Origin: Alphaproteobacteria bacterium
GTDB taxonomy: Bacteria > Pseudomonadota > Alphaproteobacteria > Micropepsales > Micropepsaceae
Reading direction: 5' to 3'
Length of the DNA stretch: 64,000 nucleotides
Assembly: GCA_947467345.1 (NCBI GenBank)
Contig: CANIHD010000007.1
Location: 62,001 to 126,000, forward strand
In this document: piece by piece, positions 1 to 64,000 of the stretch
Layout of the letters: each line of letters begins with the position of its first letter
How positions within the stretch are numbered: the stretch's first letter is position 1
Program-made: the position numbers and the translations under genes
The notes under the pieces: generated by a model
Told to the model about the DNA's origin: nothing
Databases searched by the model: none
The model's input: only the letters and a program-made list of their open reading frames with translations

Positions 1-1
1 C

Positions 2-304
2 CAAATGAGCCCGCCGCATTATGGCGCCGCGAAGGCCGCATTGATTCAACTTACGCGGCATCTGGCATCTGAGCTGGGACCGGAAGGCATTCGCGCGAAT
101 GCGCTTTGTCCCGGTCCCTTTCCGCGCGATGCCGTCACGCAACAGGATCCCGAATTCGCAGGCCGACTCGCCGCGCGTACAATGCTGTGTCGCGTCGGAT
201 CTGCCTCCGAGATCGGCGGCCCAGTGCTCTTCCTCGCCAGCCCGGCCGCAAGCTTCGTGACCGGTTCGGTTCTTATGGCCGATGGTGGCTGGACCGCGTG
301 GTGA
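2..304 (+). CDS. SDR family oxidoreductase, C-terminal part (cut by window start)
   Basis: This is the C-terminal ~100 residues of a short-chain dehydrogenase/reductase, an NAD(P)-dependent oxidoreductase of the Rossmann fold. The catalytic Tyr-x3-Lys appears near the start as YGAAK. It is followed by the usual segment after it (LASELGPEGIRANALCPG), and the chain ends with the family signature FVTGSVLMADGG. The cofactor-binding Gly-rich motif and the catalytic Ser lie upstream of the window. The frame is open to the first base, so the ATG at 5 is probably internal. The substrate cannot be told from this part. The next gene starts 24 bp downstream on the same strand. Confidence 0.9.
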   Translation, partial: QMSPPHYGAAKAALIQLTRHLASELGPEGIRANALCPGPFPRDAVTQQDPEFAGRLAARTMLCRVGSASEIGGPVLFLASPAASFVTGSVLMADGGWTAW

Positions 305-328
305 GGAGGGAATACACGCATTCGCAAC

Positions 329-2152
329 ATGGACCTCGGCGAACCTGAAATTCTGGGCGGCGACGATTTTCCCGAATCATTGCGGGTGCGGCTGCGCGGT
401 TTCGTATTGCTTGAAGACGTGGGCGAGCCCGCACTAAGGCGCCTTTTGGCGGAGGCCGATTGGTTTGGCCTTCCGGGTGGCACGCAGCTTTCGCGCGACG
501 GCGAAAATGATCGCGCGGTTTTTCTGGTCGTAACGGGCAGCCTCGGCGTCTTCGTCGACGAGGATCGCGGCCCGCGCCGTCTGGTCGCGACAATTCCCGC
601 CGGCGAGACGGTCGGCGAGATGTCGCTTCTGACGGGCGAAGCGCACTCCGCGACATTGGTGGCCTTACGCGACACGGAATTGCTGCGCTTGGCGCCCAAA
701 TCCTTCGACATGCTTTTGAACCGCTATCCGCGGGTCATGCTCAATCTCTTGAAAATCGTTGCGCGCCGACTGCGTGAAACGACGCGCCGCGGCAGCCAGC
801 GCGCGCGACCGAAAACATTTGCCGTCATTCCGCTGCAGCAGGGCGTCAATCACACCGAAGTGACGCAGGCGCTCGTGAAAACATTGTCGGAGATGGGCGC
901 GCGAACCGCCGCGCTGGATGCCACCACCGAGAATCAGACGACCGAGTGGTACAACAAGCTCGAAGCCGCGCATGATCTTGTCTTTTACCAAGGCGACGCG
1001 CCGGATAGCGCCTGGTCGCATTTCTGCTTGCGGCAAGCTGACCGCGTGCTTCTGGTCGCCAATGCCGATCAGGCGATGCCGCTGCATCCTTTCGAACGGC
1101 GCTTCTTCAAGCGCGACATGGGCGCCGCGCCTGAGCTGCTGCTTATTCATACCGGCGCTGTGGCCGGCGGTGTACCCGGACATATCGAACTGCGCAGCGA
1201 TCTGTACGGCAGCCACCACCATTTGCGTTTGGGGCAGCGCGAAGACATCAAACGATTAGCGCGGTTTCTCTCGGGATCGGCGGTGAGCATTGTGCTCGCC
1301 GGCGGCGGCGCGCGCGGTTTCGCTCATTTCGGCGTGCTCAAGGCGTTGCGGCAATCGGGCGTGCCGTTCGATTATCTTGCCGGAACCAGCATGGGCGGCA
1401 TCATTGCCGCCGGCATGGCGATGGATTGGACCATTGAAGATTGCATCGAACGCGTGCGCGGATCCTTCGTTACGGTCAACCCGCTTTCCGATTTCACGCT
1501 GCCGCTGATTGCGCTGTTTCGCGGCGCCAAAGTCAGCGCGCTTCTGCGCCACCATTTCGGCGACACGCGCATTGAAGATATGCCAAAGCCCTATTTCTGC
1601 GTGTCGTCCGATCTGACGACTGGGCGCGATTACGTCCACCGATTTGGACCGCTATGGCGCGCACTGCGCGCCAGCGTCGCGCTGCCGGGTATTTTGCCCC
1701 CCGTTACTGTGGAAGGCGGTCATCTTCTGGTCGATGGCGGCGTGATGAACAATCTGCCGGTCGATATCATGGCAACCGAAACACGCGGTCCGATCATCGC
1801 TGTCGATGTTGCGGGCGAAATCGATTTGCGCGCCTTTGATCCAAAGTATGGCGAGCGTTCGATCTGGTCGCTGATCGCGCAGCGTATGCGCGGTTCGCCT
1901 TCGATTATTTCCATCCTCATGCGTGCAGGCACGGTGGGCTCTGACGCTCAGCGCCGCATTGTGCGTGAGCAAGCGGATTTTCTATTCGAGCCGCCGCTTG
2001 CCGGCGTCGGCATGCGCGATTGGAACGCTATCGAGCGCACCATCGAGCAAGGTTATGCACACGCGATGCTGCAAATCGAACGCCACGGCGTTCCGCTCTC
2101 AGACCGTTATGCGGCTGGACCGGCCGTGTCGGTGGGACGCGTGCCTCTATAA
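329..2152 (+). CDS. Cyclic-nucleotide-binding domain plus patatin-like phospholipase (NTE/RssA type)
   Basis: A 607-residue protein with an N-terminal cNMP-binding (CAP-ED) domain at about residues 15-140 and a patatin domain at about 315-490, the layout of bacterial neuropathy-target-esterase-like lysophospholipases. The patatin motifs are complete: oxyanion-hole glycines GGGARG near residue 324, nucleophile elbow GTSMGG with Ser354, and the dyad aspartate in DGG at Asp469. It is therefore predicted to be an active serine lipid hydrolase that may respond to a cyclic nucleotide or act with membranes. No transmembrane segment is obvious. The middle region (about 150-310) matches the linker of this family. 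The start ATG has only a distant purine-rich stretch upstream, so the N-terminus could be slightly different. Confidence 0.9.
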   Translation: MDLGEPEILGGDDFPESLRVRLRGFVLLEDVGEPALRRLLAEADWFGLPGGTQLSRDGENDRAVFLVVTGSLGVFVDEDRGPRRLVATIPAGETVGEMSLLTGEAHSATLVALRDTELLRLAPKSFDMLLNRYPRVMLNLLKIVARRLRETTRRGSQRARPKTFAVIPLQQGVNHTEVTQALVKTLSEMGARTAALDATTENQTTEWYNKLEAAHDLVFYQGDAPDSAWSHFCLRQADRVLLVANADQAMPLHPFERRFFKRDMGAAPELLLIHTGAVAGGVPGHIELRSDLYGSHHHLRLGQREDIKRLARFLSGSAVSIVLAGGGARGFAHFGVLKALRQSGVPFDYLAGTSMGGIIAAGMAMDWTIEDCIERVRGSFVTVNPLSDFTLPLIALFRGAKVSALLRHHFGDTRIEDMPKPYFCVSSDLTTGRDYVHRFGPLWRALRASVALPGILPPVTVEGGHLLVDGGVMNNLPVDIMATETRGPIIAVDVAGEIDLRAFDPKYGERSIWSLIAQRMRGSPSIISILMRAGTVGSDAQRRIVREQADFLFEPPLAGVGMRDWNAIERTIEQGYAHAMLQIERHGVPLSDRYAAGPAVSVGRVPL

Positions 2153-2193
2153 CGCCATTGGCGTTATGCGGAGCGGCGCGCTAGTCACTGCCT

Positions 2194-3291
2194 ATGACCG
2201 ATTTCAATTCCGGCCTTGTTCCAGATCCCATTGCAGACGCCGACGCGCTGGTGCGTTCTGGCGATGCGCCGCGCGCGGTTGCTCTGCTGCGCTCTCTCAT
2301 TGAGTCAGGGCGCGGCGGACTTCTGACGCGAATGGCGTTGGGCCGTGCGTTGTTAGCAGCCGGTGATAGCAAGGCCGCGCTCGACATATTACGCGAGGCG
2401 TCGTCGCTGGCGCCCGATATCAGCGATGTTGCGCTGGCCTTGGGTGACGCGTTGATCGCGGCCGGTCATATGCCCACAGCGATTGCCGAATATCAGCGCG
2501 CCGTTCGGCTGGATCCGGCGTCGGCCATTGCACGCTTCAAGCTCGGATGCGCTTGGCTGGAAGCCGGCGAGCCGGCACGCGCGTTGGAATTCTTCTCCGA
2601 GCTTGAAGACATTGATGGGCTCGCCGAAAAGCGCTCGGAATCCGAAGCGCAAATGGCGGCAGGCCGCATGCCCGCGGGCTATGTGCGGCATCTCTTCGAT
2701 CAATTTGCTGCCGATTACGACATGCGCATGTTGCAGCATTTGCATTACAGCGCGCCGCTGCATTTGCGCGCGCTCGCTGATCTCGTGTTAGCCGCGTACG
2801 AAAAGCCGCTGACCATGCTCGATCTCGGCTGCGGCAGCGGCCTTTCGGGTGCCGCCTTCGCGGACATGACCGAAGGCGGGCGGCTGGACGGCATCGATCT
2901 CAGTCCGCGCATGATCGATGCCGCGCGTGCGCGCGGGATTTACAACGAACTTCATGTCGCCGATCTCGAGAGCGCTTTAGCGGGCGAGGGGATCGCCTAC
3001 GATGTTGTGCTCGCGGCGGATACGCTCGTTTATCTCGGTGACCTCAATGCAGTTTTTTCCGGCGCGTTTCGGCGCTTGAACCAGCGCGGTTTTTTCCTCT
3101 TCACGGTGGAGCGCAGCGAGAACGCGGACTACGAACTCGGACCCAAGCGTCGCTACCGCCACAGCGAGGCCTATTTGCGCCGCCTCGCGGAAGAGGCGGG
3201 GTTCGACATCGGCGGGCTTGTCGCCTGTCATCCCCGCAGCGAAGCGGGTGTGCCCGTCGAGGGGCTGGCTGTGGCGCTGGAGAAGGTCTGA
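2194..3291 (+). CDS. TPR-containing class I SAM-dependent methyltransferase
   Basis: A 365-residue protein with tetratricopeptide-like helical repeats in residues ~10-140 (for example ALGDALIAAGHMPTAIAEYQ) and a C-terminal class I methyltransferase domain. The SAM-binding motif I is LDLGCGSG at about residues 208-215, followed by an acidic residue ending strand 2 in GIDLSPRM. This pair of domains is common in alphaproteobacteria; the methyl acceptor is unknown. No signal peptide is seen, so it should be cytosolic. It lies 41 bp after the patatin gene on the same strand and may be cotranscribed with it. Confidence 0.85.
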   Translation: MTDFNSGLVPDPIADADALVRSGDAPRAVALLRSLIESGRGGLLTRMALGRALLAAGDSKAALDILREASSLAPDISDVALALGDALIAAGHMPTAIAEYQRAVRLDPASAIARFKLGCAWLEAGEPARALEFFSELEDIDGLAEKRSESEAQMAAGRMPAGYVRHLFDQFAADYDMRMLQHLHYSAPLHLRALADLVLAAYEKPLTMLDLGCGSGLSGAAFADMTEGGRLDGIDLSPRMIDAARARGIYNELHVADLESALAGEGIAYDVVLAADTLVYLGDLNAVFSGAFRRLNQRGFFLFTVERSENADYELGPKRRYRHSEAYLRRLAEEAGFDIGGLVACHPRSEAGVPVEGLAVALEKV

Positions 3292-3383
3292 CGCGCGGGC
3301 TGTCGAAACCCCGACTTTTGCCTCCCGCCCTGAATATGCTTTAGTCTCGGCCTGCCAGCCAGTTTCAGCATACGGAGCCGACC

Positions 3384-3758
3384 ATGATGATTGGAACGAC
3401 TGCTTTGATTTTCGTGGGCGTCGTCATGTTTGCCGCGCCGGCCATGGCCCAGGACCCGTGCGTCGTTACCTATTCGCCGACGGTCCCGAAGGGCGAAACC
3501 GCCACGCAAGAGCAGATCAATGCATCGCGCGATGAGGTTCGCAAATTCATAGCCGTATCCGACGAATATCAGGGCTGCCTGCAAACCTATATCGCCGGCC
3601 AGGAAGTTGCGGCCAAGCGCGACAGCAAGCTGTTCGAGCCGAACGTGCGGGCTGCCATCGTCGCCAAGGGTGATTCGAACCAGCGCGAAAAAGAACGCGT
3701 CGGCAATGAATTCAACGCCACGCTTCGGGCCTTCCGCGCCGCGCACCCCGCGCCGTAA
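3384..3758 (+). CDS. Small exported hypothetical protein
   Basis: A 124-residue protein with a clear signal peptide (hydrophobic run TALIFVGVVMFAAPAMAQ, probable cleavage after AMA). The mature part is about 100 residues, mostly charged and helical, with two cysteines (DPCVV and YQGCLQ) that could form a disulfide in the periplasm. A tandem ATG-ATG start is preceded by a GGAGCC ribosome-binding stretch. I recognise no named family. It stands alone between a methyltransferase and a TetR regulator, with short gaps on both sides. Confidence 0.7.
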   Translation: MMIGTTALIFVGVVMFAAPAMAQDPCVVTYSPTVPKGETATQEQINASRDEVRKFIAVSDEYQGCLQTYIAGQEVAAKRDSKLFEPNVRAAIVAKGDSNQREKERVGNEFNATLRAFRAAHPAP

Positions 3759-3808
3759 TCGTTATTTGCCGCGCGGCCGAAGCGACCGCCGCACGCGAAT
3801 CACCTATC

Positions 3809-4408
3809 ATGATGCTGATGAGCGAAGCGATTTCCCGCCGTATCGAGCGCAAAACACGCCAGCGCGCCGCTAACCGCACCTCCATTTTGGAGGCCGCGAA
3901 GCGCGTCGCATTGCGCGAAGGTACGGGCGCTCTCTCTCTGCGCGCGGTGGCTGCGGAAGCGGGTTACGCCCCGGCCTCGGTCTACGAATATTTCCGTAAT
4001 CGCGGCGAGATGGTGTTGGCCTTAGCTGCCGACGATTTCGCTTCGGCATCGCGCGCCTTGCGCGAAAGCGACCGCCGCTCGCTCGCGGAGGCAGCGCAGA
4101 CCACCTTAGATGTCGTCCGCCAAAGCGGCGCATTGGCAGCGGCCGCCTCGGTGCTCGAAGCCGGCGAGGCGCCGCCCGAGGCGGAACGCCTCTTCAACGG
4201 CAAGCTTATCGCGATGCTCACCGGGCTTGCCGATGCGTCGGGTAGCCCGCGCGCCACGCGCGGCGAACAGGCGGATGTCGTTTTGGCCGGCGCCTTGATT
4301 GCAGGTCTAGCGCTGCTGGGCCGTACCGGCCGGGCCAAGGCGCTGGGTTTCGAGGAGCGTGAGCTTCTGGAGCGCTTCCAGGCCCGGTTGGAGCCGAAAC
4401 TTCCCTAA
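3809..4408 (+). CDS. TetR/AcrR family transcriptional regulator
   Basis: A 199-residue regulator with the TetR helix-turn-helix at about residues 20-65. The recognisable stretch is RTSILEAAKRVALREG followed by LSLRAVAAEAGYAPASVYEYF, with the usual aromatic residues at the end of the recognition helix. The C-terminal ligand-binding half is diverged and Ala/Leu-rich, so no inducer can be named. Three close in-frame ATG codons (3809, 3812, 3818) make the exact start uncertain. It lies 105 bp upstream of the exported FMN dehydrogenase on the same strand, which makes that gene a candidate target by position only. Confidence 0.85.
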   Translation: MMLMSEAISRRIERKTRQRAANRTSILEAAKRVALREGTGALSLRAVAAEAGYAPASVYEYFRNRGEMVLALAADDFASASRALRESDRRSLAEAAQTTLDVVRQSGALAAAASVLEAGEAPPEAERLFNGKLIAMLTGLADASGSPRATRGEQADVVLAGALIAGLALLGRTGRAKALGFEERELLERFQARLEPKLP

Positions 4409-4513
4409 GCCGCGCACGGCCTAGACAAGCCGACCTGGACAAGACTGGCATTCCGACCGACAGTTCTCACATGCCCTCGCCGGGTGAGATGAGGGCTTTG
4501 GCGGGAGAAATGC

Positions 4514-5734
4514 ATGGAACTCGGGCGTAGAGAACTGCTCGTTACCGGAACGCTTGTGGCCGCAGCCGCGGCGACAACACCTTCCCTCGCGCAAACACAG
4601 ACGCCGCGCGCCGCAGATGGGCGTCCGCCGCCGACCGATGCGCCCTATCAGGGTGGCACCCAAGTCCGAAAACTTTCCATCATCAATGCCGCCGAGCTTG
4701 AGAAGGAAGCCGAGAAGATTATTCCGGCCGGCGGTTTCGGTTATATTTCCAGCGGCGCCGGCTCCGGCTGGACTATGCGCGAGAACTCCGCCGCCTATGA
4801 GCGCGTGCAGATCGAACCGCAGGCTTTGAGCGGCGTCTCCAAGGTCGATCTCTCCGTCACCATTCTCGGCTCCAAACTTTCCATGCCGATCATGATGGCG
4901 CCGTGCGGCAGCCACGGCTTGGCGCATGTGGAAAAAGAAGTCGGCACGGCGCGTGCCGTGGCGGCGGTCGGCACGCTGATGCTGACTTCGACGCAAGCCA
5001 ACAACAGCATGGAAGAAATCGCGGCGGCCAATCCCGGTCCGAAATGGTTTCAGCTTTACATGCCGGCGGATCGCGGCTTCGCGCGCGAATTGATTTTGCG
5101 CGCCAAGGCGGCGGGCTACACCGCCATCGCGCCCACCGTCGACAACGTCGTCAACTTTCCGCGTGAGACCAACATCCGCAATAATTTCGGCGTACCGGTC
5201 TCATTAGGCAAAGGCAATGCGCCGCGCGGCGTCGCAGACACCGCCACTGCGATCGCGATGCTGCGCGACCGCAAGGTCGATATTTCCTGGGACGATCTCG
5301 CCTGGATCAAACAGGAAACCGGATTGCCGGTGATTGTGAAAGGCGTACTCTCGCCAGTCACCGCAGCGGCCTGCGTGCGCCACGGCGTTGATGCCGTGTA
5401 TGTTTCCAACCATGGCGGGCGCTCCTTCGACGGTGCGCCGGCGACCTTCACCTCGCTGCCGCGCATCGCCGACGCGGTGCAGGGCCGCGTGCCGATCATT
5501 GTCGATGGCGGTATTCGACGCGGCACCGATGTGTTCAAGGCATTGGCATTGGGCGCGGATGTGGTCGCGGTCGGCCGGCCTGTGCTTTATGGGCTCGCGC
5601 TGGGCGGACATCTCGGCGCGCAAAGCGTGTTTGAATATTTGCGCGACAATCTCGCCACCGTGATGGTTCTCGCCGGAACGCCGGATATCAAATCGATCAC
5701 CAAGGAATATCTGGCACCGATGGCGATCGCTTAA
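4514..5734 (+). CDS. FMN-dependent alpha-hydroxy-acid dehydrogenase with Tat-like leader
   Basis: A 406-residue member of the glycolate oxidase / L-lactate dehydrogenase (LldD) family, which oxidises 2-hydroxy acids to 2-oxo acids using FMN. The active-site motif SNHGGR is present with the catalytic base at His300, followed by the FMN-phosphate segment IIVDGGIRRGTDVFKALALGAD. The N-terminus is unusual for this family. GRRELLVTG followed by a hydrophobic Ala-rich stretch ending near SLAQ looks like a twin-arginine leader, which suggests export as a folded flavoprotein. The next gene, a Bug-type solute-binding protein, starts 2 bp after the stop, so the two are probably one operon. The substrate is unknown; a hydroxy-acid related to the binding-protein ligand is an inference. 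Confidence 0.88.
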   Translation: MELGRRELLVTGTLVAAAAATTPSLAQTQTPRAADGRPPPTDAPYQGGTQVRKLSIINAAELEKEAEKIIPAGGFGYISSGAGSGWTMRENSAAYERVQIEPQALSGVSKVDLSVTILGSKLSMPIMMAPCGSHGLAHVEKEVGTARAVAAVGTLMLTSTQANNSMEEIAAANPGPKWFQLYMPADRGFARELILRAKAAGYTAIAPTVDNVVNFPRETNIRNNFGVPVSLGKGNAPRGVADTATAIAMLRDRKVDISWDDLAWIKQETGLPVIVKGVLSPVTAAACVRHGVDAVYVSNHGGRSFDGAPATFTSLPRIADAVQGRVPIIVDGGIRRGTDVFKALALGADVVAVGRPVLYGLALGGHLGAQSVFEYLRDNLATVMVLAGTPDIKSITKEYLAPMAIA

Positions 5735-5736
5735 GT

Positions 5737-6774
5737 TTGCGGCGTTCGGCGTTCCTTTGCTTATGCCTTGGCGCCATGTTGGCGCTTGTTCCGCTCGCGC
5801 CGGCTGACGCTGCCGCGCCGCAAACCACTGAGCAATTCTTCAAAGGCCGCGTCGTCACGATGTATATCGGCCTCTCGGCGGGCGGCGGCTACGATCTCTA
5901 TGCCCGTTTGGTTGCAAGGCATATGGGGCAGCATATTCCCGGCCGCCCCACCATCGTCCCCGTCAATATGGAGGGAGCGGGCGGTCTCAAGCTGATGAAT
6001 TGGCTGTACACCGCCGCGCCGAAAGACGGCACCGCGATTGCCATCGTCAATCACGGCACGCCGTTTTTGCCGCTGGTCGGCGGCGAGCAATTCGCGCGGT
6101 TCGATGCGCGCAAATTCACCTGGATCGGCAGCGCCAATGACGAGGTCAGCGTCTGTGTGTCGTGGAAGCGGACCGGTATCACCAGTTTCGATCAATTGCG
6201 GCGCCAAGAATTGATCGTCGGCAGCACTGGTCCTGGCGCCGACGAGTTCATATTCCCGCAGCTCCTCATCGGCGTGTTCGGCGCGCGCATCCGGTCAGTT
6301 GCGGGCTATGCCGGCGGCAACGACATCAATTTCGCGATGGAGCGCGGCGAGGTGGATGGCCGCTGCGGCTGGACATGGTCGAGCGTGGTGTCCACGCGTC
6401 AACGCTGGATCGAGGACAAGTCGATCAATGTGCTGCTTCAGTTCGCGCTGCGCAAACATCCCGATCTGCCGAACGTTCCGTCCATCATGGATTTGGCTAA
6501 AGACGATGAGGAGCGGCAGGTGCTGCGTCTCGCCATGCTGCGCGCGCCGTTCGGGCGTCCATTCTTCGCGCCGCCCGGATTGGCGGCCGACCGCGCCGCG
6601 GCTTTGCGCACCGCCTTCGATGCCACCATGCGCGATCCCGCGTTTCTCGCCGAGGCGAAGCGGGGACATGTGGAAATTCTTCCTGTGCCGGCTGCGACAT
6701 TGGACGCGCTACTGGCCGAAGCCTATGCAACGCCGCCGCACATCATCGAGCGCGCGCGTGCGGTGATGAATTAG
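5737..6774 (+). CDS. Bug-family (TctC-like) periplasmic solute-binding protein
   Basis: A 345-residue tripartite tricarboxylate transporter substrate-binding protein. The N-terminal signal peptide (FLCLCLGAMLALVPLAPADA) is complete only if the TTG at 5737 is used; the next in-frame ATG (5776) would remove half of it. The mature part has the binding-protein fold beginning at YIGLSAGGGYDLYARLVARH. It is clearly related to the protein at 37761-38792, sharing blocks such as FTWIGS, GITSFDQL, MERGEVDGRCGW and ADRAAALRTAFD. No membrane components lie next to it here, so it may be an orphan receptor or share the permease encoded at 35515. Confidence 0.88.
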   Translation: MRRSAFLCLCLGAMLALVPLAPADAAAPQTTEQFFKGRVVTMYIGLSAGGGYDLYARLVARHMGQHIPGRPTIVPVNMEGAGGLKLMNWLYTAAPKDGTAIAIVNHGTPFLPLVGGEQFARFDARKFTWIGSANDEVSVCVSWKRTGITSFDQLRRQELIVGSTGPGADEFIFPQLLIGVFGARIRSVAGYAGGNDINFAMERGEVDGRCGWTWSSVVSTRQRWIEDKSINVLLQFALRKHPDLPNVPSIMDLAKDDEERQVLRLAMLRAPFGRPFFAPPGLAADRAAALRTAFDATMRDPAFLAEAKRGHVEILPVPAATLDALLAEAYATPPHIIERARAVMN

Positions 6775-6867
6775 CGGTTCTGGGTCTGGGCTGTGACCGC
6801 CCGCGCGCCGCTCTAGGGGGGACGCGCGAAGAACTGGGCAGCAGGTGAACCAATCATTTGAAATGAT

Positions 6868-6944
6868 TGGTCGGAGAGAGAGGATTCGAACCTCCGGCCC
6901 CTACGTCCCGAACGTAGTGCTCTACCAGGCTGAGCTACTCTCCG
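6868..6944 (-). tRNA. tRNA-Pro (anticodon CGG)
   Basis: Reading the minus strand gives a 77-nt cloverleaf. The acceptor stem is CGGAGAG paired with CTCTCCG, the D-arm is AGCTCAGCCTGGTAGAGCA, the anticodon stem CTACG/CGTAG encloses loop TTCGGGA (anticodon CGG), and the T-arm holds GGTTCGAATCC. The discriminator A and a genomically encoded CCA (6868-6870) complete the 3' end. The length and pairings are fully regular. Confidence 0.97.
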
Positions 6945-7087
6945 GCTGCCTTGGGCCGGCGTATATACCCACCGTGCCCCCAGGCGGCAAGCTTGCCAAA
7001 ACCTTTTATCGGCCTTTTCCGCCCCCGTTGCCGCTGCGGACTCAAATTTGTATGGTCCGCGCCCCTGGAGCCCAAGGCTCGGGGTTT

Positions 7088-7162
7088 TGGGGCGTCGCCA
7101 AGTGGTAAGGCACCGGATTTTGATTCCGGCATTCGGAGGTTCGAATCCTCCCGCCCCAGCCA
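7088..7162 (+). tRNA. tRNA-Gln (anticodon UUG)
   Basis: A 75-nt plus-strand cloverleaf. The acceptor stem is TGGGGCG paired with CGCCCCA, the anticodon stem CCGGA/TCCGG encloses loop TTTTGAT (anticodon TTG), the T-loop is TTCGAAT, the discriminator is G and CCA is encoded. It is transcribed away from the neighbouring tRNA-Pro, with a 143-bp spacer between the two genes. Confidence 0.97.
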
Positions 7163-7239
7163 ACATCTAGCGCTTTCAACGGGTTGCTCCGCCGGTGGGT
7201 GTTAAGAACTCCTGCATTTGGCGAATCTAGAATACGGGC

Positions 7240-7887
7240 ATGCCTCCCGAGATCGCTGCACTCGTCGATAAGCCTTATTTGCTCATCGCTGTTCTCGCGG
7301 TTGGCGCCGTCATTGGGGCGGCCTTACAGCGGCTTGCCGCTAACATGCGTCGGCGGTCGTGGCGCAAAAGGAACCGTGGTCGCTGGCTGAAGCACGATCT
7401 CACGGTTGTGGCAGATCCATGGCGCGCAAAGCTTAATTCTGCCGCGCCAGCGCAGGCCGACGCAGCCGATCAATTGCGGATTGTCATGAGGGCAGAGTTC
7501 ACGATCCAGCCGCTTTTAAACAAGAGCGAAGCTCGCGTGTTCAAGGAGTTGGATCGCATCGTGATTGCCTGCAATTCTGGCTGGCAGGTAATGGCACAAG
7601 TTTCCTTGGGCGAAATTCTTCGATGCACGGACGCAGAGGCCTTTAGCTGCATCAATTCGAAGCGAGTCGATTTTCTGCTCGTTGATGAAGATTGCCAGCC
7701 GAAGCACGCCATCGAATATCAGGGGCTAGCGCATCATCAGGGAACCGCAGCCGCGCGCGATGCGGTGAAGAAGGAAGCACTTCGTCGCGCGGGTATTGGC
7801 TACCATGAGGTTGTGGCGGGCCATACTACCCCCGTCGAACTGAGGCGATTAGTCGAACGGTTGATGGGCAAGGTCACGGCGCAATAG
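7240..7887 (+). CDS. DUF2726 domain membrane-anchored protein
   Basis: A 215-residue protein with one N-terminal membrane segment (about residues 12-32, LLIAVLAVGAVIGAALQRLA) followed by a basic stop-transfer stretch and a cytosolic domain resembling DUF2726. The conserved core DFLLVDEDCQPKHAIEYQGLAHH followed by RDAVKKEALRRAGI resembles the D...ExK/Q core of nuclease-like folds, where the family is usually placed. No partner gene is visible beside it. The biological role is unknown; DNA or RNA processing at the membrane is only a fold-based guess. Confidence 0.75.
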   Translation: MPPEIAALVDKPYLLIAVLAVGAVIGAALQRLAANMRRRSWRKRNRGRWLKHDLTVVADPWRAKLNSAAPAQADAADQLRIVMRAEFTIQPLLNKSEARVFKELDRIVIACNSGWQVMAQVSLGEILRCTDAEAFSCINSKRVDFLLVDEDCQPKHAIEYQGLAHHQGTAAARDAVKKEALRRAGIGYHEVVAGHTTPVELRRLVERLMGKVTAQ

Positions 7888-7927
7888 GCATTATCATGCA
7901 GCGATCCGCTTGCGCGTTCGCCGATAA

Positions 7928-8683
7928 TTACTTCCAAACCTCACGCAGCCAGGGAATCGACTGGCGCACCGCGTCGCGGAAGCGGCCCGTCTCATAATGC
8001 GTGATGCCGGTGAGTGAGATGAGCTTGGCGTTCACGCCGGCTTTTTGCAGCTCAGCGATGCGCGCCGCCTCCGGCGCGTAGGGCGCGACTTGATCGTCGC
8101 GCGAATGCACCGCGAAGACCGGAACCTTCCAGCCTGCGGCGGATTCGGGCGGGCGGGCGGCGACAGGAATGGCGCCGCTGAAACGCTGCGGGAATTTCTG
8201 CGCGAAACTCCAGGCGCCCGAACCGCCCATGCTGTAGCCGGTGACGATCACCTTCTTCTTATCGATCGCGTAGCGTGCCTCGATCATATCGAGGAGCGCA
8301 GGTACAGCCTTTTCGTTTTCCGGGCTGCTCCAATTGCCTTGCACGGAATCCGGCGAGACGATGATGGCGCCGAGATCCGCCAAAGCAGGCTCGATGAGAA
8401 TCTCAAGCACGCTGCGGCCTGCGCCCGCCGCGCCGCCGGCGCCCACGCCGAAATGCAACGAGAGAATGAGCGGCACAGGCGTGGTGCGCGAAAGTCCGCG
8501 TGGAATGGAGATGGCGTAATTAACCGCAGGGCCGTCATTGCGCGTGAAAATTTGATCGTAAATACCCGGCGCGAGTGCGGTCGGTTCAGCAGCGTGTGCC
8601 GCGCCAATCGGCAACAAAGACAAAAATGCGCATGAGATGATCGCGCGAAGGCGATGCATGCTCTGCGTGCTCTCAAGCGACAT
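7928..8683 (-). CDS. Exported alpha/beta hydrolase (esterase/PHB-depolymerase-like)
   Basis: A 251-residue secreted hydrolase. The signal peptide (AIISCAFLSLLPIGAAHA) is followed by the alpha/beta-hydrolase fold. The nucleophile elbow is GYSMGGSGAW, the later acidic residue lies in HSRDDQVAP, and the catalytic His is probably the one in GITHYETG near the C-terminus. The layout resembles the LpqC/poly(3-hydroxybutyrate)-depolymerase-like esterases. Its start codon overlaps the stop of the upstream MscS gene by one base (TAATG), so the two genes are translationally coupled in one operon. Confidence 0.8.
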   Translation of the reverse strand: MSLESTQSMHRLRAIISCAFLSLLPIGAAHAAEPTALAPGIYDQIFTRNDGPAVNYAISIPRGLSRTTPVPLILSLHFGVGAGGAAGAGRSVLEILIEPALADLGAIIVSPDSVQGNWSSPENEKAVPALLDMIEARYAIDKKKVIVTGYSMGGSGAWSFAQKFPQRFSGAIPVAARPPESAAGWKVPVFAVHSRDDQVAPYAPEAARIAELQKAGVNAKLISLTGITHYETGRFRDAVRQSIPWLREVWK

Positions 8684-9822
8684 TATTTCTGCTCCTCAAT
8701 CCGGGTGCCGTTTTTAGTCGCGGGTTCAAGGCTGCGCTCCAACGCGGCAGGCTCCACACCGGCGAGATAGAGTTTCTGCGTGGGGCTAGCGAACGCAATA
8801 TGTAAACGTTCGAAGGTGCGGAAGATCTCCAGATTGATCGCCTGGTGAATATCCATATAGCGTTTGTAATCGGCGGTGAGTACGTAATACACGGTTTCGA
8901 AGTCGAGCGAATGCGCGCCATAGGCCGAGAAATGGCTGCGGTCGAAACGCGTGCCCTTCTGCGCTTCTACAACGCGGCGAATTTCCTGCGGAATGCGTTC
9001 GATCAAATCGGCCGGCGTTTCGGAGGCCAGGTTCAATGTGAACAGAATGCGCCGCTCCGCCATGCGTCCGAAATTTCGAATGCGGCTGCCGAGCAAATCC
9101 GCATTCGAAATGATGATCTGTTCGCCGGACACGCTGCGCAGCCGCGTACTCTTGATGCCGATATATTCCACCGAGCCGACAAAATCGCCGACGGCCAGGG
9201 AATCGCCGACGACAAAGGGCTTGTCGAGCGCGATAGAGAGCGACGCGAAGAGGTCGCCGAGCACGTTCTGCACGGCGAGCGCCACCGCGATGCCGCCGAT
9301 TCCAAGGCCCGCCACCAGCGCGGTGACGTTCACGCCGAGATTGTCGAGCGTCAGAAGCAGCACCAGTGCCCAAATCAGAATGCGCGCTATGAGAACGATG
9401 ATGCTGATGGAGCTCGCGAGGGATCGATCGCTTGCAAGACTTTGGCGCCGCTTGCGCTCCAGCCACCCTTCCACCGCCGCCGACAGCCAAACGCCCATCT
9501 GCCAAAACAGCGCGACCGTGATGATCGAATTGAAAATCTCGCCGGTGCGTTCTGACACCGAGAGCGACTTCAATCCCATGGATACCGACAGAATGATGAA
9601 GAACGGCAGCGTGGTGCGGCCCATCATTTCCAGCGGCACTTCCATGATTTCCGTTTTTTCGGTGGCGAGCATTTTTTTATGATAGCGGCGCACCACGGCG
9701 CGAAGCCCCAGTAAGGCAAGCAACATTCCGAATGTCACGGCGCCGGCGACGGACCATGCCAGAAGGGAATTTCCAAAAAACTGCTGCGACAGGACATCAT
9801 GGATCTGATTTAGAAACGGCAT
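8683..9822 (-). CDS. MscS-family mechanosensitive ion channel
   Basis: A 379-residue inner-membrane channel of the small-conductance mechanosensitive (MscS) family. Four or five hydrophobic segments occupy about residues 15-190, ending in the pore-lining helix ALVAGLGIGGIAVALAVQNVLGD. The beta domain follows, with the typical pattern FVVGDSLAVGDFVGSVEYIGIKSTRLRS. The C-terminal part matches the MscS alpha/beta vestibule. It is expected to release solutes on hypo-osmotic shock. It is the first gene of a two-gene unit with the esterase at 7928-8683. Confidence 0.93.
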   Translation of the reverse strand: MPFLNQIHDVLSQQFFGNSLLAWSVAGAVTFGMLLALLGLRAVVRRYHKKMLATEKTEIMEVPLEMMGRTTLPFFIILSVSMGLKSLSVSERTGEIFNSIITVALFWQMGVWLSAAVEGWLERKRRQSLASDRSLASSISIIVLIARILIWALVLLLTLDNLGVNVTALVAGLGIGGIAVALAVQNVLGDLFASLSIALDKPFVVGDSLAVGDFVGSVEYIGIKSTRLRSVSGEQIIISNADLLGSRIRNFGRMAERRILFTLNLASETPADLIERIPQEIRRVVEAQKGTRFDRSHFSAYGAHSLDFETVYYVLTADYKRYMDIHQAINLEIFRTFERLHIAFASPTQKLYLAGVEPAALERSLEPATKNGTRIEEQK

Positions 9823-10230
9823 TTGTTTTCTCCGACGGGGGCGCCGCGGCGCCCTAATCTCACAAAACCAAGCGCGAATATTGCGTCAGCGCAATACGAG
9901 GGCGCAGTTGCGGCAACAAAAAGGCCGCGCTTTCAGCACGATTCCGTCTGCGGTAACCACAGCTGTTCGCGGATGCGAACAAAAGAGGAGACTTGCCGAG
10001 CTATTTGCTCTAAGCCTCTTGCAACCACGCGTCTGCTCGCCATTTGCAGTAGCGAGTACTCGGCGAACGAAGCAGCGCCTTCAAGCGTGCTGCCGGCCTG
10101 GCCAAGATTGCAGCGCATGTCGTGTTGCAGCCTAACAATCGAAACAACTCGGTCCGCGCGGCGCGGTTCTCGCGTTCGCAGCGACATCTATTCACCGTTC
10201 CGCGCGTGCGGAACAAGCGGAGTTCGAACC
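9823..10230 (+). other. 408-bp intergenic region without a supported gene
   Basis: This stretch lies between the divergent mscS-type and arsC-type genes and should hold both promoters. It begins with a perfect palindrome, gggcgccgcggcgccc (9837-9852). A minus-strand frame of 84 codons (9933-10187) and an open plus frame that runs into arsC are present. Neither has a ribosome-binding site or a recognisable protein, so neither is called. I see no known structured RNA signature here. Confidence 0.5.
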
Positions 10231-10599
10231 ATGGCAATCACAATCTATCACAATCCCGATTGCGGTACCTCGCGCAACGCTTTGGCCGCCATCCGCGCCG
10301 CCGGTCATGAGCCGAAGATTATCGAATATCTATCGAACCCGCCGACACATGCCGAACTGAAAGCGCTGATCGCGCGCATGCAGGTGCCGACGCGCACTGT
10401 CGTGCGCAAAACAGAGCCGCTCTATCAAGAGCTCGGTCTCGACCAAGAGAAGGTCAGTGATGACGAATTGATCGCCGGCATGATCGCCAACCCGATTTTG
10501 ATCAATCGACCGATCGTCGTGAGCGACACGATTGTTCGCCTGTGCCGCCCCAGCGAAGTTGTGAAACAGGTCTTGGCGCAAGAAGTTTCGGTGCGCTAA
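10231..10599 (+). CDS. arsC: ArsC-family arsenate reductase (glutaredoxin-dependent type)
   Basis: A 122-residue thioredoxin-fold protein with the Cys-loop HNPDCGTSR: His7, catalytic Cys11 and Arg15. Further conserved blocks are the RKTEPLYQELGL segment and NPILINRPIVV, as in E. coli plasmid ArsC. It would reduce arsenate to arsenite using glutathione and glutaredoxin. The frame stays open far upstream, but family length and the ATG at 10231 fix the start. No arsR, arsB or acr3 lies nearby, so it is not part of a full ars operon and a general thiol-reductase role (as for the YfgD/Spx-like relatives) is possible. Confidence 0.88.
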   Translation: MAITIYHNPDCGTSRNALAAIRAAGHEPKIIEYLSNPPTHAELKALIARMQVPTRTVVRKTEPLYQELGLDQEKVSDDELIAGMIANPILINRPIVVSDTIVRLCRPSEVVKQVLAQEVSVR

Positions 10600-10734
10600 G
10601 CGCGCATAGCTTCTCAAGACTTCCAAGCCTTCTACCGAATTACGCTCCCGTAAAACTTGCATCGGCGATATGATCGCGCCGATGCAGTCGGCTGGTCAAT
10701 CTGGGGGCTTATGATGAACTGATGGGCGTGCGCC

Positions 10735-11628
10735 ATGGGCGCGGGTGCGAGTTTGATCGCGGCGTTGGCCCCTGCGGTTGCAGCAGATGCGGCCGCGCAA
10801 TACCGCGCATTGCCGCCCGGTGAAGTCTCGTGCGGGTCTTGGACCCGCGGGCGAGGGATGGCGGGTAGGGGCGACACCGTTCAGATAAGTGCGGACGGCG
10901 TCGGCCGCGCTGAGCGCGAAGGCTGGGTGCATGGCTATCTGAGCGCGTTGAATGTCGAAAGCGTGCCGGCGATCCCTGGCGTCACGCGCGATCTGACCGA
11001 GGGCCTCGACCGAAACGGCGTGATGGTGCTGATCGATAATTATTGCACCCAATATCCGTTGAGCTCATTGCTTGCAGCCACGGCTTCAGTGGCTTCGGTG
11101 TTGGCTGAACGCTGGAGGGTGACACATCCGTCGGCATTGGCAGCGGCGCGCAGCGCACCCATTTCGGCTCCGATCGCTCCTCCCGCACCTGTTGCACCGG
11201 TTCAAGCGGCCATTCCCACCCCGGTGGAAATCCCCCCGCCGCCAGTTGCGCCTGCTCCGCCGCCAATTGCCCTGGCACAGCCGCCGCCGGTCGCGTCTGC
11301 AGCGCCGCCACAGCCGGCAGTAAATGTCTTGACGCCGATGCCCGCTGCAGCCCCGCGCATCGCCTCAATGGTCGCGGGTGCAGCGCTCCTGCAGATTGGC
11401 GCTTATCGGACACGCGTCGCAGGGGACGAAGCCTGGGTGTCGTTCCGGTCGAAATATCCGGAAATTGCTGCTGCCTTCATGAGCGACATCCAAGAGGTCA
11501 GTCTCGGCGAGAGCGGTGTTTGGAATCGGTTGCGGATCGGCCCGTTCAGTACCGACGATGCCGCCGCGACCACCTGCAATATACTGAAGTCCCGAGGCGG
11601 TGATTGCTTCTTAGTCCACCGCAATTAG
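10735..11628 (+). CDS. Exported SPOR-domain protein with proline-rich linker
   Basis: A 297-residue protein with three parts. First comes a signal-like Ala-rich N-terminus and a ~100-residue domain containing GYLSALN and DNYCTQYPLSSLLAA, a pattern reminiscent of Rap1a/HdeA-like helical periplasmic domains. Next is a Pro/Ala-rich linker (about 130-215) rich in PPP and PVAP. The C-terminal SPOR-like domain (about 222-297) begins ALLQIGAYRTRVAGDEAW and contains WNRLRIGPFSTDDAAATTCNILKSRG. SPOR domains bind denuded septal peptidoglycan, so a cell-division or envelope role is likely. An in-frame stop just upstream fixes the ATG at 10735. Confidence 0.75.
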   Translation: MGAGASLIAALAPAVAADAAAQYRALPPGEVSCGSWTRGRGMAGRGDTVQISADGVGRAEREGWVHGYLSALNVESVPAIPGVTRDLTEGLDRNGVMVLIDNYCTQYPLSSLLAATASVASVLAERWRVTHPSALAAARSAPISAPIAPPAPVAPVQAAIPTPVEIPPPPVAPAPPPIALAQPPPVASAAPPQPAVNVLTPMPAAAPRIASMVAGAALLQIGAYRTRVAGDEAWVSFRSKYPEIAAAFMSDIQEVSLGESGVWNRLRIGPFSTDDAAATTCNILKSRGGDCFLVHRN

Positions 11629-11694
11629 GCCTGTCGCAAATTCGAAGTGGGATGACTCCTGGCCACGTTGCGCGTATTGCACGGCAGGAGCCTG

Positions 11695-11727
11695 TTGAAA
11701 AATTTAAATACCCTACTAGATTAGTAG
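11695..11727 (+). promoter_or_regulatory. Candidate promoter with overlapping 15-bp palindrome upstream of the YeiH-type gene
   Basis: A possible -35 TTGAAA (11695-11700) is followed after 16 bp by TAGATT (11717-11722). The -10 hexamer is embedded in the interrupted palindrome CTACTA-GAT-TAGTAG (11713-11727), the position expected for a repressor operator. The surrounding 60 bp are AT-rich compared with the genes. This is a pattern reading only. Confidence 0.35.
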
Positions 11728-11790
11728 AATATGCGGGTTGCGGGATATTTGCCGCCCATTTTATGTAGAACTAGGTAAGGCTGCATTGCC

Positions 11791-13203
11791 ATGAGTCAAA
11801 ACGAGCTTGGGATAGTTGGGGGCAAGGTGCAGCCCCGTGTGAGCGCTTCGCATTGGTCGGAGCTGTGGCGCAAAGAGGATTGGTGGGCGACCTGGCTGGG
11901 CCTCGCGATCACGCTTATCGGTCTCGTGCTCTTCATCAATGGCAGCAGTTGGCGCTGGGTTGCGGTCGTGCCCGGGAAATGGACCACCATCGCGCAGCTC
12001 ACGCAGCATTTCGCCGAAAACTGGCTGCGTTATGTCGCGCAATTCGCGCTGTGGTCGGTGACGTTCGCGAGCGCGCTCAGCATCATGGGACACGACGCGC
12101 GCAAATTTCTGCCGGCCTTTGTGTTCGTCTATGTGCTGTCAGTCATTGTTTTTGTCATCGGGCAATGGGACGTCGCGAATTTTTACGGCTTCGAAGCGCC
12201 GCTCGTCGCATTGCTCGCGGGCCTACTGATCGCGAATCTCATCGGCCTGCCGCGCTCGCTCGATATCGGATTTCGCGTCGAGTTCTATATTAAGACCGCC
12301 ATCGTTCTGATGGGCGCGACGGTTCCTTTCACGCTCATCGTATGGGCCGGGCCGGTGGTGATCGTGCAGGCCTCCATCGTTTCCCTGGTGACGTTCGGAA
12401 TCATCTATTCCGTTGCCGTGCGGCTCGGTCTCGACAAGCGCCTCGCTGCGACGCTAGGCGCGGGCGGCGCGGTGTGCGGCGTCTCGGCGGCGATCGCGAT
12501 TGCCGGCGCGGTGGGTGCCAAGAAGGAGCACGCGCCTATAGCGATCACGCTGGTGCTGCTGTTCGCCATCCCGATGATCTTCATATTGCCCTTCGTCGCG
12601 CATGCGCTGAACTTGCCGGCGGGTGTGGCCGGTGCTTGGATCGGCACGTCCGAGCTCGCCGATGCCGCCGGCTTGGCAGCGGCACAAACCTATGCCGGTC
12701 TGACGGACGGCGATATTGCCGGCGCCACGGTTGGCACGGGCGAACAAGCGGTGCTCGCCTTCACGCTGATGAAAGTCGTGGGCCGCGATGTGTGGATCGG
12801 CATTTGGGCCTTCGTCCTCGCCATTGTCGCAACGACGCGCTGGAACGAGGGTGAGCCGGGGCGCAAACCCAAGGCGTCTGAAATCTGGATTCGTTTTCCG
12901 AAATTCGTTATCGGCTTTCTTGCCGCCTCGCTCATTGTCACCTGGGTTACGCGTGATTACGGGCTTGCCGATTTCAACAGGGTTGTGAATCCGGATTTCG
13001 TGGCGCCGATCAAGGATTTGCGCACCTGGGCTTTCATTTTCTGCTTTCTCAGCATCGGGCTTTCCACGCGTATCCGTGAATTGAAAGGCGTGGGCGGCAA
13101 GCCGCTTGCGGCCTTCAGCATCGGGGTCGCCGTGAACGTCGTTCTGGGTTTCGTGCTTTCCGCTTGGCTGTTTGCCGAATACTGGACGAATTTCGCGCCA
13201 TGA
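11791..13203 (+). CDS. YeiH/UPF0324-type putative sulfate exporter family membrane protein
   Basis: A 470-residue polytopic inner-membrane protein of the YeiH (Cons_hypoth698) family, with about ten to eleven hydrophobic segments. Typical blocks are IGLPRSLDIGFRVEFYIKTAIVLMG, LGAGGAVCGVSAAIAIAG and WIGTSELADAAG. Members are annotated as putative sulfate exporters. Family homologues in bacteria are often beside sulfur-metabolism genes or controlled by LysR regulators, but no such gene is here. The stop codon overlaps the ATG of a 65-residue Cys-rich protein (13200), so the two are coupled. A palindrome overlapping a candidate promoter lies ~65-95 bp upstream. Confidence 0.88.
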   Translation: MSQNELGIVGGKVQPRVSASHWSELWRKEDWWATWLGLAITLIGLVLFINGSSWRWVAVVPGKWTTIAQLTQHFAENWLRYVAQFALWSVTFASALSIMGHDARKFLPAFVFVYVLSVIVFVIGQWDVANFYGFEAPLVALLAGLLIANLIGLPRSLDIGFRVEFYIKTAIVLMGATVPFTLIVWAGPVVIVQASIVSLVTFGIIYSVAVRLGLDKRLAATLGAGGAVCGVSAAIAIAGAVGAKKEHAPIAITLVLLFAIPMIFILPFVAHALNLPAGVAGAWIGTSELADAAGLAAAQTYAGLTDGDIAGATVGTGEQAVLAFTLMKVVGRDVWIGIWAFVLAIVATTRWNEGEPGRKPKASEIWIRFPKFVIGFLAASLIVTWVTRDYGLADFNRVVNPDFVAPIKDLRTWAFIFCFLSIGLSTRIRELKGVGGKPLAAFSIGVAVNVVLGFVLSAWLFAEYWTNFAP

Positions 13204-13397
13204 CACACGCGCCCAAAGCTTGCGGAAATTGCAGCTTCTTCCAAAACGAAGATAGGGCTCTCGAAGCCGTGCTTGAGGGCATGACCATTATGGGGTCAGC
13301 CTTCGCTTCGGGGCGTTCGGAAGATGGTCTTTGCGCGCGCCATGATCGCTATTTGGCGGCGGATTCCTTCTGCGCCGATTTCAGCGCGGCGCGTTAA
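13200..13397 (+). CDS. Small Cys-rich protein coupled to the YeiH-type gene
   Basis: A 65-residue cytosolic protein starting inside the stop of the preceding transporter gene (ATGA overlap). It has four cysteines in the arrangement CGNC near the N-terminus, GLCARHDRY in the middle and SFCADF at the end. This looks like a small zinc- or iron-sulfur-binding knuckle, with the CxxC pair and the later two Cys as ligands. I recognise no named family. Tight coupling suggests it acts with, or senses the same compound as, the membrane protein; that is inference. Confidence 0.7.
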   Translation: MTHAPKACGNCSFFQNEDRALEAVLEGMTIMGSAFASGRSEDGLCARHDRYLAADSFCADFSAAR

Positions 13398-13416
13398 ATC
13401 GCAGGAAATCCGATTG

Positions 13417-14616
13417 TCAGGGTTTCGTGGTGCTGTCGCGCGCTAGCACCCAGCGGCCTTGCTTCACTTGCGCCAGGAAGCCGGTATGCGTGCCGAGATG
13501 ATCTTCGTCGGAGAAGCTTAGTTCCGGTCCACCCACTTGCGGATCAGTCCACGGGCCCAAATTCTTCAGCGCACGGATAAAGTTCTCTTGCGTCGGCGTG
13601 CGGCCGGTTTTTTCCAATACGGCAAGAAAAAGTTTGCCGTTACGGTAGCCCGCAATGGATTGCTGCGTGGGCAGGGTACCGAACTTGGTCGTGTAACGTT
13701 GCGACCAGGTCCGGATGGCGCGCTCGTCCGGATAAGGAACCGGTACTTGGCCCACCGCGTAAAGCCCCTCAACCATCGTGCCGCCCAGCGCGGCGAATTC
13801 CGCCGTGTGGCACGCCGACGAACAAAGAACTGATGGCCGCCAATTCAGCCGCTGCGCTGCGCGGGCGACAGCCAAAGCCTGATCGCCGACCAAGCCCAAA
13901 ACAACAATGTCTATATTGGCCTTTCGTAGCCATGAGAGAGGCGCCGAAAGATCCGTGGCATCGGGCGCAACGCCCACATAGGCGGTGAGAGTGAGGCCGC
14001 TACGCGCGAGTTCGGCGATCACGCCGTCGCGTACCGCATATCCGAGCGCATCGTCCGGCGCAATCACGGCAACATTTTTTGCCGTTCCGGATTCGAGCAG
14101 GCGGCTCAAACCAAATGCAACGGCTTCACGCTCCGGCGGCATGGTCGTAAATAAATACTCCTGCTCGTTCGGCATCACATCGTCGATCGTCGCGACCGGA
14201 AACAGATAAAGGACCTCTTTGTCCGTTGCGTGATTGGCAGCTGCATGGGCGGTCGGTGTTCCGAGCGGACTTAAAATTGCGAAGACGCGTTCCTGGGCGA
14301 CAAGCTCGCGAACTTCATTCGCGGCCATTTGCGGATCGTAGCGGTCGTCTTTCGCGACTAAGCGAATTGTTCTCCCGTTGACGCCGCCCGCTTCGTTCGC
14401 CTCGTCGATGGCCATCTGCACGCCGTTGCGCACCGCAACGCCCCACATTGCAAGTGGACCTGACAAATCAAGATGGGTTCCAACAACGATTTCGCGCGAC
14501 GCGACACCCTCTGCTGCGCGCATCGGCGCCGCGATAAAGAATGCTGAAATCGCAAGCGCAATGCTGGCGCCAATGCTGCGCGCCGTTCGGCTATGGAAAG
14601 TGGATTGCCTTGCCAT
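13417..14616 (-). CDS. LivK-type ABC transporter substrate-binding protein
   Basis: A 399-residue periplasmic binding protein of the branched-chain amino acid (Peripla_BP_6) class. It has a signal peptide (ASIALAISAFFIAAPMRA), the opening REIVVGTHLDLSGPLAMWG, and the lobe-one pattern ANEAGGVNGRTIRLVAKDDRYDPQMA. The C-terminal lobe includes a hinge-like GYRNGKLFLAVLEKTGR. The family binds amino acids, amides, urea or aromatic acids; the ligand cannot be predicted. No permease or ATPase genes are next to it, so it is an orphan receptor in this window. Confidence 0.9.
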   Translation of the reverse strand: MARQSTFHSRTARSIGASIALAISAFFIAAPMRAAEGVASREIVVGTHLDLSGPLAMWGVAVRNGVQMAIDEANEAGGVNGRTIRLVAKDDRYDPQMAANEVRELVAQERVFAILSPLGTPTAHAAANHATDKEVLYLFPVATIDDVMPNEQEYLFTTMPPEREAVAFGLSRLLESGTAKNVAVIAPDDALGYAVRDGVIAELARSGLTLTAYVGVAPDATDLSAPLSWLRKANIDIVVLGLVGDQALAVARAAQRLNWRPSVLCSSACHTAEFAALGGTMVEGLYAVGQVPVPYPDERAIRTWSQRYTTKFGTLPTQQSIAGYRNGKLFLAVLEKTGRTPTQENFIRALKNLGPWTDPQVGGPELSFSDEDHLGTHTGFLAQVKQGRWVLARDSTTKP

Positions 14617-14780
14617 GCGGTTTAGAAAATAGAAGACACCAATATGCGGGTCAAACCGCGTTTATGTGAGCGAAATCCTTGCATAAGTCCGCGGTGCATA
14701 AATTTCGATGAAATTTCACCTTCAATTCGAACATTTTTCGTGCGGTTGAAACGCGAAGACTCCGCATATTCGAACGACAT

Positions 14781-14981
14781 TCAGAGTGCGGTATCGCCGT
14801 CGCGCCGCGGCGTGGCGCAGCCTACCGCGCTGCAAAGCACCAGCGCGACGATAAGAATGAGAATACCAAGTGCTTCTGCCAGCAATACGGGCATGCTAGC
14901 CACCACAGCGACGAATATTCCAATGCTGCCTGAGGTTAAGGCTAGCGTGCTAGCAAGGGTTCTGACGCGCAACCAATCCAT
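14781..14981 (-). CDS. Small two-helix membrane protein (hypothetical)
   Basis: A 66-residue frame with two strongly hydrophobic segments, TLALTSGSIGIFVAVVASM and ALGILILIVALVLCSAVG, ending in a short charged tail. A good ribosome-binding site (GGAG, 7 nt before the ATG) supports translation. No family is recognised. It lies on the same strand as, and 171 bp downstream of, the DUF883-like gene, and 164 bp upstream of the LivK-type gene. Confidence 0.5.
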   Translation of the reverse strand: MDWLRVRTLASTLALTSGSIGIFVAVVASMPVLLAEALGILILIVALVLCSAVGCATPRRDGDTAL

Positions 14982-15152
14982 AACACCGCTCCAACATATT
15001 CCAGGCGCCGGTTCAGCGGCATCCTCGAATAAATGTGGAAGGTGACGACGGCTATTTCGCGATGAAATCTGGCTTAACGAGCCGTAATTTTGTCACGGCC
15101 ACTCCACGCGAAAGATAACGCGCGACCGGTTGGAAAGGTTCGACGGAGCGAG

Positions 15153-15461
15153 CTAAGAGCGCCGAAGGGCCACGACGACCAAGGCCCCGATCATCAGAGA
15201 TGCGACGCAGAGCGCCAGGGGACGCCGACGAATTTCCCGCGCGACAGCCTCCAAGCGGGTGCATTCCCAGGCTCCGACATTTTGCGCCAGACGATTTGCG
15301 GCGCGCATGGCGGAATGGGCCCGCTCGCTTGCTTGGGTCCCAAGTTTCGATCGCGAGGCCATTCCGCGCAAATCGTTTTCAAGCGCTTCGAGATCGGCGC
15401 GTAGGGCGTCGGCCATGCGCTTCGGGTCTGGCTCAGTCAGATTGATCACACGATTCAACAT
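15153..15461 (-). CDS. DUF883/ElaB-like small tail-anchored protein
   Basis: A 102-residue protein with a charged helical N-terminal part (about residues 10-75) that should form a coiled coil, then a double-arginine stretch (REIRRRP) and one C-terminal membrane helix, LALCVASLMIGALVVVAL, ending in RRS. This is the plan of ElaB/YqjD/DUF883 proteins, which in enterobacteria are inner-membrane proteins associated with ribosomes in stationary phase. Similarity is by architecture; sequence identity to that family was not tested. Confidence 0.6.
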   Translation of the reverse strand: MLNRVINLTEPDPKRMADALRADLEALENDLRGMASRSKLGTQASERAHSAMRAANRLAQNVGAWECTRLEAVAREIRRRPLALCVASLMIGALVVVALRRS

Positions 15462-15799
15462 GGGCGCAACTCGCGAAAAACGGCGGGTACGTTAAGGCCA
15501 CGCCAATTGATGGGCTTCAGTAATGCGATTTCAACACGGCGAGAATGCGGCCAATTATCAGGCCGCTCGATTAATATTTTGCGTTGCGCGCCAGAAGGCG
15601 GCCATCGCTCCCAATATGTTGAACGACATTCGACGGACTTTGTTCCCAGCTCGCTGTTGAGGTGACAACTTTGCCGCATTCTGGCGGGGGAATAGGCGAG
15701 GACGGTGGGCCGGAACATACGCCCAAAACCATTTCGCTGGCCTCTCTCAATTGTGCTATAGTTTCCCATGCGAGGGGTCCCTCAAAGTGAGTTGAGACC
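15462..15799. other. 338-bp region without a supported gene
   Basis: Between the divergently oriented DUF883-like gene and the DUF6491-like gene. It should hold both promoters; ATTGTGCTATAGTTT near 15750 contains a plausible -10 hexamer (TATAGT) for the plus-strand gene. A minus-strand 76-codon frame overlaps the start codon of the plus gene and has no ribosome-binding site, so it is not called. Confidence 0.5.
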
Positions 15800-16159
15800 A
15801 TGAAGACAAGAATGATTTTTGGCGCCGCGGCTTTGATGAGCGGCTTAGCGTTGGCACCGACACTGGTGATGGCGCAGGACGCTTGTATTTCTCAGAAGCG
15901 GATTTTCAGCACGCAAGCGGTAGACAACAAGACCATCCTGATCACTGACAGGAACAAGAACCAGTTTACGGTTCACATGCGTGGTGTATGCGGTGGCATG
16001 TGGAAGGGTACGTCGGCGCTTGGATTTCGCGTCAACGGCGGCGAGCTTAGTTGTATCTCGCGCGGTGACTCGATCAGCTATCCGATCGCGCCCTATTCAC
16101 AGCGCGTGACGTGCTTTGTCGATTCGGTGACGTCGGGTCCGCCTCCCGCCGATTCTTAA
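15800..16159 (+). CDS. Exported DUF6491-like protein, copy 1
   Basis: A 119-residue protein with a signal peptide (GAAALMSGLALAPTLVMAQ). The mature ~95 residues begin DACISQKRIF and contain TILITDRNKNQFTVHMRGVCGG, a second Cys in ELSCISRGD and a last one in VTCFVD. The spaced cysteines and the RxKxxYxVxLxGVC-like block fit the DUF6491 type of small periplasmic proteins. The neighbouring gene at 16270 is a diverged tandem copy. The function is unknown. The start is supported by a purine-rich AGTTGAGACC just upstream. Confidence 0.7.
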   Translation: MKTRMIFGAAALMSGLALAPTLVMAQDACISQKRIFSTQAVDNKTILITDRNKNQFTVHMRGVCGGMWKGTSALGFRVNGGELSCISRGDSISYPIAPYSQRVTCFVDSVTSGPPPADS

Positions 16160-16269
16160 GGTAAAATTGTGTGAACATGGATCGTGCCGCCTCGCGGGAA
16201 TTACGCGGGGCCGCACGAGCGCCATGCGTTCCACTGGTCCTCATTTTCCCAATTGAAGGAGAACTAGTC

Positions 16270-16617
16270 ATGCTCCATGCACTGACGACGGCCATTCTTA
16301 TTTCCACACTCGGTATTTCGGCGGTCCAAGCGGCGGACGCCTGTCTTACGCCGGGGCGCATCTTTAGCTGGTCCTCGGTCGTTGACCGGACGATCCTCAT
16401 TCAGGACCGCGATAAGAAACAATATGTGGTGAAGCTCGGGGGTGTCTGCGCCGGGTTGGAGAATCCGAAATTGGCGATTTCCATTGCGACGGCCACACAA
16501 GTGAGCTGTGTCGGCCCGGGTGACCGAATCCGCTTTGGCGATGCCACTTTTGGCCCGCAGATCTGCCCCACCGCCTCTATTGCGACGTTCACGCCGCCGC
16601 CCGCCGCGCCGAACTGA
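16270..16617 (+). CDS. Exported DUF6491-like protein, copy 2
   Basis: A 115-residue protein; the ATG at 16270 is chosen because GAAGGAG lies 8 bp upstream and the signal peptide ALTTAILISTLGISAVQAA starts there. The mature part parallels copy 1: DACLTPGRIFSWSSV, TILIQDRDKKQYVVKLGGVCAG, a Cys after TQVS (SCVGPGDRI) and another near the end (QICPTASI). The two genes lie 110 bp apart and are probably a tandem duplication followed by divergence. Confidence 0.7.
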   Translation: MLHALTTAILISTLGISAVQAADACLTPGRIFSWSSVVDRTILIQDRDKKQYVVKLGGVCAGLENPKLAISIATATQVSCVGPGDRIRFGDATFGPQICPTASIATFTPPPAAPN

Positions 16618-16708
16618 TATTATTGCTAGCGCTTTGCGAAATCAGGTCGGTGCATTAGCGTCCGCTCGCTGATTTGCGCGTATTCGGCGCTGGCGAACGG
16701 GACGGGTT

Positions 16709-17254
16709 ATGCGCGGATATTTTGCCGTCGGGGTCGACGGAATCTCCAAGGCGATGAATTTAGGCAATCTTCTGCGCATCGCCCATGCGTTCGACGCCAG
16801 CTTCTTTTTTACCGTCGATCCGAAGATAAAATTATCAGATGCGCAGTCCGATACGTCGGACGCGTCCGGCCATTTACCGGTCTATAATTTCAACAAGGCA
16901 ACAGACCTGCGATTGCCAGTGGGATGTCAGTTGGTCGGAGTCGAGATCACCGACGAGGCCGTTGATCTTCCTAGTTTTCGGCACCCCTTGCGCGCCGCTT
17001 ATGTATTCGGCGCCGAGCGGATGTCGCTGTCCCCGGAAATGCTGGCCCGTTGCCGCTATGTTGTCCGTATACCGACGCGGTTTTCCATCAATGTCGGTAT
17101 GGCCGGAGCTATAGTGATGTATGATCGCATGCTGACATTGGGACGTTTTGCGCCGCGTCCGGTGCGCAGCGGGGAACCGGAAAAAGGGCAGGTTCCGCCG
17201 CCGGTCAAATGGGGCGCGCCGATAGCGAGACGTCCGCGTTCCGAGCCGACATAG
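16709..17254 (+). CDS. SpoU/TrmH-family RNA 2'-O-methyltransferase
   Basis: A 181-residue SPOUT-class enzyme that transfers a methyl group from SAM to a ribose 2'-OH in tRNA or rRNA. All three SpoU motifs are present: SKAMNLGNLLRIAHAF (motif 1), AAYVFGAERMSLSPE (motif 2) and VRIPTRFSINVGMAGAIVMYDR (motif 3), which together form the trefoil-knot cofactor site. There is no separate RNA-binding N-terminal domain. The C-terminal ~30 residues are a basic, Pro-rich tail. The target nucleotide is not predictable from sequence. Confidence 0.88.
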   Translation: MRGYFAVGVDGISKAMNLGNLLRIAHAFDASFFFTVDPKIKLSDAQSDTSDASGHLPVYNFNKATDLRLPVGCQLVGVEITDEAVDLPSFRHPLRAAYVFGAERMSLSPEMLARCRYVVRIPTRFSINVGMAGAIVMYDRMLTLGRFAPRPVRSGEPEKGQVPPPVKWGAPIARRPRSEPT

Positions 17255-17369
17255 GCTGAGCCGGCATAGGATTTGGTCCGACCTTCAAAATTCCACCCAA
17301 ATCATGCTTTATGACGGCGTCTCTAATGGCCGAATCACTGCCAGAGGCGATTTTCGAGAGGGTTATGTG

Positions 17370-17912
17370 ATGCGCCTTTGCTTCCTGTTCGCGCCCGCCG
17401 CGATAGCTCTTGCAAGCGCGCTTGCTCCTTTGGGAGCTCATGCGGCGCAAACGGACGCAGCCAAGCCTGAACTGGCGGGCGAGTTTCGCGATTGGTTCGT
17501 CTATACCAGCGGAACCGGCGCCAACAAGATTTGCTATGCCTTGGCGCAGCCGCGCCAGAGCGAGCCGCGCGGCGCTAAGCGCGACCCCATCTATTTCATG
17601 GTTACGAATTGGCCGGCGAAGCGTCTGCGTGGGGAGCCGTCTTTTGTTCCCGGCTATACGTTCAAAGAGGGCTCGGCGGCGGAAATTCAGATCGGAAACG
17701 ACAAATTCCCACTGATCACGCAGAACGAGGGAACCGCCGGCGGGGCCTGGATTCGGGTTCAGACTGACGAGCGCAAATTGCTGAACGCCATGCAGCGCGG
17801 CGCGAATATGACCGTAATCGGGACCTCTTCCCGCGGGACAATGACCCGCGATACATTCTCCCTTGCGGGGATCAGCGCGGCGATGGAGCGGGCTAATACC
17901 TCCTGCAAATAG
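17370..17912 (+). CDS. Invasion-associated locus B (IalB) family exported protein
   Basis: A 180-residue periplasmic protein of the IalB family, widespread in alphaproteobacteria and named from Bartonella. The ATG at 17370 is preferred over 17304 because the signal peptide (LFAPAAIALASALAPLGAHA) begins there and GAGAGGG lies just upstream. The mature part has the family's FRDWFVYTS opening, the ICYALAQP segment, and the C-terminal FSLAGISAAMERANTSC with a final Cys likely paired with the earlier one. In most species the role is unknown; envelope maintenance is often assumed. Confidence 0.85.
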   Translation: MRLCFLFAPAAIALASALAPLGAHAAQTDAAKPELAGEFRDWFVYTSGTGANKICYALAQPRQSEPRGAKRDPIYFMVTNWPAKRLRGEPSFVPGYTFKEGSAAEIQIGNDKFPLITQNEGTAGGAWIRVQTDERKLLNAMQRGANMTVIGTSSRGTMTRDTFSLAGISAAMERANTSCK

Positions 17913-17978
17913 GCCGGGATTTCGCCGAAATAGGCGCGCGGCTTGCCTAGGGGGGCGGAGAATCCGTATAGGCAGGCG

Positions 17979-19130
17979 ATGAATCCCGAACTTCAGACAT
18001 CGCAACCTCAGATATTGCAGGCCATCGGACTTTCGACCGCCGAGCTGAAAGCGGCTCTCGAAGCTGTCGGCGTTCCGGCCACGGCGTCGTCCATGCGCGT
18101 GCGCCAGCTGTGGAATTGGATCTATGTCCACGGCGTGCGCGATTTTCGCGCCATGACCAATTTGGCCAAGGGTTTTCAGGAGATTTTGGAAACCCATTTC
18201 ACCGTGACGCGGCCGGAAATCGTAACCGAACAGATCTCCGAAGACGGCACGCGCAAATGGCTGCTGCGGACTGGCCCGGGCATTGAATTCGAGACGGTCT
18301 ACATTCCGGAAGAAGACAGAGGCACGTTGTGCGTATCGAGCCAGGTCGGCTGCACGCTCAATTGCCGCTTCTGCCACACCGGCACGCAGGCCTTGGTGCG
18401 CAATCTGACGCCCTATGAAATCGTCGGTCAGATTATGGTGGCGCGCGATGCGCTCGGCGATTGGCCCTCGACGGGCGAGTACCGCCGCATCACCAATGTG
18501 GTGATGATGGGCATGGGCGAGCCTCTCTACAATTTCGAGAACGTCAAAGCGGCGCTGGCTATTGTCGCGGACGGCGATGGGCTCGCGCTGTCGCGCCGAC
18601 GCATAACATTGTCGACCGCGGGCGTGGTGCCGATGATCCACCGTGCTGGCGAAGAGATTGGCTCCATGCTGGCGATATCGCTGCATGCGGCGCGCGACGA
18701 AGTGCGCGACGTGCTGGTGCCGCTGAACAAGAAATACAACATCAAGGAATTGATGCAGGCCTGCCGTGATTACCCCGGCCTGTCGAATGCGCGGCGCATC
18801 ACGTTTGAATATGTGATGCTGAAGGGCATCAATGACTCGCTCGCCGATGCGCGCGCGCTGGTAAAACTCATCGGCGGCATTCCGGCTAAGATCAATCTGA
18901 TCCCGTTCAATCCTTGGCCAGGCTCGCCGTATGAATGCTCGGACTGGGACCAGATCGAGAAATTCGCCGACGTGGTTAATCGCGCCGGTTATGCCTCACC
19001 TGTGCGCACGCCGCGCGGCCGCGATATCATGGCGGCTTGCGGTCAGCTCAAGAGCGAAAGCGTTAAGCTGCGCGCCAGCGCACGCGGCGCTGCTCTGGTT
19101 GCGGCGGAGCTGCCGGCGTCCCTCGATTGA
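17979..19130 (+). CDS. rlmN: 23S rRNA (adenine2503-C2)-methyltransferase RlmN
   Basis: A 383-residue radical-SAM enzyme that methylates C2 of A2503 in 23S rRNA and A37 in some tRNAs. The cluster motif CX3CX2C is at Cys125, Cys129 and Cys132 ([14 protein letters not shown]). Other family blocks are [30 protein letters not shown] and [16 protein letters not shown]. The C-terminal [15 protein letters not shown] carries the methyl-carrier Cys region. The ATG at 17979 is used; a TTG at 17943 would add 12 atypical residues. The tRNA/rRNA methyltransferase at 16709 lies upstream on the same strand. Confidence 0.97.
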
Positions 19131-19225
19131 TATCCAGCTGTGCCTGATAGGAGCGATCCGACCGCGCAGTTTCCTTCTACGCGGCTTGGTCATAGCAATC
19201 GAAATTCTGATCTACGCGTGATGAT

Positions 19226-19807
19226 TTAAACCTTCACATGCTCCGCGACGTAAGCGATGGCTTCCTCGGGCGTGTTCACCACCGTCAGAAGATCTCTTGT
19301 CACCGGCCGCGCGAATTCATTCGCGATCATGTGGTCGATCAGCGCCAATAGCGGATCCCAATAATTCTTGGTGTTGACCAGAATGATGGGCATTTTGTGT
19401 AGTCCGAGTTGCGCATTGGTATGCGCCTCGAACAATTCGTCGAGCGTGCCCAATCCGCCGGGCAGAACGATGAACGCGTCGGAAGCCGCGAACATCTGTG
19501 CTTTGCGGTCGTTCATCGTGGCTGTGATGACGATCTCCGACTTCACATGCAGCGGCGGTTCCAGATGGCGTAAAAAGTCCGGAATGATGCCGAGGATTTT
19601 GCCTTGGTGTTCGGAGGTCGCGGCTGCCACCTCGCCCATAAGGCCGACACCGCCGCCGCCAAAGACAAGCTGGTAACCATTCTTAGCGATCAACTCGCCA
19701 AGGCGCCGGGCTGCGGCTGCAAAATCCGGGTCAATTCCGGGCGAAGAACCGCAGAATACGCAAATGGCTGGCTGCTTCGGCGGCACGTTTGGGGACATCT
19801 TGTTCAT
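19226..19807 (-). CDS. LOG family protein (TIGR00730-type)
   Basis: A 193-residue protein of the Lonely Guy family, enzymes that release the free base from nucleoside 5'-monophosphates (cytokinin-activating phosphoribohydrolases in plants and some bacteria). The signature PGGLGTLDELFE is intact, and the N-terminus has the Rossmann-like ICVFCGSSPG and GGGGVGLMGEVA segments. In bacteria without plant association the physiological substrate is often another nucleotide. It is transcribed towards rlmN and stands alone. Confidence 0.92.
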   Translation of the reverse strand: MNKMSPNVPPKQPAICVFCGSSPGIDPDFAAAARRLGELIAKNGYQLVFGGGGVGLMGEVAAATSEHQGKILGIIPDFLRHLEPPLHVKSEIVITATMNDRKAQMFAASDAFIVLPGGLGTLDELFEAHTNAQLGLHKMPIILVNTKNYWDPLLALIDHMIANEFARPVTRDLLTVVNTPEEAIAYVAEHVKV

Positions 19808-19959
19808 TGTCTAGCTATGCACCGATGAATCGCCCAAATTATGGCAATTCGTCGCGGGTGCTTCGGGTGGATGAATCGTAAGTTGCGCGCAACATGTAAT
19901 CTACACAAGACAGCGGCCCAAGGCGTCGGCTGAAGCTAGCCAGGAAGAACAACATTCTT

Positions 19960-21852
19960 ATGTCGACATTTGGCGGTCGGTCCCTGAAGCACGAGAGCGC
20001 GAACGATGGCGAGCCCAGCAGCCGGCCCCTCATCGCGCTGCTTCCCTATCTTTGGCCGGAAGGACGCTCGGACCTAAGGGCGCGGGTTGTCATTTCCATG
20101 GTGCTGATCGTGCTGGCGAAGCTCGCCACCGTGGCGGCACCATTCCTGCTCGGCGATGCCGTGGACCGCTTGAAAGGCGATCCCGTGGCGCTCGTGCTCG
20201 CGGTTCCGATTGCGCTGATTGCCAGCTACGCTTTGGCGCGCATTGTGATGCAGGCGCTGGCGCAACTCCGCGACGCGATATTCGCCAAGGTGGCGTATCA
20301 CGCGCTTCAGCGTATCGCGGTCGAAACCTTTCATCACATGCATGCGCTTTCTTTGCGGTTCCATTTGGAGCGACGCACGGGCGGTCTGTCGCGCGTCATC
20401 GATCGCGGCGTGAAAGCCATCGACCGGCTGTTGGCGCTCGGCATCTTCGCCATCTTTCCCACGGTTCTCGAATTGGCGCTGATCTTTGGCGTCATGCTGT
20501 GGCGGTTCAATGTGTGGCTGGCGATCATCACCGTCATCACCGTCACCCTCTATATGTATTTCACCTTCTCGGTCACCAAGTGGCGCATCGCCATTCGGCG
20601 CGCCATGAACGATTCAGACACCGAGGCCAATACCAAGGCGGTAGACAGTCTTCTCAATTACGAAACGGTGAAATATTTCAACGCCGAGGCGCACGAAGAA
20701 TCCCGCTTCGATTCCGCCATGGCGAAATATTCCAAGGCGTCGATTCTGACGCAATATTCGCTGTCCATTCTGAACACGGGGCAGGCGGCCATCGTCGCCA
20801 TCGGCCTCGGCATCATCATGGTGTTGGTGGCGATGGACGTGAAAGCCGGCACGCAAACTGTCGGCGACATGGTCCTGATCAACGCCATGCTGATCCAGCT
20901 TTATATTCCGCTCAATCTTCTTGGCACGATCTACCGCGACATCCAGCAAGCGCTGATCGATATGGAGTCGATGTTTTCGCTGCTCCATCGCCCGGCCGAG
21001 ATTGAGGATAAGCCGGACGCGCCGGCGCTGGAGGTCATGCGCGGCGAGATACGCTTCGAAAACGTCGTATTTGCCTATGATCCCGACCGGATCGTTCTAA
21101 AGGGCATCAGCTTCACCGTGCCGGCCGGCAAGACCGTGGCGGTGGTCGGGCCCTCCGGCGCCGGAAAATCGACCATCTCACGAATACTTTACCGCTTCTA
21201 CGACATCCAATCGGGCCGGGTAACCATCGACGGCCAGGATATTCGCGACGTGACGCAAACGTCGTTGCGGGCCGCCATCGGCATCGTTCCGCAGGACACG
21301 GTGCTGTTTAACGACACCATCCGCTACAATATCGGCTATGGGCGGATTGGCGCATCTGAAGGCGAAATTCTCGAAGCCGCGCGCCTCGCGCAGATCGACA
21401 AATTTATCCGCCATCTCCCCGCGGGCTACGAATCCATGGTCGGCGAACGCGGTTTGAAATTATCGGGTGGTGAGAAACAGCGCGTGGCCATCGCACGTAC
21501 ACTGTTGAAGAATCCGCCGGTCTTGATGCTGGACGAAGCAACCAGCGCTCTCGACACGCATACCGAACGTGAGATTCAGTCGGCGCTGAAGCTCGTGTCG
21601 GCCAATCGCACCACATTGGTTATTGCGCATCGTCTCTCGACCATTATCGATGCCGACGAAATTCTCGTGCTCGACCATGGTGAGATTGTCGAACGCGGCC
21701 GCCATGGCGAGTTGATTGCGCGCGGCGGTTCTTACGCGTCGATGTGGAATCGTCAGAAAGAAGCGGATGAGGTTCGCGAGAGGCTGGAAGAAGTCGAGCG
21801 CGATCCTATGGTCGATCCGCAAGTTGCGCGCGTGCGCGATGTGGCGGAATAG
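19960..21852 (+). CDS. Atm1/HMT1-type ABC exporter (fused permease-ATPase)
   Basis: A 630-residue half-transporter with six membrane helices in residues ~45-330 and a C-terminal ATPase domain. Walker A is GPSGAGKST (about 397-405), the signature is LSGGEKQRVAIARTL, and Walker B with catalytic Glu is VLMLDEATSALD, followed by the H-loop in VIAHRLST. The transmembrane part (NYETVKYFNAEAHEESRF and nearby) matches the mitochondrial Atm1/bacterial Atm1 class, which exports glutathione-linked metal or iron-sulfur related compounds. It would work as a homodimer in the inner membrane. Confidence 0.93.
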   Translation: MSTFGGRSLKHESANDGEPSSRPLIALLPYLWPEGRSDLRARVVISMVLIVLAKLATVAAPFLLGDAVDRLKGDPVALVLAVPIALIASYALARIVMQALAQLRDAIFAKVAYHALQRIAVETFHHMHALSLRFHLERRTGGLSRVIDRGVKAIDRLLALGIFAIFPTVLELALIFGVMLWRFNVWLAIITVITVTLYMYFTFSVTKWRIAIRRAMNDSDTEANTKAVDSLLNYETVKYFNAEAHEESRFDSAMAKYSKASILTQYSLSILNTGQAAIVAIGLGIIMVLVAMDVKAGTQTVGDMVLINAMLIQLYIPLNLLGTIYRDIQQALIDMESMFSLLHRPAEIEDKPDAPALEVMRGEIRFENVVFAYDPDRIVLKGISFTVPAGKTVAVVGPSGAGKSTISRILYRFYDIQSGRVTIDGQDIRDVTQTSLRAAIGIVPQDTVLFNDTIRYNIGYGRIGASEGEILEAARLAQIDKFIRHLPAGYESMVGERGLKLSGGEKQRVAIARTLLKNPPVLMLDEATSALDTHTEREIQSALKLVSANRTTLVIAHRLSTIIDADEILVLDHGEIVERGRHGELIARGGSYASMWNRQKEADEVRERLEEVERDPMVDPQVARVRDVAE

Positions 21853-21892
21853 CAATAAACCCGCCTCAAATCGCATCAATGCGACGATCTGA

Positions 21893-22444
21893 TTAACAGA
21901 GTTCGATACGGTCGACTTCGACGCCCTTCATGCCTTGGCGAGTCGAGAAGCGAGCACGTTGTTCGGGAATGAGCGCCGGAACGCCGGAGCGGCGTAGCGC
22001 ACTGGCGTGTACATAAACATCAGGTCCGCCGGATTCCGGAACCACGAAGCCGAAGCCTTTTTGCTCGTTGAAGAACTTCACGTGGCCGCCACCCGGGGGG
22101 CCACCGCCACCACCGCCACCACCGCCACCACCGCCGCCGTCGCGGCGAGGAGCACGCAGGCCGCCGCCAAATCCGCCGGGTCCGCGTGAAGGCGCCGACT
22201 CGGCTGTCGATAAATCAACGCTATGGACTGCGGTAACTTGTGTGCCGCGCTGACCTTGGCCGACATCGCAATATACGGTCGCGCCTTGAGGCAGATCAGG
22301 TGAGGAAAGATTGGCCAATGCCGATGCGTGGCAGAACGCATCGGTACCGTCGTCGAGTGTAACGAAGCCAAAACCTTTCGTGGGATTGAACCATTTCACG
22401 GTCGCGCGCATGCCGCGCGATCCGAAACTATCGGAGTGTGCCAT
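21893..22444 (-). CDS. Double cold-shock-domain protein
   Basis: A 183-residue nucleic-acid-binding protein with two cold-shock domains. The first begins MRATVKWFNPTKGFGFVTLDDG (RNP1 KGFGFV) and the second, VKFFNEQKGFGFVVPESG, has the RNP2-like DVYVHASAL. Between them lies a linker of about 25 residues that is almost all glycine. This two-domain form is common in alphaproteobacteria and likely acts as an RNA chaperone. The start is uncertain: 22444 is used, but ATG codons at 22498 and 22411 are in frame and none has a strong ribosome-binding site. Confidence 0.88.
   Translation of the reverse strand: MAHSDSFGSRGMRATVKWFNPTKGFGFVTLDDGTDAFCHASALANLSSPDLPQGATVYCDVGQGQRGTQVTAVHSVDLSTAESAPSRGPGGFGGGLRAPRRDGGGGGGGGGGGGGPPGGGHVKFFNEQKGFGFVVPESGGPDVYVHASALRRSGVPALIPEQRARFSTRQGMKGVEVDRIELC
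22101..22136. repeat. 9-bp minisatellite in the cold-shock gene linker
   Basis: Four tandem copies of ccaccgcca, the last ending ccg, encode the Gly-only stretch of the linker on the minus strand. Copy number change would lengthen or shorten the linker by three glycines without a frameshift. Confidence 0.85.
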
Positions 22445-22687
22445 GACGAATGCTTGCGCCCTTTGTCGTCCATTTGCCGGGTTGCCTGGACTTGACATTC
22501 TGCGATGAGGATGAATCGGGCGGCAAGATGGTATGCGAATCAGTGCCGAGGCTACCGTGGAGCACCCCAGGCGGGCGCCAGCTCACCGCGGCGGCAGGGG
22601 AGCCGGCGGTGCCGGCGGAGCAAATTCTCATTGGACGACAAGAGCTTCTTTCGTTAGACGGGGCCGTTTCGGCCAGGGAAAAGCGGC

Positions 22688-24193
22688 ATGACGGACGACG
22701 AGGGTGGACGCATTTTCTTCTCCAGCGCGGGCCGGAGCCTGGAGGGAGAGGACGAAATCCGCCTTCACAGCGTCGGCGTGGATATCGGTTCCTCGACCTC
22801 GCACATCGTTTTCTCGCGGCTTCTCCTGGAGCGGCTGGACAACCGTTACGTGGTTTCGAAGCGCGAAATTCTGCACGAGTCCGAGGTGCTTCTGACACCG
22901 TACACGGAAGACCGCTCGATCGACGTCAGCACGCTCGGCGCCTTTATCGCCCGGCAATATGAATTGGCCCAAGTCGAACCTTCCAGCATCGACACCGGCG
23001 CCTTGATCCTTACCGGCGTCGCGGTGCGCCGGAAAAACGCACGCGCCATCGGTGAACTCTTCGCGGCCCAAGCTGGAAAGTTCGTTTCGCTTTCCGCCGG
23101 CGATGCGTTGGAAGCTACGCTGTCGGCCTTCGGCTCCGGCGCGGCGGCGCGCTCGATCCGAGACGGCGGCACCATCATGAACATCGATATCGGCGGCGGC
23201 ACGACTAAGATTGCGGTTTGCAAAGACGGCGAGGTCACTGACATCACCGCTATCGATATCGGCGCGCGTGTCATTGCGTTCGATGAAGAGGGGCGGGTGC
23301 GGCGTATCGAGGAGGCCGGACAACGCTTTGCCGCAGAGCTGGGTATTTCCCTGCAGCTTGGCGAGAAACCGGAAGATGGCGCGTTGCAGCGTATTGTCGA
23401 TCGCATGGTGGACCGGCTGATGGAAGCCACGGGCGCCAGCGATATGTCGGAAGGCACGCTGGCGCTGTTACGTCTCGATCCCTTGCGGCCGCAGTCGCCG
23501 CCAACGGCGCTGACCTTTTCCGGCGGCGTATCGGAATTCATTTACGCCCGCGAGAAAGGTACGTTTGGTGATCTCGGCCCAATGATCGCTAAGGCCATTC
23601 GCAAGCGCGTGCAGGAAACCGGCGTCAAGATCGAGCGGAGCGTTGAAGGTATTCGTGCCACCGTGGTCGGCGCGTCGCAATACACGGTGCAGGTTTCCGG
23701 CAGCACGATTTTCGTGCGTCCGCTAACGACACTGCCCATGCGCAATGTTCCGGTTATTGCGCCTGATCTGCCGCTGGACGCGGAAGTTTTGGACGGCGAC
23801 GCCATCGTGGCCGCTTTCCGCACGGCTCTGCGCCGTCTGGATCTGCATGAGCATGAAGACACGATTGCCGTGCTCTATCGCTGGCAGGGTTCGGCGACAT
23901 TCGCGCGGTTGGATGCGTTTGCCAAAGCCGTCGCCCAAGGCATGGAGTATTTCCTGACGCGCGGAAAACCGCTGGTGCTGGTCGGGGACGGCGACGTCGG
24001 CGGGCTTGTCGGTATCCATTATGCCGAAGAACTGCGTCTCGAGAACCCTGTCGTTTCAATCGACGGCATCACGCTCAAGGAGCTGGATTTCATCGATATT
24101 GGCGCGATGTTGGAAGCGTCCGGTGCCGTACCTGTTGTTATCAAATCGCTGGTGTTTCCGGCGAATGCGATGCTGGGCAAAGAAGCGGCGTAG
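22688..24193 (+). CDS. eutA: Ethanolamine ammonia-lyase reactivating factor EutA-like
   Basis: A 501-residue protein of the EutA family, the ASKHA-fold ATPase that removes damaged cobalamin from ethanolamine ammonia-lyase EutBC. The ATPase phosphate-binding motifs are clear: SVGVDIGSSTSHIVFS near the N-terminus, IMNIDIGGGTTKIAVC in the middle, and a later LTFSGGVSEFIY. It is divergent from the cold-shock gene, with 243 bp between their starts. No eutB, eutC, permease or microcompartment gene is visible within the window, which is unusual because eutA normally sits beside its target enzyme. Confidence 0.85.
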   Translation: MTDDEGGRIFFSSAGRSLEGEDEIRLHSVGVDIGSSTSHIVFSRLLLERLDNRYVVSKREILHESEVLLTPYTEDRSIDVSTLGAFIARQYELAQVEPSSIDTGALILTGVAVRRKNARAIGELFAAQAGKFVSLSAGDALEATLSAFGSGAAARSIRDGGTIMNIDIGGGTTKIAVCKDGEVTDITAIDIGARVIAFDEEGRVRRIEEAGQRFAAELGISLQLGEKPEDGALQRIVDRMVDRLMEATGASDMSEGTLALLRLDPLRPQSPPTALTFSGGVSEFIYAREKGTFGDLGPMIAKAIRKRVQETGVKIERSVEGIRATVVGASQYTVQVSGSTIFVRPLTTLPMRNVPVIAPDLPLDAEVLDGDAIVAAFRTALRRLDLHEHEDTIAVLYRWQGSATFARLDAFAKAVAQGMEYFLTRGKPLVLVGDGDVGGLVGIHYAEELRLENPVVSIDGITLKELDFIDIGAMLEASGAVPVVIKSLVFPANAMLGKEAA

Positions 24194-24200
24194 CGCCGTT

Positions 24201-25502
24201 TCAATTGTTGTTGCCAGTTTCCGCGCAGGACTCCGTCGAGAATACGCTGCACAAAATTTCTTTCCCATCGAGCGGTGGTGTGGCCGGTGCTGCGGCTGCC
24301 GCCGGTACCGGCACGTCATCGGTAAATAGCTTGGTGTTGTTCACGGCGACAATCGAAACATTCGGCGCTGGCGGTGTTCCGAGGTCCGGTATCGGCCGGA
24401 TGTTGTAATGCGACGGGAAAACTGCGCCATTCGTACCGATGTTCGCGAAATATTTGGCGAGAAAAGTATTATCTTCGATCTGGCCCGTGACGGGCGGCGC
24501 ACTGGGCGCGCTATTTCGAATACGTACCCAATAGCCATTGGTCGGAAGGTAGCTGACAAAGCTGTTTCCCTTGACATAGATCTCGTGCGGCCCATCAGGA
24601 TCTCGCGACGTGTCGTATTGAATCATGACGCTCGGATTCTCGCTTAGCGGCCCCTTCTGAAAATAATTTCCAGTGATAAAGGCGACGCCGCCGCTGATGT
24701 CGAGAGCGAACGAAGAATCACCATCTTCGTCGTCGAAAAAACGACTGGCCGTGATGTGATTTTCGCGCGCGCGCGTTTTCAGAAGATGTCCCATATGTCC
24801 GTTATGGCTGGAGATGTTGGTGACGACGAGCTTCTTGATGCGGTTTATGTAGATGTTGTGGCCGACGTCGATGGATGGGCCGCCCTTGGTGTCGTAGAAC
24901 TCGCTGTCTTCGATGGTAATCGTGCTCTGAAGATTGTCATTCGCCAGAATGCCCATCTGGTTCTTGTGAAAAATACTGTTGCGAATCGTCAGGTTCGTGC
25001 CTTCCGCGCGAATGCCCGCACCATTGCTCGATGAGACTTTGGCTCCAGTGAATTCAATTCCATCGATTGTGACGTCGTTGCCGGACACGACCATAATTCC
25101 CTTGTCGGCGCAGCGGGGGTTGGTGCGCGGATAATTGGAACCGGCAGGTGGTGTCGCGAGGAAAGTGGCTATTCCGCCAATGGCGCGAATGGTGAGATTG
25201 TTGAGTCTGACGCACAGCGGATCGTTTTCATATATGCCGGCCATCACCTCGATGATGTAGCCGTCTTTAGCCGCTGCAAGCGCCAACGATGTCGTGGCGA
25301 ATTGCTGATCCGGGCCGACGCGAAGGACGTTGTCCGCCGCTGGCGGTAAGGGCGTGGTCGGGGTTGGCGGAAAGGGAACCGGCTGCGGCGGCGTTACGAT
25401 TCCGCCATTGCCCGAGCTTCCACCACCATCGCAAGCGACCAAAAGGGTGGTTACCGCCACAGCGAGCGCAAGAGTAGAAAAACGGCGAACCATCACACGC
25501 AT
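24201..25502 (-). CDS. Right-handed beta-helix lipoprotein (pectin-lyase-like fold)
   Basis: A 433-residue exported protein. The N-terminus has a lipoprotein signal ending in the lipobox LLVAC followed by DGGG, so it should be lipid-anchored. A Pro-rich spacer precedes a beta-helix region (about 85-380) with repeated short strands such as NDVTIDGIEFTGA, TNLTIRNSIFHKN and STITIEDSEFYD, the pattern of parallel beta-helix repeat proteins. Families with this fold bind or cleave polysaccharides, but no catalytic set can be assigned. The ATG at 25502 is chosen for its upstream GGGTGA; 25517 is also possible. Confidence 0.75.
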   Translation of the reverse strand: MRVMVRRFSTLALAVAVTTLLVACDGGGSSGNGGIVTPPQPVPFPPTPTTPLPPAADNVLRVGPDQQFATTSLALAAAKDGYIIEVMAGIYENDPLCVRLNNLTIRAIGGIATFLATPPAGSNYPRTNPRCADKGIMVVSGNDVTIDGIEFTGAKVSSSNGAGIRAEGTNLTIRNSIFHKNQMGILANDNLQSTITIEDSEFYDTKGGPSIDVGHNIYINRIKKLVVTNISSHNGHMGHLLKTRARENHITASRFFDDEDGDSSFALDISGGVAFITGNYFQKGPLSENPSVMIQYDTSRDPDGPHEIYVKGNSFVSYLPTNGYWVRIRNSAPSAPPVTGQIEDNTFLAKYFANIGTNGAVFPSHYNIRPIPDLGTPPAPNVSIVAVNNTKLFTDDVPVPAAAAAPATPPLDGKEILCSVFSTESCAETGNNN

Positions 25503-25589
25503 CTTGCAGTCACCCATCGACCCTCATTATGTCGCCCCCGACAACGCTCCGGCAATGCGTTCTCACCTATATAGTCGCGCCGCGTCTCG

Positions 25590-25910
25590 TCAGCTTCGTG
25601 ACGTCAGTTTGGCGAACACGGCGCGGTTCTTATTGTCTTCCATCAACATGGCCATGCCGGACATGGTGTCGAGACCTAGCCCGCGCGGAAAACCCGTTTC
25701 CTGATCGGCGAGGATTTTGCCGTACGATTCGCTTGAGACTTTTTCCCACTTCCCAGCGGGTTTCTTGATCTCGATGCTGGCCACCGTCGCCTTCAAAACC
25801 ATGCGAACAATAGCTTCCTTTGGTGCTGAAGGTTTTGTCAGACTGGGATGTCCTGCGATCATCTGCCAGCCATTCGCGAGTGCCCAGTTCGCGAGCGCAT
25901 CTTTGTCCAT
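25590..25910 (-). CDS. Hypothetical protein, 106 residues
   Basis: A small soluble protein without signal peptide or membrane segment. The sequence alternates charged and hydrophobic residues in a way expected of a folded alpha/beta domain, with a conserved-looking KEAIVRMVLKATVASIEIKKPAGKWEKV block. The ATG has only a weak AAG-rich upstream. I recognise no family. It lies between the antiporter gene (upstream) and the beta-helix gene on the same strand. Confidence 0.55.
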   Translation of the reverse strand: MDKDALANWALANGWQMIAGHPSLTKPSAPKEAIVRMVLKATVASIEIKKPAGKWEKVSSESYGKILADQETGFPRGLGLDTMSGMAMLMEDNKNRAVFAKLTSRS

Positions 25911-25972
25911 AGTTCTTGGCCTCGCGTGTGTGACAAATTGGTGGCCATAAATGGCCCTATCTTGAATCGAAT

Positions 25973-27775
25973 TTAATTATTAGTCGTCGCGGTTCCGTTT
26001 TCCTCGGTGACTGATGAGAGTTCCGCTTCAAGCAGTGAGCGTAGTTCCTCGGTGACCTGTTTGTTGGTTTGGATGAGCTGCTTCTCGTCATTGTAATAAC
26101 TGTGCTGCTCAATCAGGAGCTTCTCGTCCTGAACTTCGAAGAAGTGCACGACACGCTGAACTTCCTGCTCCGCCAACCCTTCCTCGCGCAGAACCATCTC
26201 GGTCAGTTTCAAACTGGAATAGAAGGTTTCACGAACAATATGCTCCACGCCACGGTCCATCAAGAGATTGGCGTGTCGGCGGTTACGAGCGCGCGCCAAA
26301 ACCTTCAAATGCGGAAAATGGCGCTGTGCATGCTCGGCGACCGTTATTGATTCTTCGACATCCTCCAGCGCTATGACCAAAACTTTAGCCTCTTCCGCGC
26401 CTGCGGCACGCAGCATTTCCAGCCGCGAGGAATCGCCGAAATAGGCTGTACTGCCGAAGCGGCGCACGGTCATGATCTGCTCGAGATTTTTGTCCAACGC
26501 GGTGAAGGGAATTCCTTTCAAGCGAAGGACGCGTCCGACGATCTGCCCAACGCGGCCGAAGCCGCAAATGATCACCTTGTTGCGTACCGAGATCGGATCG
26601 AAAGGCGGGCCGATATTATGCGCGAAGCGCGGCGCGATGAAGCGCTCCTCGGCCCAAAACAGAATTGGTGTCATCATCATCGACATGGTGACGACCAGCC
26701 TGACGAACTCGGCTTGGTTGTCAGTAAGCACGCTGTTGTCGAGCGCCACTAACAGAAGAACGAAGGCGAATTCGCCCCCTTGCGCCAGGGCAAAGCCCAT
26801 ACGCAGCGCCTCGGGAGATTTATGCGAGGCCAGACGCGCGAATACGAAGATGAGGGCGCCTTTGATGACGAGGAGTGTCGCGACAGCCGCGAAAACGGGC
26901 CCGGCATTTTGAACCAAGAGAACCGTATTGATCGACATGCCCACAGAGATGAAGAACACGCCGAGCAGAAGGCCTTCGAATGGTTCGATATCGGCGCGAA
27001 CTTGATGCCGGTATTCCGAATCCGACAGAAGCACGCCGGCCATGAATGCGCCGAGCGACATTGACAGTCCTGCCGCGCTCACGAGCGCTGCGGTGACCAC
27101 GACAATGAGCAGCGCTGTGGCCGTGAACATTTCTGGTGCCTTGGCGCCATCCACGATGCGAAACAAAGGGCGGATCAGATAGCGGCCGCCGACAAGCACA
27201 ACGACGATGGCAGCGAGACCGCGTCCCAGCATCAGCCACATGCTCTCGCCCGCAGGCTCGGCAAGTGTGCCGCCCGTCAAAGGAACAAGTGCCATGGCGG
27301 GAATGACCGCGAGATCCTGGAACAGGAGAATGGAAAACGCGTCGCGGCCCATCTGTGTGGTCACGAGGTCGCGCTCGGCCAGCATCGGCAGAACCATCGC
27401 GGTGGACGATAGCGACAGCGCAAAAGCGATAAGAATGGCGGCCGGCCAGGGCAGGCCGGCGAAATGCGCGGCCACAGCGAGAGCCGCGGTGCAGAACAGG
27501 ACCTGTGCGCTGCCTAAACCGAACACTGCGCGCCGCATGGTCCAAAGCCGCTGTGGCCGCAGCTCCAGCCCAATGATGAAGAGCAGCATGACCACGCCGA
27601 ACTCGGACACGTGCTGGATATTCTCGGTATTCGTGATCAGGCTGAGGCCGGCCGGACCGATGACAAGGCCGGCGGCGAGATAGCCGAGAACGCTGCCAAA
27701 GCCGAGGCGACGGGACAGCGGGACGGCGACGATGGCGGCGACCAGAAGAATTACAATGATAGGCAGGAATTCCAT
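25973..27775 (-). CDS. Kef-type CPA2 cation:proton antiporter with TrkA-N domain
   Basis: A 600-residue inner-membrane protein. Residues ~1-385 form a CPA2 Na+/H+ exchanger-like domain with 12-13 helices (for example LGYLAAGLVIGP, SSTAMVLPMLAERD and LFQDLAVIPAMALVPL). Residues ~400-520 form an RCK/TrkA-N domain with VIICGFGRVGQIVGRVL, an NAD(H)-binding Rossmann motif. The arrangement matches KefB/KefC, glutathione-gated potassium efflux systems protecting against electrophiles. The C-terminal ~60 residues are charged and end in a Thr/Asn tail. No KefF/KefG partner gene is adjacent. Confidence 0.92.
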   Translation of the reverse strand: MEFLPIIVILLVAAIVAVPLSRRLGFGSVLGYLAAGLVIGPAGLSLITNTENIQHVSEFGVVMLLFIIGLELRPQRLWTMRRAVFGLGSAQVLFCTAALAVAAHFAGLPWPAAILIAFALSLSSTAMVLPMLAERDLVTTQMGRDAFSILLFQDLAVIPAMALVPLTGGTLAEPAGESMWLMLGRGLAAIVVVLVGGRYLIRPLFRIVDGAKAPEMFTATALLIVVVTAALVSAAGLSMSLGAFMAGVLLSDSEYRHQVRADIEPFEGLLLGVFFISVGMSINTVLLVQNAGPVFAAVATLLVIKGALIFVFARLASHKSPEALRMGFALAQGGEFAFVLLLVALDNSVLTDNQAEFVRLVVTMSMMMTPILFWAEERFIAPRFAHNIGPPFDPISVRNKVIICGFGRVGQIVGRVLRLKGIPFTALDKNLEQIMTVRRFGSTAYFGDSSRLEMLRAAGAEEAKVLVIALEDVEESITVAEHAQRHFPHLKVLARARNRRHANLLMDRGVEHIVRETFYSSLKLTEMVLREEGLAEQEVQRVVHFFEVQDEKLLIEQHSYYNDEKQLIQTNKQVTEELRSLLEAELSSVTEENGTATTNN

Positions 27776-27866
27776 GCGCCACCGTGCGAGTCTGACAGCT
27801 TCAGCCTAGCATTTGCGTGCGCCGGATGCCGTGTGTTTTTGGCTGCGTGATTTTGGCCTGCGGCGG

Positions 27867-29105
27867 TTAAGCGTGCTGGGGTTGTGCGGGAAAAGAATAG
27901 GCCCCGAGCCGCAGCACCAGAAGCCCTGCAACGACAAGCGCTGCCACCGATGCGGCAATGGCAAAGTCGTAGGAGCCGGTGGCGTCGAACGTCAAATCCC
28001 ACAGCAATGGGCCGAAGCCCGATCCCAACGCGAACATAGCGAAGGAATAGCCGTAAATTTCGCCGAACCGGCGTAGGCCGAAATAGCGTCCGATCATGAA
28101 ACCCATGGTGTCGATTTCGGCGCCAAGTCCGAGGCCAAGGGTAACGACCGCAAAGAGAGCGAGATCGCCTTCCGCGCCCATGCCGAGCATTGCCAACCCG
28201 AACAAAGGCAACGCGAAAAAGGCGAGTGCCACATAGGTGGCAAAGATGCGGTCCAAGAGGAGGCCGGCAATGATGCGGCCTGCGATGGCGGCAAGGCCCG
28301 CCCAGCCTTGAATGGAGGCCGCCTCACCGCGCGGGATTCCGTGCGCCGTCAGAATTTGCACGACATGGGGTATTGCGCCGTTGACCGCGACGGCGACGAG
28401 GAAGCCGGCAATCGCGATGGACCAGAAGCGAAATGTGCTGCGCGCCTCGCGCCCCGATACACCGGGCAGCAATGGTGCGGATCCGCGCTCGCCCTCCGCC
28501 GCTAGGCGCTGATCGGCGCGGCCGACGAAGATCGCCACCGCCGGAAAGGCCAGCGCGAATGTCAGCGCGCCGAGGCCGAAATAGGCGCCGCGCCAGCCAT
28601 AGGCATCGATCAGATAATGCGTGACGTTGGGCGCGAGACTCGTGCCGATACCGACACCCGCCAACGCCAGTCCCAATGCTATTCCGCGTCGCATGTCGAA
28701 GGCCGCGGAAACTGCTTTCGCGTAGGGCATCACGGTCTGCCCCGCACTGAAAACGCCAGCGAGCGTGTAAAGCAGGATGAAGACAATCGGCGAAGCGGGT
28801 GTCAGACCAATAGCCGCGAAGCTGATCGCGAATAGCGTGATGAAGGGTAGGCACACGCGCCTAATCCCGTAGCGATCGACCAGATGCCCGACGAAGGGCG
28901 TGGTTGCCGCCGCGCTGACATGCGCGAATAGAATGGCGAAGCCGAAATTGGCCGTATGCCAGCCGAATTCCTGCGTCACGGGCTGCAGGAGCAGCCCATA
29001 GGTGAACAAAGTCACCGGGCCGTTGGCAACGATAAGACCCAGCAGCGATCCCGCCACAATAAGCCAGGGATGCCGCAGCTCAGGGGCGGCAGTGTTTCGT
29101 TCCAT
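27867..29105 (-). CDS. Major facilitator superfamily transporter
   Basis: A 412-residue membrane protein with 12 predicted helices. The loop between helices 2 and 3 carries GHLVDRYGIRR, the MFS motif A, and the early helices show the oxalate/monocarboxylate-transporter-like pattern (GPVTLFTYGLLLQPVTQEFGW). This resembles the OFA/monocarboxylate subgroup, although the substrate is not determined. The upstream amidohydrolase (29133-30119) ends 27 bp before it on the same strand, so the pair probably forms an operon for uptake and hydrolysis of one compound. Confidence 0.9.
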   Translation of the reverse strand: MERNTAAPELRHPWLIVAGSLLGLIVANGPVTLFTYGLLLQPVTQEFGWHTANFGFAILFAHVSAAATTPFVGHLVDRYGIRRVCLPFITLFAISFAAIGLTPASPIVFILLYTLAGVFSAGQTVMPYAKAVSAAFDMRRGIALGLALAGVGIGTSLAPNVTHYLIDAYGWRGAYFGLGALTFALAFPAVAIFVGRADQRLAAEGERGSAPLLPGVSGREARSTFRFWSIAIAGFLVAVAVNGAIPHVVQILTAHGIPRGEAASIQGWAGLAAIAGRIIAGLLLDRIFATYVALAFFALPLFGLAMLGMGAEGDLALFAVVTLGLGLGAEIDTMGFMIGRYFGLRRFGEIYGYSFAMFALGSGFGPLLWDLTFDATGSYDFAIAASVAALVVAGLLVLRLGAYSFPAQPQHA

Positions 29106-29132
29106 TCTGCCGCCGCCCCCCGCGGTGCTGTG

Positions 29133-30119
29133 CTATTCGGCGGCCTTCTTATTGGCCCATGGAATCAAGAGGCCGGTATTGCCGCCCAGGATCTGACGTC
29201 CTTGTGGGCCCAGCGCGCGAATCTCATCGACGAATTGTTTCACCGACGGGCGGTGGCGGATTTCCTGCGGATAGTCGGTGGCGAAGACAATGCGCGCTGC
29301 GGGCAATTCCACCAAAGCGGTTTTCACTGAGCCGATGGCGCCGGCAAAGCCCGCTGTATCGAACACCAGGCGCTCCCGCAAATAATAATCGAATTCGCGT
29401 TCCGGCATGACACCGTGTTTAGGGTTTCCGGCCGTGCCCCAGAATTCGCGATCCTGGAAACAGCGAATGCGGCCGAGCATGGATGAAATGCCGCCGGAAA
29501 GATGCGCCATCTGCACGACGAGGTTCGGATGGCGGTCGAGCACGCCGGACGTGATCAAGCGGATCGTCGCCATGATGAGCGAGAATTCGCGGCCCACGGT
29601 GCGCGCCGTGTCATACGTGTCGAATTGTTCCGGATGATTCAACTTCAACGCGGGATGTACGAACACATAGAGCCCACGCTTGGCGGTTTCCGTCCAGAAC
29701 GGTTCGAATTCCGGTGCATCGAGAAAGAGCCCATCGACTTCCGACGTGATGACGACGCCGGGAAATCCGAGATCGACCGCGCAGCGCGCAAGTTCGCGCA
29801 TGGCGTCGGGACCACCCAGAGGATGCACATGCGCCGCGCCGATGAAGCGGCCCGGATAATCGCGCTCGGCTTTCTTCGCTTCGTCGTTGACGATCTTCGA
29901 GCGGTCGAGCGGCGCGCACATTCCGGCGCCGCTGGTCAAGACTGAGGCATCAATGCCGGTATGGTCCATCATCGCGACGTGCTCGTCGAGATCGTAAAGC
30001 AGCTTGTGCGAGGTGTAGCTGGGCGCTCCGGATTCATCGTAGGTCAAAATGCGGCGCTCGCCCGGGTCTTCCTTGAAGAGTTGGCGCGGCGTGAAATGAT
30101 GCTGGAAGTCGACGATCAT
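29133..30119 (-). CDS. Amidohydrolase-2/ACMSD-like metal-dependent hydrolase
   Basis: A 328-residue TIM-barrel protein of the amidohydrolase 2 family, related to alpha-amino-beta-carboxymuconate-semialdehyde decarboxylase. It starts with VDFQHHFTPRQLF instead of the usual HxH, continues with a mid-barrel GAAHVHPLGGP and VFVHPALKLNHPEQF, and has the C-terminal metal aspartate region IVFATDYPQE. Members decarboxylate or hydrolyse aromatic-derived acids. AGGAAAC just before the ATG supports the start. It is the first gene of a pair with the MFS transporter and is divergent from the ornithine cyclodeaminase homologue. Confidence 0.85.
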   Translation of the reverse strand: MIVDFQHHFTPRQLFKEDPGERRILTYDESGAPSYTSHKLLYDLDEHVAMMDHTGIDASVLTSGAGMCAPLDRSKIVNDEAKKAERDYPGRFIGAAHVHPLGGPDAMRELARCAVDLGFPGVVITSEVDGLFLDAPEFEPFWTETAKRGLYVFVHPALKLNHPEQFDTYDTARTVGREFSLIMATIRLITSGVLDRHPNLVVQMAHLSGGISSMLGRIRCFQDREFWGTAGNPKHGVMPEREFDYYLRERLVFDTAGFAGAIGSVKTALVELPAARIVFATDYPQEIRHRPSVKQFVDEIRALGPQGRQILGGNTGLLIPWANKKAAE

Positions 30120-30290
30120 GTTTCCTGGGTCCCCTGGGTATTTTTCCGATTACAGACGGATTGGCGCGCCGGAGCAAGCACCTAGCGGCTGAAAAGTGCT
30201 GGGCCTGGCCCCCGGCGTTTTCGTTTGTGTCCGGCTTCAATGTTCGCTTCAATGCTGGCCGATTTTCACTCTCCAAGGTAAGATTTGCCC

Positions 30291-31367
30291 ATGACGCTTA
30301 TACTTTCCAACGACGACGTCGAAAAATTACTGACCATGAAGGACGCCATCGACGTCTTAGAGGAGGCCTATGTGGAGTTGGCCGAGGGGCGTGGCGTTTC
30401 GCGCACGCGCTCAGATTGCTTCACGGCCACCGAGCGGCCCGACGCGCTTTACAGTTTGAAATCGATGGATGGCGTCGTGCCTAAACTTGGCGTCGGCGCG
30501 GTCCGTATCAATTCCGACATCGTCACCTGGCCGAGCGATGGCGACTCTTCCCGCCGCGTGAAGGTGCCCTCCGCACCTGGAAATCGCTATGTCGGATTGG
30601 TCCTTTTGTTTTCCTCCAAGACTGGCGAGCCCTTGGCGATCTTTCCCGATGGCGTGATGCAGCGCATTCGCGTTGGCGCCGCTAACGGGCTCGGCGTCAA
30701 ATATTTGGCGCGTGAAAACGCCCGCACGGTTGCGCTGCTTGGTTCAGGTTGGCAGGCCGGCGCGCAAGCCATGGCGGTTTGCGCCGTGCGCGATATCGAA
30801 ACCATCCGCGTGTTTAGCCCAAACAAAAACAATCGCGAAGCCTTCGCTAAGGAATGGAGCGCGGCGCTCGGCGTGAACATCGTGCCGGTGGCGACAGCCG
30901 AGAAGGCCGTCAAGAATGCGGATATCGTCATGTGCGCCACCAATGTTCTGCAGCCGGTATTCTTCGAGAAATGGATCGAGCCCGGCATGCATGTCAGCTC
31001 CATCAAGCGCCCGGAAGTAGAAGGCGCTGCCATAAAGCGCGCCGACATTTGCGTGGTGCATAGCAATGACGGCAAACCCATTCATGTGGTTGCCAAAGGC
31101 ATCGATGTGGCCGAAGCGCGCGAGGACGGGAAGGGCTGGGGCGTAGCCAGCGACATCGATTTCAAAACGCTTCCGACGCTGCCGCATTTGCTGTCAGGGC
31201 GTGCGCCTAAGCGCTCCAACGACGAACAGGTGACGTTCTTCCTGAACAATATCGGGCTTGGCTATCAATTCGCGGCATGCGGCGCGGTGGTATATCGCAA
31301 AGCGATGGCAGCGAAGATGGGCCACGAATTGCCCACCGACTGGTTCACCGAAGACGTGCATCCGTAG
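30291..31367 (+). CDS. Ornithine cyclodeaminase / mu-crystallin family protein
   Basis: A 358-residue NAD(P)-binding enzyme of the OCD/mu-crystallin family, whose members deaminate or reduce amino acids and imino acids (ornithine, alanine, ketimines). It shows the cofactor-binding segment ARTVALLGSGWQAGAQAMA and the typical IRVFSPNKNNREAFAKEW and ADIVMCATNVLQPVF. The N-terminal substrate-binding segment has RTRSDCFTA rather than a textbook motif. The ATG at 30291 follows AAGGTAAG. No amino-acid operon partner is adjacent. Confidence 0.87.
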   Translation: MTLILSNDDVEKLLTMKDAIDVLEEAYVELAEGRGVSRTRSDCFTATERPDALYSLKSMDGVVPKLGVGAVRINSDIVTWPSDGDSSRRVKVPSAPGNRYVGLVLLFSSKTGEPLAIFPDGVMQRIRVGAANGLGVKYLARENARTVALLGSGWQAGAQAMAVCAVRDIETIRVFSPNKNNREAFAKEWSAALGVNIVPVATAEKAVKNADIVMCATNVLQPVFFEKWIEPGMHVSSIKRPEVEGAAIKRADICVVHSNDGKPIHVVAKGIDVAEAREDGKGWGVASDIDFKTLPTLPHLLSGRAPKRSNDEQVTFFLNNIGLGYQFAACGAVVYRKAMAAKMGHELPTDWFTEDVHP

Positions 31368-31457
31368 AGTAACCCGGCAGCATTCGGCGCATTAACCCTG
31401 CGATTTGGCGCCTGTCCCATTTTGGGCCAATCTGGCTTTCTGGTTCAGGAGAATGTC

Positions 31458-32201
31458 GTGGAGAGCACTCAGCGCAGGGTTGCCGTTTTGTTGGCGTTGG
31501 GCGCGGTTGCCGCGCTCGGCTTCACCATCAATGAGCATTATCGGAACCGGCCGCGTGATCTCGCGAATGCGCCCGCAGGCCAGACGCGTGTCGAACTGCC
31601 GTTGGCCGGCGCGCCCACTGCTCAGGCGACAGGAACGATCCCGACACCGGCGGCGAGAGCCGTTCCTACACCGGCGCCAGGAGCTATCCCTACACCGGCG
31701 ACGCGTCCGCAAAATGCGCAACGGCCCGCACCGCGTCCACAGAGGGTAACCCAGGCGCAAGCACGGCCCCATGCCGAGAGGCAGAGGACGCGTGGTCATC
31801 GCGCCCGCCATGGCCGCGCACGCTTTCACGACGCCGCGCCGCCGGTTGAGATGCCGTATTATCCGCAATCCGACGATTACTATCCCGATGAATCCTATCC
31901 CTATGAATCCTACCCACCTTACGAATCCTACCCGCCATATGAATCCTATCCGCCTTACAGCGAAGACTATTCCTATTCCGAGCCTTACGAACTCATGTTG
32001 GAGCCGGCTGTCGCTGAGGGTGAGGTTCTGAACGGTCAGCTAAATCTTAGCGGCCTAAATGGTGGCGTTGGTGCAGGCGCAGCCTATGGCGGCGGCGGAG
32101 GTGGCGGCGTGTATTTTGGCGGCGGTCAAGGCGTCAATTTGGGTGCGCAGGCGGCCGCGCGCGCGGCAGCGGTCAACCGTCTCGCCAGCCGTGTTCGCTG
32201 A
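31458..32201 (+). CDS. Membrane-anchored Pro/Tyr-repeat and Gly-rich protein
   Basis: A 247-residue protein if the GTG at 31458 is used; AGGAG six bases upstream supports it. An N-terminal membrane segment (RVAVLLALGAVAALGF) is followed by a Pro/Ala-rich linker with PTPA-type repeats and an Arg/Gln/His-rich stretch. Next come near-perfect YPPYES repeats (about 31888-31968) and a Gly-rich tail with YGGGGGGGVYFGGG. This composition suggests a low-complexity surface, matrix or wall-associated protein. I recognise no family. Codon use in the repeats is regular, so this is not a frameshift product. Confidence 0.7.
   Translation: MESTQRRVAVLLALGAVAALGFTINEHYRNRPRDLANAPAGQTRVELPLAGAPTAQATGTIPTPAARAVPTPAPGAIPTPATRPQNAQRPAPRPQRVTQAQARPHAERQRTRGHRARHGRARFHDAAPPVEMPYYPQSDDYYPDESYPYESYPPYESYPPYESYPPYSEDYSYSEPYELMLEPAVAEGEVLNGQLNLSGLNGGVGAGAAYGGGGGGGVYFGGGQGVNLGAQAAARAAAVNRLASRVR
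31888..31968 (+). repeat. 18-bp repeats encoding YPPYES units
   Basis: About four tandem, slightly diverged copies of an 18-bp unit (tatgaatcctatccgcct and variants) encode the Tyr-Pro repeat of the protein at 31458. The third-base differences between copies show they are old enough to have diverged. Confidence 0.75.
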
Positions 32202-32269
32202 TATTCCGGCTTTTGCCGTCTCCCATTTCAGCGTCTAATCGTCCGCGAATTTATATAACGGAGGAATTC

Positions 32270-32626
32270 ATGCGCGGCATTGTGTTGTGCGGCCTATTTC
32301 TCGCGCATTGCTCCGGGAGTGCATTGGCCGCTGAAGGCGGTGTCTCGATACAGGGCGGAACAATTATCGACGGCAATGGCGGCGCTCCGGTTTCCGGCAC
32401 ACTGATGATTCAGGGCAATCGAATCGTTGCCGCCCCCGCAGCGTCCTCGCAGGCTTTCTGTATCAATGCGAATGCGGAGTTTTATCTGCATACCGGCGAT
32501 CCCTGTCGGGCAGGATTTCGTCTCGGCACGCAGACATGCCGTGCGTCTGATGGAGCACTTCGCATGCTGTCGCGTGTCGAGTGTCAAAACCTTCGCGGCA
32601 CGCTGGAATTGCCGGCGCCGCAATAA
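32270..32626 (+). CDS. Small exported Cys-containing protein
   Basis: A 118-residue protein with a strong GGAGG ribosome-binding site before the ATG at 32270. The signal peptide is GIVLCGLFLAHCSGSALAA. The mature part has EGGVSIQGGTIIDGNGGAPVSGTLMIQGNRIVAA, which looks like the opening strands of an amidohydrolase-type beta-sandwich. Four later cysteines follow (AFCINANA, DPCRAGF, QTCRAS and VECQNL). The first half might be a remnant of a metal-dependent hydrolase N-domain, but the chain is too short for an enzyme. The function is unknown. Confidence 0.6.
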   Translation: MRGIVLCGLFLAHCSGSALAAEGGVSIQGGTIIDGNGGAPVSGTLMIQGNRIVAAPAASSQAFCINANAEFYLHTGDPCRAGFRLGTQTCRASDGALRMLSRVECQNLRGTLELPAPQ

Positions 32627-32638
32627 TTACATCCAGGA

Positions 32639-33523
32639 TTAGAATCCGCGGCGGCCGTCGCAGCCCGGTTCGTAAAGCGGGCGCGTCTCCGCTTTGGGCG
32701 GCAGCAATTGCTGTCGCGGCGGCATTGGCTGCGCAACCTTGGTGAGGAGCGATCGCGTTCCCAAAGGCCCAGCGTCAGAAATTTCCAACACCAATTTACG
32801 CCGCATTGCGCGTGAGAAATCGGCAAACCCTTTGGCGACTTGATAGAATGCGCCCGGGCCGCCGATTACGCAGGCCTCGAAATATTCGTCGAGACCTGCG
32901 GATTGATCGTACCCATAGGGATCGATGATCGGCAGGCCGTTGATGGTAATCCCTTTGGCCACGGCTTCATCGCGCATTTCGACGATATTGCGGCCTTGGT
33001 TGTTGGGGCCGTCGCCGGAAAGATCGATGGTGCGCTTGGTGCCGCGCAGCGTGTTGGTCTCCAACAGCATCACGCCGAATTCAATGGCATCCGAAAGCGA
33101 TGTGCCGCGCCCGAACGTACGCGGTGTGCGAACCAGCGTATCTGCCAAAGCGTTTGAGGATTTCTCGTCGTTGATGACGCGCCAATCCACCACCACCTGA
33201 TTGTAGAAGCGGCTGGAAAAATCGACATAGACAACACCGATGCGCCCTAGGCTTCCGGCGCGAATGGCGTTGATGACGTCTTTGTTGCGGAAAGCGTCTG
33301 CGACGCCCTTACGTTGCAGCCAGGCCTCGTTGTTGTCGACGGAACCCGACACATCCGTGGCAATGACAAGTTCGAGATCGACCTGTTGCGGCGGCGGTGT
33401 TGCAGGCGCCATAGGTGTCGGCTGTGTTTGCGCTGCGCTTGCAGATGAAGCGAGCAAAACGGAAATAATGGCACCGAGAAGAATTTTCCCGATCGTCACG
33501 CGTGTTGAAAATCCGGTGCGCAT
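32639..33523 (-). CDS. DUF1194 exported von Willebrand factor A-like protein
   Basis: A 294-residue protein of the DUF1194 family. A signal peptide (LGAIISVLLASSASA) and a short Pro-rich spacer precede a vWA-like domain with the MIDAS motif DVSGSVD and the second metal-site threonine or serine in RGTSLSDAI. A later LSGDGPNNQG follows the usual alpha/beta alternation. Such proteins are thought to bind divalent metal and a partner protein in the periplasm. It is transcribed convergently with the small exported protein at 32270, with 12 bp between their stops. Confidence 0.85.
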   Translation of the reverse strand: MRTGFSTRVTIGKILLGAIISVLLASSASAAQTQPTPMAPATPPPQQVDLELVIATDVSGSVDNNEAWLQRKGVADAFRNKDVINAIRAGSLGRIGVVYVDFSSRFYNQVVVDWRVINDEKSSNALADTLVRTPRTFGRGTSLSDAIEFGVMLLETNTLRGTKRTIDLSGDGPNNQGRNIVEMRDEAVAKGITINGLPIIDPYGYDQSAGLDEYFEACVIGGPGAFYQVAKGFADFSRAMRRKLVLEISDAGPLGTRSLLTKVAQPMPPRQQLLPPKAETRPLYEPGCDGRRGF

Positions 33524-33621
33524 GAAACCCGTCCGTATTGCTGCACCCCCACCCAGGCAACGCTACAGCGAACGGAAAGAGGCAGCAATGTGCTGAGGTT
33601 CGCGAATAAAACGCCGGCGCC

Positions 33622-34416
33622 TTAGGGGCGCGGCGCGTAACGTGCATCTTTTGGAATGGGATAATTCACGCCCATGTCGCGCGGATTTTCGGCGCAGGCC
33701 TGCTCGTCGATGGCGCCGCGCGGGTTGCGCTGGTAGTCCATATAGCCGGACCATGGCGCGGTGAACGCGCCGGGATCGGTGACCGTGAAATCCGCGCGCA
33801 ACACGCGACCATTGTTGATGACGTGGTAGCGCTCCACCACATGGATTTTGTCAGTATGCGGCGTACCCATGCGGTCCGTCCAGGTCTTGTCGTTCATGCC
33901 GACCGTATCAACGACAAGGGTGTCGCCTTCGTAATGACCGATGGAATCGCCATACCAGCTTGGCGTTAGATTCTCGGGATGCTTCGCATTCAAATTCACG
34001 ATGCGGATTTGATGATCGCGCGCATACACGATGGCGACATGGTTCGGCGTCTGGAGAATCTGCAACGTGTCCGGCAATTGATGAATATTCGGCACGCCAG
34101 ACGGCATGCACATTTGTTGCGATGTCAGGTTTGGCGTTTCCGCGCGTTCCATCTCCGCCTGTTTGCGTACGACTTCCGCCGCCCATGGCTGCAGCATCGG
34201 ATTGGTATGATCGCCGTGCCACATGCCGCGGCCGCGTCCCTTGAAAACATTGATAACAGGGCCGAGACCCGATGGCGGCGAGCCGAATGAATCATTGGGA
34301 TTGTGATTGAAGAAGCCCGAGAGGTCGGGAACGGCAGGTGCCGGCGCAGCCTGAGCGAATGCGTGTCCAGCACACGCGACGGTAGCCGTAAGGACGATGC
34401 GCGCGGGGATCCTCAT
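33622..34416 (-). CDS. Exported family protein (six-copy family), copy 1
   Basis: A 264-residue exported protein with signal peptide ARIVLTATVACAGHAFAQA. It belongs to a family seen six times in this window. Shared features are a GxSxGxxxGDTLVVDT-like core (here DSIGHYEGDTLVVDTVG), then TPHTDKIHVVERY, a beta-rich segment ending in DPGAFTAPW, and a C-terminal Cys (EQACAEN). The proteins are probably periplasmic beta-rich domains; I know of no assigned biochemical function. Its first codon overlaps the stop of copy 2 (34413-34416), so the two genes are translationally coupled. Confidence 0.75.
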   Translation of the reverse strand: MRIPARIVLTATVACAGHAFAQAAPAPAVPDLSGFFNHNPNDSFGSPPSGLGPVINVFKGRGRGMWHGDHTNPMLQPWAAEVVRKQAEMERAETPNLTSQQMCMPSGVPNIHQLPDTLQILQTPNHVAIVYARDHQIRIVNLNAKHPENLTPSWYGDSIGHYEGDTLVVDTVGMNDKTWTDRMGTPHTDKIHVVERYHVINNGRVLRADFTVTDPGAFTAPWSGYMDYQRNPRGAIDEQACAENPRDMGVNYPIPKDARYAPRP

Positions 34417-35201
34417 GGCATAGCTCCTCTTACCGAACTGACGTCGCGCTGTTTTTCTCCGCAGACTTGCGTTTCCAGGCGGATGTCGGGGCGGGATTCA
34501 AAAACGAAGTGCGCAGTCCACGGCGCGGTGAACATCACCGGGTCCGTCACCGTCACCAGCAATTCCAGCTGCTTGCCGACGCTGATTTTGCGCAGGCGTT
34601 CTGTTGTGCGCAGTTGGTCGCTACTGGGTACGCCCGTGTCGTCCAGAAACGTCGAGTCCTTGAAGCCGGCGGATTCGATAACAAGCGTATCGCCGTCCCA
34701 TTTGCCTACCGAGTGGCCGGAGAACCACGGAAGCGCTTCCAACAAATCCGGCTCGGGCAATTCTTTGTCCATATAGACGACGCGCAGCACATGGCTGCGC
34801 TCGTAGATCAATGTCGTTTGCCCCGGCGTTTGGAAGATTTGAAACGGGTAGGGGTTCAACCATATGCGCGGCACGCCATCCGGCGTGCAGGTATAGCGGG
34901 CTTGATCGACAATGGCGTGATCCCGAAGGCCCGCAACATTTTTCGCATAGGCGGCGCGGCCGGCCGGCGTGAACGGCAGATCACCACCTTGTGTGGGTGC
35001 AATCTTGGCGCTGTAGCTTGCTGCCCACCAGACGCCATTGAGGTCTTGGTTCGGTGCGGGGATAAGAAGCGGCCCTCCGGGAAGACCAGTCATCGGCGCT
35101 TGCGCGCCCTGCGCCCCGGCCTCTGCCGCATTTGCTGCAGGTGCGTTCATCAGCGCAACAATGACGGCCGCACAAACGCGGCCACTTGAGATTCGTATCA
35201 C
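34413..35201 (-). CDS. Exported family protein (six-copy family), copy 2
   Basis: A 262-residue exported protein. The signal peptide is AAVIVALMNAPAANAAE and the core is GHSVGKWDGDTLVIESAGF, with the usual VTDPVMFTAPW. Compared with copy 1 the TPHTD motif has become VPSSDQ, so this copy is more diverged. It is the upstream partner of copy 1 with a 4-bp overlap. The stretch before its start (35202-35514) is shared with the divergent TTT permease gene, so the pair and the permease may be controlled together; that is inference from position. Confidence 0.75.
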   Translation of the reverse strand: MIRISSGRVCAAVIVALMNAPAANAAEAGAQGAQAPMTGLPGGPLLIPAPNQDLNGVWWAASYSAKIAPTQGGDLPFTPAGRAAYAKNVAGLRDHAIVDQARYTCTPDGVPRIWLNPYPFQIFQTPGQTTLIYERSHVLRVVYMDKELPEPDLLEALPWFSGHSVGKWDGDTLVIESAGFKDSTFLDDTGVPSSDQLRTTERLRKISVGKQLELLVTVTDPVMFTAPWTAHFVFESRPDIRLETQVCGEKQRDVSSVRGAMP

Positions 35202-35514
35202 GCGCTTCAGTCTCCCTGGCGAAGCTTAGCCTCGCTCATGCTCTCGTTGCCTGGAAATTTAGCACAGTCCCAACATTGCGCTACGGTAACGTTTACTTAG
35301 AACACGACCTCGTAATAGGGCCTTTCTCTTTTCCCGGTTTTGGGCATTATCTGCACCCAACTCAAAAATGCGGAACAAACCGCTAGGGGTAGGGGGGGTA
35401 ACGATGCTGGATGCGATCGCTCGGCTATGCGCCGCGCGCTTTTTCGTGCCAGCCGCTATTTCTCTGCACAATTACGCCGTTTGAATCGTTCCTGGGTTCG
35501 GAAAGGCTTGCGCT
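35202..35514. other. Divergent intergenic region between the exported pair and the TTT permease
   Basis: A 313-bp stretch between divergent genes. It is relatively AT-rich near 35255-35345 and contains a homopurine run (ggggtagggggggtaa around 35389). I see no confident promoter boxes, binding site or RNA element. It must hold the promoters for both transcription units. Confidence 0.5.
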
Positions 35515-37599
35515 ATGGACGTCCTCACAGCAGCCAGTGACGCGTTCTTCATTATTATAGAACCGTCACGCATGATGTTTTTGCTGCTCGGCGTCGGTAT
35601 TGGGCTGCTGGTCGGCATTCTGCCGGGTATCAGCGGCGTCGCCGGCATGGCCCTGTTGCTGCCATTCACCTACGACATGGACCAGTACACGGCGATGGCC
35701 TTTCTCCTCGGCCTCGGTTCCGTCACTACAACCAGCGATGTTCTAACGTCGATATTGTTCGGTGTTCCCGGCCACGCCAGCGCACAGGCAACGGTGCTGG
35801 AAGGCTACCCGATGGCCAAGCGAGGTGAGGCGGGGCGAGCGCTCAGTGTCTCTTATATGGCTGCCATGGTCGGCGGCCTGATCGGAGCGGTGATTCTGGG
35901 TGTAACGATTCCGTTGTTGCGGCCGGTGATGCTCTATGTCGGCTCACCCGAATTGCTCGCGGCGGCTTTGTTCGGCATCTCGATGGTGTCGGCGCTTTCA
36001 GGCAGCGCCCCGCTACGCGGGCTTGCCGCGGCAGGCATCGGCGTTCTCTTTGCGATGGTCGGCGCCGATCCGCAGACCGGCACGCTGCGTTGGACGATGG
36101 ACACGCTCTTTTTATGGGATGGGCTGCCGCTGTTAGGCGTCGCGCTCGGCCTGTTCGCCTTGCCCGAACTTTGCGAACTCGCGATTGGACGAACCTCGGT
36201 TTCGAAGGTTCCGAACCAGGACCTGAAAGCCGGCATGATTCAGGGCGTCAAAGACGTCTTCCAGAATTGGTGGCTGGCGGTGCGCTGCAGCAGTATCGGC
36301 GCCATTCTCGGTGCCGTGCCCGGCATAGGCGCCGCGGTGATCGGATGGCTTGCCTATGCGCATGCACTGCGCACCGAGAAGGGCGCATCCAAAACATTCG
36401 GCAAAGGCGACGTGCGCGGCCTGGTTGCATCGGAATCGTCCAACAACGCGAAAGAGGGTGGGCATCTCATTCCGACCATCGCGTTCGGCGTGCCGTCCGG
36501 CGCGTCGATGGCGATTCTGCTCGGCGCGTTTCTGATTCACGGCCTGGTACCCGGGCCGGAAATGCTGACGCGCAATCTCGACGTGACCTACGCGATGGTG
36601 TGGAGCGTCGTGCTGGCGAATATTCTCGGCTGCGCCGCATGCTACGCCTTCAGCGGCTACTTCGCGAAATTGACGCTCCTTCGCTACACGCTGATCCTGC
36701 CGTCGGTTCTGGTCATTGTTTATATCGGCGCTTACCAAGACTCTCGCGATTGGGGCGATTTCTACACGCTGCTCGCCTTCGGCGTTCTTGGCTGGATCAT
36801 GAAGCAGCTGCGTTGGCCGCGTCCGCCGCTCATTCTCGGCTTCGTGCTCGGCGAGGTTATCGAGCGCTATATGTTCATTTCCATTGGGCGTTACGGTTGG
36901 GATTGGCTCAACCCGATGACGCATCCGATCGTCACGATATTGCTGGTCATGGCAATTGTCGGCTTTGCGCGCGCGTTCATGTCCAATGTTCGCGCCGAGG
37001 GTGGCGCCAGGACTATGATGGGTGGCTTCGGGGCGCCGCATTTCGCCAAGGCGGATATTTTCCCCGCGGCGCTGATCGTGCTGCTCGTGATCATGCTAGT
37101 GCAGGCGATGCCCTGGGCATTCGGCGCCAAGATTGTGCCTTTGTTTATCGGCGGTATTACACTTTTCGCTTTGGTGCTCAGCCTCACGGCGCAAGTGTTC
37201 AAGAAGCCGAAAGTGGCAAGGGTTTTGACCGCGCGGCAATTGTCCGGCGAGGACCCCGAACCCGAAGAGGAGATGGACGAGCGCATCCACATGGATATCG
37301 CGGTCGATCATGGATCTATTCCGAAACGCGAAGTCATTAGGCGTGCCGTCATTTTCCTCGGCTGGATCGTCTCCTTCATGGCTTCGATCGGGCTGATCGG
37401 ATTCCTGCCCAGCGTGCCGCTCTTTGTGATCGGCTACATGAAGATCGAAGGCCAGGAGCGCTGGAAGCTTTCCATCATCATGGGCACGGTGCTGCTCGTT
37501 TTCGTTTGGCTGGTATTCCACCAAATATTGGCGGTGACCTGGCCAGGTTCGTATCTGGGCGATTTGATTCCGGCAGCGAAAATTATCCCCTCGGTGTGA
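35515..37599 (+). CDS. Fused TctA-TctB tripartite tricarboxylate transporter permease
   Basis: A 694-residue membrane protein. Residues ~1-505 match the large TctA permease: GVGIGLLVGILPGISGVAGMALLLP, FGVPGHASAQATVLEGYPMAKRGE and GVPSGASMAILLGAFLIHG. Residues ~518-685 carry five more hydrophobic segments that resemble the small TctB permease (FPAALIVLLVIMLVQAM to FHQILAVTW). TctA alone is about 500 residues, so both membrane parts appear fused. Together with the binding protein 161 bp downstream it forms a complete TTT importer, a secondary ion-driven system for carboxylates such as citrate, tartrate, terephthalate or glutarate. The ligand is unknown. Confidence 0.88.
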   Translation: MDVLTAASDAFFIIIEPSRMMFLLLGVGIGLLVGILPGISGVAGMALLLPFTYDMDQYTAMAFLLGLGSVTTTSDVLTSILFGVPGHASAQATVLEGYPMAKRGEAGRALSVSYMAAMVGGLIGAVILGVTIPLLRPVMLYVGSPELLAAALFGISMVSALSGSAPLRGLAAAGIGVLFAMVGADPQTGTLRWTMDTLFLWDGLPLLGVALGLFALPELCELAIGRTSVSKVPNQDLKAGMIQGVKDVFQNWWLAVRCSSIGAILGAVPGIGAAVIGWLAYAHALRTEKGASKTFGKGDVRGLVASESSNNAKEGGHLIPTIAFGVPSGASMAILLGAFLIHGLVPGPEMLTRNLDVTYAMVWSVVLANILGCAACYAFSGYFAKLTLLRYTLILPSVLVIVYIGAYQDSRDWGDFYTLLAFGVLGWIMKQLRWPRPPLILGFVLGEVIERYMFISIGRYGWDWLNPMTHPIVTILLVMAIVGFARAFMSNVRAEGGARTMMGGFGAPHFAKADIFPAALIVLLVIMLVQAMPWAFGAKIVPLFIGGITLFALVLSLTAQVFKKPKVARVLTARQLSGEDPEPEEEMDERIHMDIAVDHGSIPKREVIRRAVIFLGWIVSFMASIGLIGFLPSVPLFVIGYMKIEGQERWKLSIIMGTVLLVFVWLVFHQILAVTWPGSYLGDLIPAAKIIPSV

Positions 37600-37608
37600 T
37601 GGGAGTGG

Positions 37609-37640
37609 AAAGGCCGGACGATTAAATCCCGGCCTTTTCT
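37609..37640 (+). terminator. Candidate rho-independent terminator after the TTT permease
   Basis: A perfect 9-bp stem, aaaggccgg paired with ccggccttt, with an 11-base loop, is followed by a T-rich stretch. It lies 10 bp after the permease stop and before the binding-protein gene, so it may attenuate read-through and give the binding protein its own promoter. Confidence 0.6.
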
Positions 37641-37760
37641 TAGATTGCGGGGAAGTCCTGGTTTTCCCCGCCGGAACAAGGTGTTGGATGCGCTGGATTT
37701 GGCGTTTGGTCGCGGTATAGTGCCGAAAAACCACACGCCGGGATGGAAGGAATAGACGCC

Positions 37761-38792
37761 GTGACCGTTGGATCGTTCGTCCGCACGCTGGCCCTGATGC
37801 TCGTGGCCTTACTGGCCGGCGCACCAGCGCAAGCTCAGCCCAGCGTCGAGCAGTTTTATAAGGGCAAGGTCGTCTCGCTCTATATCGGGTTCTCCGTCGG
37901 TGGTGGCTACGACGTCTATGGCCGCATCGTTTCGCGCTATCTCGGCCGGCATATTCCAGGGCATCCCACCGTGGTGCCCATCAATATGGAAGGCGCCGGC
38001 AGCCTGAAAATGGCGAACTGGCTTTATAATGTGGCGCCGCGCGACGGCACCGCGATCGGCACGTTCAGCCGCGGCGTTCCCTTCGAGCCGTTGATCGGCA
38101 ATGCCGCATCGGCGCGTTTCGACCCCACGAAGTTCACTTGGATCGGCAGCACCACCAACGAAGTCAGCGTCTGCGTTACCTGGGAGCGCACCGGCATCAC
38201 CAAATTCGATGAGCTCTATAACAAGGAGTTGATCGTTGGTGGCACCGGCTCGGGCGCTGACGCCGACGTGTTCCCCAAGATCATCGGCGCCGTTCTTGGT
38301 TCCAAATTTCGCCTAGTCAGCGGCTATCCCGGCGGCAACGATATCGAGTTCGCGATGGAACGCGGCGAAGTCGACGGCCGCTGCGGCTGGTCGTGGTCGA
38401 GTATCGAATCCCAGAAGCAGCAATGGCTGAAGGACGGCACGGTAAAGGTGCTGCTGCAGCTGGCGCTGAAAAAGCATCCGAGCCTGCCCGACGTTCCGCT
38501 GATTATGGACCTCGCCCGCAACGAAGAAGAGCGGCAGATTTTCCGTCTCATCTTTGTGCGCGGCGCGTTGGGGCGCCCCTATATGGCGCCGCCGGGAATT
38601 CCGGCCGACCGCGCGGCCGCTCTGCGCACAGCGTTTGACGAGATGGTTAAAGATCCCGCCTTCCTTGCGGAAGCGAAACGTAGCCGGCTCGAAATTACGC
38701 CGATCTCGGGAGTCGAGTTGCAGGACCTTCTGAAAGTCGTCTACCAAACACCGCCCGATATCGTCGCCAAGACGCGCGCCTATCTGAAATAG
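37761..38792 (+). CDS. TctC/Bug-family periplasmic substrate-binding protein
   Basis: A 343-residue binding protein for the adjacent permease. The GTG at 37761 is chosen because AAGGA lies 9 bp upstream and the signal peptide VRTLALMLVALLAGAPAQAQ then starts directly; ATG 37743 would add six residues. It is co-linear over its full length with the Bug protein at 5737-6774, including ERTGITKFDEL, AMERGEVDGRCGW and PADRAAALRTAFDE. These are a specific lineage of TTT receptors with a conserved Cys near the domain hinge. Bug proteins bind carboxylates through water-mediated contacts to two loops. Confidence 0.9.
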   Translation: MTVGSFVRTLALMLVALLAGAPAQAQPSVEQFYKGKVVSLYIGFSVGGGYDVYGRIVSRYLGRHIPGHPTVVPINMEGAGSLKMANWLYNVAPRDGTAIGTFSRGVPFEPLIGNAASARFDPTKFTWIGSTTNEVSVCVTWERTGITKFDELYNKELIVGGTGSGADADVFPKIIGAVLGSKFRLVSGYPGGNDIEFAMERGEVDGRCGWSWSSIESQKQQWLKDGTVKVLLQLALKKHPSLPDVPLIMDLARNEEERQIFRLIFVRGALGRPYMAPPGIPADRAAALRTAFDEMVKDPAFLAEAKRSRLEITPISGVELQDLLKVVYQTPPDIVAKTRAYLK

Positions 38793-38891
38793 CGTTTCAA
38801 CGGCGAGCAGGCATGTTGCTGCGAACCGCAGCGTTTCGCGGCGCAACGCCGATCAATGTCCGAATGCCAATTGCCACCAGGAAGGTACTCA

Positions 38892-40652
38892 ATGTCCGAC
38901 GCGCCCAAGACTTATAAACGCCAATGGCAATCCGACATCATGGTCGATCAGGTGAAGCGCTACGGCTTCCAATACATCACCATGAATCCGGGCGCGAGTT
39001 TTCGGGGCCTGCATGACTCGCTGATCAATTACGGCGGCAACAATCCCCCGATGCTGGTCTGCCAGCACGAAGAGATCGCGGTGCAAATCGCGCATGGCTA
39101 TGCCAAGGCGACGTTCGGCCGGCCGATGTGCGTGATCCTGCACAATCTTGTCGGACTGCTGCACGCCACCATGGCGATCTATTACACCTTCATCGACCGC
39201 GCGCCCGTGTTCATCATCGGTGCCACCGGCCCGATGGACGAAGGCAAGCGCCGCCCGCACATCGACTGGACGCACACTGCCTTGGTGCAAGGCGAAGCAA
39301 TCCGCAATTACACCAAATGGGATTATCAGCCTTACTCGATCGACGGCGTGCCTGACGCTTTTGCGCGCGCCTATTCCGCCATGATGACCGAGCCGCATGG
39401 GCCGGTTTATATCTGCCTTGACGCCGACATGCAGGAGCAGCCGCTCACCAAGGAAATTCCGCCGCTGCCGGAGCAATCGGTCGCCGTGCCGTCGCGCACC
39501 ATGCCGGATCCCGCCGCGCTCGAAGCCATTGCAGACCGCCTGGTGAAGGCTCAGCAGCCGCTTCTTCTGGCGCAGTTCGCCGGCCGCAACAAAGACGGCT
39601 TCGACAATATGGTGAAGCTGGCGGAAGCCACCGGCGCGGGCGCATGGGATTCCAACGCGGCGTTGAACTTCCCCAATCAACATCCGCTCTGCGTGACCTT
39701 CGACAAAGGCTATTTGAAAGAAACCGATCTCGTGCTCGGCATCGACGTGCGCGATTGGGAAAAGCAGACGCGCGAATACAAGATCACCGAACGCGACGTG
39801 CGTCCCGGCACGCCGGACCATTGCGAATGGGCCGAAATCGGCTTCGGCGAAATCGGCATGAGCAAATGGTCGATGGATTACGGCCGCTGGCAGCCGTGCA
39901 GCGTTCGCGCGTTGGGCGATCCGTCGCTCGCTATGCCGGAATTGCTGCGCATGGTGAACCAGCGCCTCGAAGGTAATGCAGCGGCGAAAGAACGCATCGC
40001 CAAACGCAAAATCGCGACGGGCAAACGCCACGACGCGCAATGGGCGAAGTTCGATGCAGACTCCCGCATGAATTGGGATTCTAATCCCATCTCGGTGCCG
40101 CGTCTCGCGCATGAAATCTGGGATGTGATCAAGGACGAAGACTGGGTGCTGACGGCGAACACGCTGAAGCACTGGTGCCGCAAGATTTGGAATTTCGACA
40201 AGCCTTATCGCCACCCTGGCGCCGATATCGGCACCTCAACGCAGATCGGCATTTCGCTCGGCGTCGGATTGGCGAACAAAGGCACCGGCCGCCTTGTGGT
40301 CGATATTCAGCCCGACGGCGATCTGATGTTCGATGCGGGCGCGCTGTGGGTCGCGGCCAAGCACAAAATCCCGATGCTGTTCGTGATGTACAACAACCGC
40401 GCTTATTACAACGACTGGGACCACCAGATTCATCTGGCGCACGAACGCAAGACCGACGAGAAGCTGGCGCATATCGGCATGGATATTTTCGGACCGGAAC
40501 CCGATTTCGGCGCGCTTGCGCGCTCGATGGGCGTGTGGGGCGAAGGTCCCATAACCGATCCGAAGGACGTCCGTCCGGCGCTGCTCCGCGCTATCGAGCA
40601 GGTCAAAGCAGGCCGTCCGGCGCTGGTCGATACCGTCACGACGCATCGCTGA
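38892..40652 (+). CDS. Thiamine-diphosphate-dependent enzyme, paralogue 1
   Basis: A 586-residue protein with the three-domain layout of the acetolactate synthase/decarboxylase superfamily. The N-terminal pyrimidine-binding domain has the conserved Glu in QHEEIAVQIAHGYAK. The central domain covers about 200-330. The C-terminal diphosphate-binding domain has PDGDLMFDAGALWVAAKH and a final MYNNRAYYN, where the usual GDG is PDGD. The ATG at 38892 follows AGGAAGG. Its catalytic specificity is unknown. It starts a unit with a beta-hydroxyacid dehydrogenase (35-bp gap), a cupin and a second ThDP paralogue, which points to 2-oxo-acid decarboxylation or carboligation. Confidence 0.88.
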   Translation: MSDAPKTYKRQWQSDIMVDQVKRYGFQYITMNPGASFRGLHDSLINYGGNNPPMLVCQHEEIAVQIAHGYAKATFGRPMCVILHNLVGLLHATMAIYYTFIDRAPVFIIGATGPMDEGKRRPHIDWTHTALVQGEAIRNYTKWDYQPYSIDGVPDAFARAYSAMMTEPHGPVYICLDADMQEQPLTKEIPPLPEQSVAVPSRTMPDPAALEAIADRLVKAQQPLLLAQFAGRNKDGFDNMVKLAEATGAGAWDSNAALNFPNQHPLCVTFDKGYLKETDLVLGIDVRDWEKQTREYKITERDVRPGTPDHCEWAEIGFGEIGMSKWSMDYGRWQPCSVRALGDPSLAMPELLRMVNQRLEGNAAAKERIAKRKIATGKRHDAQWAKFDADSRMNWDSNPISVPRLAHEIWDVIKDEDWVLTANTLKHWCRKIWNFDKPYRHPGADIGTSTQIGISLGVGLANKGTGRLVVDIQPDGDLMFDAGALWVAAKHKIPMLFVMYNNRAYYNDWDHQIHLAHERKTDEKLAHIGMDIFGPEPDFGALARSMGVWGEGPITDPKDVRPALLRAIEQVKAGRPALVDTVTTHR

Positions 40653-40687
40653 GGCGCAATCGAGGCCGACGATCAAGGATTGACGAC

Positions 40688-41527
40688 ATGATCAAGCAGG
40701 TGGGCGTCATTGGGCTCGGCAAAATGGGACTGCCCATGGCCGGGCACATGGTGCGCAAGGGCTACGCCGTTTCCGCTTACGACATCAACGAAGTCCAAAT
40801 GTCGAAAGCTGCTGCGCTTGGCGTGAAGATTTGCAAGAGCCCCGCCGAAGTCGCCGCCAATAGCCACCTGATCATCATTGTTGTCGGCTTCGACTCCGAA
40901 GTTCTGCAAACTTTGCGGGCGGAAGACGGCATCTATGCCGGGGCGCGCACGGGCTCGATCATTGCCGTCAGCTCGACCTGCTACGCCGAAACGATGCAGA
41001 CGATTCAAGATGACGTCGAGAAGCTCGGCAAGAATTTGAAAGTTCTTGATATTCCGACCTGCCGTTCGGAACGCGCCGCGGTGGACGGCACGCTTCTGGT
41101 TCTCGGCGGCGGTGACGCGAGCGTTTTCAAGGAATGCGAGCCGGTGTTCGCGAGTTTCGCAACTGATATCGCGCTTCTCGGCGGGCTGGGCGCAGGCCAA
41201 GTCGGAAAGATGATCAACAATCTTCTGCTGTGGTCCTGCATCGCGGCCAATTTCGAGGGGCTGAAACTTGGTGCTGCCATGGGCCTCGACGAGAAAAAGC
41301 TGCGCGAGGCATTGCTGAAATCGAGCGGCCGTAATTGGGCGCTGGAAACATGGGACCAGCCACGCGCCATGCCGTGGGCGGAGAAGGATATGACCATCGT
41401 CGCGCACGAGGCGGATCGCTTCAAACTCAGCATGCCGATGTCCGGCGTCGTCAAGGAAGTGATCAAGTCGATCAAGAAGGAATGGGGCATGGCTACGCCC
41501 GTGGTTACCGGCGCCGGAAAGAAATGA
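40688..41527 (+). CDS. NAD(P)-dependent beta-hydroxyacid dehydrogenase (3-hydroxyisobutyrate dehydrogenase family)
   Basis: A 279-residue enzyme that oxidises or reduces beta-hydroxyacids such as tartronate semialdehyde, 3-hydroxyisobutyrate or 2-hydroxymethyl acids. The N-terminal Rossmann motif is VIGLGKMGLPMAGHM. Conserved blocks include the catalytic-Lys region GLGAGQVGKMINNLLLW (Lys in the GxxGxxxKxxxN motif). It is preceded by ThDP paralogue 1 and followed by the cupin gene 36 bp later. Pairing with a ThDP carboligase is seen in glyoxylate carboligase/tartronate semialdehyde reductase systems, so such a link is possible here but unproven. Confidence 0.9.
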   Translation: MIKQVGVIGLGKMGLPMAGHMVRKGYAVSAYDINEVQMSKAAALGVKICKSPAEVAANSHLIIIVVGFDSEVLQTLRAEDGIYAGARTGSIIAVSSTCYAETMQTIQDDVEKLGKNLKVLDIPTCRSERAAVDGTLLVLGGGDASVFKECEPVFASFATDIALLGGLGAGQVGKMINNLLLWSCIAANFEGLKLGAAMGLDEKKLREALLKSSGRNWALETWDQPRAMPWAEKDMTIVAHEADRFKLSMPMSGVVKEVIKSIKKEWGMATPVVTGAGKK

Positions 41528-41563
41528 ACCTACGCCGCCGGTTGAGCGATTGAGAGACGAAAC

Positions 41564-42091
41564 ATGGCGTATGATTTCGACGATTTTACCGCGGATATGA
41601 CGAGCGTCCTTGCGACCAAGGGTGTCGCTGGACTGAACGATATCGTGGCGAATTTGCAAGAACTGCTGAAGAACGCCGAGTTTGTCGCCACGACGTTTGA
41701 CGAAGACATGCCGCCCGGCAAACGCGTTTTGTTTCACGATCCGAAATCGGGCGCCTATGTGCAGGCGCATGTGCATGCCGGCAATAAAAGCGGCAAGCCG
41801 CATAGCCATGGCGCCTCATGGGCGGTCTACGGCAATGCGTTGGAAACAACCGAAATGATCGAATGGCAGCGGCTGAATCCCAACAACGAAAGCCATGCTG
41901 TCTTGAAGCCCGTGGCGCGCTATGCACTCGGATCCGGCCAGGCGCGCGCCTATGGGCAATATGTGATTCATTCGACCGCGCATCCCAAGAAGGCGTGGGT
42001 TATTCGTATAATCGGCACCAAGCTGAACGAGCTCCCGCGCTTCCACTTCAATCCTGCGACCGACATTATGTTGGACACGGTCGGGGCGTGA
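41564..42091 (+). CDS. Cupin-fold protein (cysteine dioxygenase-like)
   Basis: A 175-residue small enzyme-like protein. A cupin core is visible with HVHAGNKSGKPHSHGASWAVYG (two spaced histidines and an acidic residue further on in LETTEMIEWQ), then ARAYGQYVIHSTAH carrying a third possible metal histidine. The arrangement resembles thiol or small-acid dioxygenases, but the exact metal set was not checked structurally. Its stop overlaps the GTG start of the next gene (42088) by four bases, so the two are translationally coupled. Confidence 0.75.
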   Translation: MAYDFDDFTADMTSVLATKGVAGLNDIVANLQELLKNAEFVATTFDEDMPPGKRVLFHDPKSGAYVQAHVHAGNKSGKPHSHGASWAVYGNALETTEMIEWQRLNPNNESHAVLKPVARYALGSGQARAYGQYVIHSTAHPKKAWVIRIIGTKLNELPRFHFNPATDIMLDTVGA

Positions 42092-42732
42092 CGCTTTCTC
42101 TTCGCGCGTCCGAGCTGGTGGACGAAATATTCCAGCGTCTCGTCGTGCCGCTTTATTTTCGCACCGATATTTCAGTCGATGAACAAATTCGCCATCGCGG
42201 CAAGCCGTTGCCTTATCTCAACGTGGCAAAGTCGTTGATCAAGGAATTCGGTTTTAAGACCATCGTGGAGATTGGCTCGATGCGCGAAGCGATGGGCCAT
42301 GCGCTGACGACATTCCACGCGCCGTGCTGCAATGACGGGCATTCCACGCTGCATTTGGCGTCTACGAGCGCGGATGTATTTACCGTCGATATCAATCCGC
42401 GTTCCGCCGAGGTGCTCGCGCCTTACGCGCGCGAGTATCCCAATCTCAGCGTCGCGACCGGCGATGGTATCGCTTTTTTGCAAAACTTCGCGCGCCCGAT
42501 CGACATGCTCTATCTCGATGCTTGGGATGTCATCGCTGGCACCGACTATGCCGAGAAACATCTTGAGGCCTATCGCGCCGCGCAACCGCATCTCTCCAAG
42601 ATGTGTCTGGTGCAAATCGACGACACCGACATAAAGAACGGCGGCAAGGGGCGGCTGCTTATTCCGCAAATGATCCGCGACGATTTCGAGTTGATTACCT
42701 GGGGCCGCCAAGCGATCCTTGTGCGCGATTAG
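42088..42732 (+). CDS. Class I SAM-methyltransferase-like protein
   Basis: A 214-residue protein starting at GTG 42088, inside the stop of the cupin gene. It has a Rossmann-like fold with motif I FKTIVEIGSMREAMGH, an acidic residue in VFTVDINPRSAEVLAPYA, and the later VATGDGIAFLQNF. This fits the Methyltransf_24 class. The N-terminal ~50 residues are atypical. It is nine bases ahead of the second ThDP enzyme. Whether it still binds SAM is uncertain because motif I is EIGS rather than ExGxGxG. Confidence 0.7.
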   Translation: MTLSLRASELVDEIFQRLVVPLYFRTDISVDEQIRHRGKPLPYLNVAKSLIKEFGFKTIVEIGSMREAMGHALTTFHAPCCNDGHSTLHLASTSADVFTVDINPRSAEVLAPYAREYPNLSVATGDGIAFLQNFARPIDMLYLDAWDVIAGTDYAEKHLEAYRAAQPHLSKMCLVQIDDTDIKNGGKGRLLIPQMIRDDFELITWGRQAILVRD

Positions 42733-42741
42733 GGGAAACGC

Positions 42742-44499
42742 ATGGAATTCGACCGCATTGAAGGCGCGCCCGACAGTAAGGTTGCGTGGGGAAGCGACGT
42801 CGCGGCGCAGATGCTGCGCCGGCTCGGCATTCGCTATGTGAGCCTCAATCCCGGCGCGTCCTATCGCGGCTTGCACGATTCCTTGGTCAATCATCTCGGG
42901 AATGAGAACCCGTCCATGGTGCTGTGCCTGCATGAAGATGCGGCCGTCAGCATCGCGCATGGTTACGCGAAAGCGACCGGTGAGCCGATGGCCTGCGTGC
43001 TGCATTCCAATGTTGGCCTCATGCATGGCGCGATGGGCATCTACAACGCGTTTTGCGATCGCGCGCCGATGATTGTTCTCGGCGCTACCGGGCCGCTGGA
43101 TGCCGCAGAGCGCCGGCCTTGGATCGATTGGATTCACACATCCGCCGATCAGGCGGAGATCATTCGTAATTTCATTAAGTGGGATGACCAGCCGCTTTCC
43201 GCTGGTGCGTTGGTGGAAGCGATGAGCCGGGCCTTTCTCCTCACGCGCACCGAGCCGCCGGCGCCGGTATACATCTGCCTCGATGCGGGCTTGCAAGAAG
43301 CGTCTTTGGAAAGCGAACCCGCGTGGCCGGAGGTTTCGCGCTTGCAGCCGCCATCGCCCTCGCGCGCCGCCGCTAGCGATATTCGCAAAGCGGCGGACAT
43401 GCTCAGCAATGCCGAACGTCCGCTGCTGCTGATCGGTCGCACGGACTGGAGTGTGGAATCGTGGGATGCGCGCGTCGCGCTTGCCGAGAGACTAGGCGCC
43501 TGCGTGATGACCGATTTGAAATGCCGAGCGGCATTCCCGACCGATCATCCATCGCATGTGGCGCCGCCCGTGCCGCGCTTCACACCCGCAACACGCGACA
43601 TTCTGAATGAGGCGGATGTCGTGCTGTCGCTGGACTGGCCAGTGCCGGGCGCGGCATTCCGCGTCGGCGATACGCGTAAGCACCGTCCGACACTGATCCA
43701 TTCCAGCCTGGATCACACGCTGCACAACGGCGCGCATGCCAATTATCATGCACTCGCGGACGCCGAATTGCGCCTCTCTTCATCGGCGGATTCTACGGTT
43801 GCCGATTTGTTGGAAGCGCTTGGACCAGGCACCGCCAAGCCTTGGCGCGCGGCTCTACCGCGCAAGCAGCGCAGTGCCGATACGAACCGCATCTCCATTG
43901 CCGGGGTTGCCGCGGCGCTGCACGACGCGGTCGACGATCCGGATCGCGTTACGCTGGCTGCGCTCTGCCGTGGCTGGCCGTTCGATCTTTGGCCACTGCG
44001 CTCACCGCTTGCCTATCTTGGCAAAGATGGCGGCGGCGGCATTGGGTCCGGCCCGGGTCTTTCGGTCGGTGCAGCGCTCGCAATGCACACCCACGGGCGG
44101 CATACCATCGCCGTACTCGGCGATGGCGATTTCTGCATGGGCGCCACCGCCATTTGGAGCGCCGTTCATGCGCGCATTCCGCTTCTGGTTCTGATCAACA
44201 ACAACCGCTCCTATTACAACGATGAGTTGCATCAGGAGACGGTGGCGCGGCGGCGCAATCGCCCCGTTACTAATCGCTGGATAGGACAGAGGATCTCAAA
44301 TCCTGACCTCGATATCGCAAAATTGGCTGAGGCCCAGGGCGCGGTGGGGATCGGCCCAGTCATGCGCACCGCGGACCTCGCGGCCGCTCTGGCGCGCGGC
44401 GTCGAGGTCTTGGTTTCCGGCGGTGTCGCGGTCATCGATATCCATATCGATCCGGGTGAAGAGCGCAGCGCCGGCGAAACCATCGCCCAGCGCGCCTGA
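42742..44499 (+). CDS. Thiamine-diphosphate-dependent enzyme, paralogue 2
   Basis: A 585-residue relative of the ThDP protein at 38892. Shared blocks are SLNPGASYRGLHDSLVNHLG, LHEDAAVSIAHGYAKATGEP (conserved Glu), GATGPLDAAERRPWIDWIHT and the C-terminal LGDGDFCMGATAIWSAVHARIPLLVLINNNRSYYN. Here the canonical GDGD is intact, unlike paralogue 1. The central and N-terminal loops have diverged, so the two may act on different acids or as a hetero-oligomer. It ends 138 bp before the first MBL hydrolase gene. Confidence 0.88.
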   Translation: MEFDRIEGAPDSKVAWGSDVAAQMLRRLGIRYVSLNPGASYRGLHDSLVNHLGNENPSMVLCLHEDAAVSIAHGYAKATGEPMACVLHSNVGLMHGAMGIYNAFCDRAPMIVLGATGPLDAAERRPWIDWIHTSADQAEIIRNFIKWDDQPLSAGALVEAMSRAFLLTRTEPPAPVYICLDAGLQEASLESEPAWPEVSRLQPPSPSRAAASDIRKAADMLSNAERPLLLIGRTDWSVESWDARVALAERLGACVMTDLKCRAAFPTDHPSHVAPPVPRFTPATRDILNEADVVLSLDWPVPGAAFRVGDTRKHRPTLIHSSLDHTLHNGAHANYHALADAELRLSSSADSTVADLLEALGPGTAKPWRAALPRKQRSADTNRISIAGVAAALHDAVDDPDRVTLAALCRGWPFDLWPLRSPLAYLGKDGGGGIGSGPGLSVGAALAMHTHGRHTIAVLGDGDFCMGATAIWSAVHARIPLLVLINNNRSYYNDELHQETVARRRNRPVTNRWIGQRISNPDLDIAKLAEAQGAVGIGPVMRTADLAAALARGVEVLVSGGVAVIDIHIDPGEERSAGETIAQRA

Positions 44500-44637
44500 A
44501 TTTCCAGCGGAACACGGTTTTTGCCGGCTCGCCTTAGCGCCGGGAAGGCTTTAATGTCCGCGCCGGACACAGTTCGACCGCCGCTCCTTGCGGCGTGCAA
44601 ATCCGAGAAATTGTTCCAGGGATTCGGGAGGAATAAT

Positions 44638-45603
44638 ATGAAATCGAGAACGATGCTCGCGATCGCCGCCTTTGGCGCGACGCTTCTTTGCGCCGCCACG
44701 GCGAGCGCGGCGCAATTTGTCGGTCCCGGCCCGGATGGGCGCGAGACTCTCAGCCAGACCTATCGCGAAAGCCGGATGGACGATGAGGCCTATCAGCGCA
44801 GCGTCAAGGCCACGAAAGTGTTCGACAATCTTTGGTATGTCGGCCCCGGCTACGTGTCGGTATGGCTGTTGGAAACGTCGGCGGGTCTCATCCTGATTGA
44901 CAGCGCGCAAGAACCCTATGTCGATCACGTGCTGGAGAATATTCGCCTCTCCGGCCATGACCCCAAGGACATCAAATATATCATTCTGGCGCACGGCCAT
45001 CTCGATCATTTCGGCGGCGCCGCCCGCATTCAGGAAATTTCCGGCGCGCGCGTCGTGTTGACGGCTGAAGATTGGCCGGCGGTCGAAGCGGCGGGAACAC
45101 GTCCGGGCCGCAACGGCGCTCCGCCGCCGCGCGTTCCGAAATGCGACATGGTGATCAAAGACGGCGACACCATCACGCTCGGCGGCCAGACCGTGAAATT
45201 CTATTTCACGCCAGGCCACACCGATGGCGCATTGTCGTTCGAATATACCGTCTACGACAATGGCGTGCCGCATAAGGCGTTTTTCTCTGGCGGCTCAGGC
45301 GGCCGCGGCGGCCTTAAGGGCGCGGAACAGGCGCTGGGTAGCGCCATTCGCCTCAACCGCGATCTCGTAGGTGTCGATGTCTTCACGCCGGCGCATGCAT
45401 GGACCGGCGGCAACCAATATCCGAATGGTTCGATCTTCGAGCGTTTGGAGCGGTTAAAGGCGCGCAAGGCCGGCGAGCCGCATCCCTTCGTCGATAAGGC
45501 CTCGTTCGATACGTGGCTGAAAGCCATCAACACCAATGCGGTGGAGCTGGTCGCTGAAGAAAAGGCGAAGCTGGCGGCACAGCCGGCACCGGCCCGCCAA
45601 TAA
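44638..45603 (+). CDS. Exported metallo-beta-lactamase-fold hydrolase, copy 1
   Basis: A 321-residue protein with signal peptide TMLAIAAFGATLLCAATASAA. The zinc motif HGHLDH is complete with His119, His121, Asp123 and His124; later metal residues occur in TPGHTDGALS and probably in the His of TPAHAWTG. It resembles subclass B3-like enzymes and other periplasmic MBL hydrolases. GGGAGGAATAAT precedes the ATG. The substrate is unknown; a lactone, ester or beta-lactam is possible. A strong terminator follows 24 bp after the stop. It is a close paralogue of the gene at 45743. Confidence 0.88.
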   Translation: MKSRTMLAIAAFGATLLCAATASAAQFVGPGPDGRETLSQTYRESRMDDEAYQRSVKATKVFDNLWYVGPGYVSVWLLETSAGLILIDSAQEPYVDHVLENIRLSGHDPKDIKYIILAHGHLDHFGGAARIQEISGARVVLTAEDWPAVEAAGTRPGRNGAPPPRVPKCDMVIKDGDTITLGGQTVKFYFTPGHTDGALSFEYTVYDNGVPHKAFFSGGSGGRGGLKGAEQALGSAIRLNRDLVGVDVFTPAHAWTGGNQYPNGSIFERLERLKARKAGEPHPFVDKASFDTWLKAINTNAVELVAEEKAKLAAQPAPARQ

Positions 45604-45627
45604 ATCTGCATACACGCATTTATGAAG

Positions 45628-45660
45628 GGCGGCCGGCGCAATCCGGCCGCCTTTTTCTTT
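45628..45660 (+). terminator. Rho-independent terminator between the two MBL genes
   Basis: A perfect 9-bp GC-rich stem, ggcggccgg (45628-45636) paired with ccggccgcc (45643-45651), with a 6-base loop is followed directly by a T-rich tail (tttttcttt). It ends the transcript after MBL copy 1 and divides the long co-oriented run. Confidence 0.88.
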
Positions 45661-45742
45661 GTGCGCGGGTTCTCCGGCTTCGCGCTGCCATGGGCTTCAG
45701 GTTAGAATTTCTGCAACCACAGATAAAAACTCGGGGAGCAAG

Positions 45743-46672
45743 ATGAAACACATAGTCCGCATGGCGCTTGTGGCGCTCGCGATTCCGGCGGTGAATTTTG
45801 CCCTGGTGAACCCCGCTGAAGCTGCCGCGCAAGAGACGCTGAGTCAAAGCTATCGGGAAAGCCGACGCGACGACGTTGCCTATCAGAAAATCGAGCCGAT
45901 CAAGGCGTTCGACAATTTATACTATGTCGCGCCGGGCTTCGTATCCGTGTGGCTTCTCGTGACATCAGAAGGACTTATCCTGATCGACAGCGCGCAAGAG
46001 CCTTATGTCGATCACGTCATCGACAATATTCGCAAAGCCGGGTTCGATCCCAAGAACATCAAATACATCATGATCACGCATGGCCACCTCGATCATTTCG
46101 GCGGTGCTGCGCGCATTCAGGAATTGTCGGGCGCGCGCGTGATGGCGGTTGCCGAAGACTGGGATTTGATCGAGCAGGCGGGTTCACGCCCAGGTCGCAA
46201 TGGTGCGCCGGCGCCGCGCGTTCCCAAGCGCGACACGGTGGTGAAGGAGGGTGATTTTCTGACCCTCGGAAACACATCGTTGAAATTGCATCAGACGCCG
46301 GGTCACACGCCGGGCGTGATGTCCGCGGAGTTCACGGTGTTCGAGAATGGCATTCCCTACAAAGCCTTCCTGCATGGCGGGGCTGGAGCGCGTGACGGGC
46401 TGGCCGGCGCGCAGCAGGCGGTGGCGACCGCGGCCCGTGTGGCCAACATCGTCGACATCGAAGTGGGCGTCATGGTGCATAGCTGGATGGAGACGAACAC
46501 CTATCCCAATGGCAGCATTTTCGAGCGGGCCGAGCGGCTGAAGAACCGTAAGCCGGGCGAGGAAAATCCCTTTGTTGATCCGAGGTCGTGGGTGAGGTGG
46601 CGCAACGCCGCCAGCATCAATGCCGCCAAAACCTTGGCCGCTGAACAGGCCAAGGCGGCAGCCCCAAAATGA
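45743..46672 (+). CDS. Exported metallo-beta-lactamase-fold hydrolase, copy 2
   Basis: A 309-residue paralogue of the preceding gene with signal peptide MALVALAIPAVNFALVNPAEA. The zinc motif HGHLDH has His113, His115, Asp117 and His118, and TPGHTPGVMS follows. Shared segments with copy 1 include LSQSYRESRRDD, LILIDSAQEPYVDHVIDNIR and PGRNGAPAPRVPK. The two diverge mainly in the C-terminal third. GGGGAGCAAG supports the ATG at 45743. Tandem duplication with later specialisation is the simplest explanation. Confidence 0.88.
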   Translation: MKHIVRMALVALAIPAVNFALVNPAEAAAQETLSQSYRESRRDDVAYQKIEPIKAFDNLYYVAPGFVSVWLLVTSEGLILIDSAQEPYVDHVIDNIRKAGFDPKNIKYIMITHGHLDHFGGAARIQELSGARVMAVAEDWDLIEQAGSRPGRNGAPAPRVPKRDTVVKEGDFLTLGNTSLKLHQTPGHTPGVMSAEFTVFENGIPYKAFLHGGAGARDGLAGAQQAVATAARVANIVDIEVGVMVHSWMETNTYPNGSIFERAERLKNRKPGEENPFVDPRSWVRWRNAASINAAKTLAAEQAKAAAPK

Positions 46673-46715
46673 AAAGACCGCCCGGGGAATAGATATGCGG
46701 TGGTGCGCCATATTT

Positions 46716-46877
46716 CCCTCTCCCCTTGTGGGAGAGGGTGCCGAGGAGCGCGAGCTCCGAGGCGGGTGAGGGGAAGGGTTCAACTCTCGCGCGCTATAGG
46801 TCTGCCAAGAATTTCTTACCCCTCACCCTGCTAGCGTCCTTCGGCCGCTAGTCTCCCTCTCCCACAAGGGGAGAGGG
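46716..46877. mobile_element. 162-bp MITE-like element with 23-bp perfect inverted repeats
   Basis: The ends (46716-46738 and 46855-46877) are perfect 23-bp inverted repeats, each itself nearly palindromic (ccctctcccc...gggagaggg type). Inside are further nested repeats: gggtgagggg (46764-46773) with cccctcaccc (46819-46828), gaggagcgcgagctccgag, and ctagcg/cgctag. It carries no coding sequence, so it would be a non-autonomous, hairpin-forming element or REP-like palindrome. Such CCCTCTCC/GGAGAGGG palindromes are frequent in alphaproteobacterial genomes. No second copy is in this window and no convincing target-site duplication is visible. Confidence 0.85.
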
Positions 46878-47006
46878 AATGTTCAAGTGGCATTGCCATC
46901 GGATGCCGTGCTTGACAGGAGGCAGGCGGCGCCTGACCTTCGGGCAGGATTGGGAGAGCGCCCACGAGAGGCGCCAACGATATAAGAAACGGGAAAGGGC
47001 CTTCGT

Positions 47007-47813
47007 ATGAGCTTGGAATCGAAATGGGACCGCCGCGAAATCTTGAAAGCAGGTGCCGCGCTCGGCGCCGCCGTGCCGCTAGCGATGTCTTCACTTGCCG
47101 CCGAGGCGGCCCAAGGTCCGGGAGGGGCTGCTTTGGTGCTTTCTGTGGAAATTGTTTCGCTTCCTATCGTGGGCAGCACGCAGCGTTTCCCGGTGCGGCG
47201 CGTCTATTGCGTCGGCCGCAATTACCTCGAGCATATTCGCGAGCTGAACAATGACGAGCGTGAGCCGCCATTCTTTTTCGCCAAACACCGCGACATGGTT
47301 GTCCAGAACGGTAGCAATGTTTCGTATCCGACGCTGACCAAAGATTATCAGCACGAAATCGAACTGGTCGTCGCGATGAAATCGGGCGGTCAGAATATTC
47401 CGCGCGAGCGCGCGCTCGAGCACGTCTACGGCTATGGCGTGGGTCTCGATATGACCCGACGCGATTTGCAGACCGCGTCGCGCCAGAAGGAGCAGCCGTG
47501 GGAGATCGGTAAATCCTTCGAGCAATCGGCGCCATGCTCCGCGATCACCCCGGTGGAACGCTCCGGCCATTTGACGGCTGGTAAGATCCAGCTCGTCGTG
47601 AACGGCAAGATGCGCCAGGACGGCGATCTGGGGCAGATGATCTGGGATGTGCCCGAGATCATCATGCATTTGTCGAAGCAGGTTGGGCTGGCAGCCGGCG
47701 ATCTCATCTATACCGGAACACCGGCAGGCGTGGGCGCGGTGGTGGCGGGCGACAAATTGGTCGGCAATATTGCCGGGCTCGGCGAACTCAGCATCGGCAT
47801 CGTTGCCGCCTAA
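47007..47813 (+). CDS. FAA-hydrolase-fold protein with Tat leader, copy 1
   Basis: A 268-residue protein of the fumarylacetoacetate hydrolase (FAA) family, enzymes that hydrolyse or decarboxylate acylpyruvate-like acids using Mg. The fold is recognised from VYCVGRNYLEHIRE, a metal-type glutamate stretch in YQHEIELVVAMKSGG, and the final GDLIYTGTPAGVG. The N-terminus DRREILKAGAALGAAVPLAMS looks like a twin-arginine leader. This is unusual because FAA enzymes normally work in the cytosol. It overlaps the next gene by one base (TAATG). Confidence 0.85.
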   Translation: MSLESKWDRREILKAGAALGAAVPLAMSSLAAEAAQGPGGAALVLSVEIVSLPIVGSTQRFPVRRVYCVGRNYLEHIRELNNDEREPPFFFAKHRDMVVQNGSNVSYPTLTKDYQHEIELVVAMKSGGQNIPRERALEHVYGYGVGLDMTRRDLQTASRQKEQPWEIGKSFEQSAPCSAITPVERSGHLTAGKIQLVVNGKMRQDGDLGQMIWDVPEIIMHLSKQVGLAAGDLIYTGTPAGVGAVVAGDKLVGNIAGLGELSIGIVAA

Positions 47814-48820
47814 TGGAGACCGATCGCCGGGAGTTTTTGAAAACCGGCGCGGCCGGAATGGCGGCGGTGTCCGCGGTTGCTGTTGCGCCGTGCGCGGCGT
47901 CGGCGCAAGTCGCAGCCTTCGATTTCGAAATGCCGCGCAACATGACGCTGCTGAATATGCGCGGCGCGGCGGGGCCACGCCTCGGCGTTAAAACAACGCG
48001 CGGCATTCTGGACGTCGCGGTCGCTGCCGCGATGTATAATCTTCCGGCACCGGTCGATACCGACGATCTTATCCAGAATGGTATGGGCGGACTTCTCACG
48101 CGGCTTGTGGCCGCCGCCGCCAACGGGTCAACCATTCTCTATTTGAACGAAGCGGGCGTACAGCATGCGCCGCTTCTGACCCGGCCCGAGAAAATCATCA
48201 TGATGGGTTTCAATTATCGCCGGCACGCGGCGGAAACGAACACGCCCATTCCGGCCAATCCAATCTTCTTCAACAAATATAACAACGCCCTCAACCACCA
48301 CGAGGGTACGATCAAATTGCCGGTCTCCGTCGCCAAGAATTTCGATTATGAGGTCGAGCTGGTGGTGATTTTCGGCCGCCAATGCCGCGACGTATCGGAG
48401 GCCGACGCGCTCGATTATGTCGCGGGCTACTGCACGGGGAACGATTTTTCCGCGCGCGATCTGCAAACTCTGACATCGCAATTCATGATCGGGAAAACCC
48501 ATGACGGGTTCGCACCGCTAGGGCCTTATCTCGTCACCAGCGATCTTGTCGGCGATCCCAACAATCTGAAGCTCGAGTGCCGCGTCAACGGCGAACAGCG
48601 GCAGGATTGGAATACCAACGACATGATTTTCAATTGCCGCCAGATGATCAGCTTCGCTTCGAAGATGATGACCATAAAACCTGGCGACATACTTTTCACC
48701 GGAACACCGCATGGCGTGATTTTCGGCAAGCCGCCGGCGCAACAGGTTTGGCTCAAGCCCGGCGATCGTATCGCATGCAGCCTCGAGAAACTCGGCGAGC
48801 TGCGCTTCGATCTGGTGTGA
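47813..48820 (+). CDS. FAA-hydrolase-fold protein with Tat leader, copy 2
   Basis: A 335-residue relative of copy 1, again with a twin-arginine leader (DRREFLKTGAAGMAAVSAVAV). The FAA domain is recognised in IIMMGFNYRRHAAE, in FDYEVELVVIFGRQCRD with the metal-type glutamate pair, and in GDILFTGTPHGVI. It is about 65 residues longer than copy 1, mainly before the catalytic core, where ~100 residues of small-domain sequence precede the active site. The two are coupled by a one-base overlap and likely encode subunits or successive enzymes of one step. Confidence 0.85.
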   Translation: METDRREFLKTGAAGMAAVSAVAVAPCAASAQVAAFDFEMPRNMTLLNMRGAAGPRLGVKTTRGILDVAVAAAMYNLPAPVDTDDLIQNGMGGLLTRLVAAAANGSTILYLNEAGVQHAPLLTRPEKIIMMGFNYRRHAAETNTPIPANPIFFNKYNNALNHHEGTIKLPVSVAKNFDYEVELVVIFGRQCRDVSEADALDYVAGYCTGNDFSARDLQTLTSQFMIGKTHDGFAPLGPYLVTSDLVGDPNNLKLECRVNGEQRQDWNTNDMIFNCRQMISFASKMMTIKPGDILFTGTPHGVIFGKPPAQQVWLKPGDRIACSLEKLGELRFDLV

Positions 48821-48827
48821 GAAAAAT

Positions 48828-49571
48828 TTGAGCCTGAACCCGCAAGCTGCGCCTCCCGATTCTGAACCGCCGAATTCGCGTACGGGATTTTATCTTTTCC
48901 TCGGTGCTCTAGCTGTGCTGGCTGCCGTTGTTTGGCTATTAGCATCCGCGTTTCCGGACCGCGTGGACGAAACCGACGAAAAGCTCAATCTGCTTTATCC
49001 AGTCCTCGTTTTGACGCTTGTGTCGTCCGGCCTGATAGCGATGCGCCGTGTCCGAATGGGCGAGCTGGCGCGCAATCTTGCAATTTGGATCGGCATCGCT
49101 CTCGTGGTGGCGGTGGGTTTCGCCTATCAGGATGAATTGACGAGTGTGGCGACGCGCCTGCGCGCCGAATTGATCCCGGGCTATGCTGTCGAAGACGCCG
49201 CCGGTGAACTGACCATTGCCGAGAGCCCGGATGGGTATTTCTATGCCATTGCCACTGTGAACGGCACGCCCGTTACGTTTCTGATCGATACGGGTGCCAG
49301 CGATATTGTCCTCAGCCCCGGCGACGCCGCGCGCCTTGGGATCGCGTCGGAAGATCTCGAATTTTCGCGTGTGGTCGAAACCGCAAACGGCATGGCGCAG
49401 GCGGCGCGGGCTAGGGTGGCGAATTTCACCCTGGGGCCTATCCAGTTGAGAGATGTCGAAGTGTCAGTCAATCAGGCGACGATGAGCACGTCTCTGCTCG
49501 GCATGGCGTTTATGCGCAATTTGGCATCGTTCGAGATTCGCGGCCGAAATTTGATATTGCGCCCGCTCTAA
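48828..49571 (+). CDS. Membrane-anchored retropepsin-like aspartic protease (TIGR02281-like)
   Basis: A 247-residue protein. Three hydrophobic segments lie in the N-terminal half (for example FYLFLGALAVLAAVVWLLAS), followed by a retropepsin-like clan AA domain from about residue 125. The domain has the active-site motif FLIDTGASDIVLS and the flap-like FTLGPIQLRDVEV, ending with the second conserved region SLLGMAFM. Family members act as dimers in the periplasm with unknown substrates. It begins with TTG seven bases after the second FAA gene and is likely in the same transcript. Confidence 0.8.
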   Translation: MSLNPQAAPPDSEPPNSRTGFYLFLGALAVLAAVVWLLASAFPDRVDETDEKLNLLYPVLVLTLVSSGLIAMRRVRMGELARNLAIWIGIALVVAVGFAYQDELTSVATRLRAELIPGYAVEDAAGELTIAESPDGYFYAIATVNGTPVTFLIDTGASDIVLSPGDAARLGIASEDLEFSRVVETANGMAQAARARVANFTLGPIQLRDVEVSVNQATMSTSLLGMAFMRNLASFEIRGRNLILRPL

Positions 49572-50020
49572 GCGCGCGGGTTTCCAACAGGACGCGTTGT
49601 CAGTTGGCACGCGCGTCGTGCATCGCTTCTATCGACCCCAAGCTCAACCAATCGGTTCATGCGCCGATGCTTAGCTTCGTTGCAAAGGCGGGGGACGAAT
49701 GCGTCATGCGGCGGCAAGCTGGCGCCGATAACATAAAACGCGTCGAACGCCAGGCTCGCTAAGGATCCATGCCGCCACACCGGTCGGACCCGAAACAGAA
49801 TTCGCGTGGCAAGATTGACGAGGTAGGAATTCTCGGGAATTTGAACTCGCTCATTGGCCCGAATTTGAACGCCTGCGGTTCCGACATCCCGCACCAGGCA
49901 ATCGGAAATCAGCTGGCCGTCTGCATGTGCCAAGAACCCCGCGGCGAGCGCGCGTAAGCGCGGAGACCTACGACGTTCAGGCCCCCAGAATCGGGCCATT
50001 TCATCGATATGAGAACCCAT
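49568..50020 (-). CDS. PilZ-domain protein
   Basis: A 150-residue protein. The start ATG at 50020 is used because GGAG precedes it with 7-base spacing; longer frames start upstream. The N-terminal ERRRSPRLRALAAGFL and the following DCLVRDVGTAGVQI are the RxxxR and [DN]xSxxG-like halves of a PilZ c-di-GMP-binding site, although here the second has TAG instead of SxxG. It may be a c-di-GMP receptor or a degenerate member. It is convergent with the retropepsin gene; the two stop codons overlap by four bases. Confidence 0.7.
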   Translation of the reverse strand: MGSHIDEMARFWGPERRRSPRLRALAAGFLAHADGQLISDCLVRDVGTAGVQIRANERVQIPENSYLVNLATRILFRVRPVWRHGSLASLAFDAFYVIGASLPPHDAFVPRLCNEAKHRRMNRLVELGVDRSDARRACQLTTRPVGNPRA

Positions 50021-50205
50021 TGTCATGCTCCCTCTTTGGGACAGATGACTGCGTTGGTGTGACCTCTGGGGGATGCGTCGCAACCTCCGTGCCACGGCGG
50101 CGATAGCGTTGAACCGTAACATTAGCGGGCTAATGCGCATGTTTGTTGCGGCGCAAAATCGCGCGCGGCCTGCTTAACAAGTGATGTATTTGGCTTATAG
50201 TTTAG

Positions 50206-50225
50206 CCAAGCCGGTACCAAGCCGG
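50206..50225 (+). promoter_or_regulatory. Direct repeat ahead of the DoxX gene
   Basis: The 9-mer ccaagccgg occurs twice (50206-50214 and 50217-50225) with a 2-base spacer, an 11-bp period that puts both on the same helix face. It overlaps the end of the inverted repeat ttggct...agccaa (50190-50209). It may be an operator or an upstream structure of the DoxX message. Confidence 0.3.
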
Positions 50226-50245
50226 CGACAGTGGAGGAGGGGAAA

Positions 50246-50662
50246 ATGGACTTCTTGAAACCATGGCAGCAGGAAATTATGGGCGCATCGCGCATCATAA
50301 CGTCGCTGCTCTACACGCAACACGGAATGAATAAGCTGCTCGGCTATCCGATGCGCGAAGACGCGGATTGGAATTTTCCGGAAATTGCGTCATTGCGGTT
50401 TCTGTCGGGCATTCTGGAATTGATCGGCGGGCCGCTGATCGCACTCGGCATCATGACTCGGCCGCTTTCGTTCCTGATGTCCGGGCACATGGCCGCCGCC
50501 TATTTCATCGGCCATTGGTATGGCGACGCCTTCTTCCCGTATCTCAATGGCGGCGACGCCTCGATTCTCTTCTGCTTCATGTTCCTTGTGCTGTCGGCCT
50601 TTGGACCGGGCGCCTGGGCTGTCGACAATTTGAAAGTGAGCAAGACCGCGCCGGCGGAATAG
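50246..50662 (+). CDS. DoxX family membrane protein
   Basis: A 138-residue inner-membrane protein with four hydrophobic segments. The DoxX pattern is visible in ASRIITSLLYTQHGMNKLLGYP, FLSGILELIGGPLIALGIMTRP and HMAAAYFIGHWYGDAFFPYLNGG. The family members are thought to be small quinone- or thiol-linked membrane proteins; function is uncertain. The strong GGAGGAGGGG site fixes the ATG at 50246. A strong terminator-like hairpin follows the stop. Confidence 0.88.
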   Translation: MDFLKPWQQEIMGASRIITSLLYTQHGMNKLLGYPMREDADWNFPEIASLRFLSGILELIGGPLIALGIMTRPLSFLMSGHMAAAYFIGHWYGDAFFPYLNGGDASILFCFMFLVLSAFGPGAWAVDNLKVSKTAPAE

Positions 50663-50685
50663 AGGCATCCGCGGATTGCAGAGAT

Positions 50686-50726
50686 AAAGCCGCGCGGCGG
50701 GTTCCCCCTCGCGCGGCTTTTTTATT
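50686..50726. terminator. Terminator hairpin between the DoxX gene and the minus-strand binding-protein gene
   Basis: A perfect 10-bp stem, aaagccgcgc (50686-50695) with gcgcggcttt (50711-50720), followed by a T-run and an A-rich reverse side. It can stop transcripts from both directions, fitting its place between the convergent genes. Confidence 0.85.
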
Positions 50727-51783
50727 TGGGCGTAGCTTTCGCCGGATAGAGACCGTCTAAAAAGCCGCTCTCGTCCAACTCGCGCATCACGCCGTTGTCG
50801 TAAAAATCGGAAGGTTTGAATCGGTCCGTGCCCATCATGCGATAGAGCTCGGCCGTTTTCTCGAAGCCTTGCTCGCAGGCATAGGGTTTCTTTGGCAGCC
50901 AGGCGCCGCGGTCGTAAATATCTTGCGCAATTTGGGCGTCCTGCACACCGTTCCATTCGCGCAACACGCGCTTCGCCGTATCCGGCTGTTGGTGGAAAAT
51001 GGAAATGGCTTCGGCCGTTGCTGCCAAAAAGCGCTTCGCCGCTTCGCGGTGCGCCGGGTCTTTCAGCCAATCAGGGGACACGGCAATGCTGTTGCCGGCG
51101 ACCTCTTCCATCCAATCGCCGGTGTCGAACAAGACGGGATAGCCTTCCTTCTTCGCTTTGGCGTAGGCGATCTCGTTGACGAAAATGACGTCGGCCGTGT
51201 CGTTGTCCAATTCCTCGAAACCGTCCATTTCCACATCGACGATCTTTAGGTCCGTCTCGAAATCCCAGCCCATACGCTGCGCCAAAAGGCGGGCCTGAAA
51301 CCCCAGCGTATTGGTGGCGCCGGAAACGCCGATGCGCTTGTCCTTGAGTTCCTCGAGGGCGACGATCTTGATGCCTTTGCGGCCGACAATATGCGAGCGC
51401 ACGGCGCAATCGGTGGAGCCGATGTCGATCATGTGCGGGTCGGCCGGGTTTTGAACCGCGCGCATCATCATCGGCGTGCCGCCCATGATATGCACGGCCA
51501 CCTCCTGCTTCTCCATGCCGAGCCGGCGTTTCAGTCCGGACCAGAATCCGACTTCCGCTGGAATGAGCTTGCCGCCTTCGAATTCCGCCGGCGGAATGAT
51601 CAGTTCCACATTCAACCCGTGCTTGCGAAACAAATCCTGGTCCCATGCGATGACGAAAGGCAGCTTGCTCAAGGAGCGATTGCCGGCATCGACGGTGAGC
51701 GGGAGCATGTCTTGCCCTGAACATGAGGCAAGCATCGCCAAAGTGGCGGCTCCCAGCAGAATTCTCGGCATGATGCGTCGCAT
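50722..51783 (-). CDS. NMT1/SsuA-type ABC substrate-binding lipoprotein
   Basis: A 353-residue binding lipoprotein (lipobox MLASC) of the NMT1/SsuA class, which includes thiamine-precursor and aliphatic-sulfonate receptors. It has the opening LPFVIAWDQDLFRKHGLNVELI, a central DIGSTDCAVRSHIVG and LKDKRIGVSGATNTLGFQARLLA. GGGGGGAATTC precedes the ATG. Neither ATPase nor permease is nearby. It lies upstream of the exported alpha/beta hydrolase gene only by orientation: that gene is transcribed towards it, with a 77-bp gap. Confidence 0.85.
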   Translation of the reverse strand: MRRIMPRILLGAATLAMLASCSGQDMLPLTVDAGNRSLSKLPFVIAWDQDLFRKHGLNVELIIPPAEFEGGKLIPAEVGFWSGLKRRLGMEKQEVAVHIMGGTPMMMRAVQNPADPHMIDIGSTDCAVRSHIVGRKGIKIVALEELKDKRIGVSGATNTLGFQARLLAQRMGWDFETDLKIVDVEMDGFEELDNDTADVIFVNEIAYAKAKKEGYPVLFDTGDWMEEVAGNSIAVSPDWLKDPAHREAAKRFLAATAEAISIFHQQPDTAKRVLREWNGVQDAQIAQDIYDRGAWLPKKPYACEQGFEKTAELYRMMGTDRFKPSDFYDNGVMRELDESGFLDGLYPAKATPK

Positions 51784-51860
51784 GAATTCCCCCCGAAAAG
51801 CAGACGCTCTTCACACCGCCGAGGCGAGGAGAGCGTCGTGTTGTCAGCGCAAGAGAGTGT

Positions 51861-53177
51861 TTATTTCGGAAAGCGCTTATTCGTCCAATCGCGGATGTAA
51901 TCGAACATGTTCTTGGTCGCGTTGGAATATTCGCCCGGTGTCTTTTCGCAGCGCTTGCACGGGTCATAGCCGTGCAGCGCGCCCGCAACCACGGCGAAGT
52001 CCTTATCGGTCGCGGCCGAACGTTCGAACATGATCTCGTGATCGCGGATGAATTTATATCCGCCCATGGCCATGAACAAAGTCGGCACCTTGATCGAGCC
52101 CACCGCGCACGTCGTCGAATTGATGGTTGAGCAATAATCGATGTCGATCAGTGAATCGCGCGAGCGAATGGCCACTGAACTCATGAAGGTGGAGAGCTTA
52201 TAAACCGCTGTGCCCGTGAAGCTGCGCGCGCCTGCGGCAAGGTCTTCGTCCGGTACCATGGCGCTGGTCACGATTTGAGTGACGATGGTGCCGTCATTGC
52301 GGATGAACTTCACCGGCTTCTTGGTGGAGATCATTTCGGGCACAAGCGCCGGCGCCGCATGCACGATGACCGCATTGCCGCCGGGCATAGAAATCAGATC
52401 GTCGTCCGTATAGGCGTAATCGCCCGCCTTCATGCGTGCCTGCGTGGCCTGAACCTTGGTGATCAGCTCGTTTATTTTCGCGGATTGCGCGCGGTAATAG
52501 CGCGTGATGAATTCCTGCGAATAGTGCGATGGGCCGTTGGGGTTGTAGCCGTTGGCCGGGCTGTACAGATCGAGTTCCGGAATGACCGTCTTCTTGCCGT
52601 CAACCACGGTGATGGAAGGGTTCGTGCTGCGGAGCTGCTGCACCGGATTGCCGGGATGGGCGTCCGGGAACACCATCGCATCGGCGGGCACCAGCGTGCC
52701 GTAATTCTCGTTGCGGCAATTCGAATAGAGCTCCGGCCGTTCGCAGAAGGCTTTGCTGGTTTCGGCTATCGCTTGATAGAGGCTCATCATCGGCGAGCCG
52801 CCGCTATGGCCGAGAAGCACAACGCGGGTAATGCCCGGCTGCTTACGCGCGTAGTCCACCACGGCCTTCACGTCATAGGGCAATTTTTCCCATTGAATGC
52901 CGATGTCGTCATTGCGATAGCGGGTCTCGTAGCAAATCGCCATAAAGCCACGCGCCGCTAATTCTTCGCAGGTTTCGGAGCCGATTGTGTTGGCGGTGCG
53001 GTGCGCCGTCACGAAGGCGATGTGCGGAGCCGGGCCGTTGTCCGGCATAAAGCGCGCGGCGTTCACCTGCCCGAGTTTCACATAGGCGGGATTGCTCTGC
53101 GCGTGGGCAGAATTTGCGGCTGCGAAACCGGCGGCTGTTGCCATGGCGGCGACAGCGATTGCACGACTGAATTTCAT
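51861..53177 (-). CDS. Exported alpha/beta hydrolase
   Basis: A 438-residue secreted hydrolase (signal peptide AIAVAAMATAAGFAAANSAHAQ), with the ATG at 53177 after GGGAGGAAGAATC. The nucleophile is in LGHSGGSPMMSLYQA. A long insertion follows the nucleophile (about 220-290) with QLRSTNPSITVVDG and ELDLYSPANGYNP. Candidates for the rest of the catalytic triad are in the final third, where ALHGYDPCKRCEKTPGEY holds a His. It may be an esterase or peptidase on an organic substrate. Its neighbour on the opposite strand is copy 3 of the six-copy exported family. Confidence 0.8.
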   Translation of the reverse strand: MKFSRAIAVAAMATAAGFAAANSAHAQSNPAYVKLGQVNAARFMPDNGPAPHIAFVTAHRTANTIGSETCEELAARGFMAICYETRYRNDDIGIQWEKLPYDVKAVVDYARKQPGITRVVLLGHSGGSPMMSLYQAIAETSKAFCERPELYSNCRNENYGTLVPADAMVFPDAHPGNPVQQLRSTNPSITVVDGKKTVIPELDLYSPANGYNPNGPSHYSQEFITRYYRAQSAKINELITKVQATQARMKAGDYAYTDDDLISMPGGNAVIVHAAPALVPEMISTKKPVKFIRNDGTIVTQIVTSAMVPDEDLAAGARSFTGTAVYKLSTFMSSVAIRSRDSLIDIDYCSTINSTTCAVGSIKVPTLFMAMGGYKFIRDHEIMFERSAATDKDFAVVAGALHGYDPCKRCEKTPGEYSNATKNMFDYIRDWTNKRFPK

Positions 53178-53328
53178 GATTCTTCCTCCCCTGAATTTTG
53201 CGGCAGCATAGGTGTTCGGGCAGCGCGAGGCCAGATCGCGGTGCGTTGATCTAGGCGACCCATTCCAGCCTGGACAGGCGAGCGGCGCGGGGACATGTTT
53301 GCAAAACGAACGAACAATCGGGGTTGTC

Positions 53329-54225
53329 ATGAGCTGGATATCGTCGGGTTGCTCCGCTTTGTTGTGCAGTGCGGCGATATGCTTAGGCAGCACAGCATCG
53401 GCGGCCGAGACCGCTATTCCCAATTTCGGCGGCGGCTATGCCTGGGATTCGCGCACCGTGGCAGCGCTTCCGCCACCGATCGGGACGCCTGGCGAACACG
53501 GTCCCATCGGCAATCATCCGGCTTTTCCGCATTATGCCAATAATAGCGGCCATGTTCCGACTGCCCGCATCGGCAACAATGAGCACAAACTGCTTTTGCC
53601 ATGGGCGGCGGAAATTATTCGCAAGGCGAACGCTCCCATTCTAGAGGGCGGCGAGCGCTTTTTCGCGGCGGGACGTTGCTGGCCACCGGGCGTGCCGCTG
53701 ATCATCAATTTCACCGCCGAGCCGGTGATCTTCCTGCAGAACCCCAAGGAAGTGACGATCATCTACCAGCGCGGGCAGGTGGCACGTCACATCTATATGA
53801 ATGAGCAACATCCCGCGAATGTGAAGCCGAGTTGGATGGGTCATTCGATCGGCCGCTATGAAGGCGACACGCTTGTCATCGACACGGTCGGTGTCGATCC
53901 GCGCTCGCTGACCGACGAATTCGGCACACCGCACACCGATCAAATGCATGTCGTGGAACGCTATCGCATGATCAAAGGCTCGCCCGATTTGATCCGCGTG
54001 GAACATATTCCCGCGGACCGTTATTTCCTCGATCCCAAGAACGATGTGTTGCAGGTGATCGCGACCATCGAAGATCCGGGCACGTTCAAAGCGCCTTACA
54101 CGGTGCAACAGGTCTATGAGCGTTCCACGCGGGAATTCGAGGAATCGATCTGCCAGGAAAATAACGACGACAGATTCGGGCAGGGTTTAGTGCCGGTTCC
54201 GACCGACAACACGCCGGATTTTTGA
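53329..54225 (+). CDS. Exported family protein (six-copy family), copy 3
   Basis: A 298-residue member, with the signal peptide CSALLCSAAICLGSTASAAE starting at ATG 53329. The core is GHSIGRYEGDTLVIDTVG, followed by TPHTDQMHVVERY and EDPGTFKAPY. It is closer to copy 1 than to the three copies at 60-64 kb in these motifs. It is divergent from the alpha/beta hydrolase gene, with 151 bp between starts. The signal ahead of the ATG is weak (GGGGTTGTC), so the start is chosen from the signal peptide. Confidence 0.75.
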   Translation: MSWISSGCSALLCSAAICLGSTASAAETAIPNFGGGYAWDSRTVAALPPPIGTPGEHGPIGNHPAFPHYANNSGHVPTARIGNNEHKLLLPWAAEIIRKANAPILEGGERFFAAGRCWPPGVPLIINFTAEPVIFLQNPKEVTIIYQRGQVARHIYMNEQHPANVKPSWMGHSIGRYEGDTLVIDTVGVDPRSLTDEFGTPHTDQMHVVERYRMIKGSPDLIRVEHIPADRYFLDPKNDVLQVIATIEDPGTFKAPYTVQQVYERSTREFEESICQENNDDRFGQGLVPVPTDNTPDF

Positions 54226-54355
54226 CGTCCTAATTTTGCGCCGCTGTTGCCGCATGATCATTTCGTGATCTGTGCGCGGCGGGGCTTGACCTGGCGACAT
54301 CATCGCCGGAGCATTGCGCGACAAAATCGCATCAAGAAGCGCGAAAGGAACTGTC

Positions 54356-54712
54356 ATGTCCTATGTCGATGGATTTGTTATGCCGGTAAAAAAGAGCAGG
54401 CTTGAAGATTATCGCCGCCTCGCCAAAATGGCGGGCAAGATATGGCGCGAATACGGCGCGCTGGATTACCGCGAATGGGTGGCCGACGACGCGCCGGTGG
54501 GCAAGCGAACATCGTTCCCGCGCAGCGTGAAACTGAAAGACGACGAGATCGTGATCTTCGCTTACATCGTCTACAAATCGCGTGCGCAGCGTGATCGCAT
54601 CAACGCCAAGGTGATGAAAGATCCACGCTTCACGGGGATGAATATGAAAACCATGCCGTTCGACGGCAAGCGCATGATCTTTGGCGGGTTCAAGCCCTTG
54701 GTGAAGGCGTAA
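54356..54712 (+). CDS. DUF1428 (YciI-like) small protein
   Basis: A 118-residue cytosolic protein. The ATG at 54356 has GAAAGGAACTGTC upstream. The DUF1428 pattern appears in SYVDGFVMPVKKSRLEDYRRLAKMAG and YGALDYREWVADDAP, with the C-terminal KVMKDPRFTGM and MPFDGKRMIFGGFKPL. It is a ferredoxin-like alpha/beta fold with an aromatic/acidic pocket, and related proteins dimerise. No biochemical role is known. It stands alone between copy 3 and the FKBP gene. Confidence 0.88.
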   Translation: MSYVDGFVMPVKKSRLEDYRRLAKMAGKIWREYGALDYREWVADDAPVGKRTSFPRSVKLKDDEIVIFAYIVYKSRAQRDRINAKVMKDPRFTGMNMKTMPFDGKRMIFGGFKPLVKA

Positions 54713-54721
54713 GGGCGCTTC

Positions 54722-55198
54722 CTACCGCGCTCCCGGCGGCAGAACCTTAATCAAATGCATTTGGAAGACGAGCGTCTGGTTCGGCGGTATGGCGCCGTCG
54801 CGACCGGCGCGAGTCGTCCCGTAACCGAGCTGAGACGGCACGACGAGCTCCCACTCGTCGCCTTCCTTCATGAGGGACAGAGCTTCCTTCCATCCCGCAA
54901 TCAGATTGCCGGCCGGTAGATTTGCGGTCTGTCCCGGCTTGGTTTGATCGAAGACATAGCCGTCAACCAGCGCACCTTTATAGGCGACCGTAACGATATC
55001 GTTCGGCGTTGGGCTCTTGCCGTCGCCGCTTTTGATGACGCGGTATTGCAGGCCGCTCGGAAGTACCACCACGCCCTCGCGCGCCGCGTTAGCGGCAAGC
55101 AGCTCGCGGTTAGCCTGGGGGCTGATGTCGCCCGCCATCGCGGGAACGGCGAGAGCAAGGGCCAGAGAAAATCCGGCGGCAACAGGGTCAAAACGCAT
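54722..55198 (-). CDS. Exported FKBP-type peptidyl-prolyl cis-trans isomerase
   Basis: A 158-residue protein with a signal peptide (AAGFSLALALAVPAMAG) and an FKBP domain of about 100 residues. Active-site residues appear in VDGYVFDQTKPGQTANLPAGNLIAGWKEALSLMKEGDEWELVVPSQLGYG, shown here as the blocks VFDQT, VIAGW-like LIAGWKEAL and LGYG. The short N-terminal helical stretch (NRELLAANAAREGV) is the usual dimerisation-type segment of Mip/FkpA relatives, cut short. It should help folding of periplasmic proteins, of which this region encodes many. Confidence 0.88.
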   Translation of the reverse strand: MRFDPVAAGFSLALALAVPAMAGDISPQANRELLAANAAREGVVVLPSGLQYRVIKSGDGKSPTPNDIVTVAYKGALVDGYVFDQTKPGQTANLPAGNLIAGWKEALSLMKEGDEWELVVPSQLGYGTTRAGRDGAIPPNQTLVFQMHLIKVLPPGAR

Positions 55199-55265
55199 GG
55201 CAGTGCATCCTGGGGGGCGCCCCGCCTCCTACCATAAAGCGGCTGGGGCGATCCAGACTCGGTCC

Positions 55266-56897
55266 TTAGGCCGCCGCGCGGCCTTTGGCGCCTTTTCCTG
55301 CTTTTCCGTTATTTTCGCGCCGTGTCGCGGTGTTCTCGCCCGACAACAAATAGCGGCGATATTCATCGAGATCGCCGTCGAAAGGCTCCACCTTTCCATC
55401 CGCCACCAGCAGGAAGCGGTCGGCGGTAGCCTCAAGCAGCCGCCGGTCATGGCTGACCAGGATGACGGCGCCTTCGAAATCGTTCAGCGCGGCCAGAAGC
55501 TCGCCGCGCGCGTCGATGTCGAGATGGTTGGTCGGCTCGTCCAGGATCAACATGTTGGGCTTGTCGAGCGTGGCGAGCGCCAGCATCAGGCGGGCGCGTT
55601 CGCCGCCGGAAAGATTTGAGACTTTGGTTTGCGCTTTGTCGGAGGAGAAGCCGAAGCCGCCCAATTGCGCGCGCACTTTTTCCATCGACAGGTTTTTACG
55701 CATGCGTGAAAGCGTTTCGATCGGCGTTGCGGTGCCGTCGAGCTCTTCCAGCTGGTGCTGCGCGAAATAGCCGGGTAGCCATTTTTTCGCGCGCACCAAT
55801 TCGCCGTCCATCAAAGGCAATTTGTCGGCCAGTAATTTTGCCAACGTGGATTTGCCGTTGCCGTTCTTGCCCAAAAGCGCAATGCGGTCGTCCGGATCGA
55901 AGCGCAAGGACATATGCGAAAGGATCGGCTTACCCGGCACATAACCCACCGAGGCGGCGTGCATGGTGATAAGGGGCGGGCTGGCTTCGACCGGCTTCGG
56001 AATGCGAATAGGTGCCACATGCTCGTCGACCGGTAGTTCGACGGTTTGCATCTTGGCCAGCATTTTCATGCGGCTTTGCGCTTGTTTCGCTTTCGAAGCC
56101 TTGGCTTTGAAACGATCGACAAAGGATTGCATATGGGCGCGTGCTGCTTCTTGTTTCTTGGCAAAGGCTGCATCGGTGGCGCGCTTGGCGGTGCGTGTGG
56201 CGACGAAAACATCGTATCCGCCGGTGTAGAGCGTCAGCTTGCCATGCTCGAGATGCAGAATGAATTCGGCGGCGGTGTTCAGAAGATCGCGGTCATGGCT
56301 GACGATCAGAACCGTGCCGCGATAGCGTTTGAGAAAGTCCTCAAGCCACAACACACCTTCAAGATCGAGATAGTTGGTCGGTTCGTCCAGCAGCAGAAGA
56401 TCGGGATTGGCGAAGAGAATGGCGGCCAAAGCCACGCGCATCCGCCAACCGCCGGAAAATTCCGAGCACGGGCGCAATTGTTCTTCAGCGGAAAAGCCGA
56501 GGCCAGCCAGAATGGCGGCGGCGCGTGCCGGCGCGGAGTAGGCGTCGATGGCGGCAAGCCGGGTGTAGATGTCACCGATCGCATGCGGCTCGGTTTCGGT
56601 CTCAGCGGCCTCCAGCAATTGGGCGCGTTCGAGGTCGGCGGCCAGCACGGTGTCGAGCAGGCTGATGTCGCCGCTCGGCGCTTCCTGCGCCACGGCACCG
56701 ATTTTCCACTCGCGCGGCCATGAGATTTCGCCACCGTCGGGGGCAAGCCCGCCGAGGATGGCCTTCAGCAGGGTGGATTTTCCGGCGCCGTTGCGCCCCA
56801 CAAGGCCGATGCGCCGCCCGGGCGGGAGATTGGCGGTGGCGCCGCCGATGATTTCCCGGCCCGCGATGCGGATGGTGATGTTGTCGATACTCAACAT
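55266..56897 (-). CDS. ABC-F family ATPase (translation-associated)
   Basis: A 543-residue soluble ABC-F protein with two ATP-binding cassettes. The first has Walker A GRNGAGKST and signature FSGGWRMRVALAAIL with DEPTNYLD. The second has Walker A GKNGNGKSTLAKLL, signature LSGGERARLMLAL and DEPTNHLD. The P-site linker between them (about residues 235-310) is rich in Lys and Ala, as in ABC-F ribosome factors. The start MLSIDNITIRI is taken from the family; frames upstream are open but carry no family sequence. It is likely a Uup/EttA-like factor; antibiotic resistance cannot be inferred. Confidence 0.9.
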   Translation of the reverse strand: MLSIDNITIRIAGREIIGGATANLPPGRRIGLVGRNGAGKSTLLKAILGGLAPDGGEISWPREWKIGAVAQEAPSGDISLLDTVLAADLERAQLLEAAETETEPHAIGDIYTRLAAIDAYSAPARAAAILAGLGFSAEEQLRPCSEFSGGWRMRVALAAILFANPDLLLLDEPTNYLDLEGVLWLEDFLKRYRGTVLIVSHDRDLLNTAAEFILHLEHGKLTLYTGGYDVFVATRTAKRATDAAFAKKQEAARAHMQSFVDRFKAKASKAKQAQSRMKMLAKMQTVELPVDEHVAPIRIPKPVEASPPLITMHAASVGYVPGKPILSHMSLRFDPDDRIALLGKNGNGKSTLAKLLADKLPLMDGELVRAKKWLPGYFAQHQLEELDGTATPIETLSRMRKNLSMEKVRAQLGGFGFSSDKAQTKVSNLSGGERARLMLALATLDKPNMLILDEPTNHLDIDARGELLAALNDFEGAVILVSHDRRLLEATADRFLLVADGKVEPFDGDLDEYRRYLLSGENTATRRENNGKAGKGAKGRAAA

Positions 56898-57122
56898 GGC
56901 GGCTTTGGTCCAAACGGCTGCGCCGGCGCGGGGGTAGGGGGCCGCGATGACGACATGAGTCGATGTCGGAAGATATAATAGGAGCGTCACCTAGCCGGTT
57001 TTCCCTGCCAAAGCCACCTAGGGCCTCCGCGTGCCCGAGCGATTTCACTGCCAGGATGCGAAAAATAGGGTAGGAACGGCGCCAACCTGCCTTGAGCGGG
57101 CGCCTTCTTCCCCCAAACCAGC

Positions 57123-59447
57123 GTGGTCTCCGTGGCATTTACTCCGAACAATCCTTCTCTGGCGCGGGCGCTGGCGGGGCGCGAATTTACCAATCCCACC
57201 CCCGTTCAGATTGCGGTTTTGGAGGAAGAGGCGCGGACACGCGATCTTCTGGTCTCCGCCCAAACCGGCTCAGGGAAGACCGTCGCCTATGGCTTGGCGA
57301 TGGCCGACACGCTTCTGGAGGAGGCGGAGTTCTTCGGCCGTCCGGGGGCGCCGCTTGCGCTAATCGTGGCACCGACCCGGGAATTGGCGCTGCAGGTGCA
57401 GCGCGAGCTGACCTGGCTCTATGAATTCGCGCGCGCCCGCATCGTCTCCTGCGTCGGCGGCATGGACCCGCGCGCGGAGCGGCGCCAGCTCATGGACGGC
57501 GCGCATATTGTGGTCGGAACGCCTGGGCGCCTGCGGGATCATCTCGAGCGCGGCGCGCTGAACGTCGCGGGGCTTAAAGTCCTGGTGTTGGACGAAGCCG
57601 ACGAGATGCTGGATCTCGGCTTTCGCGAGGATCTGGAATTCATTCTGCAAACGACGCCGCCGGAGCGGCGCACCATGATGTTCTCGGCAACACTGCCGAA
57701 AGCCATCGTAACGCTTGCCAAGCAATATCAGCGTGACGCGATGCGCATTCGCACCTCGGGTGAAGAACGCGCCCATGCCGATATTGAATATCGCGCCTAT
57801 CGCATTGCGCCGCAGGACGTAGTGCATGCCGTCGTCAACGTGCTGCGTTATGTCGAGCCGCCGAGCGCGCTTGTGTTCTGCAACACCCGCGAAAGCGTGC
57901 GGCATTTGCAGGCAACGTTGCTGGAGCGTGGATTCTCCACCGTGTCTCTTTCGGGCGAATTGACGCAAGGCGAACGTAATCATGCGATGCAGGCCTTGCG
58001 CGACGGGCGTGCGCGAGTTTGTGTTGCTACCGATGTCGCCGCGCGCGGCATCGATCTGCCGCAGCTTGGTCTGGTCATCCATGCCGATCTGCCCAATGAC
58101 GCGGAAGTTCTTCAGCATCGCAGCGGTCGCACCGGGCGCGCAGGGCGCAAAGGCGTCAGCGTGTTGCTGGTGCCGCCGGGAAGCCGCCACCATGCGGCGC
58201 GTCTGTTGAGCCAGGGGCGTATTGAAGCCTCGTGGGGCGACGCGCCGTCACCGGAAGCCATTCGTGAATTGGACGATGAGCGCTTTTTGCAAAACGCGAT
58301 TCTGACCGAGCCGCCCAGCGAAGATGATTTGGCCTCGGCCAGAGCGCTTCTGGCGCAGCGCTCGCCGGAAGATTTGGCAGCGGCGTTGGTGCGGCTCTAC
58401 CGCGCGCAATTGCCTGCGCCCGAGGATTTAACGGATCCGGGCGGCGCCAACGCGGTGCGGAACGCGCGCCCCGAAAAGCGCGGCAAGCGCCGTGAACGCG
58501 AGACTCCGGATTCCTTCGATCCACGTCCCGGCCGGCCTGCCGAAGGCGATGATTTTCGCCGCGAGCCTGCGCCCGCGTATAATTCTGCGCCAAGCCCGAG
58601 CCCACGCGGCGAGAGACGCGGACCGGAAAAAACGGTGTGGTTCCGCCTCGATGTTGGACGCCAGAAAAATGCCGATCCCAAATGGCTGGTGCCGTTGATC
58701 TGCCGCAAGGGCAAGGTGACCAAGCAGGATATCGGCGCCATTCGCATTTTCGACGACGAAACAAAATTCGAGATCGATGAGCGTTTGGCCGAAAGTTTTG
58801 CCGCCGCTGTTGCCAAAGCGCCCGGCGGTGACGGCACGATAGAGCCATCGTCGGCGCCGGGAGACCGGCCGATTGCGCGCATGGTCTCGCCGCCCGCAAG
58901 CACGACAATTGCGCCGAACGAGTCGCGCGAGCGCGAGGGCACCTACAAGGGCAAGAAGAAATTTGACGGTAAGAAGAGCTTCGGCGGCGGCGACAAATTC
59001 GGCGGCAAGAAGAAATTCGAAGGCGAGCGGAAGTTTGACGGCGAAAAAAAGTTTACCGGTGAGAAAAAATTCGACGGTGAGAAGAAGTATACCGGCGAGA
59101 AGAAATTCGACCGCGAGAAAAAATTCGACGGCGAGCGCAAGTCTGATGGCGAGAAAAAGTTTGACGGAGAGAAGAAGTTCACCGGCGACAAGAAATTTGA
59201 CGGCGAGAAGAAGTTCGACGGTGAGAGGAAGTTCACTGTCGAGAAGAAGTTTACTGGCGAAAAGAAATTCGACGGTGAGAAGAAATTCATCGGCGAAAAG
59301 AAGTTTGGCGGTGGAAAGAAATTTGGCGACAGAAAGTTTGGTGGCGAAAAGAAATTCGGCGGTGGAGGGAAATTCGCCGGCAAAAAATTCGCGGGTAAGC
59401 CTGGTGGCAAGCCTGGCGGTGGCAAGCCGCCACGGGCCCCTGGCTAA
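57123..59447 (+). CDS. DEAD-box RNA helicase with KKFDGE-repeat C-terminal tail
   Basis: A 774-residue helicase. Motifs Q, I (AQTGSGKT near residue 46), Ia, II (DEAD, near 157), III (SAT, near 188), V (ARGID, near 305) and VI (HRSGRTGR, near 331) are all intact. After the core a ~75-residue DbpA-like RNA-binding domain follows (VWFRLDVGRQKNADPKWLVPLICRKG), resembling CsdA/DeaD. The last ~165 residues are a low-complexity run of six-residue units around KKFDGE. It likely remodels structured RNA, for example in ribosome assembly or cold adaptation. The start is GTG at 57123 or 57132. Confidence 0.92.
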   Translation: MVSVAFTPNNPSLARALAGREFTNPTPVQIAVLEEEARTRDLLVSAQTGSGKTVAYGLAMADTLLEEAEFFGRPGAPLALIVAPTRELALQVQRELTWLYEFARARIVSCVGGMDPRAERRQLMDGAHIVVGTPGRLRDHLERGALNVAGLKVLVLDEADEMLDLGFREDLEFILQTTPPERRTMMFSATLPKAIVTLAKQYQRDAMRIRTSGEERAHADIEYRAYRIAPQDVVHAVVNVLRYVEPPSALVFCNTRESVRHLQATLLERGFSTVSLSGELTQGERNHAMQALRDGRARVCVATDVAARGIDLPQLGLVIHADLPNDAEVLQHRSGRTGRAGRKGVSVLLVPPGSRHHAARLLSQGRIEASWGDAPSPEAIRELDDERFLQNAILTEPPSEDDLASARALLAQRSPEDLAAALVRLYRAQLPAPEDLTDPGGANAVRNARPEKRGKRRERETPDSFDPRPGRPAEGDDFRREPAPAYNSAPSPSPRGERRGPEKTVWFRLDVGRQKNADPKWLVPLICRKGKVTKQDIGAIRIFDDETKFEIDERLAESFAAAVAKAPGGDGTIEPSSAPGDRPIARMVSPPASTTIAPNESREREGTYKGKKKFDGKKSFGGGDKFGGKKKFEGERKFDGEKKFTGEKKFDGEKKYTGEKKFDREKKFDGERKSDGEKKFDGEKKFTGDKKFDGEKKFDGERKFTVEKKFTGEKKFDGEKKFIGEKKFGGGKKFGDRKFGGEKKFGGGGKFAGKKFAGKPGGKPGGGKPPRAPG
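58948..59394 (+). repeat. 18-bp coding repeats encoding KKFDGE-type units
   Basis: About 24 tandem, diverged copies of an 18-bp unit encode the KKFxGE-rich tail of the DEAD-box protein. Synonymous third-base changes between units (aagaaattcgacggtgag, aaaaagtttaccggtgag and others) show selection on the protein sequence rather than on exact DNA identity. Unequal exchange could change copy number in frame. Confidence 0.9.
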
Positions 59448-59466
59448 CCTAGCAGGATAAAAGCGC

Positions 59467-60654
59467 GTGGAGCGGCGGGACGTCGTTGTTGTCGGCGCCG
59501 GCGCGGCGGGCATGATGTGCGCCGCCGAGGCCGGCAAGCGCGGCCGTTCGGTGCTGGTGGTCGATCATGCCGAATCGCCGGGCGAGAAGATTCGTATTTC
59601 CGGCGGCGGGCGCTGCAATTTCACCAACATCAACGCCGGTCCTGACAATTTCCTGTCGCAAAACCCGCGCTTCGCCATATCCGCGCTCAATCGTTACACG
59701 GCGGCTGACTTCATCGCGCTGGTTGAGCGCTACGGCATCGCCTATCACGAAAAGACGCTGGGCCAGCTCTTCTGCGACGGCTCGGCGCAGCAGATTATCG
59801 ATCTGCTTTTGACGGAAATGCACCGCGCACATGCGGTCCTGCGCGTCGGTACAAGCATCACCCATATCGAAAAAAGCGAAGCGGGATTTGTTCTTACGCT
59901 GTCTTCCGGCGGCGAGCAGGTTGAGTGCCAATCGCTGGTGGTTGCGACAGGCGGCAAATCCATTCCCAAAATGGGTTCCACCGATTTCGGCTACCGGCTT
60001 GCCGCGCGGTTTAACATTCCCCTCACCGAAACACGGCCCGGTTTGGTGCCGCTGGTTTTCGACGAACGCGTACTCGCGCGGCTGAAACCGCTTGCGGGCA
60101 TCGGCGTGCCGGCGCTGGTGCGTTGCGGCACCATGTCGTTCGAAGAAGCCATTCTGTTCACCCATCGCGGGCTGAGCGGCCCCGCGATTTTGCAAATCTC
60201 ATCCTATTGGCGCGAGGGCGAAGCCATCTCCGTCGGCATGCTGCCGGGAATGGAAGTCTATGAAATGCTACGGGCCGCGCGGCGTACCGATGGCAAGCGC
60301 AAAGCCGCGACCGTGCTGGCGGAACATCTTCCCAAACGCCTGGCGGCGATGATCGCCGATGAAATGCGTGTGGCCAATGGCACGATAGGCGACGTATCCG
60401 ACACGAAACTGCGCGCTGTGGACGAAGCGGTGAATTTCTGGCGCCTGAAGCCTGTCGGCAGTGAGGGTTATCGTACCGCCGAGGTTACGCTCGGCGGCAT
60501 CGACACCGCCGCGCTCGATTCCAAGACCATGGCGGTGAAGGATTTACCGGGCCTCTATTTCATCGGCGAAGTTGTCGACGTCACGGGCTGGCTTGGGGGC
60601 TACAATTTCCAATGGGCCTGGTCTTCAGGCTGGTGCGCCGGCCAGGCGGTGTGA
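59467..60654 (+). CDS. BaiN/RdsA-family HI0933-like NAD(P)/FAD-dependent oxidoreductase
   Basis: A 395-residue flavoprotein of the HI0933/BaiN family. The FAD-binding motif is VVVVGAGAAGMMCAAEAG, the second glycine region is IRISGGGRCNFTN, and the C-terminal LPGLYFIGEVVDVTGWLGGYNFQWAWSSG is characteristic. It was formerly called aminoacetone oxidase-like or YhiN. It begins with GTG, 20 bp after the helicase stop, so the two may be cotranscribed. The substrate is unknown. Confidence 0.9.
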   Translation: MERRDVVVVGAGAAGMMCAAEAGKRGRSVLVVDHAESPGEKIRISGGGRCNFTNINAGPDNFLSQNPRFAISALNRYTAADFIALVERYGIAYHEKTLGQLFCDGSAQQIIDLLLTEMHRAHAVLRVGTSITHIEKSEAGFVLTLSSGGEQVECQSLVVATGGKSIPKMGSTDFGYRLAARFNIPLTETRPGLVPLVFDERVLARLKPLAGIGVPALVRCGTMSFEEAILFTHRGLSGPAILQISSYWREGEAISVGMLPGMEVYEMLRAARRTDGKRKAATVLAEHLPKRLAAMIADEMRVANGTIGDVSDTKLRAVDEAVNFWRLKPVGSEGYRTAEVTLGGIDTAALDSKTMAVKDLPGLYFIGEVVDVTGWLGGYNFQWAWSSGWCAGQAV

Positions 60655-60657
60655 CCT

Positions 60658-61794
60658 CTATTCCTCGCCGGGGCCTTTGCCGCCGGCCGCGATATGCGCG
60701 CTCCAGCGTTTGTCGCTCTCATTGAACCAAGAAACCCAGGGCCGCGTATCGGCAACGTCCCATTGGTAATTGCCTTCGCCTGAAAGATGTTCATTCAGGA
60801 AGTCATTGTCGTCCAAATAGACTTTCGGCGACGGGCCGTTTGTGTCGGTGCAGGTATTGTAGATCGGCCGCTGCGCCGGATTTTTATCCGTGTTGAGGGT
60901 GAAATTGAGCGCGGTATGCATGGGCCCGACGAACACGTTGGGATCGTAGATCGTGATCTCGCCTTCGATCTTGTCGCCGACGCGGCGATAGCGCTCCACG
61001 GTTTCCAACGCATCGGTGTATTCGGAAATGCCGCCCTTCCAGGCCCGAATCTGGGTGGTGTAGACGATCAGTGAATCGCCATTCCAGAAGCCGACGGATT
61101 CGCCGTGCCATTTGGGAAACCGCGTGGCTTCGGGGGAAAGCCCGCTGCCGTCGGTGTAAATCCAGCGGATGGAGTTCGAGCCGAAACCGGCCGACATCGT
61201 CCACACACGCTCCGGCGTTACGACAAATTCTTCGGCGCCGAGCGCTTGAAAGAAGCCACCGGGCAGGCAGAACGCACCGGCCCACCACATGCGGCCTTCC
61301 GCATTGGCCTTCAATTCCTGCACATAGCTTTCCTGATATTGCGGCTGCAGAACTTTCACGATGTCGCTGGGCGGGCTTTGGCCTCCGCCGAAAGCGCCGC
61401 CGGCAATCCAATCGCCGCTCCAATCGGGAATGGTTTCCTTGGTGTGGTTGGTGCCGCCATTCGCTTCGGCAAGCCACGCATCATATTGCTCGCGCGCCGT
61501 CTTGAACGGATAGGGACTGGCGTAATTCACCGCGCCAACTTTGGCCGTGCCTTCCGAACCGAACGGCTTCGCATTGCTCGGCTGGCCTGTATCGCCATAG
61601 GGCTCGATGTCGAGCGCCATGCCGCTCATTTGGCCGGTGGTGTTGTTGCGGTAATAGGCGGGGTCGGTCCAGTGCGCGCGAACGGCGCGGAAATCCTTGG
61701 TGTCGAAAATCGTCGCCTGCGGTTCCGCCGGCGAACAACCTAAGACGCCGAATGCCGTCATTGCGGCAAGCGCCATCACGATGTTTCTATTCAT
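60658..61794 (-). CDS. Lipoprotein of the six-copy exported family, copy 4
   Basis: A 378-residue lipoprotein (lipobox VLGC), with the ATG at 61794 after GGAGAAGATGTC. It is longer than copies 1-3 because of ~100 extra N-terminal residues. The family core is present as GESVGFWNGDSLIVYT, and the C-terminal part has YNTCTDTNGPSPKVYLDD and GEGNYQWDVADTRPW. It is one of three tandem, clearly homologous lipoproteins; the region before the core contains PDWSGDWIAGGAFGGGQSP. It overlaps nothing and is convergent with the flavoprotein gene, with 3 bp between stops. Confidence 0.8.
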   Translation of the reverse strand: MNRNIVMALAAMTAFGVLGCSPAEPQATIFDTKDFRAVRAHWTDPAYYRNNTTGQMSGMALDIEPYGDTGQPSNAKPFGSEGTAKVGAVNYASPYPFKTAREQYDAWLAEANGGTNHTKETIPDWSGDWIAGGAFGGGQSPPSDIVKVLQPQYQESYVQELKANAEGRMWWAGAFCLPGGFFQALGAEEFVVTPERVWTMSAGFGSNSIRWIYTDGSGLSPEATRFPKWHGESVGFWNGDSLIVYTTQIRAWKGGISEYTDALETVERYRRVGDKIEGEITIYDPNVFVGPMHTALNFTLNTDKNPAQRPIYNTCTDTNGPSPKVYLDDNDFLNEHLSGEGNYQWDVADTRPWVSWFNESDKRWSAHIAAGGKGPGEE

Positions 61795-61927
61795 GACATC
61801 TTCTCCCCAGCAAGGTGCAACCGGCAACGCGCGTGACGGACATGAAGAGCACCGCATCGAAGTGCGTGCTCTTCATGTCGAACTCACAACACCCGTCCGG
61901 GTACGGTCTTGGGGGGACCGGACGGTC

Positions 61928-63064
61928 TTATTCGTGCGGCTTGCCACCGCCTGCAATGTAGGCGGCGAAGCGCTTATCGCTTTCGTTCAAGAAGGTGCCC
62001 CATGGGCGCGGATCGGCCACGTCCCATTGGTAATTGCCTTCGCCAGAAAGATGCTCGTTCAGGAAGCCGTTGTCGTCGAGATAGACCTTCGGTGCCGGGC
62101 CGTTGGTGTCCGTGCAGGTATTGTAGGTCGGGCGCGCCGCCGGGTTCTTATCTTTGTTGAGCTCGAACTCGAACGTTGTATGCATCGGTGCCGCGAACAC
62201 GGTGGGATCATACATCGTGATGTCGGCTTCGATTTTGTCGCCGACGCGGCGGTATTTTTCGACGATCTCAAGCGCGTCCGTATATTCGGAAATGCCGCCC
62301 TTCCAGCCGCGAATCTGGTTGGTGTAAACGATCAATGTGTCGCCGTTCCAAAAACCCATCGATTCGCCATGCCATTTCGGGAATGCCGATTCCGGCGGCG
62401 AAACCCCGCTGCCGTCCGTGTAAATCCAACGCACGAAATTCGCACCATTGCCTGAGGCAAAGGTCCAAACTTTTTCCGGTGTCACAACGAACTCTTCGGC
62501 CGGCAAAGCGCCGAAGAAGCCGGTGGGAAGGCAGAAAGAGTTCGCGGACCAGATGCGCCCTTCGGTATAGGCCTTCATCTCCTGAACGAAATATTCCTGA
62601 TATTGCGGCGTCAGATATTTGACGATGTCGCTCGCCGGGCTTTGTCCACCGCCAAAGGCACCACCGGCATTCCAACGGCCACTCCAATCGGGAATGGTTT
62701 CCTTGGTGTGCTTGGTGCCGCCATTGGCTTCGGCGAGCCACGCATCATATTGCTCGCGTGCCGTCTTGAAGGGGTAGGGGCTCGCATAGTTCACCGCGCC
62801 GACCTTGGCGGTGCCTTCGGTATTGTAAAGGCGCGCTGTGGCGGGCTGGCCACCATCGCCATAGGGCTCGATATTGAGCGCCATGCCGCGAAGCTGGTTC
62901 ACCGTATTGTTCTTGAAATAAGCGGGGTCGGTCCACCGCGCGCGGTCGGCATGGAAATCCTTGGTGTCGAAAATGGTCACGGGCGGCGCGGCCGGCGAAC
63001 ACGCCGAAATGCCGCCAAGCACCGTGAATACCAATGCTGCTACGAAGGCCGATGTCGCGCGCAC
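61928..63064 (-). CDS. Lipoprotein of the six-copy exported family, copy 5
   Basis: A 378-residue lipoprotein (lipobox GGISAC), very close to copy 4 in length and order. Shared segments are YASPYPFKTAREQYDAWLAEANGGT, PDWSGRWNAGGAFGGGQSP, GESMGFWNGDTLIVYTNQIRGW and GEGNYQWDVADPRPW. The main differences from copy 4 lie in the short C-terminal tail and the signal peptide. The repeated arrangement of nearly full-length copies suggests recent tandem duplication. Confidence 0.85.
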   Translation of the reverse strand: MRATSAFVAALVFTVLGGISACSPAAPPVTIFDTKDFHADRARWTDPAYFKNNTVNQLRGMALNIEPYGDGGQPATARLYNTEGTAKVGAVNYASPYPFKTAREQYDAWLAEANGGTKHTKETIPDWSGRWNAGGAFGGGQSPASDIVKYLTPQYQEYFVQEMKAYTEGRIWSANSFCLPTGFFGALPAEEFVVTPEKVWTFASGNGANFVRWIYTDGSGVSPPESAFPKWHGESMGFWNGDTLIVYTNQIRGWKGGISEYTDALEIVEKYRRVGDKIEADITMYDPTVFAAPMHTTFEFELNKDKNPAARPTYNTCTDTNGPAPKVYLDDNGFLNEHLSGEGNYQWDVADPRPWGTFLNESDKRFAAYIAGGGKPHE

Positions 63065-63179
63065 GATTTATTCTCCCCGTTAAGCCATGTTCTTATGAAT
63101 TTTGAGCCATTCGTCTCCGCCATGGCGGAGTACGTCGGATTCATCTTCAGATGAAGAGAACCCGACTGGTACAATGCGT

Positions 63180-64000
63180 CTATTCCTGGCCGTGCGGTTT
63201 TCCGCCTGCTGCCAGATAGGCTTTGTAGCGTCTGTCGCTTTCCGTCAGCGCGGTGCCCCAGGGGCGTTGATCCGCCACGTCCCATTGGTAAGCGCCTTCA
63301 CCGGACAAATGTTCGTTGAGCAGCCCCTTGGCATCCATGAAGACTTTGGGGGAAGGGCCATTAGTATCCGTGCAGGTGTTGTAGAGCGGACGCAGCGCGG
63401 GATTGGTTTCTTTGTTCAGCTCGAAATTGAGCCGACTGGTGAGCGGCTTCACGAAGACATTCGGATCGTAGATCGTGATCTCGCCTTCGATCTTGTCGCC
63501 GACACGACGGTATTTTTCGACGGCCTCAAGCGCGTCGGTATATTCGGAGATGCCGCCTTTCCAACCTCTGATCTGGTTGGTGTAAACGACGAGCGTATCG
63601 CCGTTCCAGAAGCCGATCGATTCGCCGTTCCATTTGGGAAAGCGCAGAGCTTCAGGCGTCATGCCGCTGCCATCGGTGTAGATCCAACGGATGGAATTGG
63701 AGCCATTGCCGGACGACAGGGTCCAAACCTTTTCCGGTGTGACCAGAAACTCTTCAGCACCGATCGAGCCGAAAAATCCGTTCGGGAGGCAGAATGCGCC
63801 CGCGCCCCAAATGCGGCCTTCGCTGCCGGCTTTCAATTCCTGGATGTAATATTCCTGATATTGCGGCGTCAGCAGCTTGACCGTTTCGCTGGGTGGATTT
63901 TGTCCGCCGCCGAAACCGCCGCCGCCATCCCAACGTCCGCTCCAATCGGGGATCGTGGCTTTGGTGTGCTTGGTGCCGCCATTGGCCTCTTTTAGCCAGG
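63180..64000 (-). CDS. Lipoprotein of the six-copy exported family, copy 6 (cut by window end)
   Basis: A partial member of the same family; the frame is open from the stop at 63180 to the window end. It includes PDWSGRWDGGGGFGGGQNPPSE near the window edge (closely like copies 4 and 5), then the core GESIGFWNGDTLVVYTNQIRGW and the end GEGAYQWDVADQRPWG. The N-terminal lipoprotein signal must lie outside the window, so lipid attachment is inferred from copies 4 and 5. An internal ATG (63836) is a frame start, not the gene start. Confidence 0.85.
   Translation of the reverse strand, partial: WLKEANGGTKHTKATIPDWSGRWDGGGGFGGGQNPPSETVKLLTPQYQEYYIQELKAGSEGRIWGAGAFCLPNGFFGSIGAEEFLVTPEKVWTLSSGNGSNSIRWIYTDGSGMTPEALRFPKWNGESIGFWNGDTLVVYTNQIRGWKGGISEYTDALEAVEKYRRVGDKIEGEITIYDPNVFVKPLTSRLNFELNKETNPALRPLYNTCTDTNGPSPKVFMDAKGLLNEHLSGEGAYQWDVADQRPWGTALTESDRRYKAYLAAGGKPHGQE

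What the first reader, a model, noticed from the sequence alone, without database searches (positions are those of the whole stretch)
35515..49571. Candidate uncharacterised degradation pathway built around a fused TTT transporter
A co-oriented run joins a TctA-TctB fusion, a TctC-type receptor, two related ThDP enzymes, a beta-hydroxyacid dehydrogenase, a cupin, a methyltransferase-like protein, two exported MBL hydrolases, two FAA-fold proteins with Tat leaders and a retropepsin. Several joins overlap by 1-4 bases (42088-42091, 47813), so parts are translationally coupled. Seen: gene order, overlaps and motifs. Known: these folds act in decarboxylation, carboligation, C-C cleavage and carboxylate uptake. 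Inferred: one pathway for a carboxylated or aromatic-derived substrate. I do not know of a described system with this exact set. The terminator at 45628 and the MITE at 46716 break it into at least two transcripts.
Basis: partly seen in the sequence, partly recalled or inferred. Interest (0 to 1): 0.75.

Follow-up and report, generated by a model that had tools for sequence, protein, structure and literature searches.

The report
Conserved carboxylate uptake and decarboxylation module
A bacterial gene set that probably imports an unknown carboxylic acid (likely aromatic-like) and removes carbon dioxide from it with two thiamine-dependent enzymes is real and recurs in distant bacteria, but only the left two-thirds of the reported run belongs to it.

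Summary
The reported genes exist, but the run is not one unit. The core, 35515-44499 (fused TctA-TctB, TctC-type receptor, ThDP enzyme 1, beta-hydroxyacid-dehydrogenase-family protein, small cupin, ThDP enzyme 2), keeps its order in a same-genus genome (57-74% identity). There it continues to the left with an EutA-like protein, MFS, amidohydrolase and OCD that the window also carries (22688-31367). Close relatives of ThDP enzyme 1 in alpha- and gammaproteobacteria lie near TctC in 24 of 45 loci, near this dehydrogenase family in 16, near (bi)cupins in about 18. The methyltransferase, two MBLs, two FAA proteins and retropepsin have no such linkage: absent from the relative's operon, and FAA only twice, weakly, in 45 loci. 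A terminator and a repeat element separate most of them. Best reading: uptake of a carboxylate, oxidation to a 2-oxoacid, and ThDP decarboxylation to an aldehyde: mandelate-like in logic, not a benzoylformate decarboxylase by membership. In relatives the dehydrogenase is replaced by FMN-dependent 2-hydroxyacid oxidases, and aromatic-ring genes lie nearby. Substrate unknown. Unexplained: the EutA-like gene sits next to a gentisate-dioxygenase-like cupin in 14 of 16 places, and this genome has no EutB. New variant of a known kind.

The parts
22688..24193 (+). EutA-like ASKHA protein, ATP-site motifs intact; syntenic outlier of the module
   Evidence: Pfam EutA 395 bits; 74% to the sister's gene; no EutB in genome; motifs at residues 32, 167, 278
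27867..29105 (-). MFS transporter, conserved in synteny
   Evidence: (60% to sister)
29133..30119 (-). Amidohydro_2 family protein
   Evidence: (81% to sister)
30285..31367 (+). Ornithine cyclodeaminase/mu-crystallin family protein
   Evidence: (79% to sister); linked to TctAB and ThDP enzyme 1 in other families
35515..37599 (+). Fused TctA-TctB transporter subunit (core)
   Evidence: 68% to sister
37609..37643 (+). Terminator-like hairpin after TctAB; may split the core transcript
   Evidence: sequence and fold; not listed by the scan because its loop is longer than the scan allows
37743..38792 (+). TctC-type solute receptor (core)
   Evidence: 68% to sister; 47% to an L042 protein that hits Pfam TctC; no Pfam hit itself
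38892..40652 (+). ThDP enzyme 1 (TPP1), BFDC-like fold, ThDP Glu and BFDC His70 equivalent invariant (core)
40688..41527 (+). HIBADH-family NAD(P)-dependent dehydrogenase (core); catalytic Lys/Asn invariant, usual carboxylate-binding SGG motif changed
41564..42091 (+). Small cupin, possible 3-His metal site H80/H82/H136 (core)
   Evidence: model pLDDT 60
42088..42732 (+). Methyltransferase-like protein; inside the run here but absent between cupin and TPP2 in the sister: not core
42742..44499 (+). ThDP enzyme 2 (TPP2), a separate clade (core)
   Evidence: 70% to sister
44638..45603 (+). Exported MBL-fold protein 1 (not part of the module)
45624..45655 (+). Intrinsic terminator
45740..46672 (+). 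Exported MBL-fold protein 2, 61% to MBL1 (not part of the module)
46716..46877 (.). MITE-like palindrome with 23-bp terminal inverted repeats
47007..47813 (+). Tat-leader FAA-fold protein 1 (not part of the module)
47813..48820 (+). Tat-leader FAA-fold protein 2 (not part of the module)
48828..49571 (+). Membrane-anchored retropepsin-fold protein (not part of the module)

Best explanation
35515-44499 is an uncharacterised catabolic module. A fused TctAB with its TctC-type receptor imports an organic carboxylate. The HIBADH-family enzyme oxidises its hydroxyl group, most simply a 2-hydroxyacid to a 2-oxoacid. One or both ThDP enzymes then decarboxylate the 2-oxoacid to an aldehyde, which enzymes encoded elsewhere oxidise. 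The small cupin is a metal-dependent accessory oxygenase or isomerase. The logic is that of the mandelate pathway with TTT uptake; the substrate is probably aromatic or another bulky carboxylate. Shown: gene content, synteny and co-occurrence. Inferred: every reaction, its direction, the substrate, and whether TPP1 and TPP2 act in sequence or on two substrates. The MBL, FAA, retropepsin and methyltransferase genes are neighbours, not members.
For: Synteny with 57-81% identity in same-genus genome G004. Same partner families in distant bacteria: Phyllobacterium TctA-TctB-TctC-ThDP-HIBADH-bicupin-EutA, a Litoricola MAG, Nitratireductor, Marinobacter. Tally over 45 loci with TPP1 >=53%: TctC 24, HIBADH 16, TctA 13, bicupin 11, split cupins 9, EutA 9, TPP2 7, FMN_dh 7. 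Presence profile over 384 other alphaproteobacterial genomes: TPP1 in 7, all 7 with the fused TctAB, 6 with EutA-like, 6 with OCD. TPP1 and TPP2 clades lie side by side again in L042 and L098/L099/L102/L103. In the clade nearest the window the directly adjacent dehydrogenase is HIBADH (window, L036, L042) or FMN-dependent 2-hydroxyacid dehydrogenase (L043, L066), with a D-2-hydroxyacid dehydrogenase several kb away in L037-L041. TPP2 relatives sit with aldehyde dehydrogenase, alpha-hydroxyacid oxidase or 2-hydroxyacid dehydrogenase, Rieske proteins and pcaHG. Fold: best matches include benzoylformate decarboxylases, Z 33-34; ThDP Glu59 and His83, at the place of BFDC His70, invariant.
Against: ThDP folds are generic: yeast acetohydroxyacid synthase, Gcl and 2-hydroxyacyl-CoA lyase score about as well. 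BFDC Ser26 is Ala in TPP1, and Glu28 is not kept. The HIBADH family usually oxidises beta-hydroxyacids, and its carboxylate-binding motif is altered here. No aldehyde dehydrogenase lies in the run, and no intradiol dioxygenase in the genome. A hairpin after TctAB may uncouple it. Presence statistics rest on only three independent families besides the window's (family-level p 2e-3 to 7e-5). The tally pools homologues at 30-70% identity.
Confidence: 0.45

Rival explanations
1. Carboligation pathway of the glyoxylate carboligase / tartronate semialdehyde reductase type: the ThDP enzyme condenses a 2-oxoacid with an aldehyde or second 2-oxoacid to a 2-hydroxy-3-oxoacid, which the HIBADH-family enzyme reduces.
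For: ThDP plus HIBADH-family enzyme is the classical Gcl-GlxR pairing (established knowledge); the HIBADH protein scores 118-126 bits to tartronate semialdehyde reductase models, below cut-off; a Gcl structure matches at Z 33.0.
Against: TPP1 keeps the ThDP glutamate that E. coli Gcl lacks (own knowledge); glyoxylate carboligase model only 56 bits against a cut-off of 791; no hydroxypyruvate isomerase or glycerate kinase seen in the run; in relatives the adjacent dehydrogenase is replaced by FMN 2-hydroxyacid oxidases, which would not reduce a semialdehyde.
Confidence: 0.15
2. ThDP C-C hydrolase or lyase pathway: the ThDP enzymes cleave a cyclic 1,2-dione or 2-hydroxyketone (as cyclohexane-1,2-dione hydrolase, IolD or benzaldehyde lyase do) after ring modification by cupin and dehydrogenase.
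For: The TPP1 profile hits cyclohexane-1,2-dione hydrolase (3e-24) as strongly as benzoylformate decarboxylase; ring-active genes (Rieske, class II aldolase, gentisate-dioxygenase-like bicupins) recur nearby.
Against: Closest fold matches are decarboxylases, though tied within noise; 2-hydroxyacid oxidases as neighbours fit a 2-oxoacid better.
Confidence: 0.12
3. No single pathway: two ThDP enzymes with separate substrates, each with its own receptor or dehydrogenase, gathered because both use the same transporter or regulator.
For: TPP1 and TPP2 are distinct clades, each usually found without the other; TTT receptors are often modular; the hairpin after TctAB.
Against: The two clades are adjacent in at least three separate lineages; gene order conserved with the sister genome.
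Confidence: 0.18
4. One reading: one pathway from TctAB to the retropepsin, including MBL, FAA and methyltransferase.
For: Same strand; small gaps; methyltransferase/cupin and FAA1/FAA2 overlaps.
Against: Sister operon ends at TPP2, with unrelated genes next; its FAA2 homologue is on another contig; MBL, retropepsin and methyltransferase in 0 of 45 TPP1 loci and FAA in 2; terminator and MITE between.
Confidence: 0.05

Closest known systems
Mandelate pathway, (S)-mandelate dehydrogenase plus benzoylformate decarboxylase MdlC (Pseudomonas putida)
   Same: ThDP fold, ThDP Glu and His70 equivalent; 2-hydroxyacid oxidases next to TPP1/TPP2 relatives; aldehyde dehydrogenase next to TPP2 relatives
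   Different: Below the benzoylformate decarboxylase model cut-off (132 and 171 against 493 bits), Ser26/Glu28 not kept, HIBADH-family enzyme in place of an FMN enzyme in the window, TTT uptake, cupin, two ThDP clades
Tph/Tpi terephthalate uptake (TphC, Comamonas; PMC8556258)
   Same: TTT receptor next to catabolic genes for an aromatic carboxylate
   Different: No Rieske/Tph enzymes in the run; receptor too divergent to hit Pfam TctC; fused TctAB
Sulfolactate TTT system SlcHFG (listed in PMC5812351), with 2-hydroxyacid dehydrogenase and ThDP sulfopyruvate decarboxylase (the enzymes from own knowledge)
   Same: Same logic: TTT import, 2-hydroxyacid oxidation, ThDP decarboxylation
   Different: Different ThDP family (two-subunit ComDE), no cupin, HIBADH or EutA-like partner
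Glyoxylate carboligase / tartronate semialdehyde reductase
   Same: ThDP enzyme plus HIBADH-family dehydrogenase in one operon
   Different: ThDP glutamate present; scores far below the Gcl model; partners differ
Fused TctAB (Paraburkholderia caribensis; PMC5812351)
   Same: Single-chain TctA-TctB
   Different: None established; the fusion is rare but known

Membership tests
Benzoylformate decarboxylase (MdlC) | Whole-protein score above NCBIfam PRK07092 cut-off (493 bits) | tested here: not met
   132 bits (TPP1) and 171 bits (TPP2)
Benzoylformate decarboxylase (MdlC) | ThDP Glu47 and active-site His70 | tested here: met
   Glu59 and His83 invariant in 18 TPP1 relatives
Benzoylformate decarboxylase (MdlC) | Ser26 and Glu28 of the BFDC active site | tested here: not met
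   Ala34 and no acid at the aligned positions in TPP1 (residue roles from PMC6028569)
Benzoylformate decarboxylase (MdlC) | Decarboxylation of benzoylformate | not testable with these tools
   needs enzyme assay
Tripartite tricarboxylate transporter (TTT) | TctA and TctB membrane domains | tested here: met
   Pfam TctA 406 bits, TctB 31 bits on one chain
Tripartite tricarboxylate transporter (TTT) | TctC solute-binding protein | tested here: inconclusive
   No Pfam hit for the window protein, but relatives at 42-47% identity hit TctC above cut-off
3-hydroxyisobutyrate dehydrogenase family (beta-hydroxyacid dehydrogenases) | NAD_binding_2 plus NAD_binding_11 domains, catalytic Lys and Asn | tested here: met
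3-hydroxyisobutyrate dehydrogenase / tartronate semialdehyde reductase as named enzymes | NCBIfam equivalog cut-offs | tested here: not met
   140 against 292 and 126 against 397 bits
Glyoxylate carboligase | NCBIfam PRK11269 cut-off (791 bits); no ThDP Glu | tested here: not met
   56 bits; Glu59 present
Cysteine/thiol dioxygenase cupins | 3-His metal-site cupin fold | tested here: inconclusive
   Top Foldseek hits are thiol dioxygenases (E about 1e-9) but model pLDDT 60, and other cupins tie under VIA-align
EutA, reactivase of ethanolamine ammonia-lyase | EutA domain with intact ATP-site motifs | tested here: met
   Pfam EutA 395 bits; motifs
EutA, reactivase of ethanolamine ammonia-lyase | Its client EutB in the same genome | tested here: not met
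   No EutB in this 96%-complete genome; the E. coli control rings

The most novel reading that the evidence does not exclude
The module, with a widespread EutA-like protein and gentisate-dioxygenase-like bicupins, is a new oxidative carboxylate pathway in which an EutA-type ATP-driven reactivase has been re-purposed to service a non-B12 client, most likely the metal-dependent cupin next to it.
Probability: 0.15. Interest if true: 0.75.

Novelty: new variant of a known kind. Interest (0 to 1): 0.42.

Why it matters
TctC-type receptors and uncharacterised ThDP enzymes are very abundant in environmental genomes, and few have known substrates. A compact set with receptor, permease, dehydrogenase and two ThDP clades, found in lake, soil and marine bacteria, is a good handle for finding the substrate of a whole enzyme branch. 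The recurrent EutA-cupin pairing would, if functional, extend reactivating chaperones beyond B12 enzymes.

Tried and rejected
(1) One pathway over the full 35515-49571: rejected for the right third and the methyltransferase. (2) The FMN 2-hydroxyacid oxidase plus second TctC at 4514-6774 as the missing oxidase of the module: not kept as evidence. The oxidase is conserved in all seven genomes of the genus, including one without close TPP1 (G005), next to a TetR gene and not next to TctC, and it is only 33-36% identical to the oxidases that adjoin TPP1/TPP2 relatives. (3) Gcl-type carboligase: TPP1 keeps the ThDP Glu and misses the model cut-off. (4) A named substrate (vanillylmandelate, hydroxymandelate, tropate, phthalates): suggestive neighbours in Marinobacter and Phaeobacter, nothing decisive; this genome has no intradiol dioxygenase. 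(5) Literature for the gene set: no paper held the combined terms; the arylmalonate decarboxylase survey (PMC4996985) and SAR202 pangenome paper (PMC6946804) describe TTT or mandelate-type genes but not this set. (7) Early greedy ORF calls put some genes on the wrong strand; replaced by composition-aware calls and tblastn.
Full report
WHERE IT IS. The window is contig C7, 62001-126000, of a 2.49 Mb, 96%-complete alphaproteobacterial MAG; same-class relatives were handled as numbered genomes. One same-genus genome, G004, has a contig of the same length as the lake-Erken MAG record CAIOYY010000106.1 and the matching syntenic run, so the two are taken as the same genome.

WHAT THE SEQUENCE SHOWS. 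Each listed gene was translated and scanned. The TctA-TctB fusion, both ThDP enzymes, the HIBADH-family protein, two MBL-fold, two FAA-fold and one retropepsin-fold protein are clear. The TctC-type receptor, the cupin and the methyltransferase are weaker by family search: no Pfam hit for the first two, and 23.3 bits against a cut-off of 26.3 for the third. The overlaps at 42088-42091 and 47813, the terminator at 45624-45655 and the palindromic repeat at 46716-46877 are real. A further terminator-like hairpin follows TctAB.

WHAT BELONGS TOGETHER. In G004 the order EutA-like, MFS, amidohydrolase, OCD, TctAB, TctC, TPP1, HIBADH, cupin, TPP2 is kept at 57-81% identity, in the same relative orientation, and the run stops after TPP2. 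In that genome HIBADH overlaps the end of TPP1 by 4 bases (L036: 11758-11761). The methyltransferase is missing between cupin and TPP2 there, the sister's FAA2 homologue is on another contig, and no close MBL1 homologue was found in it. So the core is 35515-44499, with conserved outliers from 22688.

RECURRENCE ELSEWHERE. TPP1 relatives at 46-74% identity were fetched from the GTDB species genomes; one record is labelled a Desulfobacterales MAG and several are Chloroflexi, and I do not rest claims on those, since MAG contigs can be misassigned. Gene neighbourhoods were read by blastp, tblastn and Pfam. Among 45 loci with TPP1 at 53% or more (they include paralogous and closely related loci), a TctC lies within 10 kb in 24, HIBADH in 16, TctA in 13, bicupin in 11, split cupins in 9, EutA in 9, FMN_dh in 7, TPP2 in 7; MBL, retropepsin and the methyltransferase in none, FAA in 2. 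Phyllobacterium zundukense carries TctA-TctB-TctC-ThDP-HIBADH-bicupin-EutA in one annotated run. A second, paralogous operon of the window's genus has split cupins, TctC, TctA, TctB, ThDP (54-59%) and HIBADH. In 384 other alphaproteobacterial genomes TPP1 occurs in 7; all 7 have the fused TctAB, 6 the EutA-like and 6 the OCD protein (genome-level p about 1e-10 to 1e-11). The genomes are related, and the family-level p is only 2e-3 to 7e-5. Of 72,556 plasmid records, only four carry TPP1 at 56% or more, and the same four are the only ones with the EutA-like protein at 57% or more; all four are Rhizobiaceae or Phyllobacteriaceae.

THE ENZYMES. TPP1 and TPP2 are about 36% identical and fall in two old clades, which lie next to each other in the window and sister, in Nitratireductor L042, and in arrays in L098, L099, L102 and L103. 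The TPP1 model (pLDDT 82) matches a putative benzoylformate decarboxylase from M. smegmatis at Z 34.0 (3.1 A over 499 residues); P. putida and 4-hydroxybenzoylformate decarboxylases, yeast and hybrid AHAS and a Gcl tie within about one Z unit. The ThDP glutamate and the His70 equivalent are invariant; Ser26 and Glu28 are not kept (residue roles from PMC6028569). Neither enzyme passes any NCBIfam cut-off among the rows shown. The HIBADH-family protein keeps the catalytic Lys and Asn but has a changed substrate-carboxylate motif, here and in the TPP1-linked relatives. The cupin model is poor (pLDDT 60); thiol-dioxygenase-type cupins lead in Foldseek.

HOW IT MOST LIKELY WORKS. In the clade nearest the window, the dehydrogenase directly next to TPP1 is HIBADH or an FMN-dependent 2-hydroxyacid dehydrogenase (L043, L066); L037-L041 carry a D-2-hydroxyacid dehydrogenase several kilobases away. 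TPP2 relatives adjoin aldehyde dehydrogenase and 2-hydroxyacid oxidase or dehydrogenase, with Rieske and pca genes nearby. The simplest common logic is 2-hydroxyacid to 2-oxoacid to aldehyde plus CO2 after TTT import. Shown: gene content, synteny, co-occurrence. Inferred: every reaction, the direction of the dehydrogenase, the cupin's role and the substrate. Aromatic chemistry is suggested by neighbours in Marinobacter (Rieske, class II aldolase, pca genes), Litoricola (phenol-hydroxylase-type monooxygenase) and Phaeobacter, but this genome lacks an intradiol dioxygenase. TTT uptake of an aromatic carboxylate has precedent in TphC (PMC8556258).

AN UNEXPLAINED PARTNER. The EutA-like protein has intact ATP-site motifs, lies within 0.5 kb of a gentisate-dioxygenase-like bicupin or split cupin in 14 of 16 occurrences outside the window (the sister counted among the 16, as one of the two exceptions), and the window genome has three such genes and no EutB. 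In the window and sister it has no bicupin beside it, so its tie to this operon is synteny alone. A client other than ethanolamine ammonia-lyase is likely; which one is unknown.

VERDICT. It is a new arrangement of known families, with known pathways of the same logic (mandelate; TTT-fed sulfolactate). Fused TctAB is rare but described (PMC5812351). Interest is moderate; it would rise if the EutA-cupin link were shown to be functional.

Noticed in passing
window 22688-24193; L083, L089, L105, L108, L110, L111 and others: EutA-like ASKHA genes sit within 0.5 kb of gentisate-dioxygenase-like (bi)cupins in 14 of 16 places outside the window; the window genome has three EutA-like genes and no EutB.
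   Followed up: partly
window 4514-6774: Tat-leader FMN-dependent 2-hydroxyacid oxidase followed by a second TctC-type receptor, 60% identical to the operon's receptor; the oxidase is genus-wide, its pairing with TctC is not.
   Followed up: yes
window 46716-46877; 18 repeat ends genome-wide: MITE-like palindrome with perfect 23-bp terminal inverted repeats, folding very stably (z -8.0); repeat ends occur on seven contigs.
   Followed up: partly
L074: 8119-15312 (own genome, contig C1): Three further ThDP enzymes in tandem (36-38% to TPP1), the first with a Tat-type leader, which is odd for a ThDP enzyme.
   Followed up: no
L098, L099, L102, L103: Arrays of two TPP1-clade and two TPP2-clade ThDP genes, with FMN-dependent 2-hydroxyacid dehydrogenases nearby, in one other alphaproteobacterial family.
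   Followed up: partly
window 60658-63998 (-): Three tandem related secreted proteins of about 378 aa with a GDTLVVYT-type motif; similar shorter ones at 33622-35201 and 53212-54225. No Pfam hit for the one tested (33622-34416).
   Followed up: no
L073 contig C7, about 25 kb left of the window: Paralogous operon: split cupins, TctC, two TctA-TctB sets (one TctA apparently broken in two reading frames), ThDP enzyme, HIBADH.
   Followed up: partly
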